A stretch of 64,000 nt of DNA from Pseudomonadota bacterium (GTDB taxonomy: Bacteria; Pseudomonadota; Gammaproteobacteria; Burkholderiales; Burkholderiaceae_C), in contig JAIUPH010000001.1 of NCBI GenBank assembly GCA_020161065.1, positions 1-64,000 on the forward strand, written 5' to 3'. Under the pieces are notes generated by a model, which worked only from the letters and a program-made list of their open reading frames with translations, was not told the origin of the DNA and searched no databases. A program made the translations under genes and the position numbers. Below are positions 1-64,000 of this stretch, piece after piece; positions within the stretch are counted from its first letter, which is position 1, and every line of letters starts with the position of its first letter.

Positions 1-35
1 GAATCGGGCGCACGAGGCGCCTCGAGGCCCGATTC
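1..35. repeat. Nested inverted repeat / hairpin at window edge
   Basis: GAATCGGGC at 1-9 is the exact inverted copy of GCCCGATTC at 27-35. Between them lies a perfect 12-bp palindrome, CGAGGCGCCTCG, at 13-24. Related GCCCGATT words recur around 31-39 and 46-56. It lies just past the premature stop of the truncated methyltransferase. It could be a terminator or the end of a repeated element; the window edge prevents a decision. Positions 36-92 hold no gene I can recognise. Confidence 0.55.
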
Positions 36-92
36 GGGCTGCAAAGCGCCCGATTTCGCTCGATTTGGACGCTCAGATTCAGTATTGTGAAA

Positions 93-1076
93 TCACGCTG
101 AACGGCCCGGACGATGCGATGGGTTGTTCAGCATTGCCTTAACGGAGGACTTGTTCTTTGCGTACCAAAGGACGAAGTCATTCACGCCTGATATGAGACT
201 GGAAGATTGCGCACTTGCCTTCAGAAGAACGATTTCCAAGCAGAAGTTGTCGCTGCCGAAGACCTCGTCCATCAGGGCCCGAACTCGGTGCACATTCTCG
301 TCGCCGATTTGTACGAAGACGGAACCGCTCTCGCTCAGAAGATCGCGAGCAACGGTCAATCGATCCCGTATGTAGTGCAAGTAGGAATGAATGCCGTCGC
401 GCCACGTATCCCGGAACGCCTTCACCTGCTCGGGCTCACGACTGATGTGATCCCGGTTGCCATCCTTCACATCGCGGCTGGTCGTGCTCCACTGGAAGTT
501 CGAGTTGAATTTGATCCCGTAGGGCGGATCGAAGTAGACGCACTGCACCTTGCCCCGCAGCCCCTCGCGCTCGGCCAGGCTCGCCATCACCTGCAGGCTG
601 TCGCCCAGGATCATGCGGTTGGTCCAGTTCTGGTCGTGCGCGTAGAAGTCGGTCTTGTCGGCGCCGGCCGGGATGCCGTTGAAGTCGCCGAACATGTCGA
701 CCGTGCCGCCCGCGGCCGCTTCGGCCGCTTCCCTTCGTTCGCGGCTTTGCCGCAGCAGGTCGTCGATCAGCACCTTGGGGTGCACTTTCTCCTGGATGTA
801 GAGCGGCGGTGCATTGACGACGAGGTCGGTCCAGTCCTGCGCGTCCTTGCCGCGCCAGACGAGTTGCGGGTCGAGGTCGCCGTTGCGCGCTTCCTTCTCG
901 GCCTGCAGGTGATCGGCGTTCGACGTGCTGCGCGCGTAGGTCACCTGCACGGGCTTGCGCGCCTCGTCGGCCATCAGGCTCTGGTACTCGGCGGTCGGGA
1001 TGTTCTTGCGCTTGTCGTCGGCGTGCTTGAGCGCATCGACGCCGACGAAAGTGGTTCCGGATTTCTTGGTGGCCAT
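93..1076 (-). pseudogene. mod: Truncated Type III-like DNA methyltransferase (Mod), 327 aa
   Basis: This is the N-terminal part of a beta-class adenine-N6 methyltransferase of the type that pairs with Type III restriction nucleases. The catalytic DPPY motif is at residues 183-186, followed by family sequence up to about residue 313 (NDFVLWYAKNK). It then runs into an unrelated tail and stops. Family members are usually far longer. In the beta class the target-recognition region and the AdoMet-binding FxGxG motif lie C-terminal to DPPY, so both are missing and this copy should be inactive. The 3' part is AT-richer than its surroundings: 57 G+C in 120 bases at 121-240. It starts 10 bp after the res stop, in the same operon. 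Confidence 0.8.
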
Positions 1077-1086
1077 GTCGGGTCCG

Positions 1087-4000
1087 TCAGGCGGTCACTG
1101 GCGTCGTGCTGGTCGTCACGAGGCCCTGGATCAGTTTGTCGAAGTCGGCTTCCAGGTCATGCGCCGAGCGGAACTCGGCGAAAGCCCAGCGGCCGTAGGT
1201 GCCCAGGGCGTTCACGCCCGGCACCCACTGGGTGGCCATCGTCTCGGCCTTGACCACCGCGTCTTCGCCGCGGAAGCCCTTGATCTCGACGACGAGGTTC
1301 AGCGGGTCGTCGTGGCCGTCGTCGCCGTCTTTGTCGATGATCTTGACGATGAAGTCCGGCCGGTAGTGCCGCTGCGTGCCGCCCATGCGGTAGGGCACCT
1401 CCAGCCCCAGGCTGTGGTTCTTCACGTAGGCCCGCACGCGCGGGTGCTGCTCGGCCACGCGGCAGAACTCGGCTTCCCAGTCGCTGTCGTAGACGACCCA
1501 GTTCACATGGCTCTTCGGCGGTGGCCCCTGCGTGGCCCACAGGCTCTGCTTCGCGGTCGTGAAGTTCACGTGCCGGGTGCTGCCGGTGGGGTTGTACGGG
1601 TCCAGCACCACGCGCACCGCGTTCGATCCGGCCAGCGTGGCGCTGATGGCGGCATGGATGCGCTCGCAGGCCATGTCGGTGATCTCCTGATGCATGACCT
1701 GGGCCTTCCAGGTGCCGCCGGCGCACTTCAGGTGGTCCCGCACCCACTCCTGGGCGATGCCCTTGAGCTGGCCGAAGAGGTGCAGCTTGGGGTCCTGGCC
1801 TGGATCGCGGTACTTGCGGTACAGCAGGTGCCTGGCCAGGTGGAAGGCTATTGAGTTGTCGCGCGTGTCTTCCAGGTACTGCACCGTCAGGTTCACGCCT
1901 TCGCCCACGATGCCCAGGTTCTGGGTGTTGGATGGGCCGACGAGGTCAGGCGTCAAGGTCAGGCCCGAGTTCGCGCTGAAAGTGGCTTTCAGCCGCTCGG
2001 CCGGCAGTTCGACGCGATAGCCGTCCACCCGCGGAAAGCGGATCTCCAGCGCGTCGCGTTCGGGGCTGACGGCGTGCACGCGAGTGGTCTTCACCGGCGG
2101 CTTGGGCGGCACGACCACCGGCTTGGCCGCGAAGTCGAACGGGATGCCGAGGACGTCGGCGTACTCCACGTCGAACTTGTCTTCGGCGTTCAGCGTGTAG
2201 CTCTGGCGGCGCAGCGCGCGGCCCACCACCTGCTCGCACAGCAACTGCGTGCCGAAGGCGCGAACGCCGAGCACGTGCGTCACGGTGTTGGCGTCCCAGC
2301 CTTCGGTGAGCATGGAGACGCTCACCACGCAGCGGATGCCTTCGCCCAGCTTGCCGGGCTTGCCGACGGTGTTCATCACCTCGCGCAGCAGGTCGGCGTC
2401 GGTGAGCTTGTCGGCCGCGGCGCGGTCGCCGGTGCGTTCCATGATCTCGCGGCGAAAGCGCTCGATGGTGTCGGCCTCGATGTCGCGGAAACCAGGGTCG
2501 AGGGCCTCGCCGGACTCCAGCTGCTCGCTGTCGATCAGCAGGGTGCGCGGGCGGGCGAGCTTCTGGCCGTGCTCGTCGTAGTTGCGGAAGAGCTTGAGGC
2601 GGCCGTTCTCCAGCGTGCGGGTCTCGGTCTTCTCGCCATTCGGGCCGGTGTGCTCGATCGTGCGCTCGAATCCGGAGATGTAGTCGTACACGAGCTTCGA
2701 CGTGGCCGTGTTGTTGCACACCACGATGAAGACCGGCGGCACCTCGATGCCCTGCGCCTGCCAGCTGTCGAAGATCTTGGCGTAGTGGCCGTACAACGCT
2801 TCGAGCGCGGTGTACAGCTCGGTCGGCAAGGCCAGTGGGTCCAGCTTGCCGGCGGTGCGCACGCCCTTCTTGGGCATGCGCTTGCCGATGTGGTCCCACA
2901 GGTTGCGGAACTTCGGTGCGTCGGCGCCGGTGATGTTGTCCGACACCGGCACGCGCGGAAGCTTGACGATGCCGCACTCGATGGCGTCCATCAGCGAGAA
3001 GTCGCACATGGTCCATGGGAACAGCGTGCCTTCGGCGTAGCCGGAGCCGCGCAGGAAGAACGGCGTGGCCGAGAGGTCGAAGACCACCGGGACGCCGAGC
3101 TTGCGCTTCACGGCCTCGATGCCGCTGATCCACAGGCGGGCCGCTTCGTTGTTCCTCTTCGCCTCGTCCTTCTCGTCGCCCTTCAGGTCGTCGATGTCGG
3201 TCTCGGCTTCCTTCGGCTTGGCGCGGTAGCAGTGGTGCGCCTCGTCGTTGATGACGAGCACGTTCTTGATGCCCATGAGTTCGGGCATCACGCGCTGCAG
3301 CATCTGGCCCTCGGTCTCCAGCGTCTGCAGCGGGGCGCCGCGGCCCTGCAGCAGCGCACGGCCGGCCGCAGTGACCTCCAGCGTCTCGCGAAGCTTGAAG
3401 GCGTGGTAGTTGGTGATGACGATCACCGCACGCTTGATGTCGCCCAGCATGTCGCCGGGCACCAGCTCGCGATTGGCGTAGTAGCTGTCCGGGTCCTGCG
3501 GCAGCAGCACGCGCAGACGGTCCTTGATGGTCAGGCCCGGCGCCACGATGAGGAAGCCGCGTGTGAACTGCTTGCTGGCGGGGTGCCGCACGGCGTTGAC
3601 GGTCTGCCAGGCGATGAGCATGGCCATGACCGTGGTCTTGCCGGCGCCGGTGGCCAGCTTGAGCGCAATGCGGAACAGGTCCGGGTTGGACATCGCGTTC
3701 GCGCCGGCGAGGTGGTCGCGGAACTTTCGTCCGGTGGCGCCGAGCTTGGGCGCGACCTCGGTCAGCCAGATGGCGGTCTCGACCGCCTCGATCTGGCAGA
3801 AGAAGGGGCGCACACCCTGGAACTGATGCTGGCGCCAGTGCTGCAGCAGGCGGGCCGTCTCGGGCGTGACCTGCCACTGCGACGGGTTGGGCAGTGCGCG
3901 CCAGGTGTCCACGTAGCCGCGCAGCTCGTTGATGATCGGCGTGGGGTCGTACTTCTGCTCGGCGGTGCTGAGGCCTTCGTCGTCGGCAGACAAGTCCAGC

Positions 4001-4203
4001 GAGGCCTGGGCCGTCGGACCCTGCGGCGCCTTGCGCTTCTTCGCCTTCGGGACGGGCGTGATCAGGTCCGAGCGCCGGCGCGACTCGATCAGCTTGTTCG
4101 TGGGCTGACCATCGCCATCCAACTCCCAATGCCGGCCCGGGTAGGCATACGGCGAATTGAGGATCGGATGTTCGAAGAATGTCAGCGCTGCGTCCTGCGA
4201 CAT
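1087..4203 (-). CDS. res: Type III-like restriction helicase-nuclease (Res), 1038 aa
   Basis: An SF2 helicase-type restriction subunit that would translocate on DNA and cut it together with the adjacent methyltransferase. Walker A GAGKTT is at residues 186-191, the DEAH box (DEAHH) at 320-324, and SATPF at 378-382. A C-terminal PD-(D/E)XK nuclease is suggested by D950 (RPDF) and E973-I-K975 (VVEIKG). The length fits intact family members of about 1000 aa. A GGGAGG ribosome-binding site lies just before the ATG. The gene looks intact although the downstream mod is truncated, so the system may survive as an orphan nuclease or depend on a methyltransferase encoded elsewhere. The family assignment is strong; the activity is inferred. 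Confidence 0.88.
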   Translation of the reverse strand: MSQDAALTFFEHPILNSPYAYPGRHWELDGDGQPTNKLIESRRRSDLITPVPKAKKRKAPQGPTAQASLDLSADDEGLSTAEQKYDPTPIINELRGYVDTWRALPNPSQWQVTPETARLLQHWRQHQFQGVRPFFCQIEAVETAIWLTEVAPKLGATGRKFRDHLAGANAMSNPDLFRIALKLATGAGKTTVMAMLIAWQTVNAVRHPASKQFTRGFLIVAPGLTIKDRLRVLLPQDPDSYYANRELVPGDMLGDIKRAVIVITNYHAFKLRETLEVTAAGRALLQGRGAPLQTLETEGQMLQRVMPELMGIKNVLVINDEAHHCYRAKPKEAETDIDDLKGDEKDEAKRNNEAARLWISGIEAVKRKLGVPVVFDLSATPFFLRGSGYAEGTLFPWTMCDFSLMDAIECGIVKLPRVPVSDNITGADAPKFRNLWDHIGKRMPKKGVRTAGKLDPLALPTELYTALEALYGHYAKIFDSWQAQGIEVPPVFIVVCNNTATSKLVYDYISGFERTIEHTGPNGEKTETRTLENGRLKLFRNYDEHGQKLARPRTLLIDSEQLESGEALDPGFRDIEADTIERFRREIMERTGDRAAADKLTDADLLREVMNTVGKPGKLGEGIRCVVSVSMLTEGWDANTVTHVLGVRAFGTQLLCEQVVGRALRRQSYTLNAEDKFDVEYADVLGIPFDFAAKPVVVPPKPPVKTTRVHAVSPERDALEIRFPRVDGYRVELPAERLKATFSANSGLTLTPDLVGPSNTQNLGIVGEGVNLTVQYLEDTRDNSIAFHLARHLLYRKYRDPGQDPKLHLFGQLKGIAQEWVRDHLKCAGGTWKAQVMHQEITDMACERIHAAISATLAGSNAVRVVLDPYNPTGSTRHVNFTTAKQSLWATQGPPPKSHVNWVVYDSDWEAEFCRVAEQHPRVRAYVKNHSLGLEVPYRMGGTQRHYRPDFIVKIIDKDGDDGHDDPLNLVVEIKGFRGEDAVVKAETMATQWVPGVNALGTYGRWAFAEFRSAHDLEADFDKLIQGLVTTSTTPVTA

Positions 4204-4322
4204 GAGCCTCCCGGTTCGTCCCGCTCGCTGGAGGCGGCGGGGTTTCGTGTGTTCAGTGACGACGACAGATTCATTTTCTCGAAGTCACTTTCTTTTTGGA
4301 TCGGCGAGCTTACCGCCCGGCG

Positions 4323-4826
4323 CTAACCGGCAGCCTGAAGGAACCGCTGGAGCGGACCGACCAGTTGCAGAGGGTTGCCGCCGAATGGCTCGAAGCCGTG
4401 GTGCCGGTAGAACGCCGCGGCACCTTCATCCTTGGCGTCGACGATCAGGGCGAAGACGGCCGCCTCCGAACGCGCTGAACGAACGGCAGCGTCCGCCAGC
4501 AGGGCGCCGCCCAGTTTCCGGCCTTGAAATGCCATGTCGATGGCCAGGCGGCCGACGCGCGCCACAGGCACGCTGGGGTAGCGGGGCAGCCGTTTGGTCA
4601 GCGAGGGTGGCAGGTCGTGCAGTGGCACGCTGCTCGCGGCCAGGGTGTAGAAGCCCGCCACCTTGCCGGAAGTGACTTCGCAGGCGACATAGCAGGCGCT
4701 GACGCGCCGTTTGATGTCCTGGCCGGCAAGGCCGGCGAGGTAGCTGTCCAGCGCCGCGACGCCGCAAGAAAACGTGTTTCGATCGTGGCCCGGCCCGAGC
4801 GGCTCCAGCCGGAACCGCGCAGTCAC
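4323..4826 (-). CDS. GNAT-family toxin acetyltransferase, 167 aa
   Basis: A GCN5-related N-acetyltransferase of the TacT/AtaT type, which blocks translation by acetylating charged tRNA. The acetyl-CoA loop is FQGRKLGGALL near residue 110, and a conserved Tyr lies in AAFYRHHGFEPF near 140. Length and layout match family toxins. It begins with GTG at 4826, and this start overlaps the TGA of the upstream antitoxin gene (GTGA), so translation is probably coupled. Being downstream of a DUF1778 antitoxin is the standard arrangement. The target tRNA cannot be read from sequence. Confidence 0.85.
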   Translation of the reverse strand: MTARFRLEPLGPGHDRNTFSCGVAALDSYLAGLAGQDIKRRVSACYVACEVTSGKVAGFYTLAASSVPLHDLPPSLTKRLPRYPSVPVARVGRLAIDMAFQGRKLGGALLADAAVRSARSEAAVFALIVDAKDEGAAAFYRHHGFEPFGGNPLQLVGPLQRFLQAAG

Positions 4827-5113
4827 TTGGCGCCGGCGATCAGGCGTTGGCGGGCCTTGAGTGCGCGCTTCATGGCCGGCGCGAGCGGCGGTGCCTTGAG
4901 CAGCAGGTCGGCGAAACGCTGCTGATCTTCGACACTGAGGCGAATGATCTGCGCGTCCTCGATGGTGCGCTGCGCGTCCTTCAAAGCCGCAGCGACCAGG
5001 AAGTCACTGACGCTGCGGCCCTGCAGCTCAGCGGCACGGCGGACGACGGCCAGCGCGTCCGGCGCGATGCGGGCTTCGACGCGGGCGGTGCGGGTGGTTT
5101 CGGCAGTGGCCAT
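4823..5113 (-). CDS. DUF1778-type ribbon-helix-helix antitoxin, 96 aa
   Basis: A small antitoxin that neutralises the adjacent GNAT toxin and represses its own promoter. The N-terminal stretch (TRTARVEARIAPDA, then LQGRSVSDFLV near 30-40) is the ribbon-helix-helix DNA-binding part. The C-terminal half (LSVEDQQRFADLLLKAP) is the typical toxin-binding tail. The ATG at 5113 gives exactly the family length; a much longer in-frame reading upstream belongs to a different gene's frame and is not used. It overlaps the toxin start by 4 nt. A likely operator is at 5138-5158. Confidence 0.87.
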   Translation of the reverse strand: MATAETTRTARVEARIAPDALAVVRRAAELQGRSVSDFLVAAALKDAQRTIEDAQIIRLSVEDQQRFADLLLKAPPLAPAMKRALKARQRLIAGAK

Positions 5114-5137
5114 GAGGCGTTCTCTTGGGTGGAGAAT

Positions 5138-5158
5138 TGTACGTTGCTCCGCCGTACA
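5138..5158. promoter_or_regulatory. Likely antitoxin operator (inverted repeat)
   Basis: TGTACG at 5138-5143 and CGTACA at 5153-5158 form a 6-bp inverted repeat with a 9-nt spacer, 25 bp upstream of the antitoxin ATG. Position and symmetry suit autorepression by a ribbon-helix-helix dimer. The function is inferred. Confidence 0.5.
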
Positions 5159-5271
5159 CGGGCAACGAGGGGGCGTCGAGCGTTCGGCATCCCTTCTTGG
5201 TGGTGGTCTTGGGCGGTTGGCCGCGAAGCGGCGGACTTTTCCAGCGCCGGTCCGGGCCTTCTTTTCGTTGG

Positions 5272-6423
5272 TCAGTCCGCGAGGTGCTCGCGACCCACTC
5301 GGGCCACATCGGCCAGGCCCATCAGTCCCAGCGAGCTGGCCAGTTCGTGTTCCATCTGGCCCAGCCAGCGCGCCACGCCGGCCTGGCCGCCGGCGGCGTT
5401 GGCGTAGACCCAGGGGCGGCCGACCATCACGCCGTCGGCGCCCAGCGCGCGGGCGCGGATGATGTCGTGCCCGCTGCGGATGCCGCCGTCGACCAGCACC
5501 GTGAGGCCGCGCCCGGCCAGGGCTTCGGTGATGCGCGGCAAGGCCGCGGCGGTGGCCACCGCGCCGTCCAGCTGGCGCCCGCCGTGGTTGGAGACGACGA
5601 TGCCCTGCACGCCGATGTCGGCGGCCCTGCGGGCGTCGTCGACCTCCAGGATGCCCTTGAGCAGGATGGGGCCCGGCCACTGCGCGCGCAGCCATTCGAT
5701 GTCTTGCCAGGTGACGCCGGCGTCGAACTGCGCGTCGACCCAGGTCCTGAAATCGGCCAGCGTGGTGGCCTTGGGCAGGTAGGGCCGCAGGTTGCCAAAC
5801 ACCAGCGGGCTGCCGCGCAGCGCCACGTCCCACGCCCAGCGCGGGTGGGCCAGCACCGAGCCGACGCGGCGCAAGGCCGCCGCACGGCCGCCGCCGCCGT
5901 CCATGCCGTGGCGCACGTCGGCCCGCCGCTGCCCCACGCGCGCCAGGTCGACGGTGAAGACCAGGACGGGGCATTGCACGGCCTGCGCGCGCTGCAGCAG
6001 CTCGCGCACGATGCCGCGGTCGCGCATCATGTAGAGCTGGTACCAGAACGGCGTGGCGGTCGCCGCGCGCACTTCTTCCATCGAGCAGATCGACGGCGTG
6101 CACAGCGTGAAGGGCACGCCGAAGGCCTGCGCCGCCAGCGCGGCCTGCACCTCGCCGCGGCGGCGCAGCGCGCCGCCCAGGCCCACCGGCGCCAGGGCCA
6201 GCGGCAGGCGGGCGTCGCAGCCGACCAGGCGGGTGGCGATGCGGCAGTCGGACACGTCGCGCAGCACGTGCTGGCGCAGGCGCAGTTGCTGCCAGGCAGC
6301 GACGTTGTCGCGCAGGGTCTGCTCGTCGCCGCTGCCGCCGTCGACGTAGCCGAACAGGAAGCCGGGCAGGCGCCGGCGCGCCAAGGCGCGCCAGTCGTCG
6401 AAGGAGGCGGCGGGTCGGGACAT
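5272..6423 (-). CDS. FMN-dependent 2-hydroxy-acid oxidase/dehydrogenase, 383 aa
   Basis: A member of the LldD/glycolate oxidase/mandelate dehydrogenase TIM-barrel family, which oxidises an (S)-2-hydroxy acid to the 2-keto acid using FMN. The N-terminal GYVDGGSGDEQTL motif is typical. The signature SNHGGRQLDG near residue 272 carries the catalytic His and the substrate-binding Arg. The C-terminal VDGGIRSGHDIIRA and GVMVGRPW form the phosphate site. It starts at ATG 6423, 16 bp after the dehydratase stop, and is last in a Bug receptor-dehydratase-oxidase operon. Substrate specificity is unknown; the operon context suggests a plant- or sugar-derived hydroxy acid. Confidence 0.85.
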   Translation of the reverse strand: MSRPAASFDDWRALARRRLPGFLFGYVDGGSGDEQTLRDNVAAWQQLRLRQHVLRDVSDCRIATRLVGCDARLPLALAPVGLGGALRRRGEVQAALAAQAFGVPFTLCTPSICSMEEVRAATATPFWYQLYMMRDRGIVRELLQRAQAVQCPVLVFTVDLARVGQRRADVRHGMDGGGGRAAALRRVGSVLAHPRWAWDVALRGSPLVFGNLRPYLPKATTLADFRTWVDAQFDAGVTWQDIEWLRAQWPGPILLKGILEVDDARRAADIGVQGIVVSNHGGRQLDGAVATAAALPRITEALAGRGLTVLVDGGIRSGHDIIRARALGADGVMVGRPWVYANAAGGQAGVARWLGQMEHELASSLGLMGLADVARVGREHLAD

Positions 6424-6439
6424 GGATGCCTGTGGTGCT

Positions 6440-8371
6440 TCAGCGGGGGGTTTGCAGGGCTTCGAGCTGCGCCAGGCGTGCCGGATCGCGGCCGCCGCCC
6501 TGGTCGGCTGAACTCGCCAGCGCGCCGAAGCTGCGCAGCCACAGCGACGCGGTGCGCGGCTGGGTCGGCCGCCACGCGGCCGTGCCGCGCGCGCGCATGG
6601 CGGCCTCGCGCGCGGCCAGCACGGCGGCGTCCACGCGCAACTGCAGGCCGCGGGCGGGGATGTCGAAGGCGATCTCGTCGCCATCCTCGACCAGCGCGAT
6701 CAGCCCGCCCGAAGCCGCCTCGGGCGAGACATGGCCGACCGCCAGGCCCTCGGTGGCGCCGGAGAAGCGGCCGTCGGTGACCAGCGCGCACTGCGTGTGC
6801 AGGCCGCGCGCGACCAGCAGGCCGGTGGGCATCAGCATCTCGCGCATGCCGGGGCCGCCGCGCGGGCCTTCGTAGCGGATCACCACCACGTGGCCGGGCT
6901 GCACGCGGCCGTCCTGGATGGCGGCGCAGGCGTCCTCCATCAGCTCGAAGCAGATCGCGCGGCCGCTGAAGCGCTGCAGCCCCGCGGGCACCGCGGCAGA
7001 CTTGACGATGGCGCTGTCGGGCGCCAGGTTGCCGTACAGCACGGCCAGGCCGCCGACGCTGTCGAAGGCGTGGGCGGCGTCGCGGATGACGCCGTGGGCG
7101 GCATCGGTGTCGACGCTGGGAAAGCGCCGGTCCTGGCTGAAGGCGCTGGCGCTGCGCACGCCGCCCGGGCCGGCGCGGTAGAAGCGGCGCACGGCTTCGA
7201 TGTCGGGCTCGATGTCGGCATCGTTGTCGCCTTCGATGTCGGCCTCGGCCTGGCCCGCGCCGCGCGCCAGGTCCCAACGCGCCAGCGCCGCGCCCAGGCT
7301 CGCCGCATGCACGCAGGGCAGGCTTTGGTCGACCAGGCCGGCGCGGTCCAGTTCGCCGAGCACCCGCATCACGCCGCCGGCGCGGTGCATGTCCTCGATG
7401 AAGACCTCGTGCCGCGCCGGCGAGACCTTGCACAGCAGCGGCGTCGAATCGGAGATGCGCGCGATGTCGTCGATGCCGAAGTCGACCTGCGCCTCGCGCG
7501 CCGCGGCCAGCAGGTGCAGGATGGTGTTGGTCGAGCCGCCGATGGCCATCGACACGCGCATGCCGTGCTCGAAGGCCGCCTTGCCGGCAATGGCGCGCGG
7601 CAGCGCGCGCTCGTCGCCGTCGCCGTAGTACGCCTGGGCCAGCTCGACGATGCGCCGGCCGGCCCGGCGGAACAGCCCCTCGCGGTCGCGGTGGGTGGCG
7701 ATCAGCGTGCCGTTGCCCGGCAGCGCCAGGCCCATCGCCTCGGTGATGCAGTTCATCGAGTTGGCGGTGCCCATGATGGCGCACGAGCCGCAGGTCGGGC
7801 AGGCCGATTCCTGGATGCCGCGCAGCTCCAACTCGGTGCTGCGCGGGTTGCCCATCACCATCAGCGTGTCGATCGCGTCGACGCGCTTGGCCACGCCGCC
7901 GTGGCTGAACACGCCCGACTCCATCGGCCCGCCGGAGACGAAGATCGTCGGGAGGTTCAGCCGCAGTGCGGCCATCAGCATGCCCGGCGTGATCTTGTCG
8001 CAGTTGGAAATGCACACCAGCGCATCGGCGCGGTGGGCGTTGACCATGGTCTCCACCGCGTCGGCGATCAGCTCGCGGCTGGGCAGCGAATAGCGCATGC
8101 CGTCGTGGCCCATGGCGATGCCGTCGTCCACCGCGATGGTGTTGAACTCGCGGGCGATGCCGCCGGCCGCCGCCACCTCGGCGGCCACCAGGTCGCCCAG
8201 GTTCTTCAGGTGCACGTGGCCGGGCACGAACTGGGTGTAGGCATTGGCGATGGCGACGATGGGCTTGCCGAAGTCGGCCTCGGCCACGCCGGTGGCGCGC
8301 CACAGGGCACGCGCCCCGGTGGCCATGCGGCCCTGGGTGACGGCGGCCGAGCGCAGCGCATGGGCGGCCAT
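6440..8371 (-). CDS. IlvD/Edd-family dehydratase, 643 aa
   Basis: An iron-sulfur dihydroxy-acid or sugar-acid dehydratase that removes water to give a 2-keto acid. Family landmarks are [13 protein letters not shown] (Cys-Asp-Lys near residue 120), [15 protein letters not shown] (second cluster Cys), [10 protein letters not shown] and GRFSGAT near the C-terminus. Length is close to, but longer than, typical IlvD. The ATG at 8371 begins [11 protein letters not shown] and lies 4 bp after the receptor stop; upstream in-frame codons fall inside the receptor gene. Its place between a solute receptor and a hydroxy-acid oxidase argues for sugar-acid catabolism rather than branched-chain amino-acid synthesis, but that is inference. 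Confidence 0.85.
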
Positions 8372-8375
8372 GGCG

Positions 8376-9350
8376 CTATTCCGGCTGCAGGTTGATGGCC
8401 TTGCCGATGGCGCGATAACGCGCAATCTCGGCGGTGTAGTAGCGGTCGGCCTCAGCCTGCGTCATCGGGTTCGACGGCATCGCGCCGGCGGCCTCGATGT
8501 CGCGGCGCACGTTGGGCTGGCGCAGCGCCTCGGCCAGCGCGACGTTGAGGCGTTGCACCTGCGCCTCGGGCGTGGCCTTGGGCACCACCACGCCGGCCCA
8601 GATGTCGAACACGAAGTCCTTGACGAGGCCGGTCTCGTTCATCGTCGGTACGTTGGGGAACAGCGGATGGCGCGCCGGCCCCGTGTAGGCGATGGGCTTG
8701 AACTTGCCGCTCTGGATCATGCCGGCCACCGGCCCGCCCAGCGGCATGAACACCAGGTCGATCTGGCCGCCGGCCAGGTCGCCGAAGATCTGCGCCGCGC
8801 CCTTGTAGGGCACGTGCAGCATCTTCACGCCGGTGTCCTGCGCGAAGCGTTCGGCCACCAGGTGGTAGATCGAGCCGCGCCCGTTGGTGCCGAACGAAAG
8901 CTCCTTGTCGCCGGGCTTCCTGGCCAGCGCCACCAGCTCGGCCAGGGTGTTCACCGGCAGCGTGGGCCGCGTCACCAGCATCATGTAGGTGCTGCCGATC
9001 TGGCCCACCAGGCGGAAGTCTTCCGACACGTACTTGGTGCGCAGGGCCATCGGCGTCTGCACCAGCTCGATCGGCGTGCCCGCCAGCAGGGTCTGGCCAT
9101 CGGCCTTGGCATCGCGCACCTTCTGCGCGCCGATGGAACCGGCCGCGCCAGCAACGTTCTCGACGATCATCGTCTGGCCGAGCGACTTCTGCAGCGTCGG
9201 CAGCACGGTGCGGCCCGTCACGTCGGCCTGGCCGCCGGCCGGGTAGGCGACGACCATGCTGATCGGTCGATCGGTTTGGGCTTGCGCGGCGGCGGCCGCG
9301 GCCAGTCCGCAGGCGAGCAGGCAGGCGCGCAGCAAGGGGGCGATGTTCAT
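8376..9350 (-). CDS. Bug/TctC-type periplasmic solute receptor, 324 aa
   Basis: A periplasmic binding protein of the Bug family (tripartite tricarboxylate transporter receptors), abundant in Burkholderiales. An N-terminal signal peptide (residues 1-24, Ala-rich, ending AQAQ) precedes [20 protein letters not shown], the typical ligand-loop region; [20 protein letters not shown] is the second landmark. No TctA or TctB membrane subunits are nearby, as is usual for this family. First gene of the operon with the dehydratase and hydroxy-acid oxidase, so its ligand is probably their substrate. Confidence 0.9.
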
Positions 9351-9410
9351 GGCTTGTCTCCGGGGGGCGTGGATCGTCGGTCGTGGTTGATGGTTCGCGG
9401 CGAGGCTTGA

Positions 9411-12400
9411 TCAGGCCGTGCCGGCCGTGGCCGTGCGTGCGTCCGGGGCCGGGGCCGCCGCGTTGGCTGGCGCCAGCGCCGCCAGCAGCGGCTCGCGCTG
9501 GCGGGCCGCCGCTTCGGCTTGCGCCTGCTTGACGTGGCCATAGCCGCGGATGGTCTGCGGCAGCGAAGCCAGCTTCACCGCCGTGGGCAGCGTGGACGGC
9601 GTCAATCGCGGCAGCAGGGCCAACACGTCGGCTTCGTATTGCGCCAGCAGCGCCTGGTCGAGGCGGCGCTCGGCGTTGCCGCGGAACGGGTCCAGCCAGC
9701 TGCCGCGCAAGCCCTTGAAGCGCGCCATCAGCGCCATCGCGCGCAGCAGCCAGGGCCCCAGCTCGGCCTTCACCGGCTTGCCGGTGGCCGCGTCGGTCTT
9801 CGCGAAAGGCCAGGCGCCGAGGTGGAAGTGCAGCGTGTAGTCGCCCTCGAACTCGCGCGCCAGCGCAGCCTTGAAGTCGGGGTGGCTGTACAGCCGGGCG
9901 ACTTCCCATTCGTCCTTGACGGCGAGCAGGCGGTGGTAGTTGTGGGCCACGGCGCGGGACAGCGCGTCGCCCGCGTTGCCGCGGGACAGCGCGTCGCCCG
10001 CGTTGCCGCGGGACCGCGCGTCACCGCCATTCAGCCGCGCCTCGGCTTCGCGCACCCGATCGACGAAGCGGCGATAACGCTCGACCAGCGCGGCGCCGCT
10101 GTGCGCCGCCAGGTGCTCGCTGCGGTGGCGCACGATCTCGTCGAGGCTGCGCCGCGCCGGCGGCATCACGGTCACCACCGCCTGCGGCTGGCGCGCCTGC
10201 ACCCAGCGCTCCACCGCGGCCGGGTCGTGCGCGGCGCGGCGGCCCCACAGGAACGCGGCCTTGTTCATCTCCACGGCCGTGCCATTGAGCTCGATGGCGC
10301 GTTCGATCGCCGTGCGCTGCAGCGGAATCTGCCCGCGCTGCCAGGCGGCGCCCAGCATGAACATGTTGGCGGCAATCGGGTCGCCCATCAGCGCGCCGGC
10401 CAGGCGCTGGCCTTCGATCAGCAAGGCACGCTCGCCGAGCAGGCCGCCGATGCGCTGCACCAGCGCGTCGCGGTCGACGGCCCAGTCCGGGTTGCGCGTG
10501 AAGTCGGCGGTGGGGATCATGTCGGTGCAGACCACGGCCGCGCCGTGCGCCGCGTTCAGCCGCGACACCGACTCGTCGCCCGCCGCCACGATGAGGTCGC
10601 AGCCGATCATCGCCTGCGCCTCGCCGGCGCCGATGCGCGTGGCGTGCAGCAGCTCGGGCGCCGGCGCGAAGCGCACGTGCGAGTGCACGGCGCCGTACTT
10701 CTGCGACAGGCCGGTGACGTCGAGGTTGGAGCTGTAGCCGCCCTGCAGGTGCGCGGCCACGGCCAGCGTCTGGCCGATGGTCACCACGCCGGTGCCGCCG
10801 ATGCCGCCGACGAGCACGCTGAACAAGCCCGTTAGCCCCGGCACCTCGGGCTCGGGCAGGGCGTCGGTCCAGTCGGCAACCGCGGCCGGCGCCGCCGGCG
10901 CGGCCGACGCGGCCCGCGGCGCCTTGCGCGGCGCGCCGCCGTGCACGGTGACGAAGCTGGGGCAGAAGCCGTCGATGCAGGAATAGTCCTTGTTGCAGCT
11001 GGCCTGATTGATGCGGCGCTTGCGGCCCAGCTCGGTCTCCAGCGGCTCGATCGACAGGCAGCCCGAGGCCTGGCCGCAGTCGCCGCAGCCTTCGCACACC
11101 GCGGCGTTGATGAACGTGCGCTTGGGCGGATCGGCCCATTGGCCGCGCTTGCGCAGGCGCCGGCGCTCGGTGGCGCAGGGCTGGTCGTAGAGGATGACCG
11201 AGACGCCGGGGTGCTCGCGGAACTCGCGCATCACCGCGTCCATTCGCTCGCGCGGATGCACCGGCACGCCCGCGGGCAAGGCAACGCCGTCGTACTTGGC
11301 CGGCTCGTCGGTGACCACCGCCATCTTCTTCACGCCTTCGCCGGCCAGGATGGCCAGCGTCTGCTGCGGCGACAGGCTGGCATCGACCGGCTGGCCGCCG
11401 GTCATCGAGACGAAGCCGTTGTAGAGCAGCTTGTAGGTGATGGGCACGTCGGCCGCCACCGCCTGGCGGATGGCCAGCAGGCCGCTGTGCGCGAAGGTGC
11501 CGTCGCCCAGGTTGGCGAAGACGTGCTTCTCGGCCGTGAAGGGCTGCTGGCCCAGCCAGTGCATGCCCTCCGCGCCCATCTGCGAAGGCACGCTGGTGGT
11601 CTTGGGGTTCACCAGCATCGCCATCGTGTGGCAGCCGATGCCGGCCAGCGCGCGGCTGCCTTCGGGCAGGCGCGTCGAGCGGCTGTGCGGGCAGCCCGAG
11701 CAGAAGCCGGGGTTGCGCGCCGGCAGGCCGGGCGTCGGGCCTTTGGGCGCTCCGGCATCGGGCGCGGCCAGCGCGCAGCCCGGCACGCTGGCCTGCATCA
11801 CGCCGGCCAGCACCTGGGCGATCAGGCCCGGCGTCAACTCGGCCGCGTTGGGCAGCGTCAGCGCGCCATGCGCCGGGTCGAACACCGTGCCCTGCGCGAA
11901 CTTGCCGACGATGCGCGGCGTGCTGGCGCTGCCGTACAGCGCGGCGCGCAGCTGGTCCTCGACCAGCGGGCGCTTCTCCTCGACGACGACGATGGCGTCG
12001 AGCCCTTGCGCGAACTCGCGCACGATCAGCGGGTCCAGCGGCCACACCATGCCCAGCTTGAGCAGGCGGATGCCGGCGGCCGCGGCATCGCCGACGCCCA
12101 GGTTGGCCAGCGCCTGCAGCACGTCCTGCCAGCTTTTTCCCGCCGAGACGATGCCCACCTTGGCTGCGGGCGCCGGCGCGGCGATGCGATTCAACCCGTT
12201 GGCGCGCGCATAGGCCATCGCCGCGGCGAGCTTGTGGTGGAAGTGGCGGTCCTCCTGCGCCAGCGGCATGTCGAAGCCGCGGATGTTGAAGCCGGCGCCG
12301 AACGCGTCTTTCGGCGACGACGGCGGCTCGGGCAGCGTGATGCGCGGCGAGTCGGGCGCCACGTAGACCGAGCCGCCGCCCTCGACCACGTCGGTGACGA

Positions 12401-13004
12401 GCTTCAGCGCCACCCAGCAGCCCGAGAAGCGGCTCATCGCGATGCCGTGCAGCCCGTAGTCCAGCACCTCCTGCGTGTCAGACGGGTACAGCACCGGCAT
12501 GCCGACCGCGGCGAACACCGGGTCGGAGAAGTTGGCCACGGTCGAGCTCTTGGCGCCGTGGTCGTCGCCGGCTAGGCAGACCACGCCGCCATGGGGCGAG
12601 GTGCCGGCCAGGTTGGCGTGGCGCAGCGCATCGGCCGAGCGGTCGACGCCCGGGCCCTTGCCGTACCAGAGGCCGAACACGCCATCGACCTTGGCGCCCG
12701 GGAAGCTGCCGACGTACTGCGCGCCCCAGATCGCGGTGGCCGCCAGGTCTTCGTTGAGGCCGGGGCGGAAGACGACGTTGGCCGCCTTCAAGGCGGCGCC
12801 GGCGGCCCACAACTCCATGTCGTAGCGCCCCATCGGCGAGCCGCGGTAGCCCGAGATGTAGCCGCCGGTGTTCAGCCCGGCCGCGGCGTCGCGGGCGCGC
12901 TGCTGCAGCGGCAGCCGCACCAGGGCCTGCATGCCGGTGAGGTAGACCCAGCCCTCGCGGGTGCTGTAGCGGTCTTGCAGCGATGCCGTCTCGCGAGTTG
13001 CCAT
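9411..13004 (-). CDS. Fused indolepyruvate:ferredoxin oxidoreductase (IorA-IorB type), 1197 aa
   Basis: Oxidatively decarboxylates aryl-2-keto acids (indolepyruvate, phenylpyruvate) to acyl-CoA with TPP, Fe-S centres and ferredoxin. The N-terminal half carries the pyrimidine- and TPP-binding regions (NLGDGTFAHSGLLAIRQ). The middle has a Cys-rich ferredoxin-like segment (CEGCGDCGQASGC, later CNKDYSCIDGFC). The C-terminal gamma domain begins GIGGTGVVTIGQTLAVAA. The single-chain layout is usual in proteobacteria. The ATG at 13004 is preceded by AGGAG; an in-frame ATG seven codons upstream has no good ribosome-binding site. A tandem repeat interrupts the C-terminal part (9954-10034). Divergent from a LysR gene that probably controls it. 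Confidence 0.9.
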   Translation of the reverse strand: MATRETASLQDRYSTREGWVYLTGMQALVRLPLQQRARDAAAGLNTGGYISGYRGSPMGRYDMELWAAGAALKAANVVFRPGLNEDLAATAIWGAQYVGSFPGAKVDGVFGLWYGKGPGVDRSADALRHANLAGTSPHGGVVCLAGDDHGAKSSTVANFSDPVFAAVGMPVLYPSDTQEVLDYGLHGIAMSRFSGCWVALKLVTDVVEGGGSVYVAPDSPRITLPEPPSSPKDAFGAGFNIRGFDMPLAQEDRHFHHKLAAAMAYARANGLNRIAAPAPAAKVGIVSAGKSWQDVLQALANLGVGDAAAAGIRLLKLGMVWPLDPLIVREFAQGLDAIVVVEEKRPLVEDQLRAALYGSASTPRIVGKFAQGTVFDPAHGALTLPNAAELTPGLIAQVLAGVMQASVPGCALAAPDAGAPKGPTPGLPARNPGFCSGCPHSRSTRLPEGSRALAGIGCHTMAMLVNPKTTSVPSQMGAEGMHWLGQQPFTAEKHVFANLGDGTFAHSGLLAIRQAVAADVPITYKLLYNGFVSMTGGQPVDASLSPQQTLAILAGEGVKKMAVVTDEPAKYDGVALPAGVPVHPRERMDAVMREFREHPGVSVILYDQPCATERRRLRKRGQWADPPKRTFINAAVCEGCGDCGQASGCLSIEPLETELGRKRRINQASCNKDYSCIDGFCPSFVTVHGGAPRKAPRAASAAPAAPAAVADWTDALPEPEVPGLTGLFSVLVGGIGGTGVVTIGQTLAVAAHLQGGYSSNLDVTGLSQKYGAVHSHVRFAPAPELLHATRIGAGEAQAMIGCDLIVAAGDESVSRLNAAHGAAVVCTDMIPTADFTRNPDWAVDRDALVQRIGGLLGERALLIEGQRLAGALMGDPIAANMFMLGAAWQRGQIPLQRTAIERAIELNGTAVEMNKAAFLWGRRAAHDPAAVERWVQARQPQAVVTVMPPARRSLDEIVRHRSEHLAAHSGAALVERYRRFVDRVREAEARLNGGDARSRGNAGDALSRGNAGDALSRAVAHNYHRLLAVKDEWEVARLYSHPDFKAALAREFEGDYTLHFHLGAWPFAKTDAATGKPVKAELGPWLLRAMALMARFKGLRGSWLDPFRGNAERRLDQALLAQYEADVLALLPRLTPSTLPTAVKLASLPQTIRGYGHVKQAQAEAAARQREPLLAALAPANAAAPAPDARTATAGTA
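9954..10034. repeat. 27-bp in-frame tandem repeat inside the oxidoreductase gene
   Basis: Two exact 27-bp copies (9954-9980, 9981-10007) and one diverged copy (10008-10034) encode a nine-residue unit (D-A-L-S-R-G-N-A-G) in the minus-strand gene. The unit length keeps the frame, so copy number can change without breaking the protein. It probably lies in a surface linker. Confidence 0.85.
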
Positions 13005-13130
13005 GGCTGTCGTCTCCTGCGTCATGGAAAGCCGGGCCGATCGGTGCCGCGGTGGTGCCGCGGCGGCACCCCGGGTCTCGTGCGTCCGGCTCGTTGGCGC
13101 GCACGATAGAAACCCGGGCCTCTTCTGTCC

Positions 13131-13160
13131 ATTGCATTTAAGTCGTGCATGCGATGCAAT
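13131..13160. promoter_or_regulatory. LysR-type operator candidate
   Basis: ATTGCAT at 13131-13137 and ATGCAAT at 13154-13160 are exact inverted copies, 16 nt apart. They lie in the divergent region between the oxidoreductase (start 13004) and the LysR gene (start 13189). This is where a LysR regulator would bind to control both. Confidence 0.55.
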
Positions 13161-13188
13161 CGGCGCATTGCCGCAGCGCGCCGGTCCG

Positions 13189-14184
13189 ATGAACGCCACG
13201 CCCCCGCTCAACCTGCGCCAGTTGCACCACGTGGTGCTGCTGGCCGACGAGTCGCACTTCGGCCGCGCCGCCGCGCGCGCCTTCCTGTCGCAACCGGCCT
13301 TCAGCCGCAGCGTGGCCACGCTGGAGCAGGCGATCGGCATGCGGCTGTTCGACCGCGGCCCCGGCTTCGTGCGGCCGACCACCGCCGGCACGCAGGTGAT
13401 TGCGCGGGCGCGGCGGCTGCTGTCGAGCTCGGCCGACCTGTCGCGCGAACTGGCCTTGCTGCGCAGCGGCGACCTGGGCGACCTCACGGTCGGTGCCGGC
13501 CCCTTCTCGGGGCCCACGCTGATGGCCTCGGCCATCGCCGGTCTGCAGGCCGATCATCCGTCGGTGCGCGTGCGGCTGGAGATCGCCTCGCCCATGGTGT
13601 TGCAGCAGATGCTGCGCGACGAGAAGCTCGACTTCTTCATCGCCGACCTCACCGAGTTTTCCGAGCAGACGCCGTCCAGCGTCGAGCCGCTGGGCACGGC
13701 CATCGGCGGGCTGTACGTGCGCGTCGGCCACCCGCTGGACGCGCGCAAGCCGGCCAGCCTGAGCGACATCCGGCGGCACCGGCTGGCCAGCGTGCACCTG
13801 CCCTTGCCCGTCAACCGCCAGCTGAGCAAGTTCTTCGGCAGCGACGAGACGGGGCTGCTGTCGCCGGCGATGGAATGCGAGAGCGTGCTCGTGCTGCGCG
13901 AGTACGCGTTGCAGAGCGATGGGGTGGTGATCGCGCCGCAGGAGGTGTTCGCGCTGGAAGTGGCGGCGGGGCGCATGCGCCGGCTGAAGGTGCCGGAACT
14001 CGACAAGCTGGGCGTGCGCACGCCGCTGCGCATGCAACTGGGCCTGGTAAGGCTGCCCGATCGAACGCCGTCCGCGGTGGCCCGGCTGCTGGCCGAGCGG
14101 GTGCGACGGCAGGCCGCGCAAAGCCTGCTCGCGGCGCGGGGCGCGAAACCAGCGAAACCATCGAAACGATCGGCTGCGCGTTGA
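13189..14184 (+). CDS. LysR-family transcriptional regulator, 331 aa
   Basis: The N-terminal winged helix-turn-helix is at residues 8-66 (LRQLHHVVLLADESHFGRAA then QPAFSRSVATLEQAIGMRLF), followed by a periplasmic-binding-like effector domain. The start ATG at 13189 gives the usual short N-terminus before the HTH. It is divergent from the indolepyruvate oxidoreductase and probably activates it in response to an aromatic keto acid or amino acid. The C-terminus is Lys/Ala-rich. Confidence 0.88.
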   Translation: MNATPPLNLRQLHHVVLLADESHFGRAAARAFLSQPAFSRSVATLEQAIGMRLFDRGPGFVRPTTAGTQVIARARRLLSSSADLSRELALLRSGDLGDLTVGAGPFSGPTLMASAIAGLQADHPSVRVRLEIASPMVLQQMLRDEKLDFFIADLTEFSEQTPSSVEPLGTAIGGLYVRVGHPLDARKPASLSDIRRHRLASVHLPLPVNRQLSKFFGSDETGLLSPAMECESVLVLREYALQSDGVVIAPQEVFALEVAAGRMRRLKVPELDKLGVRTPLRMQLGLVRLPDRTPSAVARLLAERVRRQAAQSLLAARGAKPAKPSKRSAAR

Positions 14185-14416
14185 GCCGAATCAAGCGCAC
14201 GGCGTCGCCGAGCCGTGCCTGAAGCCGCGGCTGGCGCGCAGGATCGGCGCTGTCGCGCACTAGCGCACGACCGGCGGCAAGCCGCTGCTGGCGCAGCGGG
14301 CCGGGCGGCGCGATACTCGGAATTCCGCCGCTTGTCGATCCCGCATTCGGGCGACGAGGCCGTCGGACCCCCTCTCCCCCCATTTTTTTCACAAGACCGA
14401 GCGGCCACCCCACGCC

Positions 14417-15268
14417 ATGCCGAACACCCTGCGTAGACGATTCCTGTACACCACCTTGCTCAGCGGCCTGGCGCCGCGTTGGGCCCAGGCGCAGAGCGCC
14501 GCGCCGCTGGAAATCGGCGTGCTGCCGAACATCAGCGCGCGCGTGCTGCTGGCGCAGTACCAGCCGATGCGCGAATTCCTCGCGCGCGAGCTGAAGCGGC
14601 CGGTGCAGGTGTCGACCGCGCCGAACTGGATCGCCTTCCAGCAGCGCACGCTGGCGCAGGACTACGACGTCGTCGTCACCGCCGCCAACCTGGCGCGGCT
14701 GGCGCAGCTCGACCGCGGCTACGTGCCGCTGGCGGTGTATGCGCCCAACATCAAGGGCATGGTGATCTGCGCCAACGCGCGGCCCATCAAGACCATGGCC
14801 GAGCTGCGCGGGCAGACGCTGGCGCTGTCGAACCCGCAATCGCTGGTGACGCTGCGCGGCATGCAGTGGCTGGCCGAAGCCGGCCTCGAGCGCGGGCGCG
14901 ACTTCAAGACGCTGAACACGCCCACCGACGACAGCGTGGGCAACCTGGTGGTGCGCGGCGACGCCATCGCCGCCATGCTCAGCGGCGGCGAGTACCGCGC
15001 GATTCCGGATGCGGTGAAGGCCCAGGTGACCGTCGTCACCACCTTCGCCGAAGTGGCCGGCTTCATCGTGATGGCCAGCCCCAAGGTGGCGGCGGCCGAC
15101 GCGCGCGAGCTGAAGGCGCTGCTGCTGAAGTTCAGCGCCGACGGCAACGAAGGCAAGGCCTTCTTCGGCGCCACCGGCTTCACCGGCATCCGCGAACTCA
15201 CGCCGGGGCTGATGGAGACGCTCGACCCCTACGTCGAGGCCACGCGCAAGGTGATGACGCCGGGCTGA
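14417..15268 (+). CDS. PhnD-like periplasmic phosphate/phosphonate-type binding protein, 283 aa
   Basis: A solute-binding protein of the PhnD/phosphite-phosphonate family with an N-terminal signal sequence (residues 1-25, ending AQA). LEIGVLPNISARVLL starts the mature fold; YDVVVTAANLARL and GGEYRAI follow the family pattern. No ABC permease or ATPase genes are adjacent. Instead it lies 43 bp upstream of, and in line with, a membrane GGDEF-EAL gene, so it probably works as a periplasmic sensor presenting a ligand to that protein rather than in import. The ligand is unknown. Confidence 0.82.
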   Translation: MPNTLRRRFLYTTLLSGLAPRWAQAQSAAPLEIGVLPNISARVLLAQYQPMREFLARELKRPVQVSTAPNWIAFQQRTLAQDYDVVVTAANLARLAQLDRGYVPLAVYAPNIKGMVICANARPIKTMAELRGQTLALSNPQSLVTLRGMQWLAEAGLERGRDFKTLNTPTDDSVGNLVVRGDAIAAMLSGGEYRAIPDAVKAQVTVVTTFAEVAGFIVMASPKVAAADARELKALLLKFSADGNEGKAFFGATGFTGIRELTPGLMETLDPYVEATRKVMTPG

Positions 15269-15311
15269 GCGGGCTCGGGCACGCCGCCGCGGCACAAGGA
15301 TCAAAGCGCAA

Positions 15312-17777
15312 ATGGGCTGGAACGGCTGGTCGCTGCGGCGCAAGCTCGTCTTCGCCTGCGTGGCGGTCCAACTGCTGGCGGCGGCCTTGCTGGTGCTGGC
15401 CGGCTCGCGGCTGCTGCAGCGCACGCTGCTGGCGCAGGCGCGCTTCCAGACCGAGCGCGTGGTCGCGCTGCTGCAGGTGGCCGTCGAGCCGCAACTGGCC
15501 ACGCGCGACTACGCCACCTTGCAGCAGACGCTGGACCTGCTGCGCCGCGAAGGCTCGATCGACTACCTGGTGATGGTCGACCACCTCGGCAAGCCGGTGG
15601 CCGCCACCGGCTGGGACCCCAAGCGGCCGCTGCCGCCGCGCGACCAGGGCGACTTCGACCTCGACCGCGACGACACCACCTACCACGTGGGCGCGCCGCT
15701 GATGGTGGCGGGCCAGCCGCTGGGGGTGATCGACCTCGGCCTGTCGACCGCGCGGCTGCGCGAGGTGCGCGCCGACTTCCTGCTGCGCAGCGCCATCGTC
15801 GGCAGCCTGGCGCTGCTGGCCTCGATGGCGCTGCTGGTGGCCATTGCGCTGGCCATCACGCGCCACCTGGCGCGGCTGTCCGATGCCAGCCAGCGCGTGG
15901 CCGGCGGCGACTTCGACGTGCACGTGCCGGTGACCACGCGCGACGAGATCGGCCGCCTGGGCGCCAGCTTCAACGCGATGGCGGCGGCGCTGAAAGAACG
16001 CATGCAGGCGCTGGCGCGCAGCGAGGCACGGCAGCAGCGCCACCTGCGCGAGATGCGCGAGGAACAGTCGCGCCTGACCACGCTGCTGAGCGCGATGCCC
16101 GGCGGCATCCTCTTCGTCGACCCGCAGGCGCGCGTGATCTACGCCAATGCCTCGTTCGCGGCGCTGTGGTCGCTGCCGGCGTTCAGCGGCGGCCAGCCGC
16201 TCGCCGGCATCGTGCCGCTGCTGGCCGAGCGGCTGCAGCCGGCCGACGCCGTGCACGTGCAGGCGATGCTCGGCGACCCGGCGCGCCACGACGGCCACCA
16301 TGCCGCCCAGCCGCGCGAGCTGCGCATGCTGGACGGCCGCCTGATCGTGCAGCGCATGCAGCCGATCGCGCAGGGCGCGCACGGCGGCGGCAGCATCTGG
16401 TTCTACGACGACGTGACGACCGAGCGGCTGACCCAGCAGCGCGCCCACCAGGCGCTGCTCGATCCGCTGACCGGGCTGCTCAACCGCCGCGGCCTGTACG
16501 AGGAACTGGAGTCGACGATCGCCGCCGCCAAGGCCAACGGCGAGCATGTGTCGCTGCTGTTCATCGACCTCGACGACTTCAAGTACGCCAACGACGTGGG
16601 CGGCCACCGCCTGGGCGACGAGATCCTGGTCAGCGTGGCGCGCGCGCTGGCCGGCCAGTTGCGCAAGGGCGAGCGCGTGGCGCGACTGGGCGGCGACGAG
16701 TTCGCGGTGCTGTGCCCGCAGATGGAAGGCGCCAGCGCCTCGGCCGTCGCGGCGCGGCTGGTCGAGGCGGTCTCGGCGTTGCGCTTCGAGTCGGGCGAGC
16801 AGGCGTTGGGCGTCGGCTGCAGCGTCGGCCTGGCGGCGTTCCCGACCGATGCCGCGTCGGCCGACGAACTGGTGGCCTGCGCCGACGCCGCCATGTACGA
16901 AGCCAAGCGCGCCGGCAAGAACACCTGGGCCGCCTTCCACCGCGAGCTGGAACGCAAGAGCAGCGACAACGCCCGCGCCAACTGGAACGCGCGCATCCAC
17001 GCCGCCTTGCGCGAGCAGCGCTTCGTGCTGCACTTCCAGCCGGTGCACCGCGCCGCGGACCTGCGCATCTCGCACTTCGAGGCGCTGGTGCGCATGGTCG
17101 ACGAGCACGAGCCGAGCGTGCTGATCCCGCCGTCGGAATTCATCCCGCACGCCGAGCGCAGCGGCGCCGTGCGGCAGATCGACCGCTGGGTGCTCGAAGC
17201 CTGCGCCGCGCACCTGGCGGCGGCCGAGCCCGGCGTCAGCATCGCGGCCAATCTGTCGGCCTGCACGCTGGACGACCGCAGCCTGCCGGGCTTCCTGAGC
17301 AGCCTGCTGCAGCGCCACGACGTCGACCCGCGCCGGCTGCACATCGAGCTGACCGAGACCGCCGCCATCAGCGACCCGGCCGCGGCGCGGCAGCTCATCG
17401 ACAAGCTGCGCGCGCTGGGCTGCAGCGTGCACCTGGACGACTTCGGCAGCGGCTTCAGCGGCTTCTCGCACATCAAGCTGATGGGCGTGGATGCCATCAA
17501 GATCGACGGCAGCTTCGTGCGCAACCTGCACGCCGATTCGACCAGCCGGCTGTTCGTGGCCGCGATGATCGAGATCGCGCACGACCTGCGCCGCGTGGTG
17601 GTGGCCGAGCATGTCGAGGACGCCGCCACGCTGGACCTGCTGCGCAGCATGGGCATCGACCTGGTGCAGGGCTTCCACCTCGGCCGCCCGTCGGAGCGGC
17701 TGGAGGCGCGCACGCGGCCGCAGCTGCACGTGGTGTCCGACTTCCGCCGCAGCACGACGCGCGGCGACACGGGCTGA
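15312..17777 (+). CDS. Membrane HAMP-PAS-GGDEF-EAL cyclic-di-GMP protein, 821 aa
   Basis: Turns over the second messenger c-di-GMP. Order: TM helix about 12-32, periplasmic sensor about 33-155, TM helix about 156-178, HAMP to about 235, PAS about 255-375, GGDEF domain about 385-540, EAL domain about 555-810. The cyclase signature is intact (GGDEF, residues 460-464). The phosphodiesterase keeps EAL (590-592), the ELTE and DDFG motifs, and a late VVAEHVED, so both activities look possible. The allosteric I-site, normally RxxD five residues before GGDEF, reads RKGE. Follows the PhnD-like gene by 43 bp, so the periplasmic domain probably reads that protein's ligand state. Confidence 0.92.
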   Translation: MGWNGWSLRRKLVFACVAVQLLAAALLVLAGSRLLQRTLLAQARFQTERVVALLQVAVEPQLATRDYATLQQTLDLLRREGSIDYLVMVDHLGKPVAATGWDPKRPLPPRDQGDFDLDRDDTTYHVGAPLMVAGQPLGVIDLGLSTARLREVRADFLLRSAIVGSLALLASMALLVAIALAITRHLARLSDASQRVAGGDFDVHVPVTTRDEIGRLGASFNAMAAALKERMQALARSEARQQRHLREMREEQSRLTTLLSAMPGGILFVDPQARVIYANASFAALWSLPAFSGGQPLAGIVPLLAERLQPADAVHVQAMLGDPARHDGHHAAQPRELRMLDGRLIVQRMQPIAQGAHGGGSIWFYDDVTTERLTQQRAHQALLDPLTGLLNRRGLYEELESTIAAAKANGEHVSLLFIDLDDFKYANDVGGHRLGDEILVSVARALAGQLRKGERVARLGGDEFAVLCPQMEGASASAVAARLVEAVSALRFESGEQALGVGCSVGLAAFPTDAASADELVACADAAMYEAKRAGKNTWAAFHRELERKSSDNARANWNARIHAALREQRFVLHFQPVHRAADLRISHFEALVRMVDEHEPSVLIPPSEFIPHAERSGAVRQIDRWVLEACAAHLAAAEPGVSIAANLSACTLDDRSLPGFLSSLLQRHDVDPRRLHIELTETAAISDPAAARQLIDKLRALGCSVHLDDFGSGFSGFSHIKLMGVDAIKIDGSFVRNLHADSTSRLFVAAMIEIAHDLRRVVVAEHVEDAATLDLLRSMGIDLVQGFHLGRPSERLEARTRPQLHVVSDFRRSTTRGDTG

Positions 17778-17795
17778 GGCGGGGCGGCGCGCGCT

Positions 17796-18556
<761 letters not shown>

Positions 18557-18560
<4 letters not shown>

Positions 18561-19395
18561 GTCGCGCACTCCGCTGCCGACAGGGCCTGCACCGGCTCGT
18601 CGGGCTCGCCCAGGTAGGCCGCGATGACCTGCGGGTCGCTCTGCACCTGCGCCGGCGTGCCTTGCGCGATCTTGCGGCCGTGGTTGAGCACGACGACCTG
18701 GCGCGAGACCTTCATCACCACGCTCATGTCGTGCTCGACCAGCAGCACGGCGATGCCTTCTACGGCGATCAGGCTGGCCAGCAGTTCGTTCAGCGCCGCC
18801 GATTCCTTCGGGTTGAGGCCGGCGGCCGGCTCGTCCAGGCACAGCAGGCGCGGGCCGGCGGCCATCGCGCGGGCGATTTCCACGCGCCGCTGCACGCCAT
18901 AGGCCAGCGCGCCGGCCGGCGTGTCGGCCACGCGCTCCAGGTCGAAGCGGCGCAGCAGGCCGCGCGCCGCGTCGACCGCGCGCGCCTGCGCCAGCCGGTA
19001 GCGCGGGAGGCCCAGCAGGCCGGCGATCGAGAAGGCACTGGCCGCCTGCAGCGCGTGGTGCTGCGCGACGACGAGGTTTTCGAGCACCGTCATGCCGGCG
19101 AACAGGCGGATGTTCTGGAAGGTGCGCAGCACCTGCGCCGAGCGCGCCAGCTCGTGGCTCGGCAAGCGGTCCAGCCGCAGCGCGCCGCGCACCGGGTGGT
19201 GCAGCGTGACGGTGCCGCTGCTCGGCCGGTAGAAGCCCGTCAGGCAGTTGAACAGCGTGGTCTTGCCGGCGCCGTTGGGTCCGATGATCGACGTGATCTC
19301 GCGTGCGCAGGCCGTCAGCGACAAGTCGTCGATGGCGGTGACGCCGCCGAAGCGCATGCTCAGGCCGCGCACGTCGAGCAGGGTTTCGTTGGCCA

Positions 19396-19396
<1 letters not shown>
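18557..19396 (-). CDS. livG: LivG-type ABC ATPase, 279 aa
   Basis: First ATPase of the importer. Walker A GPNGAGKTTLFN is near residue 40, followed by the family's TGFYRPSSG; the signature is YGVQRRVEIARAM and Walker B LLCLDEPAAGLN. The ATG at 19396 shares one base with the livM stop (TGATG); a GTG one codon upstream is also possible. The tight overlap with both neighbours shows one translation-coupled operon. Confidence 0.92.
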
Positions 19397-20732
<1,336 letters not shown>

Positions 20733-20733
<1 letters not shown>

Positions 20734-21647
20734 CAGACCTTCTCCACCTCGGGCCGGCCCAGCAGGCCCGAAGGGCGCAGCACCAGCACGAGAATCAGGA
20801 TGCCGAACACCGCCACGTCCTTGTATTCGGCCGAGAAGTAGCTGGCGTAGAAGGCCTCGATCAGGCCGATCAACAAGCCGCCGAGCATCGCCCCGGGCAG
20901 CGAGCCGATGCCGCCCAGCACGGCCGCGGTGAAGGCCTTCACGCCGGCCAGGAAGCCGATGTAGAAGTCGATCACGCCGTAGTACAGCGTGACCAGCAGG
21001 CCCGCAACGCCGGCCATGCCGGCGCCGATCATGAAGGTCAGCGAGATGGTGCGGTCGACGTTGATGCCCAGCATGCGCGTCATGCCGGCGTCCTGCTCGC
21101 AGGCGCGCTGCTGGCGGCCGAAAGACGTGCGCGTGATCATCCAGGTGAAGCCGGCCAGCAGCACCGCCGTGGCCGCGACGATCAGCACCTGGACGTGCGA
21201 CACGGTGACCGAGCCGGGCCCCGGCCCGAAGAACTCGAAGCCGCCCGGCAGCATCGGCGGCAGTTGCTTGATGCGCGCGCCCTGCAGCAGTTGAACGGCG
21301 TTCTGGATGAAGATCGAAGCGCCGATCGCCGAGATCAGCGGCGCCAGCTTGGTCGACCCGCGCAGCGGCCGGTAGGCGATGCGCTCGACGGCCCAGCCGT
21401 AGCCGGCCGTGAACACCACCGCCACCAGCAGCACCAGCAGCAGCGCCAGCGGCAGCGAGGTGATGCCCGCGGCCGCCAGGATCGCGAACGCGGTCAGCGA
21501 GACGAAGGCGCCCAGCATGTAGAGGTCGCCGTGCGCGAAGTTGATCATGCCGAGGATGCCGTAGACCATCGTGTAGCCGATGGCGATCAGGCCGTAGAGC
21601 GATCCGAGCGTCAGCCCGTTGATCGCCTGCTGCAGGAATTGCGACAT
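20733..21647 (-). CDS. livH: LivH-type ABC permease, 304 aa
   Basis: Second permease of the importer. The opening INGLTLGSLYGLIAIGYTMV and NFAHGDLYMLGAF are hallmark LivH sequence; GRQQRACEQDAGMTRMLGIN is the ATPase-coupling loop. Length is typical. It lies 34 bp after the livK stop. Confidence 0.93.
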
Positions 21648-21681
21648 GGTGAAAGCCCTCGCCGTCGATGCCGCGCCGGGC

Positions 21682-22785
21682 TCACTTCACCACGTCGTAC
21701 TGGCCGCCCTTCCATTGGTAGACCACGAAGCCGGGGTTGCGGGGGTCGCCCTTGGCGTCGAACTCGACCTTGCCGAGCACGGTGGCGAAGCTGCCGCCGG
21801 CCAGCGCCTTCTGCACGTCGGCGTACTTCTGGCTGCCCGCCTTCTGCAGCGCCTGCGCATACACCTGCACGGCCGCATAGCAGAACAGCACGTAGCCCTC
21901 GGGCTCGATCTTCTTGTCGCGGAACTGCTTGACCACCTCGGCCGACGCCGGCGCCTTGCGCGGGTCGGGGTAGAAGGTGAACAACAGGCCTTCCAGCGCC
22001 GGGCCGGCGGCGGTGGCCAGCTCGGCGCTGGTCGAGGTGTTGCCGCTCATCACCTGCAGCTTCAGGCCGCCTTGCGCGGCCTGGCGCAGGATCAGGCCGA
22101 GCTCGGTGTAGTAGCCGCCGTAGAACAGCACGTCGACGCCGCCGGCTTTCAGCTTGCTGATCAGCGCCGTGTAGTCCTTCTCGCCGGCGGTGACCGATTC
22201 GCGCAGCGCGGGCGCGAGCTTGTGGTCCGACAGGTAGCGCGCCACGATGTCGGCCTGGCCCTTGCCGAAGGCACTCTTGTCGTCGACCACGGCGACCTTC
22301 CTGCCGGCGAAGGTCCTGACGAGGTAGTCGGCCGCCACCACGCCTTCCTGGTCGTCGCGGCCGGTCAGCCGGAAGACGTTCTTCAGCCCGCGGTCGGTGA
22401 CCTTGCCGTTGGTCGAGATCGTGATGATCGGCGTCTGCGCTTCGTTGTAGACCTCCGAGGCAGGGATGGTCGAGCTCGAGCAGTAGTGGCCGACGATCGC
22501 CGACGCCTTCTTGTTGACCATCGCGTTGGCCACCGCGACGGCTTGCTTGGGGTCGCAGACGTCGTCGCCCACCTCGACCTTGAGCTTTTGCCCCAGCACG
22601 CCGCCGGCGGCGTTGATGGCGGCGGCCGCGGCTTCGACGCCGTTGCGCATCTGCTCGCCGCCCGAGGCGTACTGCCCCGACATGGGGCCGGCCACGCCGA
22701 TCAGGATGTCGGCGCGAACGCCGGCGGCAGCGAACAGGCCGGCCATGGCGAGCGACGCGACGGCGAGGCGATGGGGATGTTGCAT
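21682..22785 (-). CDS. livK: LivK-type periplasmic binding protein, 367 aa
   Basis: Type I periplasmic binding protein for branched-chain amino acids or related amides and acids. Signal peptide about residues 1-26 (ending GVRA); the mature start DILIGVAGPMSGQYA and GVLGQKLKVEVGDD are family hallmarks. Two Cys (VCDPKQA, HYCSSST) are placed as in other family members and may form a disulfide. The ATG at 22785 follows GGAG. It leads the transporter operon and is divergent from the aldehyde dehydrogenase operon, so transporter and catabolic genes probably serve the same substrate. Confidence 0.9.
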   Translation of the reverse strand: MQHPHRLAVASLAMAGLFAAAGVRADILIGVAGPMSGQYASGGEQMRNGVEAAAAAINAAGGVLGQKLKVEVGDDVCDPKQAVAVANAMVNKKASAIVGHYCSSSTIPASEVYNEAQTPIITISTNGKVTDRGLKNVFRLTGRDDQEGVVAADYLVRTFAGRKVAVVDDKSAFGKGQADIVARYLSDHKLAPALRESVTAGEKDYTALISKLKAGGVDVLFYGGYYTELGLILRQAAQGGLKLQVMSGNTSTSAELATAAGPALEGLLFTFYPDPRKAPASAEVVKQFRDKKIEPEGYVLFCYAAVQVYAQALQKAGSQKYADVQKALAGGSFATVLGKVEFDAKGDPRNPGFVVYQWKGGQYDVVK

Positions 22786-22919
22786 GGAAGCGCTCCAAAA
22801 AAAGTGATGGACCCGTGGCGCTGCGCTGGCTGGCGCGCCGCGCCGGCCGAGGCAGGTCCGGTGAGGCAAATTCTGGAATCGGTGGGGCGCTTCGTCTTGC
22901 CGATTTGCCGCCGACGGCA

Positions 22920-23079
22920 TGCGGCAATTCGCATAGCGGATGCGGGTATCCCCGCGCCTCGGCGATCGAATGCAATAGGAAATTAGGCCGTTTCGTCTGC
23001 CTGCGCGCCGCGCGGCGAGTTTCAGGCTTGCGGGCTTCGGCACATCGGCGGCGCCGCGGCCGCTATGCGAATTTCCGCA
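22920..23079. promoter_or_regulatory. Pair of inverted operator-like sites in the livK/dehydrogenase intergenic region
   Basis: The 382-bp gap 22786-23167 contains a 20-bp word twice in opposite orientation: at 22920-22939 on the plus strand and at 23060-23079 on the minus strand, 19 of 20 identical. Each copy has a TGCG-N6-CGCA dyad around AATT. One copy faces each divergent promoter, so a single regulator could coordinate transporter and catabolic operons. The PAS-AraC protein at 32397 is one candidate. I see no gene in the gap. Confidence 0.65.
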
Positions 23080-23167
23080 GCTTTGCGGCCGGCTCGCATC
23101 GCGACGGATCGGCCGCGCCCGAACACACTCCGGCCCGACGACTTCGCCCTCAAGCCTGGAGCCTTCG

Positions 23168-24718
23168 ATGCACATCCTTCCGTTCGCCAACGAACCCTAC
23201 GACAGCTTCACCTCGCCCGCCGCGCAGGACGAGATGCGCGCGGCGCTCGCCAGCGTGCGCAGCCAGTTCGGCCGCAGCTACCCGGCCGTGATCGGCGGCA
23301 AGCGCGTGCAGCGCGACGCGCTGATCGTCTCCACCAATCCGTCGGCGCCGAACGAAGTGGTCGGCAAGGCCAGCCGCGCGACGCGCGAAGACGCCGAAGC
23401 CGCGCTGGACGCCGCCTGGAAGGCCTTCGACGGCTGGAAGCGCTGGCAGCAGGAAGACCGCTCGCGCGTGATGCTGAAGGCCGCGGCCATCATGCGCCGG
23501 CGCCAGCGCGAGCTCGAAGCCTGGCTGGTCTACGAGATCGGCAAGAACTGGGTCGAGGCCAGCGCCGAAGTGGCCGAGATGATCGACTTCACCGAGTACT
23601 ACGCGCGCCAGGCGCTGCGCCACGTCGGCGGCCTGGGCCACCTGAACGCGGTGCCCGGCGAAGAGAACGAAAGCTTCTACATCCCGCTGGGCGCCGGCCT
23701 GACCATCGCGCCCTGGAACTTTCCGCTGGCGCTGATGACCGGCATGACGGTCGGCGCCATCGTGGTCGGCAACACCGTGGTGTGCAAGCCGGCCGAGGAC
23801 ACCGTGGTCGCCGTCGCCAAGATGGCCGAGATCTTCGAGGAGGCCGGGTTGCCGCCGGGCGTCGTCAACTACCTGCCGGGCCTGGGCTCGGAGGTGGGTG
23901 CGTACCTGGTCGAGCACCCCCGCACGCGCTTCATCAACTTCACCGGCAGCCTGGCCACCGGCCGGCGCATCAACGAAGCGGCGGCCAAGGTCGGCGAAGG
24001 CCAGCGCTGGTTCAAGCGCGTCTTCCTCGAACTGGGCGGCAAGGACGCCATCCTGGTCGACGAGACGGCCGACCTCGACGCCGCCGCGCTGGGCCTGGTG
24101 CAAAGCGCCTATGGCTATCAGGGGCAGAAGTGCTCGGCCTGCTCGCGCCTGGTGGTCGTCGACAGCGTCTACGACGCCTTGATCGAACGCGTGGTCGAGC
24201 GCGCCAAGGCCTTGCGCGTGGCGGCCGCCGAGAGCAACCCCGACCTCGGCCCGGTGTGCAACCTCGCGCAGGACGCCAAGGTGCGCGAGTACCTCGCCAT
24301 CGGCCGCAGCGAGGGCAAGCTGCTGCTGGGCGGCCGCCGCCTGGACGGCGAGGGCTTCTTCTTCGAGCCCACCGTCTTCGGCGACGTGGCGCCGGGCGCG
24401 CGGCTGGCGCAGGAAGAAGTCTTCGGGCCGGTGGTCGCCGCCATCCGCGTCAAGGGCTTCGACGAAGGCCTGGCGGTGGTCAACGACACCGTCTACGGCC
24501 TGACCGGCGCGCTCTACTCGCGCGACCGCGCGCGCATCGAGCGCGCGCGCCGCGAGTTCCACGTCGGCAACCTGTACTTCAACCGCAAGTGCACCGGCGC
24601 GCTGGCCGGCGTGCAGCCCTTCGGCGGCTTCAACCTGACGGGCACCGACACCAAGACCGGCGGGCCCGACTACCTGCTGCAGTTCCTGCAGATGAAGTCG
24701 GTGGCCGAGCGGCTTTGA
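23168..24718 (+). CDS. Aldehyde dehydrogenase, delta-1-pyrroline-5-carboxylate dehydrogenase-like, 516 aa
   Basis: NAD(P)-dependent oxidation of an aldehyde to an acid. The closest fold match by motif is the stand-alone L-glutamate-gamma-semialdehyde dehydrogenase (RocA/PruA) type: [12 protein letters not shown] near residue 180, [11 protein letters not shown], catalytic Glu in FLELGGKDA near 290, and catalytic Cys in [10 protein letters not shown] near 322. Length about 515 aa also fits RocA. It opens the plus-strand catabolic operon divergent from livK. Because the other genes are not proline genes, the physiological aldehyde may differ. Confidence 0.85.
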
Positions 24719-24731
24719 GCGGAGGCCCAGC

Positions 24732-25934
24732 ATGAGCTTCATCGCCAAGCGCCTGGCCGCCGTCGCGCCGGCCGAAACCATGGAGATGGCGGCGCGCGCC
24801 GCCGAGTTGCGGCGCCAGGGCCACGACGTGGTCTCGCTGTCGCAGGGCGAGCCCGACTTCGACACGCCGGCGCACATCCAGCAAGCGGCCGTCCGCGCGC
24901 TGCGCGACGGCAAGACGCGCTACACCGAAGCGGCCGGCATCGCCGCGCTGCGCGAGGCGGTGGTGGCCCGCCTGGCGGCCGACCACGGGCTGCACTACGG
25001 CGCCGAGCAGGTGAGCGTCACCGCCGGCGCCAAGCAGGCGATCTTCAACGCCTTCTTCGCGACGCTCGACGCGGGCGACGAAGTCATCGTGCCGGCGCCT
25101 TGCTGGGTGTCGTATCCCGAGATCGTCAAGCTCACCGGCGGCACGCCGGTGGTCGTGGCCTGCCCGCGCGCGGCCGGCTTCAAGCTCACGGCCGCGCAGC
25201 TGGAAGCGGCGATCACGCCGCGCACCCAGTGGCTGATGCTGAACTCGCCGTCCAACCCGACGGGCGCCGTCTACACGCGCGCCGAGCTGGCCGCGCTGGC
25301 CGAGGTGCTGCGGCGCCATCCGCAGGTCTGGGTGCTGACCGACGACATCTACGCGCAGCTGGTCTACACCGCGGCGCCGTTCGAGACCTTGCTGCAGGTG
25401 GCGCCCGAGCTGCAGTCGCGCGCCCTCGTCGTCAACGGCGTCTCCAAGGCCTATTGCATGACCGGCTGGCGCATCGGCTGGGCCGCCGGTCCGCACGCGC
25501 TGATCCAGGCGATGAACCTGGTGCTGGGCCAGAGCACCAACAACGCCAACGCCGTGGCCCAGGTGGCCGCCGTCGAGGCGCTGAGCGGCGACCAGGCCTG
25601 CGTCGCCAGCTTCCGCGCGGCCTTCCGCGAGCGGCGCGACTTCGTCGTCGCGGCGCTGCGCGACATCCGGGGCCTCAGCGTCGACCTGCCCGACGGCGCC
25701 TTCTACGCCTACGTGTCGTGCGCGGCGCTGATGGGCCTGCGCACGCCGCAGGGCAGCGTGTTGACGAGCGACCGCGACTTCGTGCGCTACCTGCTCGACC
25801 AGGCGCAGGTGGCCGTGGTGTCGGGCACGGGCTTCCTGCATTCGCCGTACCTCCGCGTGTCGTATGCCGCCGGCCTGCCCCAGCTGGAGCAGGCCACGCA
25901 GCGCATCGCCGCGGCGGTGGCGGCGCTGGCGTGA
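24732..25934 (+). CDS. Class I PLP aminotransferase, 400 aa
   Basis: Aspartate aminotransferase-like enzyme that moves an amino group from an amino acid to a keto acid. LSQGEPDFDTPAHI at the N-terminus, NSPSNPTGAVYT near residue 174, and the PLP-lysine motif SKAYCMTGWRIGW near 239 are all present. Fourteen bp downstream of the dehydrogenase, with GGAGG before the ATG. The operon placement suggests it deaminates the imported compound or an intermediate. Confidence 0.9.
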   Translation: MSFIAKRLAAVAPAETMEMAARAAELRRQGHDVVSLSQGEPDFDTPAHIQQAAVRALRDGKTRYTEAAGIAALREAVVARLAADHGLHYGAEQVSVTAGAKQAIFNAFFATLDAGDEVIVPAPCWVSYPEIVKLTGGTPVVVACPRAAGFKLTAAQLEAAITPRTQWLMLNSPSNPTGAVYTRAELAALAEVLRRHPQVWVLTDDIYAQLVYTAAPFETLLQVAPELQSRALVVNGVSKAYCMTGWRIGWAAGPHALIQAMNLVLGQSTNNANAVAQVAAVEALSGDQACVASFRAAFRERRDFVVAALRDIRGLSVDLPDGAFYAYVSCAALMGLRTPQGSVLTSDRDFVRYLLDQAQVAVVSGTGFLHSPYLRVSYAAGLPQLEQATQRIAAAVAALA

Positions 25935-25944
25935 GAGGCCGCTC

Positions 25945-27108
25945 GTGAGCCGGCACACCCTCATCATCGGCGGCGGCGGCATCGGCTCCGCGACGGCCTG
26001 CTTCCTCTCGGCGCTGGCCGAGCCGGGCGAGCGCATCACCGTCGTCGAGCGCGACCCCACCTACCAGGGCGCATCGTCCAGCCTGTCGGCCAGCTCGATC
26101 CGGCAGCAGTTCTCCACGCCGGTGAGCGTGCAGCTCTCGCAGTTCGGCTGGGACTTCATGCGCTCCTGCGTCGACGAGGCCGGCGTGCCCGGCGGCGCGG
26201 TGGGCCTGAACGAGCGCGGCTACCTCTTCCTCGGCAGCGCGCAGCAGGCCGAAGCCTTGCGCGCGCGCGCCGACGGCAATCGCCGCCTCGGCGCCGCCAT
26301 CGAAGCATTCACGCCGGCCGCGCTGGCGGCGCGCTTCCCGTGGCTGAACACCGAAGGCATCGCCTACGCCGCGCAGACGACGGCCGGCGAAGGCTGGTTC
26401 GACGGCTACCTGCTGCAGCAGTGGTACCGGCGCCGCGCGCGCGAGCGCGGCGTGCACTACGTCAAAGGCGACGTGGCGCGCCTGGTCGTCGAGCGCGGGC
26501 GCGTGCTGGCCGCCGAGCTGGCCGACGGCTCGCGCATCGCGGCCGACCGCGTGCTCAACGCCGGCGGCGCCTGGTCGGCCGCGCTGGCCCGCAGCGTGGG
26601 CGTGGACATCCCGGTGCGGGCGCGCCGCCGCACGGTGCTGGTCGTCTCGTGCCCGCAGGCGATCGAAGACTTCCCGATCCTGATCGACGTCTCCGGCGTG
26701 TTCGTGCGGCCCGAGCAGCAGCACTTCCTGGTGGCGGTAAGCCCGCCGCCCGAGCAGGACCTGGACGACCTGCCGCTCGACCCCGACCTCGGCAGCTTCG
26801 AGGACTTCGTGTGGCCGACGCTGGCCGAACGCATTCCCGCGTTCGAGGCCTTGCGCGTCGAGCGCGCGTGGGCCGGCTACTACGAGTTCAACACCGTCGA
26901 CCACAACGGCCTGGTGGGCCAGGTGGGGCCGTCGAACTTCTTCCTGGCCACCGGCTTCAGCGGCCACGGCCTGATGCACAGCGCCGGCGTCGGCCGCGGC
27001 ATGGCCGAGCTGTTGACCTTCGGCGAGTACCGCTCGATCGACTTGAGCCCCTTGTCGCCGCGGCGCCTGCAGACGGGCGAGTTCATCGTCGAAGACGCCG
27101 TCTATTGA
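25945..27108 (+). CDS. FAD-dependent amino acid oxidase (DAO/sarcosine oxidase-like), 387 aa
   Basis: A glycine/D-amino acid oxidase-type flavoprotein. The dinucleotide fold LIIGGGGIGSATACF is at the N-terminus, followed by the acidic VVERDPTY. GWFDGYLLQQWYRRRA and the C-terminal TGFSGHGLMHSAGVGRGMAEL complete the DAO pattern. It starts at GTG 25945, 10 bp after the aminotransferase stop; earlier in-frame codons lie inside that gene. It may dehydrogenate a secondary or N-substituted amine. No tetrahydrofolate-binding domain is present. Confidence 0.85.
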   Translation: MSRHTLIIGGGGIGSATACFLSALAEPGERITVVERDPTYQGASSSLSASSIRQQFSTPVSVQLSQFGWDFMRSCVDEAGVPGGAVGLNERGYLFLGSAQQAEALRARADGNRRLGAAIEAFTPAALAARFPWLNTEGIAYAAQTTAGEGWFDGYLLQQWYRRRARERGVHYVKGDVARLVVERGRVLAAELADGSRIAADRVLNAGGAWSAALARSVGVDIPVRARRRTVLVVSCPQAIEDFPILIDVSGVFVRPEQQHFLVAVSPPPEQDLDDLPLDPDLGSFEDFVWPTLAERIPAFEALRVERAWAGYYEFNTVDHNGLVGQVGPSNFFLATGFSGHGLMHSAGVGRGMAELLTFGEYRSIDLSPLSPRRLQTGEFIVEDAVY

Positions 27109-27121
27109 ATCGGAAACCGCC

Positions 27122-27991
27122 ATGCTGAACGCGACCCACAGTCTTGCGCCGCCGACGCGCCACGAGCGGCCGCGCTTCGCGATGCCCGCCTTAGCCTGCG
27201 ACGCGCACACGCACGTCATTCCCGAATCGGGCTGGACGCTGGTGCCCGGGGCCAACTACACGCCGGCCCCTGCACCGGCCCCGATGCACCTGCGAATGCT
27301 CGATGCCCTCGGGCTCGATCGCGGCGTGGTGGTTCAGCCCAGCATCTTCGGCACCGACAACCGGGCCGTCGTCGAAGCCATTGCCGGCGCGCCGCACCGG
27401 CTGCGCGGCGTCGCGGTGGTCGACCCGACGATCGGCGACGACGATCTGCAGGCCCTGCATGCGCAGGGCGTTCGCGGCGCGCGCTTCAACGTGATGCTCG
27501 GCGGCGGTGGCGGCCTGCGGTCGATGACGGCACTCGGCCCGAGATTGGCCGCGCTGGGCTGGCATGCCGAGATCCTGGTCGACGGCCAACGCTTGCCCGA
27601 ACTTTCGCGGACGCTCTTCGATCTGCCCTGCCGGCTGGTCATCGACCACATGGCCAGCCTGCGCGCCGAGGTTGAGCTGGATGCTGCGCCCGTTCGCGCG
27701 CTGCGCCGGCTCGTCGGCGAACGCGACACCTGGGTCAAGCTGTCCGGCGCCTATCGCCTGGCCGACGCTGCCGGCGACCCGCGCCTGGCCCGGCGCGGCC
27801 GCACGCTGCTGGCCGATGCGCCGGAGCGCATGGTCTGGGGCAGCGACTGGCCGCACGTGGCCTGCGCCTTCATGCCCGACGCCGGCCGCCTGCTCGACGT
27901 GCTGGCCGACTGGTTCGACGCCGATGCCGCGACGCTGCAGCGCGTGCTCGTCGACAACCCGGCGCGGCTGTTCGACTTTCCCATCGCCTGA
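27122..27991 (+). CDS. Metal-dependent amidohydrolase/lactonase (2-pyrone-4,6-dicarboxylate hydrolase-like), 289 aa
   Basis: TIM-barrel hydrolase of the amidohydrolase superfamily related to LigI-type lactonases. CDAHTHVIPE near residue 23 and GSDWPH near 240 give the typical His and Asp positions, and DHMASL near 174 gives another. It is preceded by a Pro/His-rich N-terminus; an internal ATG (about codon 21, MPALACDA) could also be the true start. It would hydrolyse a lactone or amide in this pathway. Substrate unknown. Confidence 0.78.
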   Translation: MLNATHSLAPPTRHERPRFAMPALACDAHTHVIPESGWTLVPGANYTPAPAPAPMHLRMLDALGLDRGVVVQPSIFGTDNRAVVEAIAGAPHRLRGVAVVDPTIGDDDLQALHAQGVRGARFNVMLGGGGGLRSMTALGPRLAALGWHAEILVDGQRLPELSRTLFDLPCRLVIDHMASLRAEVELDAAPVRALRRLVGERDTWVKLSGAYRLADAAGDPRLARRGRTLLADAPERMVWGSDWPHVACAFMPDAGRLLDVLADWFDADAATLQRVLVDNPARLFDFPIA

Positions 27992-28002
27992 GGAGACCCG
28001 TG

Positions 28003-29145
28003 ATGGACGTTCACCTGCAATTCAGGGATCCCGACTGGCCCGCCAGGGCCATCGACACCGTCAAGGCGCTGGTGGCCGAATGCCGCAGCGAACTCGACGA
28101 ATGCGAGCGCATCGGCCGCTTCCCCGCCGAGACCTACCAACGCATGGGCGCGCGCGGGCTGCTCGGCGTCATCACGCCGAAGGAATGGGGCGGCCTTGGC
28201 GGCGATGCGCCGGAGTACTGCTTCACCACCGAGGCCATGTGCCGCTGGGGCCTGGTGTCGAGCCAGGTGCAGATCCAGGGCATGCGCTGGATGAACGATT
28301 GGGGCACGCCCGAGCAGAAGCGCAAGTACCTGCCCGGCATGGTCGCCGGCTCGCTGGTGTTCTCCGAGTCGATCTCCGAACCGGGCGCCGGTTCGTCGCT
28401 GAAGAAGCTGGCGACGACTGCCGTGCGCAAGGGCGGCGACTGGGTGATCAACGGCAAGAAGATCCACATCAACCTCGGCGCCGAAAGCCACGTCACGCTG
28501 GTCTACGCGATGACCGACGAAGGGCTGACCTCGTTTCTCGTCGACACCGATTCGAAGGGCCTGACCCGCCGCCACAGCGAGCCGCTGGGCTACCGCTTCC
28601 TGCCGACGGCCGACATGATCTTCGACGACGTGCGCGTGCCCGACGCCGCCTTGCTGGGCGCGCCCGGCGAAGGCATGAAGACCTTCTTGTCGACCTTCAA
28701 CGTGAGCCGGCTGGGCAATGCCTCCGAGTTGATCGGCTTCGCAACGCGCGCGCTCGCCGAAGCCACCGACTACGCGCGCCAGCGCAGCGTCGGCCCCAAC
28801 AAGGTGGCCGACTTCCAGGGCATCCAGTGGACGCTGGCCGATTGCTACAGCGCGCTGTATGCCGCGTCGCTGGCCCGCGACCACGCCGCCAACCGCGTCA
28901 AGAACGGCCAGGAGTTCGCCATGGCCACCAGCCTGGCCAAGAAGCTTGCGGTCGACGCGGCCGAGAAGACCACCAACGACGTGTTCGCGCTGACCGGCGG
29001 CTACGGCCTATACCGCGACAAGCCTTTCGGCCAGCTGCTCTACGAGGTGAAGACGCTGCGCATCGCCGGCGGCTCGGTGGAGATCCTGCGCAACTACATC
29101 GCCGGCCAGATCCTGAAGGACGAACAGCTCAAAGGCCTCAAATGA
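28003..29145 (+). CDS. Acyl-CoA dehydrogenase, 380 aa
   Basis: FAD enzyme introducing an alpha-beta double bond in an acyl-CoA. SESISEPGAGSSLKKL and the following GDWVINGKKIHINLG form the FAD/substrate region near residue 125-160. The C-terminal GGYGLYRDKPFGQLLYEVKTLRIAGGS holds the usual catalytic-base region. ATG 28003 is seven nt after AGGAG; a GTG at 28000 is less well spaced. Overlaps the next gene by ATGA. Confidence 0.9.
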   Translation: MDVHLQFRDPDWPARAIDTVKALVAECRSELDECERIGRFPAETYQRMGARGLLGVITPKEWGGLGGDAPEYCFTTEAMCRWGLVSSQVQIQGMRWMNDWGTPEQKRKYLPGMVAGSLVFSESISEPGAGSSLKKLATTAVRKGGDWVINGKKIHINLGAESHVTLVYAMTDEGLTSFLVDTDSKGLTRRHSEPLGYRFLPTADMIFDDVRVPDAALLGAPGEGMKTFLSTFNVSRLGNASELIGFATRALAEATDYARQRSVGPNKVADFQGIQWTLADCYSALYAASLARDHAANRVKNGQEFAMATSLAKKLAVDAAEKTTNDVFALTGGYGLYRDKPFGQLLYEVKTLRIAGGSVEILRNYIAGQILKDEQLKGLK

Positions 29146-30623
29146 ACAACGTCTCACAGCTCATTGCTGCCGCGGCGGCCGATGCGCCGAACGCCGCGTT
29201 CGGCACCTTCACGCAACACGATCGCCTGTCGCGCGTCGTCGAGCGCGCGCGCGCGGTGGCGGCGCAGCTGGCCGAGGCCGGCCTGGTGCGAGGCGACGTC
29301 GTGGCCGTCATCGGCCACAACAGCGGCGCCTACCTCGTCACCTGGATGGCCACGCAGTTCGCGGGCCTGCAGGCGGCGTTGATCAACCCGGCCTACCCGG
29401 ACGAGCTGCTCGGCGCCATGCTCGACGACCTGGCGCCGCGCGCCATCCTGTGGGTGGGGCGCGATGCCGGCGCGCTGGCCGCGCGGCCGCAAACGCAGAT
29501 CGACCTGCAGCCGGCGTGGCGCGGCCGGATCACGCTGCTGAAGTCCGATGGCCGCCGCGGCGCGCCTTCGGGCAGCGGTGCCGACTGCACGGCCGACGAG
29601 ACGGCGGCCTACATCCACACCTCGGGCACGACGGGGCGGCCGAAGTTCTGCGCGCTCACGCATGGCTACTTCCTGCGGCTGGGGCGCTTCTTCGCAGACT
29701 CGCTGGCGCTGTCGCGCTTCGACACCGTGTGCGCGCCGCTGCCGCTGTTCCACATCAACCCCATGGGCTACGGCGTCGTCGGGGCGCTCACCGCGCGGGC
29801 CGCCTTGCTGGCGATGGACAAGTTCGCCGCCAGCGACTTCTGGCCCGCGGTCAAGGCCCATGGCGTGACGGCGCTGGTGCTGCACGCGCCGCCGGCCAAC
29901 CTGCTGAAGGCGAAGACGACCGCCGAAGACGCGGCCGGCCACCGCGTGCGCATTGGCTTCCTGTGCGACCCGGCGTTCCTGCGGCAGTTCGGCGTGCCGG
30001 TGGGCGTCGGCGGCTACGGCTCCACCGAGGCCGGCGGCCTGTGCCACGCGGCGTTGCTGCGGCCCGACGAGCAAGACGTGCCGGTGGAAGGCGCCACGCA
30101 CCTGGCCGGCCGCGCGCGGCACGACTTCGAGCACCGCATCGCGGCCGACGGCGAGATCTGGGTGCGCGGCAAGCACCCGCACGCGCTGTTCGCGGGTTAT
30201 GCGCAGCAAGGCCGCATCGAGCCGCAGACCGACGCCGAGGGCTGGTTCCACACCGGCGACCGCGGCCGCCTGGACGACTTCGGCCGCCTGGTGTTCGTCG
30301 AGCGCATCAGCGAATCGATCCGCGTGAACGGCGAGTACGTGCCGATCGACTTCGTCGAGGCCCGCCTCAAGGGCGCGCGCTCGCTGGGCGAGTTCGCGCT
30401 GTGGCGCGTCGATTCGCCGTCGCGCGGCCACGACGTGGTGCTGTACACGACGGCGAGCGATGTCGACGCGGCGCAGCTGCGCGCCGCGCTGGCCGACCTG
30501 CCGAAGTACATGCACCCCGGGCGGCTGATCCGCATCGCCGCGCTGCCGCGCGACCCCGGCGTCGGCAAGATCCAGCGGCGGCTGCTCGACGAGCAACCGC
30601 GCCTGGGCGTGACGGCGCTCTGA
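29142..30623 (+). CDS. AMP-forming acyl-CoA ligase, 493 aa
   Basis: Activates a carboxylic acid to its CoA thioester with ATP. The P-loop YIHTSGTTGRPKF is near residue 157, GGYGSTEAGG near 290, GWFHTGDRGRLDDFG near 367, and the C-terminal lysine motif GKIQRR near 480. Its ATG lies within the acyl-CoA dehydrogenase stop (ATGA). A much longer in-frame reading begins inside the amidohydrolase gene but is only an artefact of GC-rich DNA. Probably supplies the CoA ester for the dehydrogenase and hydratase. Confidence 0.9.
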   Translation: MNNVSQLIAAAAADAPNAAFGTFTQHDRLSRVVERARAVAAQLAEAGLVRGDVVAVIGHNSGAYLVTWMATQFAGLQAALINPAYPDELLGAMLDDLAPRAILWVGRDAGALAARPQTQIDLQPAWRGRITLLKSDGRRGAPSGSGADCTADETAAYIHTSGTTGRPKFCALTHGYFLRLGRFFADSLALSRFDTVCAPLPLFHINPMGYGVVGALTARAALLAMDKFAASDFWPAVKAHGVTALVLHAPPANLLKAKTTAEDAAGHRVRIGFLCDPAFLRQFGVPVGVGGYGSTEAGGLCHAALLRPDEQDVPVEGATHLAGRARHDFEHRIAADGEIWVRGKHPHALFAGYAQQGRIEPQTDAEGWFHTGDRGRLDDFGRLVFVERISESIRVNGEYVPIDFVEARLKGARSLGEFALWRVDSPSRGHDVVLYTTASDVDAAQLRAALADLPKYMHPGRLIRIAALPRDPGVGKIQRRLLDEQPRLGVTAL

Positions 30624-30637
30624 AGCGGCACGACGCC

Positions 30638-31435
30638 ATGGCCTTCCTGCAGATCGAACGATCCGGCGGCATCGTCACCTTGACGATGGCCGAGCCCGCC
30701 ACGCGCAACGCCATCACCGACAACAGCGCCGTCGCCGAGTTCGAGGCCGCGTGCGCCGAGGTCAACGCGAACGCGGCCGACAAGGTGGTGATCATCACCG
30801 GCGACGGGCCGGCCTTCTCGTCCGGCGGCAACATCAGCACGATGCACCGCGGCATCGACCCCGCGACGTCGTGCGAAGCGATGGTGGCCGACTACGCGCA
30901 TGGCATCCAGCGGCTGCCGCTGGCGCTGGCGGCGCTGGAGGTGCCGGTGATCGCCGCCGTCAACGGCCCGGCGCTCGGCGCCGGCTGCGACCTGGCCTGC
31001 CTGTGCGACATCCGCATCGCGTCCGAAACGGCGAGCTTTGCCGAGAGCTTCATCCACTTCGGCATCGTGCCCGGTGACGGCGGCGCCTGGCTGCTGCCGC
31101 GCATCGTCGGCGCATCGATGGCCGCCGAGTTGAGCTTCACCGGCGACCGCATCGACGCCGCGCGCGCGCTGGCGATCGGCCTGGTCAGCCGCGTCGTGCC
31201 GGCCGCGGCGCTGATGCGCGAAACCCGCGCGCTGGCCGAGCGTATCGCCGAGAAGTCGGCGCCGGCGCTGCGCTACACCAAGCGGCTGCTGCGCGAATCG
31301 CCGACGTCGAGCCTGGCGTCGCTGCTCGCGCTGTCGGCGGCCTATCAAAGCATCCTGCACAAGACCCCCGAACACCGGGCGGCGGTCGAGGCCTTCGAAG
31401 CCCGGCGCCGCGCGCGGCAAGGAGAACGAGCATGA
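30638..31435 (+). CDS. Enoyl-CoA hydratase/isomerase, 265 aa
   Basis: Crotonase-family enzyme. The oxyanion-hole segments are GPAFSSGGNIS near residue 60 and NGPALGAGCDLACLCD near 109. The catalytic-Glu region near 131 (SFAESFIHFGIVPGDGG) places an acidic residue and a Gly-rich turn as in hydratases. Its stop overlaps the next start (ATGA). Continues the beta-oxidation-like sequence of the operon. Confidence 0.9.
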   Translation: MAFLQIERSGGIVTLTMAEPATRNAITDNSAVAEFEAACAEVNANAADKVVIITGDGPAFSSGGNISTMHRGIDPATSCEAMVADYAHGIQRLPLALAALEVPVIAAVNGPALGAGCDLACLCDIRIASETASFAESFIHFGIVPGDGGAWLLPRIVGASMAAELSFTGDRIDAARALAIGLVSRVVPAAALMRETRALAERIAEKSAPALRYTKRLLRESPTSSLASLLALSAAYQSILHKTPEHRAAVEAFEARRRARQGERA

Positions 31436-32316
31436 AGAACGCTGGCATTGCCACCATCGCGATCATCGGCCTGGGCGAAGTGGGCCGCGCCTACGCGCGC
31501 GCCTTGCACGACGCCGGCTGCGAGCTGCGGCTGTGCGACCCGCGGCCGGCGCCGGCGGCCAGCGAGCTGGCGGCGCAGTGGCAACGACCCATCCACGCGT
31601 CGATCGGCCCCTGGCTCGCCGAATGCGGATGGATCTTCTCCTGCGTGACGGGCGCTCATGCGCTGGCCGTCGTCGAGCAGGCGCTGCCGCATGCGGCAAC
31701 GGGCACCACGCTGTGCGACCTGACGACGGCCAGCCCCGACACCAAGCGCGCGGCGGCGCGGCGTGCCGGGGCCACTGCGCTGCGCTATGTCGACGTGGCC
31801 ATCATGGGCGCGGTCAACCTGAGCCGGCATCGCACGCCACTGCTGGCCGCGGGCGCCGGTGCGCGCGACTTCGCGGCGCTGCTGGGCCGCGCCGAAGGCC
31901 GGGTCGAGGTGATCGACGGCGGCGCGGCGGGCGATGCCATCGCGCTGAAGATCCTGCGCAGCGTCTTCACCAAGGGCATGGAAGCGCTCAGCGTCGAGCT
32001 GCTGATGGCGGCCGAGAAGCAGGGCGTGCGCGAGCAGCTGTACGCGCAACTGCGCGACATCGACGAGACGCCGCTGCGCACCTTCATCGACATGCTGGTG
32101 CGCACCCACGTCGTCCACGCCCGCCGCCGCGCCCACGAGGTGCACGATGCGGCGGCCGAGCTGGCCAAGCATGGCCTGCCGTCGCGCGTGCTGCCCGGCG
32201 TCGAAAGCCGCTTCGCGCTGACCATCGCCGACCTGGAGGCCGCGCCGCCTGAGCAGGCCGAGCCTGGCATCGACCAGGCGCTGCAATGGCTGCTGGAGCG
32301 CTCGGCCCAGGCCTGA
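31432..32316 (+). CDS. NAD(P)-dependent 6-phosphogluconate dehydrogenase-like (DUF1932) oxidoreductase, 294 aa
   Basis: A beta-hydroxyacid dehydrogenase-like protein. The Rossmann motif IAIIGLGEVGRAYARAL is at the N-terminus. The all-helical C-terminal part around AGDAIALKILRSVFTKGMEALSVE resembles the DUF1932 domain of phosphogluconate dehydrogenase-like proteins. The catalytic Lys is probably the one in LKILRS near residue 184. It is the last enzyme of the catabolic operon. The substrate is unknown and could be a hydroxy acid released by the hydratase. Confidence 0.82.
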   Translation: MKNAGIATIAIIGLGEVGRAYARALHDAGCELRLCDPRPAPAASELAAQWQRPIHASIGPWLAECGWIFSCVTGAHALAVVEQALPHAATGTTLCDLTTASPDTKRAAARRAGATALRYVDVAIMGAVNLSRHRTPLLAAGAGARDFAALLGRAEGRVEVIDGGAAGDAIALKILRSVFTKGMEALSVELLMAAEKQGVREQLYAQLRDIDETPLRTFIDMLVRTHVVHARRRAHEVHDAAAELAKHGLPSRVLPGVESRFALTIADLEAAPPEQAEPGIDQALQWLLERSAQA

Positions 32317-32396
32317 CGGCAGCGGCCGGGGCGGCGCGCGAGCGCTGGCGCCGGCGGCCCCACAATGCCGGCTTCGACCTTCTCGGCGACGCTGGC

Positions 32397-33152
32397 ATGC
32401 GGCTGGACAGGCAGGCACTGGAGTGGCTCACGCGGACGCCCGGGCTCATCGAGGCCTTGTTCGACGGGCTGCCCGACGTTCTCTTCTACATCAAGGACGG
32501 CGAGGGCCGCTACCTCTGGGCGAACCAGACCTTGATCGACCGCGCCGGGCTGCAGGGGCTGCAGGCCGTCGTCGGCAAGACGGCCGACCAGCTGTTTCCC
32601 GTCACCGGCTCCAGCACCGTGGCGCAGGACCTGGAGCTCATCCGCACCGGCCACCCGATCCGCGAACTGCTGCGCCTGTACCGAACCTTCCGCGGCGAGC
32701 GCTACTGGTGCCTGAGTTCCAAGTTCCCGCTGCTGGACGGGGGCCGGCGCATCGTCGGCCTGGCCGGCCTCTCGCGCGACCTGCCGCGCCCGAACGAGCG
32801 CCACCGCAGCTACCACCGCCTGGCGAAGTTTCTCGACTACATCGACGAAGGCCTGGACCAGCCGGTGCGCATTGCCGACGCGGCCGAGCACGCGTCGGTG
32901 TCGATCGACACGCTCGGCCGCCTGGTGTTCGAGGTCTTCCAGGTCACGCCCAAGCAGTTGCTGATGAAGAAGCGCATCGACAAGGCCTGCCAGTTGCTGG
33001 AGGAGACGACGATGTCCATCACCGACGTGGCCGCCGCTTGCGGCTATGCCGACCACAGCGCGTTCTCGCGCCAGTTCCGCGCGGCGACGCAGACGACGCC
33101 GGCGCAGTACCGGTCGACGCAGAAGGCGCCCGCGGCGTCGCGTGGCGGGTGA
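32397..33152 (+). CDS. PAS-sensor AraC-type transcriptional regulator, 251 aa
   Basis: N-terminal PAS domain (about 15-125: LPDVLFYIKDGEGRYLWAN) joined to a C-terminal AraC double HTH (about 155-245: ITDVAAACGYADHSAFSRQF). A small-molecule- or redox-sensing regulator. ATG 32397 removes an Arg-rich, low-confidence leader. It follows the catabolic operon on the same strand after an 80-bp gap and probably controls it and livK. Confidence 0.87.
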   Translation: MRLDRQALEWLTRTPGLIEALFDGLPDVLFYIKDGEGRYLWANQTLIDRAGLQGLQAVVGKTADQLFPVTGSSTVAQDLELIRTGHPIRELLRLYRTFRGERYWCLSSKFPLLDGGRRIVGLAGLSRDLPRPNERHRSYHRLAKFLDYIDEGLDQPVRIADAAEHASVSIDTLGRLVFEVFQVTPKQLLMKKRIDKACQLLEETTMSITDVAAACGYADHSAFSRQFRAATQTTPAQYRSTQKAPAASRGG

Positions 33153-33206
33153 GGGCGCGAGGGTTCGAGGGCTTGAGCGCTCGAGCGCTGGAACGGCGCC
33201 GGGCCG

Positions 33207-33659
33207 TCACACCAGCTTGCTGCGCCTGACTTCCAGCGTGACGCCGGCGCCGTGGCCGGCCGTGTCGAAGTAGGTGAAGCCGCTGCGGTCCGGCAGGCGG
33301 CCGCTCGACAGGATCGCCAGGCCCATCGCCAGGCCCTCCTGCTCGGCCTGGTCGACGCTGTCGACGCTGAAGCCGAGGTGGAACACGCCTTCGCCGCGCT
33401 CGTCGAGGAAGCGGCGCTGCGGCGTGTCGCCATCGCCGGGCTGGCACAACTGAAGCTGGAAGTTGCCGAGGTTGGCGTAGCGGTAGCGCAGTTGCAGGTA
33501 GGCGGTCGGGTCCGCGGCCGAGAGTTCGTAGATCGACAGCGACGGATAGTCTTGCCACGGGCCGACGCCCAGCGAGCGGTAGTAGTCGACCGAGCGGTCG
33601 AGGTCCCGCACCACCACGCAGACGTGGTGCAGGTGGTGAAAGATCTTGGATGCCGACAT
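33207..33659 (-). CDS. VOC-superfamily (glyoxalase-like) protein, 150 aa
   Basis: A vicinal-oxygen-chelate fold protein with two beta-alpha-beta-beta-beta modules. Likely metal ligands are His in LHHVCVVVRD near residue 12, His in VFHLGFSVD near 92 and Glu in VTLEVR near 143. This resembles methylmalonyl-CoA epimerase/glyoxalase-like enzymes. The reaction is unknown. A degraded relative lies at 34747-34965. Confidence 0.8.
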   Translation of the reverse strand: MSASKIFHHLHHVCVVVRDLDRSVDYYRSLGVGPWQDYPSLSIYELSAADPTAYLQLRYRYANLGNFQLQLCQPGDGDTPQRRFLDERGEGVFHLGFSVDSVDQAEQEGLAMGLAILSSGRLPDRSGFTYFDTAGHGAGVTLEVRRSKLV

Positions 33660-33712
33660 CGCGTGCCTCGCCGCTCGGTTTCAGGAGTTGCAGATTCTTC
33701 GCGCGCCGCGCC

Positions 33713-33892
33713 GGCGCGGCTAGAGCAATCGGCGCGCGGGCGCTGCGGGTTTCGGCACAGCGGCAGCGGCCTGCCGATGGCCGCCGCGGCCGGCCTTGGC
33801 GACCGCTGCGAGCCCTCTGCGCCCAGGGGCGCCGACGCGCCGCTGTGCCGAAAACCGCGGCCGCGGCGCGCCCAGGCGTCTAGCCGCGCGCC
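33713..33892. repeat. Imperfect long inverted repeat between divergent genes
   Basis: A left arm (33713-33764) and a right arm (33839-33892) are imperfect reverse complements. The best blocks are TTTCGGCACAGCGGC against its inverse and GCGGCTAGA against its inverse. The arms face the VOC gene (minus) and the quinone reductase gene (plus), each 24-50 bp from a start. It may be a duplicated promoter/operator in mirror orientation, or a remnant of a small mobile repeat. Confidence 0.55.
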
Positions 33893-33915
33893 TTGGGCGT
33901 TTGCACAATCGCCGC

Positions 33916-34731
33916 ATGAACATCCTGATCGTCTTTGCGCACCCCGAGCCGGCGTCGTTCAACGGCGCGCTCCAGGGCGTCGCCGTCCGCGAGCTCGAAC
34001 GGCTGGGGCACACCGTCGTCGTCAGCGACCTCTATCGCATGGGCTGGAACGCGGCGCTCGGCGCCGGCGACTTCGAGGGCGAGCGGGCGAACGCCGGCTA
34101 CCTGGACCTCTCGCGCGAGCAGGAGCATGCCTTTGCCACCGACGGCCACGGCGCCGACGTGAAGGCCGAGCAGCGCAAGGTCGCGGCGGCCGACTTCGTG
34201 CTGCTGCAGTTCCCGGTGTGGTGGTTCTCGATGCCGGCCATCCTGAAAGGCTGGGTCGACCGCGTGTTCAGCCGCGGCTTCGCCTACTCGGCGGGGCGCA
34301 AGTACGAAACCGGCCACTTCAAGGGCAAGCGCGCGATGCTGTGCATCACCACCGGCACGGCCGCTTCGCTGTACGAGCCCAACGGCATCGACGGCGACCT
34401 GCACCACGTGCTGTGGCCGATCCATAACGGCATTCTCGGTTATACCGGCTTCACCGTGCTGCCGCCCTTTGCGGCGTGGATGCCGGCGCGCGTGTCGGCG
34501 CAAGAGCGGCAGGCCTACCTCGATGCCTTTGCCGAGCGGCTGCGCCGCCTGGATGAGACGCCGCCGCTCTTCTTCCACCCCTGGACCGACTACGACGAGT
34601 CGCAGCGCCTGAAGCCGGGCGTGCCGGCGCGATCGGGCGTGCAGTGGAACCCGCGCGCCGGCCAGAGCTTCGAGCAGGCGGCGGCCGACTTCGCGCAGCG
34701 TTCGCACGCCGCGCTGCCGTCGCGGGCTTGA
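33916..34731 (+). CDS. NAD(P)H:quinone oxidoreductase-like flavodoxin-fold protein, 271 aa
   Basis: NQO1/MdaB-type FAD or FMN reductase. The flavodoxin-like start NILIVFAHPEPASFNGAL and the WFSMPAILKGWVDRVFSRG segment are hallmark positions. GHFKGKRAMLCITTG follows. Two-electron reduction of quinones or nitro compounds is the family role. ATG 33916 gives the canonical N-terminus. Confidence 0.87.
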   Translation: MNILIVFAHPEPASFNGALQGVAVRELERLGHTVVVSDLYRMGWNAALGAGDFEGERANAGYLDLSREQEHAFATDGHGADVKAEQRKVAAADFVLLQFPVWWFSMPAILKGWVDRVFSRGFAYSAGRKYETGHFKGKRAMLCITTGTAASLYEPNGIDGDLHHVLWPIHNGILGYTGFTVLPPFAAWMPARVSAQERQAYLDAFAERLRRLDETPPLFFHPWTDYDESQRLKPGVPARSGVQWNPRAGQSFEQAAADFAQRSHAALPSRA

Positions 34732-34746
34732 ACGGCGAATCGACCA

Positions 34747-34965
34747 TGAGCCGCCAGCCCGCCAGCCCCTTTTCGCCGGCTGCACCATGTCGGCCTCGTG
34801 GACGAGGATGCCGACCAGGCGGTGGCCTTCTACGATTCGCTGGGGCGTCGAGCGCTGGACCGACTGCGCGCGCGCCTGCTCGACCGCAGCGGCTTCACCG
34901 ACTCCGACAAGCGCGAGCAGGGCGCCGGCGTCACGCTGGAGATCCGGGCGAGCCGGCGTGCGTAG
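34747..34965 (+). pseudogene. Remnant of a VOC/glyoxalase-like gene (frameshift and internal deletion)
   Basis: After ATGAGC and about a dozen codons, a one-base frame change is needed to read RLHHVGLVDEDADQAV and then FYDSLG, the start of a VOC protein. The text then jumps directly to LLDRSGFTDSDKRE and GAGVTLEIRASRRA before TAG. Both blocks match the two ends of the intact VOC protein at 33207-33659; the roughly 75 residues between are missing. This is a decayed paralogue. Confidence 0.8.
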
Positions 34966-34979
34966 CGCGTCGCCGCTGA

Positions 34980-35153
34980 GCATCCGTCGTTCACCGGCGC
35001 GCCGCCGTCGGCAAGCGCGAGGTGCAAGACACGCTCAAGCGCGCCGCGCTCGAGCTGGCGGTCGACACGCCGGAAGGCTTTGCCGGCACCTTGCGCACCG
35101 AGTACCAGCGCTGGGGCCGCATCGTGAAGGCGCTGGACTTCTCGATGGACTGA
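34980..35153 (+). pseudogene. Remnant of a Bug/TctC receptor C-terminus
   Basis: An open stretch preceded by an in-frame TGA reads VGKREVQDTLKRAAL, then DTPEGFAGTLRTEYQRWGRI and VKALDFSMD before the stop. The 'P-E-x-F...E-x-x-R-W-G-x-I-V-K' pattern is the usual C-terminus of Bug receptors. No start codon, signal peptide or ligand domain is present. It is likely the tail of a gene removed by deletion. Confidence 0.65.
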
Positions 35154-35181
35154 TCCGCGCCGCCCCGGCGCGGCACGGGCC

Positions 35182-35673
35182 TCACGACCCGGCGGCCTGC
35201 AGGTCGGCCAGCGTGGCCATCAGCGTCATCGGTTCGAGCGGCGACACGTCGAGGCCCAGCGCCCGGTAGAAGGCCTTGGCGTCGTCGGAGATCGCATGGA
35301 CCAGCAGGCCGCGGATGCCCAGGGTGTCGGCGGCGCCGATGACGCGCCGCGCCGCATCGCGGAACAGCGCGCGGCCCAGGCCCTGGCCTTGATGCGATCG
35401 GGCGACCGCCAGCCGGCCCAGCACCGCGACGGGGATGGGGTCCGGCATGTTGCGGCGAAAGCGCCCGGGCGCGGCGCCGGGCGCCACCGAACTGGCGGCC
35501 AGCGCGTAGTAGCCGACGACGCGGTCGTCGTCGCACAGGACGAAGCTGCGCGAGGCGCCGCTGGCCTGGTTGTCGAGCGCCCGCCGGCGCAGCCAGTCGT
35601 CGAGCGATGCGATGCCGCTGTCGAAGGGGCCGAGATCGTGCTCGCCGGTCAGCCGTTCGGGCGCGCGCAGCAC
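35182..35673 (-). CDS. GNAT-family toxin acetyltransferase (second pair), 163 aa
   Basis: Same family as the protein at 4323-4826. The acetyl-CoA loop is SHQGQGLGRALFRDA near residue 95, and the C-terminal AFYRALGLDVSPLEPMTLM includes the conserved Tyr. GTG 35673 is used as start; no ATG lies between it and the antitoxin stop, though a CTG upstream is possible. Eleven bp separate it from the antitoxin gene, unlike the 4-nt overlap in the first pair. Confidence 0.83.
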   Translation of the reverse strand: MLRAPERLTGEHDLGPFDSGIASLDDWLRRRALDNQASGASRSFVLCDDDRVVGYYALAASSVAPGAAPGRFRRNMPDPIPVAVLGRLAVARSHQGQGLGRALFRDAARRVIGAADTLGIRGLLVHAISDDAKAFYRALGLDVSPLEPMTLMATLADLQAAGS

Positions 35674-35684
35674 GGCAGCGACGT

Positions 35685-35996
35685 TCAGGTCTCGCGCCAG
35701 GGCGGCGCGGCCTTCATCGTGCGGCGCAGGCGTGCATTGGGCTTGGGTGCCGCGTCGAGGCGGGCCAGGAACTGCTGGTACTTCGCGGGGCTGGCCACGA
35801 TCAGGGCGCGGTCGAGCAAGGCCTCTTCGGCGGCGCGGCGCGCCGCGCTGAGGATGAAGTCGGTGCGCGTCTTGCCGCTCGACAGCGCGGCGCGGTCGAT
35901 GAGGTGGCGCTCCGCGGCCGGGATGCGCAGGTTCAGCGTCTCACGGCGGGCGGGCTTGGCGGCGGCGGTGGCGGGTGCGGATGCAGGCGTTTTCAT
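35685..35996 (-). CDS. DUF1778-type antitoxin (second pair), 103 aa
   Basis: Ribbon-helix-helix antitoxin. After an Ala/Pro-rich start, RRETLNLRIPAAERHLIDRA is the DNA-binding region, then SGKTRTDFILSAARRAAEEAL. The C-terminal tail LIVASPAKYQQFLARLDAAP binds toxin in this family. It begins at ATG 35996 and has a matching inverted repeat upstream (36038-36060). Little similarity to the first antitoxin outside family positions suggests independent acquisition rather than recent duplication. Confidence 0.85.
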   Translation of the reverse strand: MKTPASAPATAAAKPARRETLNLRIPAAERHLIDRAALSSGKTRTDFILSAARRAAEEALLDRALIVASPAKYQQFLARLDAAPKPNARLRRTMKAAPPWRET

Positions 35997-36037
35997 GGCA
36001 GGACGCGGTCCACGAGGCGGCCCGCATTCTAGCCGGG

Positions 36038-36060
36038 CCGTAACGCCAACGTCATTACGG
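36038..36060. promoter_or_regulatory. Likely operator of the second toxin-antitoxin pair
   Basis: CCGTAA at 36038-36043 and TTACGG at 36055-36060 form a perfect 6-bp inverted repeat with an 11-nt spacer, 42 bp upstream of the antitoxin start. It suits autoregulation by the antitoxin-toxin complex. Confidence 0.5.
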
Positions 36061-36121
36061 GCGAAGGCCTTGCCCGCCGGGCCCGCGCCCGCGCCCGCGC
36101 CCGCGTCCGCGCCTCGGCCTC

Positions 36122-37360
36122 TCAGGCCTTCAGCAGATCCAGCAGCGTGCGCGCCACCACCTTGGTGGCGCGGCGCAGGTCTTCCAGCACGAGGTGCTCG
36201 TCGGCGCGCTTGGCGTTCGATTCGAGCACGGTGCGCGGGCCGGCGCCGTAGATCACGGCGGGGATGCCGCGTTCGCTGAACAGGCGCGCGTCGGTGTACA
36301 GCGGCGTGCCCCAGGCCTCGACCTTCTCGCCCATCAGCTCGCTGGCATGGGCGCACAGCGCGTCCACCAGCGGCTGGTTGCCGGCCAGCGGCTTCATCGC
36401 GTGGGCCAGCAAAAGCCGCTTGATCTCGACGCTCGTGCCGGGCACGCCGGCCACCGCGCTTTCGATGAGGCGGCGCAGCGCGGCCTCGACCTGCGCGGGG
36501 TCTTCCTCGGGGATCATGCGGCGGTCGATCTTCAGCACCACCTTGCCGGGGACGACGTTGGTGTTGGTGCCGCCGTAGATCTGGCCGACGTTGATGTAGC
36601 CGTGGTTGATGCCCTTGACCGCGCTCTTGGTGGCGCGCAGCCGCGTGTTCTCGTCGTACAGCGCCACCAGCGCCTTGGTGGCGGCCTGGAGCGCGTCGAC
36701 CGCGGTCTCGGGCACGGCGGCGTGGCCCATCTTGCCGTGCACCGTGGCTTCGAGCTGCAGGCAGCCGTTGTGCGCCGTCACCACCTGGTAGCCGAAGCCG
36801 GCGGCGATCTCCAGGTCGGGCTTGGTCAGCCCCTGCTGCAGCAGCCACTGCGGGCCCAGTTCGCCGCCGAACTCTTCGTCGTAGGTGAACAGCAGATCGA
36901 CGCCGCCGGCCAGCGGCATGCCGGCGGCTTCGAGTGCGCGGGTGGCGAAGGTGAAGGTGGCGAAGTCGCTCTTGCTGACGGCGGCGGCGCGGCCGTAGAG
37001 CTTGCCGTCGACGATCTGCGCGCCGTAGGGGTCGTGGCTCCAGCCTTCGCCGGGCGGCACCACGTCGCCGTGCGCATTGAGCGCGACGATGCGGCCGCCG
37101 GCGCCGTAGCGGCGCTGCACGACGAGGTTGGTGATCGACTGCAGGCCGTGCGCCTGCACGACGTCGGCCGGCACCACGTGCGCCTGCGCGTCGAAGCCGA
37201 AGGCGGCCAGCAGCTCGCGCGTGCGCAGCGCGTGCGGCGCGTTGTTGCCGGGCGGCGTGTCGGTCGGCACGCGCACCAGTTCCTGCAGGAAGCGCACCTG
37301 CTCGTCGAAGTGGGCATCGACGTAGGCGTCGATGGCGGCATAGGGTTGGGCGTGGCTCAT
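36122..37360 (-). CDS. M20-family (ArgE/DapE-like) amidohydrolase, 412 aa
   Basis: Zinc-dependent deacylase/amidohydrolase. Metal-ligand regions are ALNAHGDVVPPGEGWSHDPY near residue 95 and TYDEEFGGELGPQW near 160; the dimerisation domain contains GHAAVPETAVDAL. The start overlaps the preceding stop (ATGA), so it is co-translated with the purine genes puuE and the uraD fusion. No recognisable ureidoglycolate lyase or amidohydrolase is elsewhere in the window, so this protein may handle a ureido intermediate of that pathway; this is inference. An N-acetyl or carbamoyl amino acid is also possible. Confidence 0.82.
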   Translation of the reverse strand: MSHAQPYAAIDAYVDAHFDEQVRFLQELVRVPTDTPPGNNAPHALRTRELLAAFGFDAQAHVVPADVVQAHGLQSITNLVVQRRYGAGGRIVALNAHGDVVPPGEGWSHDPYGAQIVDGKLYGRAAAVSKSDFATFTFATRALEAAGMPLAGGVDLLFTYDEEFGGELGPQWLLQQGLTKPDLEIAAGFGYQVVTAHNGCLQLEATVHGKMGHAAVPETAVDALQAATKALVALYDENTRLRATKSAVKGINHGYINVGQIYGGTNTNVVPGKVVLKIDRRMIPEEDPAQVEAALRRLIESAVAGVPGTSVEIKRLLLAHAMKPLAGNQPLVDALCAHASELMGEKVEAWGTPLYTDARLFSERGIPAVIYGAGPRTVLESNAKRADEHLVLEDLRRATKVVARTLLDLLKA

Positions 37361-39159
37361 CGCTGGTCCGTGTCGTGTTGCGTGCTGAGTTGATCGAGAA
37401 GGGACCGGAACGCCGCGACGGCCAGGTCCATGTCGTGGCTGGAGGTCGACTCCAGCGGGTTGTGGCTGATGCCGGCGTTCTCGCCGCGCGTGAACAGCAT
37501 CGCCTGCGGCATGATTTCGTGCAGCTTCATCGCGTCGTGCCCGGCGCCGCTGGGCATGCGGTGCACCGGCAGGCCGAGCGCCTGCACCGCGCGTTCCCAG
37601 CGCGCCTGCCAGGCCGCGGCGCTGGGCGCGGCCGCCGCGCGCAAGGTCTCTTCGAGCGTGTAGACCACGCCGCGCTTGGCGCAGATGGCCTGCAGGCCGG
37701 CCAGCAGGTCTTGCGCGCAGGCGTCGCGCGCGGCGTCGGTGGTGGCGCGCACGTCCAGGCTGAAGCGGCAGCGGCCGGGCACGACGTTGATCGAGCCGTT
37801 GGGCACTTCGAGCATGCCCACGGTGGCGACGACATCGCTCACCGCGGCGGCGCGGCGCTCGGCCAGCAGCACCAGTTCGGCGGCGGCGGCGGCGGCGTCG
37901 CGCCGGCGGTCCATCGGCGTGGTGCCGGCGTGGCTGGCCATGCCGACGATCTCGCCCAGGAAGCGCACGCTGCCGTTGATCGAGGTCACCACGCCCAGCG
38001 GCAGGTCGATCTCGTTGAGCACCGGGCCTTGCTCGATGTGCACCTCGACGAAGCCGAGGTAGCGTGCCGGATCGCGCCGCAGCTTGGGGATGTCGTCGGC
38101 GCACAGGCCGGCGTGCGCCATCGCCTGGCGCATGGTCATGCCGTCGGCGTCCTGCTGGTCCAGCCAGGCAGCGTCGAACTGGCCCGTCAGCGCGCCGGAG
38201 CCCAGGAACACGGCCTTGTAGCGCTGGCCTTCTTCTTCGGCGAAGCCCACCACCTCCAGCCCGAAGGGCAGCCGGCGGCCGCTGCGCGAGAGTTCGCGCA
38301 CGCAGGCCATCGGCACCAGGATGCCCAGGCGGCCGTCGTACTTGCCGCCGTTGCGCACGGTGTCGTAGTGGCTGCCGGTCAGCAGGCGCGGCGCGTCGCG
38401 CGTCGCGCCGTGGTAGATGCCGACGACGTTGCCGACGGCGTCGATCTCCACGTCGTCGAAGCCGCAGTCGGCCTTCATCCAGTGCGCCAGCCGTTGCGCC
38501 GCGGCGCGGTGCGCGTCGGTGAGGTAGGTGACGGTCAGCTCGCCGCGCTCGGCGTAGGCCGGCTCGCTGTGCGCGGCCAGCCGCTCGGCCCAGTCCCACA
38601 CCAGGTTGCCTGCCGCCGGCTCGGCGCCGAACTTGTCGTCGAGCCGGATCTCGGCGATGCGGTGGATGTTGCGCAGCGCTTCGGCGAACTCGAAGTCGGG
38701 GTGATGGTGCAGGCGCCGCTCGAAGGCGGCGATGATCTGCTGCTTGTCCAGCCCCACGCCGCGCGGCCCGCGCACGGCCAGGATGAAGGGAAAGCCGAAG
38801 GCCGCGTTGTAGGCCGCGTTGAGCTGCTGGATGCGCTCGAACTCCTGCGGCGTGCACTGCGTCAGCCCGGCCTTGCCTTGCTCGTGGGTGGACTCGGCGG
38901 TCAGCGTCTTGGCGACCATGGCCTTGCCGGCCAGTTCGGGGTGGGCGCGGATCAGGCCGAGCTGCGCCTCGCGCCCGCCGTTGCGCACGGCCAGCACGAG
39001 GGCGTGCTTCAGCGCCGCCAGCGTGGCGAAGGGGCGCGCTTCCCAGGCGCGCGCAGCGATCCACGGCGAATGCTCGTAGGTGCCGTCCAGCAGCGCGGTG
39101 AAGGTTTCGCGGTCGGCCTGGTTCAGGCGCTCCAGCGTGAGTTTGTCGGTCATGCTCAT
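37357..39159 (-). CDS. UraD-allantoate amidohydrolase fusion, 600 aa
   Basis: Two purine-pathway enzymes in one chain. Residues 1-178 match OHCU decarboxylase (UraD), which makes S-allantoin: catalytic H73 in RAHPELAGK and FGFPFILAVRG at 121-131. Residues about 190-600 match M20-type allantoate amidohydrolase/N-carbamoylase (AllC): TGSHYDTVRNGGKYDGRLGI (H264, D275), AEEEGQR near 308-314, EVHIEQGPVL, MASHAGTTPM and SGAGHDAM. Both halves keep their active residues. The reactions are not adjacent: allantoinase (PuuE) acts between them and is encoded just upstream with an ATGA overlap. Confidence 0.9.
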   Translation of the reverse strand: MSMTDKLTLERLNQADRETFTALLDGTYEHSPWIAARAWEARPFATLAALKHALVLAVRNGGREAQLGLIRAHPELAGKAMVAKTLTAESTHEQGKAGLTQCTPQEFERIQQLNAAYNAAFGFPFILAVRGPRGVGLDKQQIIAAFERRLHHHPDFEFAEALRNIHRIAEIRLDDKFGAEPAAGNLVWDWAERLAAHSEPAYAERGELTVTYLTDAHRAAAQRLAHWMKADCGFDDVEIDAVGNVVGIYHGATRDAPRLLTGSHYDTVRNGGKYDGRLGILVPMACVRELSRSGRRLPFGLEVVGFAEEEGQRYKAVFLGSGALTGQFDAAWLDQQDADGMTMRQAMAHAGLCADDIPKLRRDPARYLGFVEVHIEQGPVLNEIDLPLGVVTSINGSVRFLGEIVGMASHAGTTPMDRRRDAAAAAAELVLLAERRAAAVSDVVATVGMLEVPNGSINVVPGRCRFSLDVRATTDAARDACAQDLLAGLQAICAKRGVVYTLEETLRAAAAPSAAAWQARWERAVQALGLPVHRMPSGAGHDAMKLHEIMPQAMLFTRGENAGISHNPLESTSSHDMDLAVAAFRSLLDQLSTQHDTDQR

Positions 39160-40160
39160 TCCCAGACGAAGGCGGTGGCGGCGTCGAACGGGTGGACGCG
39201 CTTCCAGTGGCGGGCGATGTCGATGCGCTTGGCGATCCACACCCGGTCGTGCGCCTGGACGTGGTCCAGGAAGCGCTGCAGCGCGCGCATGCGCCCCGGC
39301 CGGCCGAGCAGCCGGCAGTGCATGCCGATGCTCATCATCGCGGGCTGCCGCTCACCTTCGGCGTAATGCACGTCGAAGGCATCGCGCAGGTACGAGAAGA
39401 ACTCGTCGCCGTGCGAGAAGCCCTGCGGCAGCGCAAAGCGCATGTCGTTGCAGTCCAGCGTGTAGGGCACCACCAGCTGCGGCGCCAGCCGGCCGTCGCT
39501 CTTGCGCACCTGCAGCCACAACGGCAGGTCGTCGCCGTAGTAGTCGCTGTCGTACTCGAAGCCGCCTTCGTCGGCCACCAGGCGGCGCGTGCGCGGGCTG
39601 TCGCGCCCGGTGTACCAGCCCAGCGGCCGCGTGCCGGTGAGGCGCTCGATGGCCTGCACGCCCAGGCGCAGGTGCTCGCGCTCCACCGCCTCGGGCACGT
39701 CCTGGTAGTGGATCCAGCGCCAGCCGTGGCAGGCGATCTCGTGCCCGAGCTCGACGAAGGCCGCCGTCACCTCGGGGCAGCGTTCGAGCGCCATGCCGAC
39801 GCCGAACACCGTCAGCGGCAGCCGGCGGCGCTCGAACTCGCGCAGCAGCCGCCAGACGCCGACGCGCGAGCCGTACTCGTAGATGCCCTCCATGCTGAGG
39901 TGGCGGTCGGGGTAGGCGGCCGGGTTGAACATCTCCGACAGGAACTGCTCGCTGCCCGCGTCGCCGTGCAGCACGCTGTTCTCGCCGCCTTCCTCGTAGT
40001 TCAGCACGAACTGCAGCGCCACGCGGGCGTTGCCGGGCCACTGGGGGTGGGGCGGGTGGCGGCCGTGGCCGCGCAGGTCGCGCGGGTAGCGCGCATCGCT
40101 CGGGTCGCGCGCGTGGCTCGGGTCGCGCGCGTCGGCGCGTGGCGTGGTCATGGCGGTCAT
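39156..40160 (-). CDS. puuE: Cofactor-independent allantoinase PuuE, 334 aa
   Basis: Hydrolyses allantoin to allantoate. A polysaccharide-deacetylase-fold enzyme, unlike the metal-dependent amidohydrolase allantoinases. ARVALQFVLNYEEGGENS, then MEGIYEYGSRVGVWRLL and HEIACHGWRWIHYQD are diagnostic. The ATG at 40160 overlaps the regulator stop (ATGA). The first 25 residues are an extension containing a three-copy ARDPS-type repeat before the usual start (RYPRDLRGHGR), which makes it longer than the typical 310 aa. Confidence 0.93.
   Translation of the reverse strand: MTAMTTPRADARDPSHARDPSDARYPRDLRGHGRHPPHPQWPGNARVALQFVLNYEEGGENSVLHGDAGSEQFLSEMFNPAAYPDRHLSMEGIYEYGSRVGVWRLLREFERRRLPLTVFGVGMALERCPEVTAAFVELGHEIACHGWRWIHYQDVPEAVEREHLRLGVQAIERLTGTRPLGWYTGRDSPRTRRLVADEGGFEYDSDYYGDDLPLWLQVRKSDGRLAPQLVVPYTLDCNDMRFALPQGFSHGDEFFSYLRDAFDVHYAEGERQPAMMSIGMHCRLLGRPGRMRALQRFLDHVQAHDRVWIAKRIDIARHWKRVHPFDAATAFVWE
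40084..40137. repeat. 18-bp tandem repeat encoding the PuuE N-terminal extension
   Basis: Three 18-bp units (40084-40101, 40102-40119, 40120-40137), the last two differing at few positions, encode six-residue units (A-R-D-P-S-H/D, the last diverged) in puuE. Since the unit keeps frame, its copy number may vary among strains. Confidence 0.8.
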
Positions 40161-40882
40161 CCTCGGGGCTTGAGCACCGACGCCAGGTCGGGCGTGCGCG
40201 GGTCCAGGCGCAGGTTGCGCTCGACGCTCGTGATGTGCTGCTCCATCAGCCGTGCGGCGGCGCGGCCGTCGCGCTTTTCCAGCGCTTCGACGATCTGCAC
40301 GTGCTCGGTCTGCGAATGCTCGGCCGAGTGGCCCGACTGGTACATCAGCGCGATCAGCTGCGAGCGTGACAGCAGGTCGGCGATCAGCTGCGCCAGCACC
40401 TCGTTGCCCAGCAGCCGCGCCAGCACGACGTGGAAGTCGGCCAGCAGCCGCGTGCGGCCCGACACGTCGTTGCGCGAGACGGCGCTGCGCTCGTCGCGCA
40501 GGTGGGCGCGCAACTGCTCGATCTGCGCGTCGCTGATGTCGTGCGCCAGCTGGCGCGCCATGCCGCCTTCGACCAGCCGCCGCACCTGGAAGACCTGGCG
40601 CGCCTCGTCGATGCTGGGCATGGCGACGAAGGCGCCGCGCGCCGGCTCCAGCGTGACCAGGCGGTCGCGGCTGAGGCGGTTCAGCGCCTGGCGCACGACC
40701 GTGCGCGAGACCGCGAACACGTCGGCGATCTGCTGCTCGACCAGCTTGGTGCCGGGCATCAGGCGGCGCTCGACGATGGCGCCGGTGATCGACTCGACGA
40801 TCTGGTCGGTGCTGCTGGCCGGCGGCCGCGCGGCGCGCGCCGGGTCGACCAGCCGAAGCGGATTGGCCGGCTTTCTGGCCAT
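40157..40882 (-). CDS. GntR/FCD-family regulator, probable purine-catabolism repressor, 241 aa
   Basis: N-terminal winged HTH (about 25-85: IVERRLMPGTKLVEQQIADV and then SRTVVRQALNRLSRDRLV) and a C-terminal all-helical FCD ligand domain. ATG 40882 follows GGGAG and starts MARKPANP; the longer reading would run into the palindromic operator at 40914. It leads the operon regulator-puuE-uraD/allC-M20. The palindromes at 40914, 41008, 48104, 53132 and 53576 have the TGTATACA form seen for FCD-type operators, so I infer that it controls all the purine units, perhaps releasing DNA when an allantoin-pathway metabolite binds. Confidence 0.88.
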   Translation of the reverse strand: MARKPANPLRLVDPARAARPPASSTDQIVESITGAIVERRLMPGTKLVEQQIADVFAVSRTVVRQALNRLSRDRLVTLEPARGAFVAMPSIDEARQVFQVRRLVEGGMARQLAHDISDAQIEQLRAHLRDERSAVSRNDVSGRTRLLADFHVVLARLLGNEVLAQLIADLLSRSQLIALMYQSGHSAEHSQTEHVQIVEALEKRDGRAAARLMEQHITSVERNLRLDPRTPDLASVLKPRG

Positions 40883-40913
40883 GGCGCCGTCTCCCGAGAG
40901 TTGTTTGAACAAT

Positions 40914-40925
40914 AGTGTATACACT
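40914..40925. promoter_or_regulatory. TGTATACA-type operator, regulator/puuE side
   Basis: AGTGTATACACT is a perfect 12-bp palindrome, 32 bp upstream of the GntR gene start. It likely mediates autoregulation of the puuE operon. Confidence 0.7.
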
Positions 40926-41007
40926 CAAATCGACCGCGGCAACCCGCAACGGCGCGCCGGGTGGCGCGGCGGCGCCAGGGTTTCCCCGAGGCTTTGAAGG
41001 AAACGGC

Positions 41008-41019
41008 ACTGTATACACT
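41008..41019 (+). promoter_or_regulatory. TGTATACA-type operator overlapping the puuD promoter
   Basis: ACTGTATACACT. Its TATACA could double as a -10 box. It ends 7 nt before the leader RNA element starting at 41027, the same spacing as at the permease gene (53589 to 53597). Confidence 0.68.
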
Positions 41020-41026
41020 TTGGCCT

Positions 41027-41083
41027 GGTCGCCGCGGGTTCCAGACGCGACCATCCGGCCTCACAGAGCCCGCCGTGGTGAGG
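41027..41083 (+). ncRNA. Structured puuD leader, candidate xanthine/urate riboswitch
   Basis: Helix A pairs GGTCGC (41027-41032) with GCGACC (41047-41052). Helix B pairs CCTCAC (41059-41064) with GTGAGG (41078-41083) around a 13-nt loop. GCGGG in loop A (41034-41038) can pair with CCCGC in loop B (41069-41073). The same elements, with G-U wobble substitutions in helix B, lie in front of the permease gene. A purine-oxidation context suggests the NMT1 (xanthine-I) riboswitch class, which senses xanthine and urate. I infer the class and cannot run a covariance search. Confidence 0.65.
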
Positions 41084-41150
41084 TGACGATGCGGCCGCCG
41101 GCGCGTCGGCTCGACGCCGGCCCGGCGGCCCCAGTTCGGAGACACCTTCG

Positions 41151-42374
41151 GTGGAAGCCTATCTGCTTGACTGGGCCAACGTGTTGCTGCGTTGGGTCCA
41201 CGTGATCACGGCCATTGCCTGGATCGGTTCATCGTTCTACTTCGTGCTGCTGGACAACAGCCTGTCGGCGCCGGAGGGCGACGAGCTCAAGGCCAAGGGC
41301 GTCGACGGCGAGATGTGGGCCGTGCACGGCGGCGGCTTCTACCACTCCAACAAGTACATGGTGGCGCCGCGCTGGCGGCCGCTGCCCGACAACCTGCACT
41401 GGTCGTACTGGGAAAGCTATTCGACGTGGCTGACCGGCTTCGGCCTCTTCACGGTGCTGTACCTGTTCAATGCCGGCAGCTTCCTGGTCGACAAGAGCAC
41501 GCACGACTGGTCGGCCGGCGCCGCCATCGCCGGCTCGCTCGGCTTCCTGGTGGCGTTCTGGGTCGTCTACGACCTGATCTGCCGCACGCTGGGCCAGCGC
41601 CGCAACGGCGACCTGATCGTCGGCTTGTGCGTGCTGGCCTTCGTCGTCTTCGCCTCCTGGCTGGCCTGCCAGTTGTTCGCCGGGCGCGCCGCCTTCCTGC
41701 TGGTCGGCGCCATGCTGGCGACGGCGATGAGCGCCAACGTCTTCTTCTGGATCATCCCCGGCCAGCGCACCGTGGTGGCGCAGCTGCGCGCCGGCGAGAA
41801 GCCCGACCCCATCCACGGCCAGCGCGGCAAGCAGCGCAGCGTGCACAACACCTACTTCACGCTGCCGGTGCTGATTGCCATGCTGTCCAACCACTACGGC
41901 TGGCTGTACCAGGGGCGCAACAACTGGCTGGTGCTGGTGCTGCTGATGCTGGCCGGCGCGCTGATCCGCCACAGCTTCGTGGCGCGCCACAAGGCCCACG
42001 TGCTGGGCCAGCGCGCGCCGTGGGAGTTTGCCGGCGCCGGCACGGTGGTGCTGATCGGCCTGGCGGTCTGGCTGGCGCCGCAGCCGCCCAGCGCCGAGCA
42101 GGTGGCGCAAGCCCAGGCGCTGGCCGCCAAGCCGGCCGGCTACGCCGCGGTGCGCGCCGTGATCGACCAGCGCTGCGTCATGTGCCATAACGCGCAACTT
42201 CAACAGAAGAACGTGGCGCTGCACGACGCCGAAGGCCTGAAGAAGAACGCGCTGAACGTCTACCAGCAGGCCGCCGTGCTGAAGCTGATGCCGCTGAACA
42301 ACGCCACGCAGATCACCGACGCGGAGCGCGAGTTGATCAAGCGCTGGTACGAGGCGGGCGCTGCGGTGCAGTGA
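41151..42374 (+). CDS. puuD: PuuD-type membrane urate oxidase with cytochrome c domain, 407 aa
   Basis: Oxidises urate to 5-hydroxyisourate and passes electrons to a cytochrome rather than to O2. The N-terminal membrane part starts VEAYLLDWANVLLRW and continues WIGSSFYFVLLDNSL, with about eight hydrophobic segments. A C-terminal cytochrome c domain carries the haem motif C342-V-M-C345-H346. Domain order and length match PuuD. It starts at GTG 41151 with GGAG nine nt upstream. Divergent from the GntR regulator, and behind an operator and the leader RNA at 41027-41083. Confidence 0.93.
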   Translation: MEAYLLDWANVLLRWVHVITAIAWIGSSFYFVLLDNSLSAPEGDELKAKGVDGEMWAVHGGGFYHSNKYMVAPRWRPLPDNLHWSYWESYSTWLTGFGLFTVLYLFNAGSFLVDKSTHDWSAGAAIAGSLGFLVAFWVVYDLICRTLGQRRNGDLIVGLCVLAFVVFASWLACQLFAGRAAFLLVGAMLATAMSANVFFWIIPGQRTVVAQLRAGEKPDPIHGQRGKQRSVHNTYFTLPVLIAMLSNHYGWLYQGRNNWLVLVLLMLAGALIRHSFVARHKAHVLGQRAPWEFAGAGTVVLIGLAVWLAPQPPSAEQVAQAQALAAKPAGYAAVRAVIDQRCVMCHNAQLQQKNVALHDAEGLKKNALNVYQQAAVLKLMPLNNATQITDAERELIKRWYEAGAAVQ

Positions 42375-42400
42375 TGGAGCCCCCGGCCGCTGGGGCGGCC

Positions 42401-42508
42401 GCCCCCCGAGGGGGCTACCAAACCCGACCGGCGAAGCCGGATCGGGTTTGGCGCTCTAACGACGCCGCTCCCCCTGGTCGCCTGCGGCGACCGGTCCCCG
42501 GGGGGACC
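42401..42508. repeat. Array of four stem-loops between convergent genes
   Basis: Four consecutive hairpins: GCCCCC/GGGGGC (42401-42415); a 15-bp stem beginning CCAAACCCGA with one bulged A (42418-42451); GGTCGCC/GGCGACC (42476-42492); and GGTCCCC/GGGGACC (42493-42508). They lie between the 3' ends of puuD and the permease gene at 42555. They probably act as a bidirectional terminator. The compound layout resembles dispersed intergenic repeats known from comamonads. Confidence 0.72.
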
Positions 42509-42554
42509 GCGATTTGGGCGCGCTGGCTTGCAGGCGCTCCATGCCGCGGCCGCA

Positions 42555-43244
42555 TCACCGCACGATGGCCACCCGGCTTTGCAGGCGCCGCACCTGCCAC
42601 GACAGCGCGTAGCAGATGAGGAAGTAGGCGATGGCGGCGAACACGTACATCTCGACCAGCCGCCCGTCGCGCTGGCCGATCTTGGTGGCGGCGCCCAGGA
42701 AGTCGGTGATCGAGAGCACGTAGACCAGCGACGTGTCCTGGAACAGCACGATGGTCTGGCTCAGCAGCACCGGCAGCATGTTGCGCAAGGCCTGCGGCAG
42801 CACGACGAGCGCCATCACCTGGCGGTAGCGCATGCCGAGCGCGTAGCCGGCCTGGGTCTGCCCCGGCGGCACCGAGCGGATGCCGGCGCGCACGATCTCG
42901 GCGAAGTACGCCGCCTCGAACATCGTGAAGGTGATGACGCTGGACCAGAACGCGCCGACCTTGATCGGCTCGTTCCTGCCGAGCGCCCAGGCGCCGACGT
43001 AGGGCACGAGGAAGTAGAACCAGAAGATCACCAGCAGCAGCGGCACCGCGCGGATCAGGTTCACGTAGGCCGCGGCGGCCACCGACAGCCAGCGCTGCGA
43101 CGACAGCCGCATCAGCGCCAGCACGGTGCCCAGCGCGGCGCCGCCGGCCGCCGCCAGCGCAGTGAGCGTCAGCGAAAAGACCAGCCCTTCGCTGAGCAGG
43201 TAGCGCAGGTTGCGCGCAACGACGCCGAAGTCCAGGCCGTCCAT
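42555..43244 (-). CDS. Amino-acid ABC permease, GltK-like, 229 aa
   Basis: HisM/GltK-type inner-membrane subunit for polar amino acid uptake. The coupling loop AEIVRAGIRSVPPGQTQAGYAL near residue 115-140 is diagnostic, with RQVMALVVLPQALRNMLPVL following. Several helices are present and length is typical. It lies 8 bp after the GltJ-like gene. No ATPase gene follows, so the transporter must borrow a GltL-like ATPase. Confidence 0.88.
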   Translation of the reverse strand: MDGLDFGVVARNLRYLLSEGLVFSLTLTALAAAGGAALGTVLALMRLSSQRWLSVAAAAYVNLIRAVPLLLVIFWFYFLVPYVGAWALGRNEPIKVGAFWSSVITFTMFEAAYFAEIVRAGIRSVPPGQTQAGYALGMRYRQVMALVVLPQALRNMLPVLLSQTIVLFQDTSLVYVLSITDFLGAATKIGQRDGRLVEMYVFAAIAYFLICYALSWQVRRLQSRVAIVR

Positions 43245-43252
43245 GGCGTTGC

Positions 43253-44002
43253 TCAGTGCCCCGCGCCGGCGGCCCAGGCGAGGCCGGGCACCGCGAGGCG
43301 CTTTTCCAGCCGCCGCATCAGCAGCACGACCGCCAGGTTCAGCACGACGTAGATGATGGTGGCCGCGGTGAAGGCCTCGAACACCTGGAAGCTGTATTCC
43401 TGGATCGCCCGCGCGGCGGCCGTCACCTCGACCAGGCCCACCGTCAGCGCCACCGAGCTGTTCTTGACGGCGTTGAGGAACTCCGAGGTGAGCGGCGGCA
43501 TGATGATGCGCAGGGCCATCGGCAGCAGCACGAAGCGGTAGGTCTGCGGCAGCGTCATGCCCAGCGCGGTGGCCGCCTGCTGCTGGCCGCGCGCCAGCGA
43601 CTGGATGCCGGCGCGCACCTGCTCGGCGACGCGCGCCGAGGTGAACAGCGCCAGCCCCAGCGTGGCCGGCAGGAAGGCGCCCCACGGCGGCTGGATCTGC
43701 TTGAGCGCCGTGCCCATCGACGCGGGCAGCAACTCCGGCACGACGAAGTACCACAGGAAGATCTGCACCAGCAGCGGCACGTTGCGGAACACGTCGACCC
43801 AGGCGGTGGCCAGCCGCACGATGCTGCGGTTGGGCAGCGTGCGCGCCACGCCGACGATGATGCCGAGCACCAGCGCCAGCGCCCAGGCGCTGAGCGCGAC
43901 CATCACCGTCCACGCCAGGCCCGACACCAGGGTGCCGAGGTAGGTGCCGGTGCCGTCAGGCGAAGGCTGCAGGAAGACGGCCCAGTTCCACGGGTAGTTC
44001 AT
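43253..44002 (-). CDS. Amino-acid ABC permease, GltJ-like, 249 aa
   Basis: First permease of the same transporter. NYPWNWAVFLQPSPDGTGTY at the N-terminus is characteristic of GltJ. The coupling loop AEQVRAGIQSLARGQQQAATAL and LTVGLVEVTAAARAIQ follow. It is 28 bp downstream of the binding-protein gene. Confidence 0.9.
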   Translation of the reverse strand: MNYPWNWAVFLQPSPDGTGTYLGTLVSGLAWTVMVALSAWALALVLGIIVGVARTLPNRSIVRLATAWVDVFRNVPLLVQIFLWYFVVPELLPASMGTALKQIQPPWGAFLPATLGLALFTSARVAEQVRAGIQSLARGQQQAATALGMTLPQTYRFVLLPMALRIIMPPLTSEFLNAVKNSSVALTVGLVEVTAAARAIQEYSFQVFEAFTAATIIYVVLNLAVVLLMRRLEKRLAVPGLAWAAGAGH

Positions 44003-44030
44003 CGGAGCTTGGCGCAGCGCCGGCGGCGGA

Positions 44031-44924
44031 TCAGACGCCGCGGTCGTTCGGGCTGTCGAGCGCCTCTTTCAGCGACGGCGTCATCGGGAAGTTCAGGTTC
44101 ACGCCCTTGGGCGGGATCGGGCTCATGAACCACTTGTTGTACAGGCGCGTGAACTCGCCGCTCTTGTACAAGGCGGCCAGCGTGCGGTCGACCAGGGCCT
44201 TGAACGCCGGGTCGTCCTTGCGCACGATCAGGCCGTAGGGCTCGACCCGCAGCGCGTCGTCGACGAGGCGCCAGCCGGCCGGGTTGTTGCTGCCGGCCAC
44301 CAGGCTGGCAAGCAGGATGTCGTCCATCACGAAGGCTTCGGTGCGGCCGGTGGTCAGCGTCAGGAACGAGGCGGCGTGGTCGGGGCTGAGCACCTTGTTG
44401 ACCTGGAACTTCTTGTCCTGTTCGCGCGCGGTGAGCAAGGCGATGGAGGTCGACGCCGCGGTGAAGGCCACCGGCTTGCCCGCCAGGTCTTCGAAGGTCT
44501 TGACGGCCGAGTCCTTGCGCACGACCGCGCGGATGCTGGAGACGAAGTAGGTGTTGCTGAAGGCGACGACCTTCTGCCGCTCCAGCGTGTTGGTGGCCGG
44601 GCCGCAGACGATGTCGATGGTGCCGTTCTGGATCAGCGGGATCTGGTTGCTGAGCTGCACCGGCTGCAGCTTCACCTGGACGGCGGGCAGCTTCAGCTCG
44701 GCCTTGACGGCATCGACCACCTTCGCGCACAGGTCCATCGCGAAGCCGATGGGCTTTTGCTGATCGTCGAGGTACGAGAACGGCACCGACACCTCGCGGT
44801 GCCCGAGGCGGATCTCGCCGGCATCGCGGATCTTGCCCAGCGTGCCGCCGGGCGACTGCGCCAGCGCGGGAAGGGCGGCAGCCAGCGCCAGGGCCGCGAA
44901 GGTGGTGGACAGGGTTCGGTTCAT
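44031..44924 (-). CDS. Amino-acid binding protein, GltI-like, 297 aa
   Basis: Periplasmic glutamate/aspartate-type receptor. Signal peptide residues 1-22 (ending ALAQ); GTLGKIRDAGEIRLGHREVSVP is the N-terminal GltI motif. PLIQNGTIDIVCGPATNTLERQ is the ligand-domain motif, and the C-terminal region is GEFTRLYNKWFMSPIPPKG. The ligand is probably an acidic or related amino acid. Cotranscribed with the FAD oxidase and GntR genes upstream. Confidence 0.9.
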   Translation of the reverse strand: MNRTLSTTFAALALAAALPALAQSPGGTLGKIRDAGEIRLGHREVSVPFSYLDDQQKPIGFAMDLCAKVVDAVKAELKLPAVQVKLQPVQLSNQIPLIQNGTIDIVCGPATNTLERQKVVAFSNTYFVSSIRAVVRKDSAVKTFEDLAGKPVAFTAASTSIALLTAREQDKKFQVNKVLSPDHAASFLTLTTGRTEAFVMDDILLASLVAGSNNPAGWRLVDDALRVEPYGLIVRKDDPAFKALVDRTLAALYKSGEFTRLYNKWFMSPIPPKGVNLNFPMTPSLKEALDSPNDRGV

Positions 44925-44965
44925 CGTGGACTCCGGTGGGACGGACAAGCGGCGGCGCGCAGGGC

Positions 44966-45634
44966 TCAGCGCGCCGAGGTGGACGGGAAGCGGCCGATGC
45001 CCGGCCGCGGGCTGGCCTTGCGCCGCAGCACGGCGCGCGTGTGCTCGATGTGCTGCTCCAGCAGCTGCAGCGACCGCGCCACGCTGCCGCGCGCGCAGGC
45101 GTCGAGGATCTCGTGGTGTTCGCGCTGCGCATCGTCGCGGCCCACGGTGGCCGAGATGTAGGTGCGCATGAAGTGCGAGTTCATCAGCGCCACGTCCTCG
45201 ATCATCTTGACGAGCAGCGGGCGGCCCGAGGCCGCGTACAGCGTGAGGTGGAACGCCAGGTTGAGGTCGCGCCACTCCTGCGGGCTGTCGCTGCGGTCGT
45301 AGGTGCCCAGGATCGAGGCGGCCTTGTCCAGGATCTCGCGGGTGAGCTTGGGCACCGCCAGCTTGAGCGCGCGCACTTCCAGCGCGATGCGGATGTCGAG
45401 CATCTCCTCGATCTCTTCGAGGCTGCGCGTCGACACGAAGGCGCCCTTGTGCAGCTCGGTCTTCACCAGCCCTTCGGCCTCCAGCTGCTTGAGCGCCTCG
45501 CGCACCGGCACCCGGCTGACGCCGAACTGCTCGGCCAGCGCTTCCTGGCGGATCTGCAGGCCGGGCGCGAGCACGCCGTTGAGGATGTCGTCGCGCAGGG
45601 TCCTGACGATGTGCAGCGCGGCGGGTTCGGTCAT
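44966..45634 (-). CDS. GntR/FCD-family regulator, 222 aa
   Basis: Winged HTH at about 10-75 (QIRQEALAEQFGVSRVPVRE, then ALKQLEAEGLVKTE) and a C-terminal FCD domain. It sits between the FAD oxidase and the GltI-like gene on the same strand, 28 bp after the former. It probably represses this operon through the ATCCAA/TTGGAT sites at 47064-47089. Confidence 0.88.
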   Translation of the reverse strand: MTEPAALHIVRTLRDDILNGVLAPGLQIRQEALAEQFGVSRVPVREALKQLEAEGLVKTELHKGAFVSTRSLEEIEEMLDIRIALEVRALKLAVPKLTREILDKAASILGTYDRSDSPQEWRDLNLAFHLTLYAASGRPLLVKMIEDVALMNSHFMRTYISATVGRDDAQREHHEILDACARGSVARSLQLLEQHIEHTRAVLRRKASPRPGIGRFPSTSAR

Positions 45635-45662
45635 CGATCGGCTCCCGGATCCGAAGGCGCGC

Positions 45663-47033
45663 CTACAGGCTGCCCTTGCCGCTGCGCGCCAGCTCGGCCA
45701 TCAGCGCCGCGTCGCCGTAGCGCGCGGCGGACAGCGCGTGCGCGTACGCCGGCACGGCCGATCCCGTGACCCAGGCGGCGCAGATCGCGCCGGTGGCGCA
45801 AGCCGCCATCGAGCCGAAGCCCGACAGCGCGCCGGCGACGAAGCTGCCCGGCGCGCGCATCGGCCCGATCAGCGGCCAGTTCTCCTCGGTCATCGTGTAG
45901 TAGCCGCCGTAGTGGTGCGCGCCGCGCGGCAGGTGGCCGATGTAGGCGGCCAGGCGCGGGTGCAGGCGGCTCGCCCCGCGCAGCACGATGTCGGGGAAGT
46001 GCGGGTCGATCGGCTCGTCGGCGTGGGGGTCGCTGGCCGTCTCGTTGTAGGCCCAGCCGAGCTTGATCCAGTCGCCGTCGACGGCGCCGTCGGGGCGGCA
46101 ATGGATGCCGCCCGTCATCGGCTCCACCAGCCGCCGCGTGGCGGGGTCGGCGGCCAGCAGGGCGCGGTCTTCGGCGTCCCAGGCGAGTTGCTGGCCGTCG
46201 AGGTCGATGGTGAACGGCATGTCGCGGGCGATCGCCGCCTCGCGGTCGCGAAACGAGATCTTCTGCTGGTAGACGCACTTCACCGGCAGGTCTTCGCCCA
46301 GCATGCGCGCGATGTCGCGCACGAAAGGGCCGGCGGCATTGACGATGCGCTCGGTACGCAGCGTCTCGACGCCGGCGTCGGTCTGCAATTCCAGGGTGTA
46401 GGGCGCGCCGCCGCCGATGGCGCGCACCGCGGCGCGGCGCACGCGAACGCCCGCCGGGCGCATGGCCTCCAGCATGGCCTGCCCCATCTGCTGCGCGCTG
46501 ATCGAGCCGGCGCGGCGGATGTGGATGACCGTCGCCACGTCGTCGGCGTAGGCCGGGAAGGCGCTGCGGATCAGCGCCCGGTCCAGCAGCACGTCGACAC
46601 CGTCCGGCGCCGCGGTCCAGGGGCTGCGCAGCGAGCGCTGGTAGTCGGCGTCGTCCGCCTCGCGCAGGCGGATGCGGCCGGGCGTCTCGCCGTAGCCGCG
46701 ATACAGCTCGTCGATCAGGTCCGCGGGGCGCGCGCGCCGCGTCACCAGCGCGTAGCCGCCGCGCGTCATGTTCAGGCGCCCGCCGGAGGTCCGGTCGAGT
46801 TCCTCCATCAGCGTGATCGAATGGTCGGTGAAGGCCGTCATCACCGGGTGCGGCCACCAGTTGCGGTAGTTCTCGCCGGACTGCGCCGAGGTCAGGCTCA
46901 TCGGGTCGCGCGGATCGAGCACCGCGACGCGGGTCACCGCATGACGCGTGACCAGGTAGTACGCGACCGCGAGGCCGATGCTGCCGGCGCCGATTACGGC
47001 GACGTCGACCGAGTTCTGTTCAGGGGCTGGCAC
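45663..47033 (-). CDS. FAD-dependent oxidoreductase (DAO/sarcosine oxidase-like), 456 aa
   Basis: Flavoprotein oxidase of an amine or amino acid. VDVAVIGAGSIGLAVAYYL is the dinucleotide fold; SGENYRNWWPHPVM is the loop after it; GFGSMAACATGAICAAWVTG at the C-terminus closes the FAD site. GTG 47033 is preceded by GGAG at good spacing; a longer in-frame reading would cross the operator palindromes, so I reject it. The neighbouring amino-acid transporter suggests the imported compound is its substrate. Confidence 0.82.
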   Translation of the reverse strand: MPAPEQNSVDVAVIGAGSIGLAVAYYLVTRHAVTRVAVLDPRDPMSLTSAQSGENYRNWWPHPVMTAFTDHSITLMEELDRTSGGRLNMTRGGYALVTRRARPADLIDELYRGYGETPGRIRLREADDADYQRSLRSPWTAAPDGVDVLLDRALIRSAFPAYADDVATVIHIRRAGSISAQQMGQAMLEAMRPAGVRVRRAAVRAIGGGAPYTLELQTDAGVETLRTERIVNAAGPFVRDIARMLGEDLPVKCVYQQKISFRDREAAIARDMPFTIDLDGQQLAWDAEDRALLAADPATRRLVEPMTGGIHCRPDGAVDGDWIKLGWAYNETASDPHADEPIDPHFPDIVLRGASRLHPRLAAYIGHLPRGAHHYGGYYTMTEENWPLIGPMRAPGSFVAGALSGFGSMAACATGAICAAWVTGSAVPAYAHALSAARYGDAALMAELARSGKGSL

Positions 47034-47063
47034 CGAGGCTCCGGGAAGAAGATCCGTTTTCAG

Positions 47064-47089
47064 ATCCAAGATTGGATCCAAAACTGGAT
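47064..47089. promoter_or_regulatory. Overlapping ATCCAA/TTGGAT palindromes, GntR operator candidate
   Basis: ATCCAA (47064-47069) and TTGGAT (47072-47077) form a perfect inverted repeat. TTGGATCCAA (47072-47081) is itself a 10-bp palindrome, and ATCCA/TGGAT (47076-47089) adds a third dyad. They lie 31-56 bp upstream of the FAD oxidase start, as expected for an FCD repressor. Confidence 0.65.
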
Positions 47090-47168
47090 GCGAATGTAGC
47101 CTCGATTCCGCGGCCACGGCCTGGGACTTACCCGCTGGCGAACGTTGCCGGGCGCCAGCGCGCCGCAG

Positions 47169-48095
47169 CTAAGCCTCGCGGTCCCACCAATCCCCTTGCA
47201 GCTGCGCCTGCAGCCAGCGGATGAAGGCACTCACCTTCTGCGGCACCAGCTTGGGCGACGGGAAGACGGCGTGCACTTCCTGCGACGGCAGCGTGTGCTC
47301 GGCCAGCAGCGGCACGATGCGGCCCGCGCGCAGCGACTCGCCGGCCACGTAGCGCGGCAGCACGGCCAGGCCGAAGCCGGCCTCGCAGGCGGCCAGCACC
47401 GTGGTCAGGTTGTTCGATCGCAGCGGGCCGCGCACCGGCACCGCGAGGTCGCCGCCGGCCTGGTCCTGGCGACCCTTGGCGCCGTGGAACAGCCAGCGCG
47501 CATCGCCCTGCACGCTGCTGTAGACCAGGCAGGCATGGTCGACCAGGGCGGCCGGGTGCTCGGGCGCGCCGTGGCGCGCCAGGTAGGCCGGCGCCGCGAC
47601 CAGCACCCAGGGGTTGCTGCCCAGGTAGCTGGCGCCCAGCGTGGAGTCGGCCAGGCGGCCCATGCGGATGGCCACGTCGACGCCTTGCTCCACCAGGTTG
47701 ACGTAGCGGTCGTCGAGGCCGAGGTCGATCTGCAGCGCCGGGTGCTCGCGCATGTAGCGCAGCACCAGCGGCGCCATCACGCGGCGACCGAAGGCCACCG
47801 AGGTGTTCAGGCGCAGCGTGCCGCCGGCCACGCCGGCGCCTTGCGCGGCCACCTGCTCGGCCTCGGCGAAGTGGTGCGCGGCGAGCTTGCAGCGCTCGTA
47901 GTACAGGCTGCCCAGCTCGGTCGGCGCGACGCCGCGCGTCGTGCGGTGCAGCAGCCGAGCGCCCAGCCGGCGCTCGGCCTCGGCCACCGCCTTGGTGGCG
48001 GTGGGCTGCGTCATGCCCAGTTCCGCCGCGGCCTTGCTGAAGCTGCCGGTCTCGACGACGCGCATGAAGGTCAGCATCGTGGTCATTCGGTCCAT
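47169..48095 (-). CDS. LysR-family regulator divergent from gcl, 308 aa
   Basis: N-terminal HTH (TFMRVVETGSFSKAAAELGM, TQPTATKAVAEAERRLGARL) followed by a LysR effector domain. ATG 48095 (MDRMTTML) is preferred; an earlier in-frame ATG would cover the operator at 48104-48115. A slightly later ATG at 48086 is also possible. It probably regulates the glyoxylate operon (gcl-hyi-reductase-kinase) through the dyad at 48127-48141. Confidence 0.88.
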   Translation of the reverse strand: MDRMTTMLTFMRVVETGSFSKAAAELGMTQPTATKAVAEAERRLGARLLHRTTRGVAPTELGSLYYERCKLAAHHFAEAEQVAAQGAGVAGGTLRLNTSVAFGRRVMAPLVLRYMREHPALQIDLGLDDRYVNLVEQGVDVAIRMGRLADSTLGASYLGSNPWVLVAAPAYLARHGAPEHPAALVDHACLVYSSVQGDARWLFHGAKGRQDQAGGDLAVPVRGPLRSNNLTTVLAACEAGFGLAVLPRYVAGESLRAGRIVPLLAEHTLPSQEVHAVFPSPKLVPQKVSAFIRWLQAQLQGDWWDREA

Positions 48096-48103
48096 GAGAC
48101 AAA

Positions 48104-48115
48104 AGTGTATACAGC
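48104..48115. promoter_or_regulatory. TGTATACA-type operator at gcl/LysR
   Basis: AGTGTATACAGC, one half perfect and one relaxed, just upstream of the LysR start and about 104 bp before gcl. It links glyoxylate assimilation to the putative GntR purine regulon. Confidence 0.62.
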
Positions 48116-48126
48116 ACGGCCGCCGC

Positions 48127-48141
48127 ATTCCATACCGGAAT
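48127..48141. promoter_or_regulatory. LysR-type dyad at gcl
   Basis: ATTCC (48127-48131) and GGAAT (48137-48141) are inverted with a 5-nt spacer, in the divergent LysR/gcl region. A candidate LysR binding half-site pair. Confidence 0.45.
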
Positions 48142-48218
48142 AGCACTTATCCGATCCCTTGGCTTCTCAAGCCGGCGGCCGGCTCCGATCATCGATGCCG
48201 TTCTTCCAGGAGTCGACG

Positions 48219-50024
<1,806 letters not shown>

Positions 50025-50045
50025 CCCCACCGAGGAGACAAGCCC

Positions 50046-50825
50046 ATGCCCAAGTTCGCCGCCAACCTGACCATGCTGTTCAACGAGGCGCCGTTCCTCG
50101 ACCGCTTCGCGCTGGCGCGCAAGGCGGGGTTCGACGCCGTCGAGTTCCTTTTTCCCTATGCCTGGCCGGCGGCCGAGATCCGCGCGCGCTTGGACGCGCA
50201 GCGGCTGCAGCTCGTGCTGCACAACCTGCCGGCCGGCGACTGGGACGCCGGCGAGCGCGGCATCGCCTGCCTGCCCGACCGCGTGAGCGAGTTCCGCGAC
50301 GGCGTGGGCCGCGCGATCGACTACGCCAAGGCGCTGGGCGTGCCGCAGCTCAACTGCCTGGCCGGCAAGGCGCCGGCCGACGTACCGGCCGCCGAACTGC
50401 GCCGCACGCTGGTGGGCAACCTGCGCTACGCGGCGGCCGAGCTGGCGGCCGCCGGGCTCAAGCTGCTGGTCGAGCCGATCAACACCTACGACATCCCCGG
50501 CTTCTATCTCTGCCGCAGCGCGCAGACCATCGACATCCTCGACGAGGTGGGCGCGAGCAACGCCTACCTGCAATACGACATCTACCACCTGCAGCGCATG
50601 GAAGGCGAGCTGGCGGCGACGATCGAGCGGCTGCTGCCGCGCATCGCGCACATCCAGCTGGCCGACAACCCGGGGCGCCACGAGCCCGGCAGCGGCGAAA
50701 TCAACTACCGCTACCTGTTCGCGCTGCTCGACCGCATCGGCTACCGCGGCTGGATCGGCTGCGAATACAAGCCCGCGGCGTCCACCGAGGCGGGCCTCGG
50801 CTGGCTGCAGCAGCTGGCGCGCTGA
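50046..50825 (+). CDS. hyi: Hydroxypyruvate isomerase, 259 aa
   Basis: TIM-barrel isomerase interconverting hydroxypyruvate and tartronate semialdehyde. KFAANLTMLFNEAPFLDRFA is the family N-terminus. Metal ligands are suggested by LVEPIN, YDIYHLQRM, HIQLADNPGRHEPG and GCEYKP. It lies 21 bp after gcl with GAGGAG before the ATG. Confidence 0.92.
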   Translation: MPKFAANLTMLFNEAPFLDRFALARKAGFDAVEFLFPYAWPAAEIRARLDAQRLQLVLHNLPAGDWDAGERGIACLPDRVSEFRDGVGRAIDYAKALGVPQLNCLAGKAPADVPAAELRRTLVGNLRYAAAELAAAGLKLLVEPINTYDIPGFYLCRSAQTIDILDEVGASNAYLQYDIYHLQRMEGELAATIERLLPRIAHIQLADNPGRHEPGSGEINYRYLFALLDRIGYRGWIGCEYKPAASTEAGLGWLQQLAR

Positions 50826-50850
50826 AACGAATCGAACGAAGGACTTCGCG

Positions 50851-51768
50851 ATGACCACCAACCCCCTGAAGATCGGCTTCATCGGCCTGGGCATCATGGG
50901 CGCGCCGATGGCGGGCCACCTGCTGCGCGCCGGGCACACGCTGTACGTGTACACGCGCGGCAAGCTGCCGGCCGCGATCGCCGAGAGCCGGGCCACACAG
51001 TGCACGCACGCGCGCGGCGTGGCCGAGCGCGCCGACCTCGTCATCACCATGCTGCCCGACACGCCCGACGTGGCGGCCGTGCTGTTCGGCAAGGACGGCG
51101 TGGCCGAAGGCCTGTCGACGGGCAAGGCGGTGGTCGACATGTCGTCCATCTCGCCGGTGGAGACGCAGGCCTTCGCCGCGCGCATCGAGGCGCTGGGCTG
51201 CGACTACCTCGACGCGCCGGTCTCCGGCGGCGAGGTGGGCGCGAAGAACGCCACGCTGTCCATCATGTGCGGCGGCAAGCCCGCGGTGTTCGATCGCATC
51301 AAGCCGGTGCTCGAAGCCATGGGCAAGAACATCAGCCTGGTCGGCGCCAGCGGCGCCGGCCAGACCTGCAAGGTGGCCAACCAGATCGTCGTGGCACTGA
51401 CCATCAACGCGGTGGCCGAAGGCCTGCTGTTCGCCGCCCGCGCCGGCGCCGACCCCGCCAAGGTGCGGCAGGCGCTGCTGGGCGGGCTGGCCAGCTCGCG
51501 CATCCTCGAAGTGCTGGGCGAGCGCATGGTCCAGCGCAACGTCACGCCGGGCTTTCGCATCGCGCTGCACCAGAAGGACCTGAACCTCGCGCTCGGCGCG
51601 GCCAAGTCGCTGGGCCTGGCCTTGCCGGCCACCGCGACGGCGCAGCAGCTCTTCAACGCCTGCGTGGCGCATGGCGGCGCCGGCTGGGACCATTCGGGCC
51701 TGGTGCGCGCGCTGGAGAAGCTGTCCAACTTCGAGATCGGGCAGCCGGCGTCTGACGTGGGCCGCTGA
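50851..51768 (+). CDS. glxR: Tartronate semialdehyde reductase, 305 aa
   Basis: Reduces tartronate semialdehyde (2-hydroxy-3-oxopropionate) to D-glycerate with NAD(P)H. IGFIGLGIMGAPMAGHLLRA is the Rossmann motif; DAPVSGGEVGAKNATLSIMC is the family substrate loop; the catalytic Lys is in QTCKVANQIVV near residue 171. Its place after gcl and hyi fixes the role within the beta-hydroxyacid dehydrogenase family. Confidence 0.92.
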   Translation: MTTNPLKIGFIGLGIMGAPMAGHLLRAGHTLYVYTRGKLPAAIAESRATQCTHARGVAERADLVITMLPDTPDVAAVLFGKDGVAEGLSTGKAVVDMSSISPVETQAFAARIEALGCDYLDAPVSGGEVGAKNATLSIMCGGKPAVFDRIKPVLEAMGKNISLVGASGAGQTCKVANQIVVALTINAVAEGLLFAARAGADPAKVRQALLGGLASSRILEVLGERMVQRNVTPGFRIALHQKDLNLALGAAKSLGLALPATATAQQLFNACVAHGGAGWDHSGLVRALEKLSNFEIGQPASDVGR

Positions 51769-51777
51769 AGCCGCCTC

Positions 51778-53115
51778 GTGACGGCCATCGTGACGGACAT
51801 GGTCACGCCCGCCGATCTGCTGCGCCGCATGTTCGACGCGGCGATCGCCTCGGCGCAGCCGGCGCTGTGCGTGCCGCGCTTCCTGCCCGACCTGTCGAGC
51901 GTAACGGGCAGGGTCGTCGTCATCGGCGCCGGCAAGGCCTCGGCGGCGATGGCGCAGGCGCTGGAGCAGCATTGGCGCGGCCAGCCAGGGCTGGAGCGGG
52001 TCTCCGGCCTCGTCGTTACCCGCTACGGCTACGCCGCGCCTTGCGAGCGCATCGAGATCGTCGAGGCGGCGCACCCCGTGCCCGATGCGGCCGGCGAAGC
52101 CGCGGTGCGGCGGATGCTCGAAACGGTGAGCGGCCTGCGCGCCGACGACCTCGTGCTGTGCCTGATCTCGGGCGGCGGCTCGGCCTTGCTGCCGCTGCCG
52201 AGCGCCGGGCTGACGCTGTCCGACCTGCAGCACGTCAACCGCGCGCTGCTGGCCAGCGGCGCGACGATCGGCGAGATGAACACCGTGCGCCGCCACCTCT
52301 CGGCCATCAACGGCGGGCGCCTGGCCGCGGCCTGCCATCCGGCGCGGGTGCTGACGCTGCTGATCTCCGACGTGCCCGGCGACCGGCCGATCGACATCGC
52401 CTCGGGCCCCACCGTCGCCGACCCGACCACGTGCGCCGACGCGCTGGCCATCGTGCGCCGCTGGCGTCTCGACCTGCCCGACGCCGCCAGACGCCTGCTC
52501 GAATCGGGCGAGGGCGAGTCGGTCAAGCCGGGCGACCCGCGGCTGGCGCGCGGCAGCGCGCACATCGTCGCCGCGCCGCAGCTGGCGCTGGAGGCGGCGG
52601 CCGCCGTGGCGCGCGCGGCCGGCTACGCGGCGCACATCCTCGGCGACGCCATCGAGGGCGAGGCGCGCGACGTCGGCACCGTGCTGGCCGGCATCGCGCG
52701 GCAGGTGGCCGGGCGCGGCCAGCCTTTCTCGCCGCCTTGCGTGCTGCTGTCGGGCGGCGAGACCACGGTCACGCTGCGCGGCGCGGGCAGCGGCGGCCGC
52801 AACGTCGAATGCCTGCTGGCCGCCGCCATCGCCTTGGACGGCTGCGCGCGCGTGCACGGCCTGGCCGGCGACACCGACGGCGTCGACGGCGCCGAGGAGA
52901 TCGCCGGCGCCGTGATCGCGCCCGACACGCTGGCCCGCGCCTGGGCGCTGGGGTTGAAGCCGGCCGACGAGCTGGCCAACAACAACGGGCACGGCTTCTT
53001 CCAGGCCCTCGGCGACTCGGTGCTGACCGGGCCCACGCGCACCAACGTCAACGACTTCCGCGCCCTGCTGATCGAAGCCGGGGCCGAGGTCGACGCCGAG
53101 GCCGCGGCGCGCTAG
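51778..53115 (+). CDS. ttuD: Glycerate 2-kinase (TtuD/MOFRL type), 445 aa
   Basis: Phosphorylates glycerate, probably to 2-phosphoglycerate, feeding lower glycolysis. VVVIGAGKASAAMAQAL near residue 47, CLISGGGSALLPLP near 128 and a C-terminal MOFRL domain (SGGETTVTLRGAGSGGRNVE, then GLAGDTDGVDG) are diagnostic. I use GTG 51778; an ATG seven codons later (51799) is an alternative. Only 9 bp from the reductase stop, so the four genes form one operon. Confidence 0.9.
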   Translation: MTAIVTDMVTPADLLRRMFDAAIASAQPALCVPRFLPDLSSVTGRVVVIGAGKASAAMAQALEQHWRGQPGLERVSGLVVTRYGYAAPCERIEIVEAAHPVPDAAGEAAVRRMLETVSGLRADDLVLCLISGGGSALLPLPSAGLTLSDLQHVNRALLASGATIGEMNTVRRHLSAINGGRLAAACHPARVLTLLISDVPGDRPIDIASGPTVADPTTCADALAIVRRWRLDLPDAARRLLESGEGESVKPGDPRLARGSAHIVAAPQLALEAAAAVARAAGYAAHILGDAIEGEARDVGTVLAGIARQVAGRGQPFSPPCVLLSGGETTVTLRGAGSGGRNVECLLAAAIALDGCARVHGLAGDTDGVDGAEEIAGAVIAPDTLARAWALGLKPADELANNNGHGFFQALGDSVLTGPTRTNVNDFRALLIEAGAEVDAEAAAR

Positions 53116-53131
53116 CCGAATGGATGCCGGG

Positions 53132-53143
53132 GCGTATACAGTT
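53132..53143 (+). promoter_or_regulatory. TGTATACA-type operator at uraH
   Basis: GCGTATACAGTT, 29 bp upstream of uraH. One half matches the consensus and the other is relaxed, so this is the weakest of the five. Confidence 0.5.
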
Positions 53144-53172
53144 TGCCTTTTTCTTGGCGAGGAGATCGACCG

Positions 53173-53532
53173 ATGGGCCACCTGAGCACGCATGTGCTGG
53201 ACACCGCCAACGGCTGCCCGGCCGCCGGCATGCAGGTCGTTCTGCAGCAAGGGCAGGGCGACGGCGGCTTCCGCACCGTCAAGACCGTCACGCTCAACGC
53301 CGACGGCCGCAGCGACGGCGGGCCGCTGCTCGACGCCGCGGCCATGGCCGCGGGGCGCTGGCGACTGGCGTTCCACGTGGCCGACTACTTCCGCGGCCGC
53401 GGCGCGGCGCTGCCCGAGCCGCCCTTCATCGACGTGGTGAACCTCGACTTCGGCATCGCCGATGCGCAAGGCCACTACCACGTGCCGCTGCTCGTCAGCC
53501 CGTTCAGCTACAGCACGTATCGAGGGTCCTGA
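53173..53532 (+). CDS. uraH: 5-hydroxyisourate hydrolase (transthyretin-related), 119 aa
   Basis: Hydrolyses the PuuD product to OHCU. Family landmarks: N-terminal HLSTHVLDTANGCPA, internal RWRLAFHVADYF, and the C-terminal tetrapeptide YRGS that closes the active site. ATG 53173 follows GAGGAG; an earlier in-frame ATG overlaps the operator. It lies 57 bp after the kinase and probably has its own promoter. Confidence 0.95.
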   Translation: MGHLSTHVLDTANGCPAAGMQVVLQQGQGDGGFRTVKTVTLNADGRSDGGPLLDAAAMAAGRWRLAFHVADYFRGRGAALPEPPFIDVVNLDFGIADAQGHYHVPLLVSPFSYSTYRGS

Positions 53533-53575
53533 ACCTCGCGATCCACGGGTAATCCCGGTACAAGATCGAACACGA

Positions 53576-53589
53576 AACTGTATACAGTT
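53576..53589 (+). promoter_or_regulatory. TGTATACA-type operator at the purine permease
   Basis: AACTGTATACAGTT is a perfect 14-bp palindrome, the best of the set. Its TATACA may serve as a -10 box. The leader RNA element starts 8 nt downstream. Confidence 0.72.
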
Positions 53590-53596
53590 CACCCCA

Positions 53597-53748
53597 GGTC
53601 GCCGCGGGTTTCCGGTTTCCGCCGGGATTGCGACCCACGCTCCTCACAGAGCCCGCTGTGGTGGGGGGAAGACCGATCGGCCCTGGCCGCGGCTTCCCCA
53701 TCCCGATCCTGCCGCCCCTGCGAGTGCCGCGCGCCGCCCTGTGAGGAG
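53597..53748 (+). ncRNA. Permease leader: candidate xanthine/urate riboswitch with anti-Shine-Dalgarno arm
   Basis: Helix A is GGTCGC (53597-53602) with GCGACC (53630-53635). Helix B is CCTCAC (53642-53647) with GTGGGG (53661-53666), 13-nt loop. GCGGG (53604-53608) can pair with CCCGC (53652-53656). All match the puuD leader in order. CTCCTCACAG (53640-53649) is also perfectly complementary over 10 nt to CTGTGAGGAG (53739-53748), the ribosome-binding site of the permease. Forming helix B would therefore free the site. The predicted switch direction (ligand turns translation on) is inference. Confidence 0.65.
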
Positions 53749-53755
53749 ACCGTCG

Positions 53756-55288
<1,533 letters not shown>

Positions 55289-55345
55289 GCGGGGGCGGGC
55301 CCACGACGGGCCAGCGGGCCGACCCGCTGGCCTTGTTTGGTTTCC

Positions 55346-55360
55346 TAGCATACGATATCG
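55346..55360 (+). promoter_or_regulatory. GTATRCTA-type element upstream of the CoA ligase
   Basis: TAGCATACGATATCG, whose reverse complement contains GTATGCTA, lies 29 bp before the ATG. It shares that word with 61537-61544 and, with one change, with 57052-57059. Confidence 0.45.
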
Positions 55361-55388
55361 CGGTCAACGTACCGGGGAGTACGACGCG

Positions 55389-57044
55389 ATGCGCTTTCGA
55401 GGCCCTGATCTCTCGCTCGATGGACTGGTCTTCATCGACGACTATCCGAAGCAGGCGGAACGGCGGTTTCCCGGCCGGCCGGCCATCGTCGGCGACGAGC
55501 TGACGCTGAGCTACCGGCAGCTCGACGAAGCCAGCGACCGCTTTGCCGCCTGGCTGCGCGCCAGCGGCGTGCCGGCGGGCAGCCGCGTCGCCTACGTCGG
55601 CAAGAACAGCCCGCTGCTGTTCCCGGTGTTCTTCGGCTGCATCCGCGCGGGCTGCGTGCTGGTGCCGGTCAACTGGCGCTTCGCGGTGCCGGAGATGCGC
55701 TACGTCATCGACGACAGCGAGTCGCGCGTGGTGGTCGCCGGGGCCGAGGTGCACGACGCCGTGGCCGAGGCCTGCCGCGGCCTGGCGCCGGCGCCGGTGC
55801 TGCTGTCGACCGTGGCGGCTGCGCCGGACGGCCTGCAGGCCCTGCTCTTCGACGGGCCGCTGCCCCACGCCGGCGACGCCGGCCACGCCGGCCACCCCGG
55901 CGACCCCGCCTCCATCGACCCCGATGCCGTGTGCCTGCAGCTCTACACCAGCGGCACCACCGGCCGCCCGAAAGGCGTGCTGGAAACGCGGCGCAAGCTG
56001 TCGGTGGCGCGCTGGATGGAGGTCGGCTCGCCCGACTGGGCCGACTGGCATGCCGGCGATGTGCTGCTCTCGGCGATGCCCAACTTCCATTCGGGCGGCT
56101 TGTCGTACATGCTGATCGGCCTGCTGCGCTCGATCACCTGCGTGCTGACGGCCGACCCGTCGCCGGCCAACCTGCTGAAGCTGAGCCGGCAGCACGCGGC
56201 GACGCGCACCTTCGTCGTGCCGGCCGTCATCCGCGCGCTGGTCGAGATGGTCGAGGCCGGCAGCGAGCCGGCGCCGCCGCTGAAGTCCATCTTCTACGGC
56301 GCGGCGCCGATGGATGTCGAGCTGATCCAGCGCTGCCAGCGGCTGTTTCCGGGCTGCGGCTTCGGCCAGTACTACGGCATGACCGAAGCGGCCGGATCGG
56401 CCACCTTCTTCCCGCCGAAAGAGCACCGCATCGACCGCCCGGAGCGGCTGCGCTCGGTGGGCCGGCTGCTGCCGGCCTTCGAGATGGAGATCCGCGACGC
56501 GCAGGGGCGGGTGCTCGGCATCGGCGAAGCGGGCGAGATCTACCTGCGCTCGCCGACCATCATGCTCGGCTACTGGAAGCGGCCCGAGGCCACTGCCGAG
56601 GTGCTGGACGCCGACGGCTGGTACCGCAGCGGCGACGGCGGCCGCGTCGACGCCGACGGCTGGCTGTTCCTGACCGACCGCGTCAGCGACCTCATCATCT
56701 CGGGCGGCGAGAACATCTTCCCCATCGAGGTGGAACAGGTGCTGCGCCTGCACCCGGCGGTGCAGGACGTGGTGGTGGTCGGCGCGCGCGACGCGCGCTG
56801 GGGCGAGACGGTGTGCGCGGTGGTCGAGCTGCGGGCCGGCCAGTCGGTCGGCCTGCAGGAACTGCAGGATTTCGCGCGGCCGCACATCGCCGGCTTCAAG
56901 CTGCCGCGCGTGCTGCGCATCGTCGAGCAACTGCCGCGCACGGCCACCGGCAAGCTGCAGCGCGGCGAGGTGTGGCAACGCCTGGGCGCAGCGGGCGGGG
57001 CGGGCGGGGCGGGTGCGGCGGCCGCCGCGCGCCCGGCCAACTAG
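55389..57044 (+). CDS. AMP-forming acyl-CoA ligase, 551 aa
   Basis: Activates a fatty, aromatic or alicyclic acid as CoA ester. The P-loop YTSGTTGRPKGVLETRR is near residue 188, YYGMTEAAGSATFF near 330, RSGDGGRVDADGW near 415, GGENIFPIEVEQVL near 437, and the catalytic Lys in TATGKLQRGE near 523. Typical length. It is followed by an SDR and sits in a beta-oxidation-like island, so it probably starts that pathway. Confidence 0.9.
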   Translation: MRFRGPDLSLDGLVFIDDYPKQAERRFPGRPAIVGDELTLSYRQLDEASDRFAAWLRASGVPAGSRVAYVGKNSPLLFPVFFGCIRAGCVLVPVNWRFAVPEMRYVIDDSESRVVVAGAEVHDAVAEACRGLAPAPVLLSTVAAAPDGLQALLFDGPLPHAGDAGHAGHPGDPASIDPDAVCLQLYTSGTTGRPKGVLETRRKLSVARWMEVGSPDWADWHAGDVLLSAMPNFHSGGLSYMLIGLLRSITCVLTADPSPANLLKLSRQHAATRTFVVPAVIRALVEMVEAGSEPAPPLKSIFYGAAPMDVELIQRCQRLFPGCGFGQYYGMTEAAGSATFFPPKEHRIDRPERLRSVGRLLPAFEMEIRDAQGRVLGIGEAGEIYLRSPTIMLGYWKRPEATAEVLDADGWYRSGDGGRVDADGWLFLTDRVSDLIISGGENIFPIEVEQVLRLHPAVQDVVVVGARDARWGETVCAVVELRAGQSVGLQELQDFARPHIAGFKLPRVLRIVEQLPRTATGKLQRGEVWQRLGAAGGAGGAGAAAAARPAN

Positions 57045-57049
57045 TAAGC

Positions 57050-57059
57050 TAGTATACTA
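57050..57059 (+). promoter_or_regulatory. TAGTATACTA palindrome upstream of the SDR gene
   Basis: A perfect 10-bp palindrome between the ligase stop and the dehydrogenase start. It resembles the 55346 and 61536 sites more than the purine operators, whose TGTATACA core it lacks. Confidence 0.45.
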
Positions 57060-57091
57060 TCGTCGTCGCAACCTGGGATCGGAGGGCCTGC

Positions 57092-58006
57092 ATGGCCGGC
57101 TTGCTGGAAGGAAAGGTGATCGTGGTGACCGGTGCGGGCGCCGGCGTCGGCAAGTGCATCGCGCTGGAAGCGGCGCGGCACGGCGCCCGGGTGGTCGTCA
57201 ACGACCTCGGCGTTGCGGTCGACGGCAGCGGCGGCAGCGTGCTGCCGGCGCAGCAGACGGTGGACGAGATCCGCGCCGCCGGCGGCACCGCGGTGGCCAA
57301 CACCGACAGCGTCGCCGAATGGAAATCGGCGCAGGCCATCGTCGCGCAGGCCGTGGAGACCTACGGCCGCATCGACGGCGTCGTCAACAACGCCGGCAAC
57401 CTGCGCGACGTGATCTTCCACCGCATGACCGAGGAGGATTTCGACGCCGTCGTGCGCGTGCACCTGAAGGGCTGCTTCAACATGTCGCGCGCCGCCGCGC
57501 CGCACTTCAAGAGCGAAGCGTCGGGCGCCTTCGTGCACATGACCTCGACCTCGGGGCTGATCGGCAACTTCGGCCAGGCCAACTACTGCGCGGCCAAGCT
57601 CGGCGTGGTCGGGCTGTCCAAGGCCATCGCGCTCGACATGCACAAGTTCGGCGTGCGCTCGAACTGCATCGCGCCCTTCGCCTTCACGCGCATGGTCGAC
57701 ACCATTCCGACCGACACGCCCGAAGGCCGGGCGCGGATGCAGGTCAACATGCGGCTGGAAGCCGCCAAGATCGCGCCTTTCACCTGCGCGCTGCTGACCG
57801 ACCAGGCCGGCGGCGTGACGGGGCAGATCTTCGGCGTCAGGAACAACGAGATCTACCTGTTCTCGCAGCCGCGGCCGATCCGCACCGCCCACCGCGGCGA
57901 GGGCTGGACGGTGCAGGCCTGCCTGGACGTCGCGCTGCCGATGATGACGCCGTCGTTCTACCCGCTCGACAAGTCGCGCGACGTGTTCTCTTGGGATCCG
58001 GTTTGA
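57092..58006 (+). CDS. Short-chain dehydrogenase, MFE-2-like 3-hydroxyacyl-CoA type, 304 aa
   Basis: NAD-dependent dehydrogenase. VVTGAGAGVGKCIALEAARH is the cofactor fold, VVNNAGN the NNAG motif, and STSGLIGNFGQANYCAAKLG carries Ser and the YxxxK pair. The VVVNDLGVAVDG loop and long C-terminus are typical of bacterial relatives of multifunctional enzyme 2. It probably oxidises a 3-hydroxyacyl-CoA made in this island. Confidence 0.88.
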   Translation: MAGLLEGKVIVVTGAGAGVGKCIALEAARHGARVVVNDLGVAVDGSGGSVLPAQQTVDEIRAAGGTAVANTDSVAEWKSAQAIVAQAVETYGRIDGVVNNAGNLRDVIFHRMTEEDFDAVVRVHLKGCFNMSRAAAPHFKSEASGAFVHMTSTSGLIGNFGQANYCAAKLGVVGLSKAIALDMHKFGVRSNCIAPFAFTRMVDTIPTDTPEGRARMQVNMRLEAAKIAPFTCALLTDQAGGVTGQIFGVRNNEIYLFSQPRPIRTAHRGEGWTVQACLDVALPMMTPSFYPLDKSRDVFSWDPV

Positions 58007-58021
58007 ACGCGTGCCGGCGCG

Positions 58022-58081
58022 GCGCCGATTGCCGCGCCGATTGCCGCGCCGATTGCCGCGCTCAGTGCCCCGCTCGGTGCC
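58022..58081. repeat. 12-bp tandem repeat at convergent gene ends
   Basis: GCGCCGATTGCC occurs three times exactly (58022-58057), followed by two diverged units to 58081. It begins 15 bp after the SDR stop and runs over the last codons and stop of livM on the other strand, so copy changes could alter the LivM C-terminus. Confidence 0.85.
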
Positions 58082-59096
58082 CCGCTCCGGCCGGCCGGCG
58101 CCGCCGCTGCCACGCGGCCCGCGCGCGCTGCAGCGCCCCGGCAACGCCTTGCGGCAGCAGCATCACGAAGACGATCAGCATCACGCCGTAGATCGCCCAC
58201 GGCGCGGCCTTCGACACCTTCTCGGCGACGTTGGGGATGAAGTGGATGAAGGCCGCGCCCCACACGGCGCCCGACATCGAGGCCAGCCCGCCGGCGACGA
58301 TGCCGACGATCAGCGAGATCGACAGGAACATCGTGAAGCTGTCGGGCGCCACGAACTGCACGGCGATCGCGCCGAGTGCGCCGGCCACGCCGGTGTAGGC
58401 CGCCGAGACGGCGAACGCCGCCGTCTTGACGCGCGCCACGTCCACGCCCATCGCGGTGGCCGCGGTCGGGTGGTCGCGCACCGCCAGCAGCGCCAGGCCG
58501 ATGCGGCCGTCCAGCAGGTTGCGCGCGATGGCGAACATCAGCAACGCGACGCCGAAGACGAACAGGTACAGCCACTGGTCCTGGTTCAGCGGCAGGCCGA
58601 AAGGCGCATCGGGCTTGAGCAGCACCAGCCCCTGGGCGCCGCCGGTCAGCGGCTCCAGCTTCCTGAACTTCAGCAACTGCGGCGTCGCGGTGCCCAGCGC
58701 GAAGGTGGCCAGCGCGAGGTAGATGCCTTCGAGCTTCAGCGCCGGCCAGCCGACGGCGTAGCCGACCAGCCCGCAGGCCAGCGCGGCGGCCGGCAGCGTC
58801 GCCCAATAGGGCATGGACAGCCGCTCCATCAGGATCGCGGCGCAGTAGGCGCCGATCGCGAAGAACGCGCCGTGGCCGAGCGAGATCTGCCCGTTGTAGC
58901 CGGTCAGGATGTTCAGGCCGAGCAGCGCGATGGCGTAGACCATCACCATCGTCGCCTGGAACAGCTGGTAGCCGCTGCCGACGAAAGCGAAGCCGGTCAC
59001 CAGCGCGACGGCGACCAAGCCGATCAGGCTGGACCGCAGGCGCTGGCCGGCGTCGCGCGCAGCGAGCGGGACCGGCACGGTCGATACGGAATGCAT
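58062..59096 (-). CDS. livM: LivM-type ABC permease (second system), 344 aa
   Basis: Permease of a second branched-chain/amide-type importer. LNILTGYNGQISLGHGAFFAIGAY near residue 63 and DHPTAATAMGVDVARVKTAAF near 210 are the hallmark regions. I use ATG 59096, eight nt after GAGG; GTG 59105 is an alternative. It ends in a basic/His tail within a 12-bp repeat. Confidence 0.9.
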   Translation of the reverse strand: MHSVSTVPVPLAARDAGQRLRSSLIGLVAVALVTGFAFVGSGYQLFQATMVMVYAIALLGLNILTGYNGQISLGHGAFFAIGAYCAAILMERLSMPYWATLPAAALACGLVGYAVGWPALKLEGIYLALATFALGTATPQLLKFRKLEPLTGGAQGLVLLKPDAPFGLPLNQDQWLYLFVFGVALLMFAIARNLLDGRIGLALLAVRDHPTAATAMGVDVARVKTAAFAVSAAYTGVAGALGAIAVQFVAPDSFTMFLSISLIVGIVAGGLASMSGAVWGAAFIHFIPNVAEKVSKAAPWAIYGVMLIVFVMLLPQGVAGALQRARAAWQRRRRPAGAGHRAGH

Positions 59097-59106
59097 GTTA
59101 TGCACC

Positions 59107-59976
59107 TCAGACCCTCGACACCGACACGCGGCCGAACAGCCCCGCAGGCCTGACCAGCAGCACGCCGATGATCAGTGCCAGCGCGACGCTCAGCTTCAAC
59201 TCGTTGCCGATCAGCAGCCCGACCAGGTTCTCCAGCACGCCGACGGCGAGCCCGCCGACCACCGCGCCCACCGGGCTGGTGATGCCGCCCAGCACGGCCC
59301 CGGCGAAGGCGTAGAGCAGCACGCTCATCATCATGTTGGGGTCGAGGAAGACGATCGGCGCGACCAGCATGCCGGCCACCGCGCCGATGGCGCTGGCCAG
59401 CCCCCAGCCGAGCGCCAGCATGCTGCCGACGCGGATGCCCACCAGGCTGCTCGACGCCGGGTTCTCGGCCACCGCGCGCAGCGCCAGCCCCCACGGCGTG
59501 AAGCGGAAGAAGACGAACAGCAGCAGCAGCAGCGCGACCGTGACGACCAGGCTGCCGAGCTGGTGCGCCGACACCATGCCGCCCCACAGCCCGGTGCCGC
59601 CGCCGAACGGGCTGGGGAAGGTCTGCACGCTGTAGCCGAAGGCCCAGCCCGCCACGCTGTTGAAGATGACCAGCAGCCCGATGAACACCACCACCACGGC
59701 CAGCACCGGCGCCTGCGCCAGCGGCCGGATGACGACGCGCTCGACCGCGGCGCCGACGACGAAGCCGATCGCCGTCGCCGCCGCGAAGGCCAGCCAGTAC
59801 GGCACGCCCTTTTGCAGCAGCGCCCAGGCCAGGTAGGTGCAGAACATGGCCATCTCGCCCTGGGCGAAGTTCACGTGGTGGGTGGTCTGGTAGATCATCA
59901 CCAGCGCCAGCGCGACGATGGCGTACACGCTGCCGGTCGCCAGCCCCGAGATCACCTGTTGCAGCACGTCTTCCAT
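59107..59976 (-). CDS. livH: LivH-type ABC permease (second system), 289 aa
   Basis: VISGLATGSVYAIVALALVMIY and NFAQGEMAMFCTYLAW are the N-terminal LivH hallmarks; LRAVAENPASSSLVGIRVG is the coupling loop. Eleven bp from livM. No periplasmic receptor gene is adjacent in the window. Confidence 0.92.
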   Translation of the reverse strand: MEDVLQQVISGLATGSVYAIVALALVMIYQTTHHVNFAQGEMAMFCTYLAWALLQKGVPYWLAFAAATAIGFVVGAAVERVVIRPLAQAPVLAVVVVFIGLLVIFNSVAGWAFGYSVQTFPSPFGGGTGLWGGMVSAHQLGSLVVTVALLLLLFVFFRFTPWGLALRAVAENPASSSLVGIRVGSMLALGWGLASAIGAVAGMLVAPIVFLDPNMMMSVLLYAFAGAVLGGITSPVGAVVGGLAVGVLENLVGLLIGNELKLSVALALIIGVLLVRPAGLFGRVSVSRV

Positions 59977-60003
59977 TGGCGGGTGTGTCTCGGCGGCTGG
60001 CGT

Positions 60004-60716
<713 letters not shown>

Positions 60717-60720
<4 letters not shown>

Positions 60721-61511
60721 CGCGCGCGGCCCAGGTAGGCGGCCACCACCTCGGGGTGGTTGGCCACGGCCTGCGGCGTGCCGGCGGCCAGCACCTTGCC
60801 GAAGTTCAGCGCGACGACGTGGTCCGACACGCTCATCACCAGCCCCATGTGGTGCTCGACCAGCAGCACCGTGGTCCGCAACTCGTCGCGGATGCGGCGG
60901 ATCAGCGCGCCGAGGCGGCCCACCTCTTCGTGGTTGAGCCCGCAGGCCGGCTCGTCCAGCAGCAGCAGCCGCGGCTCGCCGACCAGCGCGCGCGCCAGCT
61001 CCACGCGCTTCTGCGTGCCAAACGGCAGCTCGGAGACGCGGGTCTGCGCGTCGCGGCCGAGGTCGAGGAAGTCGAGCACCTGCGCCAGGCGGCGTTCCGT
61101 CTCGCGGCGCTCGCGGCCGACCACCGGCAGCCGCAGCGCGTTGGCGAAGAAGCCGGCGCTCGTGCGGCCATGGCGGCCGACGCGCACGTTGTCGGCCACC
61201 GACAGCGTGCGGAACATCGCCAGGTTCTGGAAGGTGCGGCCGATGCCCAGCGGCGCGATGCGGTGCGGCGGCAGCCGCGTGATCGGCGCGCCGGCGAACT
61301 CGATCTCGCCGGCCTGGCAGTCGTACAGCCGCGACAGGCAGTTGAAGAGCGAGGTCTTGCCGGCGCCGTTGGGCCCGATCAGGCCGCAGATGCTGCCGCT
61401 CGCCACCTCGAAGGACACGCCCTGCAGCGCCTTCACGCCGCCGAACTGCAGCGCGATGCCCTGCAGCCGGAGAAGTGCGCGCCCCTCGGCGGGACCTGCC
61501 CGGTCGGTCAT
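60717..61511 (-). CDS. livG: LivG-type ABC ATPase (second system), 264 aa
   Basis: Walker A GPNGAGKTSLFNCLSRLY is near residue 42, the signature LPFGTQKRVELARALV near 155, and Walker B LLLLDEPACGLNHEEV. It is the first gene of the operon livGFHM. Divergent from the SDR gene at 61635, with the shared dyad 61536-61551 between. Confidence 0.93.
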
Positions 61512-61535
61512 CGAACGCCCTCGGGGTGGAATTCC

Positions 61536-61551
61536 GGTATGCTACCATACC
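61536..61551. promoter_or_regulatory. GGTATG-CTAC-CATACC operator candidate
   Basis: A 6-bp perfect inverted repeat with a 4-nt spacer, between livG and the SDR gene. It includes GTATGCTA, also found inverted upstream of the CoA ligase. TetR- or other small-regulator binding is likely; no such gene is in the window. Confidence 0.55.
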
Positions 61552-61634
61552 AATTTTCGGCGATCGAGCCGCGGGAGAACCCGCATCTCGGCGCGTTTGG
61601 GGAACCCTTCTAGGAACCCGGCGGAAGGAGCGGC

Positions 61635-62399
61635 ATGGACCTCGCGAACCTCAAGGGCGGCGCCTTCGTCGCCGGCGGCAGCGGCGGCATCGGGCGCGCC
61701 GTGTGCCTGGCGCTGGCGCGCGCCGGCAGCGACGTGTTCTTCACCTACCGCAGCCGGCGCGACAACGCCGAGGCGGCGGCGCGCGAGGTCGAGGCGCTCG
61801 GCCGCCGCGTCGCCTTCGCCGCGCTCGACCTGCAGGACGCCGAAGCCGTCGAGCGCATCGCCGCCGAAGCCGCGGACTTTCTCGGCGGCTTCCATTCGGT
61901 GGTCTACGCCGCCGGGCCGGTGCTGCACATGCAGTTGATCGGCGACATCTCGCCCGCCGACTGGGCCCGCGTCACCAATGCCGACGTCAACGGCTGCTTC
62001 AACCTGGTCCACGCCACGCTGCCGCGGCTGCGGGCGCAAGGCGGCAGTTATGTCGCGGTGATCACCTCGGCGGTCGAGCGCGTGCCGGCGCGCGACATCC
62101 TGTCGGCGGCGCCGAAGGCGGCGGTGGAGATGCTGATCCGCGGCGTTGCGCGCGAAGAGGGCCGCAACGGCATCCGCGCCAACTGCGTCGGGCCGGGCTG
62201 GATCGATGCCGGGCTCGGCCACGCGGTGATGAGCGAGGAGCTGACGCCGGCGCAGATCGAGACCATCCGCCGCGCCATTCCGCTGCGGCGCATCGGCCAG
62301 GCCGCGGAGGTGGCCGAGGCCGTCGTCTTCCTGCTGTCGCCGCGGGCGTCGTTCATCTCCGGCCAGTCGCTGGCGGTCGACGGCGGCATGCAGGTCTGA
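61635..62399 (+). CDS. SDR-family protein lacking the catalytic Tyr, 254 aa
   Basis: A short-chain dehydrogenase fold with a cofactor loop FVAGGSGGIGRAVCLALARA. The catalytic Ser (S145) and Lys (K161) remain, but the Tyr position four residues before the Lys is S157 (LSAAPK), and the NNAG motif reads YAAG. So it may be a reductase of altered mechanism, a hydratase-like protein, or inactive. It follows GGAAGGAG and lies upstream of another SDR. Gene order suggests a role with the acyl-CoA island. Confidence 0.8.
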   Translation: MDLANLKGGAFVAGGSGGIGRAVCLALARAGSDVFFTYRSRRDNAEAAAREVEALGRRVAFAALDLQDAEAVERIAAEAADFLGGFHSVVYAAGPVLHMQLIGDISPADWARVTNADVNGCFNLVHATLPRLRAQGGSYVAVITSAVERVPARDILSAAPKAAVEMLIRGVAREEGRNGIRANCVGPGWIDAGLGHAVMSEELTPAQIETIRRAIPLRRIGQAAEVAEAVVFLLSPRASFISGQSLAVDGGMQV

Positions 62400-62424
62400 A
62401 TTTGGTGAAGCAACTGGAGTGGCG

Positions 62425-63327
62425 ATGAAGCTGTGTGAAGGACGCGTCGCGATCGTCAGCGGCGCCGGGCGCGGGCTGGGCCGGGCGCATGCGCTGATGC
62501 TTGCGCGGCACGGGGCCAAGGTGGTGGTCAACGACCTCGGCAGCTCGGCCGCGGGCATCGGCCGCGACGCGACGCCGGCCGAAGAAGTGGTCGCCGAAAT
62601 CCGCGCGCTGGGCGGCGAAGCGGTGGTCGACACCAGCGACGTCTCCGACTGGAGCGGCGCGCAGGCGATGATCGAGCGCGCGGTGGCCAGCTTCGGCCGG
62701 CTCGACATCCTGGTCAACAACGCCGGCATCCTGCGCGACCGCATGCTCGTCAACATGACCGAGGACGAGTGGGACTCGGTCATCAAGGTGCACCTCAAAG
62801 GCACCTTCGCGCCGACGCACCACGCCGCCAACCACTGGCGCCGCCAGCACAAGGCGGGGCAGGCGGTCGATGCGCGCGTCATCAACACCAGCTCGCATTC
62901 GGGGCTGTTCGCCAACATCGGCCAGGCCAACTACGCGGCCGCCAAGGCGGGCATCGCGAGCTTCTCGATCGTCGCCGCGCGCGAGTTGCAGCGCCTGGGC
63001 GTGACGGTCAACGCCATCGCCCCGCGCGCCGAGACGCGCATGACCAGCGGCCTGCGCGGCGAGCTGGCGCCCGAGGTCGTCGCCCGCCGCGATCCGGCGT
63101 GGATCGCCGCGCTGGTGACCTGGCTGGCCAGCCCCGAGGCGCGCCACGTCAGCGGCAAGGTGTTCGAGGCCTGGGGTTATGGCTACACGGTGGCCGAGAG
63201 CTGGCAGCACGGCGCGATCACGCCGGCCAGCCAGGACCCGACGGAGCTGGGCCCGAAGATCGACGAGATCGTCCGCTTCTCGCGCAAGAACGCGGGCATC
63301 GACCGCGACACCTGGCTCGATGTCTGA
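62425..63327 (+). CDS. Short-chain dehydrogenase, MFE-2-like 3-hydroxyacyl-CoA type, 300 aa
   Basis: VAIVSGAGRGLGRAHALMLA is the cofactor fold; VVVNDLGSSAAGIGR follows as in MFE-2 relatives. NNAG is present, and the active site is SSHSGLFANIGQANYAAAKAG with YxxxK intact. I use ATG 62425, five nt after GGAG, rather than GTG 62419. It ends just before a Bug receptor gene. Confidence 0.88.
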   Translation: MKLCEGRVAIVSGAGRGLGRAHALMLARHGAKVVVNDLGSSAAGIGRDATPAEEVVAEIRALGGEAVVDTSDVSDWSGAQAMIERAVASFGRLDILVNNAGILRDRMLVNMTEDEWDSVIKVHLKGTFAPTHHAANHWRRQHKAGQAVDARVINTSSHSGLFANIGQANYAAAKAGIASFSIVAARELQRLGVTVNAIAPRAETRMTSGLRGELAPEVVARRDPAWIAALVTWLASPEARHVSGKVFEAWGYGYTVAESWQHGAITPASQDPTELGPKIDEIVRFSRKNAGIDRDTWLDV

Positions 63328-63382
63328 GGCCCGTCATCGGGCCGGTCGCGGCGCGCGGCCGGCCTCCAGGGAGACCCCCCTG

Positions 63383-64000
63383 TTGCAACGCCGTTCGCTG
63401 CTGGCGGCCGCGACCACCGCCGCGCTGTTGACGTCGGCCCGCGCCCAGCGCAGCGATGTGTTCCCGACGCGGCCCGTGACCCTGGTCGTGCCGTTTGCCG
63501 TCGGCGGCCCGACCGACGCGGTGGCGCGCGCGCTGGCCGAGGCCTTGCGGCCCGCGCTCGGCGTGCCCATCGTCGTCGACAACCGGGCCGGCGCCGGCGG
63601 CGCGCTGGCCAACGACTTCGTCGCGCGCTCGGCGCCCGACGGGCACACGCTGCTGCTCGCCGGTTCGTCGCTGACCATCAACCCGGCGGTGACGCGCAGC
63701 GTCCTCGACCCGGTGCACGACCTCGCCGCCGTCTCGCAGGTGCTGACGCTGGAGATCTTCCTCGTCGCGCGCGCCGAGCTGCCGCCGCGCACGCTGCCGC
63801 AGCTGGTCGAGTACGCCAGGGCGCGGCCCGGCCAGCTGAGCTTCGGCTCGTCGGGCAACGGCTCGGTCACGCACATGCAGATGGAGCTGCTGAAGGCGTT
63901 GACGGGCATCCACCTCGTGCACATCCCTTACCGCGGCAACGCGCCGGCGCTGCAGGACCTGCTGGGCGGACAGATCGACCTGCTGTTCGACAGCCTGGCC
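63383..64000 (+). CDS. Bug/TctC-type periplasmic receptor, 5' part (runs off the window)
   Basis: Signal peptide (LQRRSLLAAATTAALLTSA ending ARA) then RPVTLVVPFAVGGPTDAVAR, the Bug ligand-loop motif; later PYRGNAPALQDLLGGQIDLL. The last codon read is in frame at 64000. TTG 63383 with GGGAG upstream is my choice. An ATG at 63320, overlapping the SDR stop, would add 21 Arg-rich residues before the signal peptide. Confidence 0.82.
   Translation, partial: MQRRSLLAAATTAALLTSARAQRSDVFPTRPVTLVVPFAVGGPTDAVARALAEALRPALGVPIVVDNRAGAGGALANDFVARSAPDGHTLLLAGSSLTINPAVTRSVLDPVHDLAAVSQVLTLEIFLVARAELPPRTLPQLVEYARARPGQLSFGSSGNGSVTHMQMELLKALTGIHLVHIPYRGNAPALQDLLGGQIDLLFDSLA

What the first reader, a model, noticed from the sequence alone, without database searches (positions are those of the whole stretch)
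41027..53666. The puuD and permease mRNAs share a structured leader, likely a xanthine/urate riboswitch
The leaders share GGTCGCCGCGGGTT, GCGACC and CTCACAGAGCCCGC in the same order. Helix B changes from GTGAGG to GTGGGG, which keeps pairing by a G-U wobble, while the loop length stays 13. A GCGGG/CCCGC contact is possible in both. Such constraint outside coding DNA, at two genes of one pathway 12 kb apart, indicates a conserved RNA. Known: the NMT1 motif (xanthine-I) senses xanthine and urate near purine-oxidation genes. Class membership is inferred.
Basis: partly seen in the sequence, partly recalled or inferred. Interest (0 to 1): 0.82.

Follow-up and report, generated by a model that had tools for sequence, protein, structure and literature searches.

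The report
New urate-gene leader RNA, not xanthine-I
Upstream of the bacterial genes that import and oxidise uric acid sits a widely conserved, knotted RNA that matches no catalogued RNA family and is probably a new kind of metabolite-sensing switch, most likely for uric acid.

Summary
Both leaders (41025-41086 before puuD, 53595-53669 before an NCS2 permease) carry one RNA: stem P1, a variable inner hairpin P1b, stem P2 with a 13-nt loop, and a GCGG/CCGC pseudoknot joining them. A covariance model built here finds it in 115 of 299 genomes of the family, 6 of 399 of an order sample and 1 of 369 of a class sample. It precedes puuD or the permease in 91 of 93 BLAST/pattern rows and in 79 of 80 model hits fetched. 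Covariation supports P1 and P2 strongly, and the pseudoknot at one pair. Wobbles put it on the mRNA strand.

The naming is wrong. It is not NMT1/xanthine-I: no Rfam family reaches its cut-off, while RF03054 is found at other loci in 19 of 100 family genomes, 11 of which also carry this RNA. The layout resembles the ZTP riboswitch, without a model match.

Best reading: an undescribed riboswitch candidate for urate or a close purine. Ligand, direction and expression platform are inferred; tests for a shared switching helix were weak.

The parts
41011..41019 (+). -10-like element overlapping a GTATAC palindrome (probable GntR operator) before the puuD leader
   Evidence: GTATACA 9 strand matches in window against 0.20 expected; GTATAC within 44 nt upstream of the P1 TCGC in 115 of 165 member rows (two overlapping sets), background 0.0095. 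Promoter and operator roles inferred.
41025..41086 (+). leader RNA of puuD (whole model match)
   Evidence: R1 match G000:C25:41025-41086, 64.8 bits, E 2.1e-8; this leader is in the model's training set
41027..41052 (+). P1 GGTCGC (41027-41032)/GCGACC (41047-41052); the stretch between holds the pseudoknot strand GCGG 41034-41037
41059..41083 (+). P2 CCTCAC/GTGAGG with 13-nt loop 41065-41077; pseudoknot strand CCGC 41070-41073
41151..42374 (+). puuD, membrane urate oxidase
   Evidence: PF06181 Urate_ox_N E 9.9e-127; function of the family from PMC4562309 (passages)
53580..53588 (+). -10-like element overlapping GTATAC palindrome before the permease leader
   Evidence: role inferred
53595..53669 (+). 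leader RNA of the NCS2 permease (whole model match)
   Evidence: R1 match G000:C25:53595-53669, 75.9 bits, E 2.0e-10; in the training set
53597..53635 (+). P1 GGTCGC (53597-53602)/GCGACC (53630-53635) with P1b CCGG 53612-53615/CCGG 53622-53625; pseudoknot strand GCGG 53604-53607
   Evidence: MFE of 53595-53670 shows P1 and P1b
53640..53668 (+). P2 CTCCTCAC/GTGGGGGG with 13-nt loop 53648-53660; pseudoknot strand CCGC 53653-53656
53665..53699 (+). possible competing hairpin P3 (GGGGAAG...CTTCCCC) that uses part of the 3' arm of P2
   Evidence: MFE folds; across members only weakly supported
53756..55288 (+). NCS2 nucleobase permease (TIGR03173 xanthine permease subfamily)
   Evidence: PF00860 E 2.1e-101; TIGR03173 503.7 bits, cut-off 414.15
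40157..40882 (-). GntR/FCD regulator, divergent neighbour, likely binder of the GTATAC sites (inferred)
   Evidence: PF00392 and PF07729

Best explanation
A cis-regulatory RNA with a pseudoknot (P1-P1b plus P2, joined by GCGG/CCGC) heads the mRNAs of puuD and, in some genomes, of the NCS2 permease. It is most likely the aptamer of an undescribed riboswitch class. Shown: conserved RNA structure, sense strand, place between promoter-like box and start codon, near-exclusive attachment to these two genes. Inferred: transcription starts near P1 from the -10-like box; the ligand is urate or a near relative; binding closes the pseudoknot and stabilises P2; output is mainly at translation initiation, because terminator-like hairpins are few. 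I favour an ON switch (urate present: make importer and oxidase) over OFF, about 2 to 1, from the biology rather than from sequence. Stepwise odds: conserved cis-acting RNA 0.97; riboswitch rather than protein site 0.75; urate or close purine as ligand 0.55.
For: Covariation: A3 (85 distinct members, MAFFT, not structure-fitted): P2 95.4% of cells paired, 6 of 7 P2 pairs with two-sided changes, 0 of 500 shuffles reach the score (anchored count). P1 varies as GTCGC, GCCGC, ATCGC and CTCGC with matching 3' arms. Pseudoknot pair 3: G-C 20, A-U 10, G-U 3, other 1 of 34. Strand: G-U 28 against A-C 3 in the core pairs of A3, 57 against 4 in the structure-fitted A4. Context: 93 true rows of the BLAST-plus-pattern set: 75 puuD, 16 NCS2, 2 other (four of these assigned by eye); 80 fetched model hits: 78 puuD, 1 NCS2, 1 other (L226 by eye). 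In the window five places bear GTATACA, but only the puuD and permease promoters carry the RNA (model hits). Of 39 puuD genes fetched from genomes with no genome-wide hit, 23 have the RNA in their leader; of the other 16, 13 have a same-strand ORF of 60 aa or more ending at most 50 nt before puuD, as expected if puuD is internal to an operon.
Against: No ligand or expression data. Tests for a shared switching helix were weak: P2 3' arm with downstream sequence z -0.44; P2 5' arm with the Shine-Dalgarno region z -0.59 in long leaders (-0.27 against swapped leaders) and -0.01 in short ones. Terminator-like hairpins in 7 of 95 long leaders, shuffles mean 1.45, largest 4. Shine-Dalgarno: 23 of 57 short leaders have GGAG/AGGA-type sites starting 8-13 nt after the innermost P2 pair, but 19 of 57 show no recognisable site. 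The pseudoknot covariation rests on one pair in two genera, and the 3' base was fixed by my pattern in 11 of the 34 rows. Single-sequence folds are not unusually stable: leader 1 alone does not fold as proposed, and in the 150-nt fold of leader 2 P1 and P2 are lost. The innermost P2 pair is not standard in 15 of 34 of A5 and 9 of 79 of A4. Two outlier genes (Peripla_BP_6; Lumazine_bd_2) do not obviously use urate. L250 and L267 have a GTATA box before puuD but no RNA.
Confidence: 0.55

Rival explanations
1. A protein-binding leader: a regulator or a general RNA-binding protein recognises the folded RNA and controls translation or decay of puuD and permease mRNAs.
For: Conserved loop bases plus covarying stems also describe protein sites; the expression platform is not uniform.
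Against: 21 invariant and 10 near-invariant columns in A3 (many of them fixed by the search pattern) gathered around a pseudoknot, and restriction to two genes, look more like a pocket (judgement). Among the window proteins I scanned, the regulator next to puuD is GntR/FCD, a DNA-binding type.
Confidence: 0.2
2. A divergent member of a known purine riboswitch class (xanthine-I/NMT1, ZTP, purine).
For: Purine genes; ZTP has the same layout of two subdomains joined by a J1/2-L3 pseudoknot (PMC10687018, passages).
Against: No Rfam match at gathering in the window or 12 member loci; at E up to 10 on both leaders only unrelated weak matches; at E up to 5 on 20 divergent members four weak matches, none at the motif. 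RF03054 works in this family at other loci.
Confidence: 0.08
3. A riboswitch of this build that senses something other than a purine (for example a nitrogen or glyoxylate signal) and turns the genes OFF when nitrogen is plentiful.
For: In 23 of 57 short leaders a Shine-Dalgarno-like site begins 8-13 nt after the innermost P2 pair, so a closed fold could block the ribosome; the window cluster runs on to glyoxylate genes.
Against: The RNA is not found at the gcl and uraH places that share the GTATACA site.
Confidence: 0.15
4. Conserved DNA (operator) rather than RNA.
For: A GTATAC palindrome precedes the RNA in 115 of 165 rows.
Against: Compensatory changes and excess of G-U over A-C on the mRNA strand; RNA present where the palindrome is absent.
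Confidence: 0.02

Closest known systems
NMT1 / xanthine-I riboswitch (RF03054 'Xanthine')
   Same: Leader RNA in Proteobacteria at genes of purine oxidation; almost no intrinsic terminators (PMC7373994, section 5)
   Different: One rod of P1, P2a and P2b with conserved junctions; the word pseudoknot does not occur in PMC7373994, and the crystal structure has one long-range J1-J2 base pair (PMC8266621, passages). Other genes (dioxygenases, NMT1-like, tauA). No covariance-model match. Both RNAs occur at separate loci of one genome, for example contig G023:C82 at 5507-5581 (R1) and 19835/20040 (RF03054)
ZTP (pfl) riboswitch
   Same: Two subdomains (P1/P2 and P3) joined by a pseudoknot between J1/2 and L3; the competing terminator hairpin forms only when P3 and the pseudoknot open (PMC10687018, passages)
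   Different: No Rfam match; pseudoknot and loop bases differ (ZTP bases recalled, not compared by a call); different genes; terminators not general here
GntR/FCD repressor control of the same promoters (inferred)
   Same: Same promoters, GTATAC sites
   Different: DNA-level; five places in the window, the RNA at only two

Membership tests
NMT1 / xanthine-I (RF03054) | match to the family covariance model | tested here: not met
   0 in window at gathering, none at E up to 10 on either leader, 0 in own genome; positive control 19 of 100 family genomes
NMT1 / xanthine-I (RF03054) | single two-part stem with conserved junctions J1-2a, J2b-2a, J2a-1 | tested here: not met
   Here two separate stems P1 and P2 covary with a pseudoknot between them
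NMT1 / xanthine-I (RF03054) | binds xanthine and urate | not testable with these tools
   needs in-line probing or ITC
ZTP (pfl) riboswitch | match to the family covariance model | tested here: not met
   All 4227 Rfam families searched; no ZTP match
ZTP (pfl) riboswitch | internal-joint to hairpin-loop pseudoknot between two subdomains | tested here: met
   In outline: GCGG between P1 and P1b pairs with CCGC in the P2 loop, 99.4% (A4) and 98.5% (A5) of cells paired, one pair with two-sided change
riboswitch (general) | conserved RNA structure in a 5' leader | tested here: met
   that the stretch is transcribed is inferred
riboswitch (general) | direct ligand binding that alters expression | not testable with these tools
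riboswitch (general) | recognisable expression platform | tested here: inconclusive
   weak alternative pairing, few terminators, 57 of 152 leaders with at most 40 nt from the innermost P2 pair to the start codon

The most novel reading that the evidence does not exclude
A riboswitch class dedicated to urate, folded as a two-subdomain pseudoknot unrelated to xanthine-I, that turns on uric-acid import and oxidation in Burkholderiales and works alongside a GntR repressor at the same promoters.
Probability: 0.42. Interest if true: 0.82.

Novelty: new variant of a known kind. Interest (0 to 1): 0.7.

Why it matters
I found no report of a urate-selective riboswitch. This RNA is common (115 of 299 genomes of one family at E 1e-4, and more when puuD leaders are searched on their own), compact (62 to about 100 nt) and tied to two genes that probably share one substrate, so the ligand question can be put to a single in-line probing experiment. 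If it binds urate it would be a natural sensor for a clinically important metabolite. It would also be a second, independent RNA solution for oxidised purines in one bacterial family, in 11 genomes here alongside xanthine-I.

Tried and rejected
NMT1 membership: rejected. Weak Rfam matches mir-622, ALIL, sX14, PyrR204 and P35, Atu_L6, mir-9209, radC: far below cut-offs; mir-622 and sX14 overlap the motif but are unrelated families seen once each. DNA-operator reading: rejected by covariation and strand bias.

P3/anti-Shine-Dalgarno switch: striking in single cases (GTGAGGAG at 53741-53748 before the permease start is the complement of CTCCTCAC in P2, and GTGAGGAA of TTCCTCAC in L097; in L016 the P2 3' arm GTGAGGGG meets CCCCTCAC downstream), but across members only weak against mononucleotide shuffles and swapped leaders, so not claimed as the class mechanism. 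Intrinsic termination: 7 of 95 long leaders, a minority at best. A first leader-collection script with a wrong N-terminus filter kept only 14 leaders; corrected.

Rows dropped: 8 of 83 pattern-scan stretches judged chance by eye (L044, L079, L093, L094, L095, L113, L114, L118: no puuD or permease behind them and no conserved bases beyond the pattern); L009 as a copy of L001; 93 true rows reduced to 85 distinct ones. In A3 the 5' ends of L010 and L099:1892 are anchored on an upstream copy of the P1 start and so misaligned; L224 is misaligned in A4. The A3 and A4 sets share organisms and must not be added up. A4 and A5 are fitted to the model, so their pair counts lean towards it. Of 40 matches of the pseudoknot-variant pattern, 30 became loci; 13 of these precede puuD and the other 17 look like chance; 10 matches were not examined.
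Full report
What is there. P1 is GGTCGC/GCGACC, P2 is CCTCAC/GTGAGG or CCTCAC/GTGGGG around a 13-nt loop, and GCGG between the P1 arms can pair with CCGC in the P2 loop. The 14-mer shared by both leaders occurs exactly only at these two places in the 6.29 Mb genome, and the model built here has only these two matches in it at E up to 1e-4. Downstream are puuD (PF06181, E 9.9e-127) and an NCS2 permease (PF00860, TIGR03173). The cluster also holds a GntR/FCD regulator, glyoxylate carboligase, hydroxypyruvate isomerase, 2-hydroxy-3-oxopropionate reductase, a DUF4147/MOFRL protein (glycerate-2-kinase models match below their cut-offs) and hydroxyisourate hydrolase, so it reads as a urate-to-glycerate catabolic region.

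Relatives. A BLAST search of 150 family genomes with leader 1 gave 15 loci, besides the two window leaders, that passed my motif filter. One scan of the genome collection (84,980 species) with a gapped pattern gave 83 stretches; I judged 8 to be chance. Together with the BLAST loci and the window this made 93 true rows, 85 distinct. The genes behind the 93 rows are puuD 75, NCS2 permease 16, a Peripla_BP_6 binding protein 1 (L108) and a Lumazine_bd_2 protein 1 (L089); 87 were parsed by script and L020, L086, L072 and L120 by eye. Named hosts include Roseateles, Pelomonas, Rubrivivax, Pseudorhodoferax, Azohydromonas, Piscinibacter, Hydrogenophaga, Variovorax, Massilia and Pseudoduganella; that these are Burkholderiales is recalled. 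Some true rows bear only broad MAG names. The record named Planctomycetota was among the chance matches.

Structure. On the MAFFT alignment A3 (85 sequences) P2 is 95.4% paired, with two-sided changes in 6 of 7 pairs. Over the whole structure there are 11 pairs and 134 cells with changes on both sides, shuffled means 8.1 and 63.3, 0 of 500 shuffles as high, and sliding the partners lowers every measure. P1 was partly fixed by the pattern there, so I counted it on model hits: pair 2 is GC 73, AU 4, GU 2 and pair 3 is UA 60, UG 11, CG 8 of 79. P1b is a variable hairpin that fixed columns describe poorly (51-61% paired). RNAalifold finds P1 and P2 unaided. The pseudoknot is nearly invariant in A3 and A4, partly because of the pattern, which says nothing by itself. 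In two genera its third pair moves from G-C through G-U to A-U: 20, 3 and 10 of 34 in A5, with 1 other. For the 11 rows added by pattern the 3' base was fixed, but the 5' partner was free and was A or G in all 11; two more (L243, L246) were found without that pattern and show A-U. In one of the A-U rows (L290) the next pseudoknot pair is broken. Core helix cells show 28 G-U against 3 A-C in A3 and 57 against 4 in the structure-fitted A4, so the RNA is read on the mRNA strand. Single-sequence folding does not add support: z -0.64 to 0.19, and only the short form of leader 2 folds into P1, P1b and a P2-like hairpin.

Distribution. Model R1 at E 1e-4 hits 115 of 299 family genomes (67 of 141 genera), 6 of 399 in an order sample (own genome, four others of the family, one outside it) and 1 of 369 in a class sample, the window's own genome. 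These samples were scored with stricter filters, so they are lower bounds. Of 80 hits fetched with flanks, 78 precede puuD, 1 the permease and 1 the Lumazine_bd_2 gene (L226 counted as puuD by eye; several are the same organisms as in A3). Among 150 family genomes 123 have puuD; 61 have R1 hits, 59 of them with puuD. I fetched puuD leaders from 39 of the 64 puuD genomes without a hit: 23 carry the RNA when the leader alone is searched, E up to 3.9e-4. Of the other 16, 13 have a same-strand ORF of at least 60 aa ending no more than 50 nt before puuD, which suggests an operon-internal gene (long chance ORFs are common in such GC-rich DNA, so this is not proof); two (L250, L267) have a GTATA box and no RNA.

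Promoter. GTATAC lies within 44 nt upstream of the P1 TCGC in 115 of 165 rows, the two sets overlapping, at a median of 13 nt, against a background of 0.0095 per window. With the -10-like TACACT it suggests that transcripts begin near P1 and that the GntR/FCD protein acts on the same promoters; both are inferences. In this window GTATACA marks five places (40917, 41011, 48107, 53134, 53580), in front of or near the regulator, puuD, gcl, uraH and the permease; only two of the five carry the RNA. One of these two genes oxidises urate; the other is a permease of a subfamily named for xanthine, for which urate is a plausible substrate. This is my main ground for a urate ligand rather than a general nitrogen signal.

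Output. Of 152 distinct leaders (138 puuD, 14 NCS2), 57 have at most 40 nt between the innermost P2 pair and the start codon. In 23 of these 57 a GGAG/AGGA-type site begins 8-13 nt after that pair, so a folded RNA sits next to the Shine-Dalgarno; 19 of 57 have no recognisable site. The other 95, including both window leaders, are longer, some with a hairpin that reuses the P2 3' arm. Averaged over members, alternative pairing is only slightly better than shuffles or swaps, and terminator-like hairpins are few (7 of 95; shuffles mean 1.45, largest 4). Translation control is therefore the likelier level, but no single platform is shown. The direction (ON preferred) comes from the logic that a substrate should induce its import and degradation.

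Comparison. Rfam 15 gives no match at gathering in the window or in 12 member loci, and only scattered weak matches at lax thresholds. RF03054 is present in 19 of 100 family genomes, 11 of which also have R1 hits, so the negative is informative. The ZTP riboswitch has the same two-subdomain pseudoknot layout (PMC10687018, passages only). Literature searched. Seen: PMC7373994 (abstract, section 5, passages); PMC8266621, PMC11109978, PMC8632094, PMC4562309 and PMC10687018 (abstract in listing or passages only). No urate or puuD RNA motif appeared there. Weinberg 2017 was not held, and subscription papers and supplements were not available, so novelty is likely but not proven.

Noticed in passing
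window 40917, 41011, 48107, 53134, 53580: GTATACA occurs at five places (9 strand matches, 0.20 expected), outlining a probable GntR/FCD regulon of purine and glyoxylate genes; the RNA leader is at only two of them.
   Followed up: partly
L089 (and L159, same organism), L108: Two outlier members lie before a Lumazine_bd_2 protein and a Peripla_BP_6 binding protein; these may be clues to the ligand or relocated copies.
   Followed up: partly
A5 members such as L258, L256, L280: In some members the innermost C-G pair of P2 is replaced by G opposite G (CTCAGAG...GTGGTGAG), an apparent non-canonical pair at the loop boundary.
   Followed up: no
G023:C82 5507-5581 and 19835-20092; also G068, G085, G039, G064, G071, G077, G011, G020, G075, G074: Eleven genomes carry both this RNA and RF03054 xanthine-I at separate places; in 10 of the 19 RF03054 genomes that RNA occurs as a divergent pair about 70-275 bases apart.
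   Followed up: no
window 42555-48146: Between puuD and gcl lie minus-strand ABC transporter permeases, a solute-binding protein, an FAD oxidoreductase (DAO) and a LysR regulator, an apparent insert within the purine cluster.
   Followed up: no
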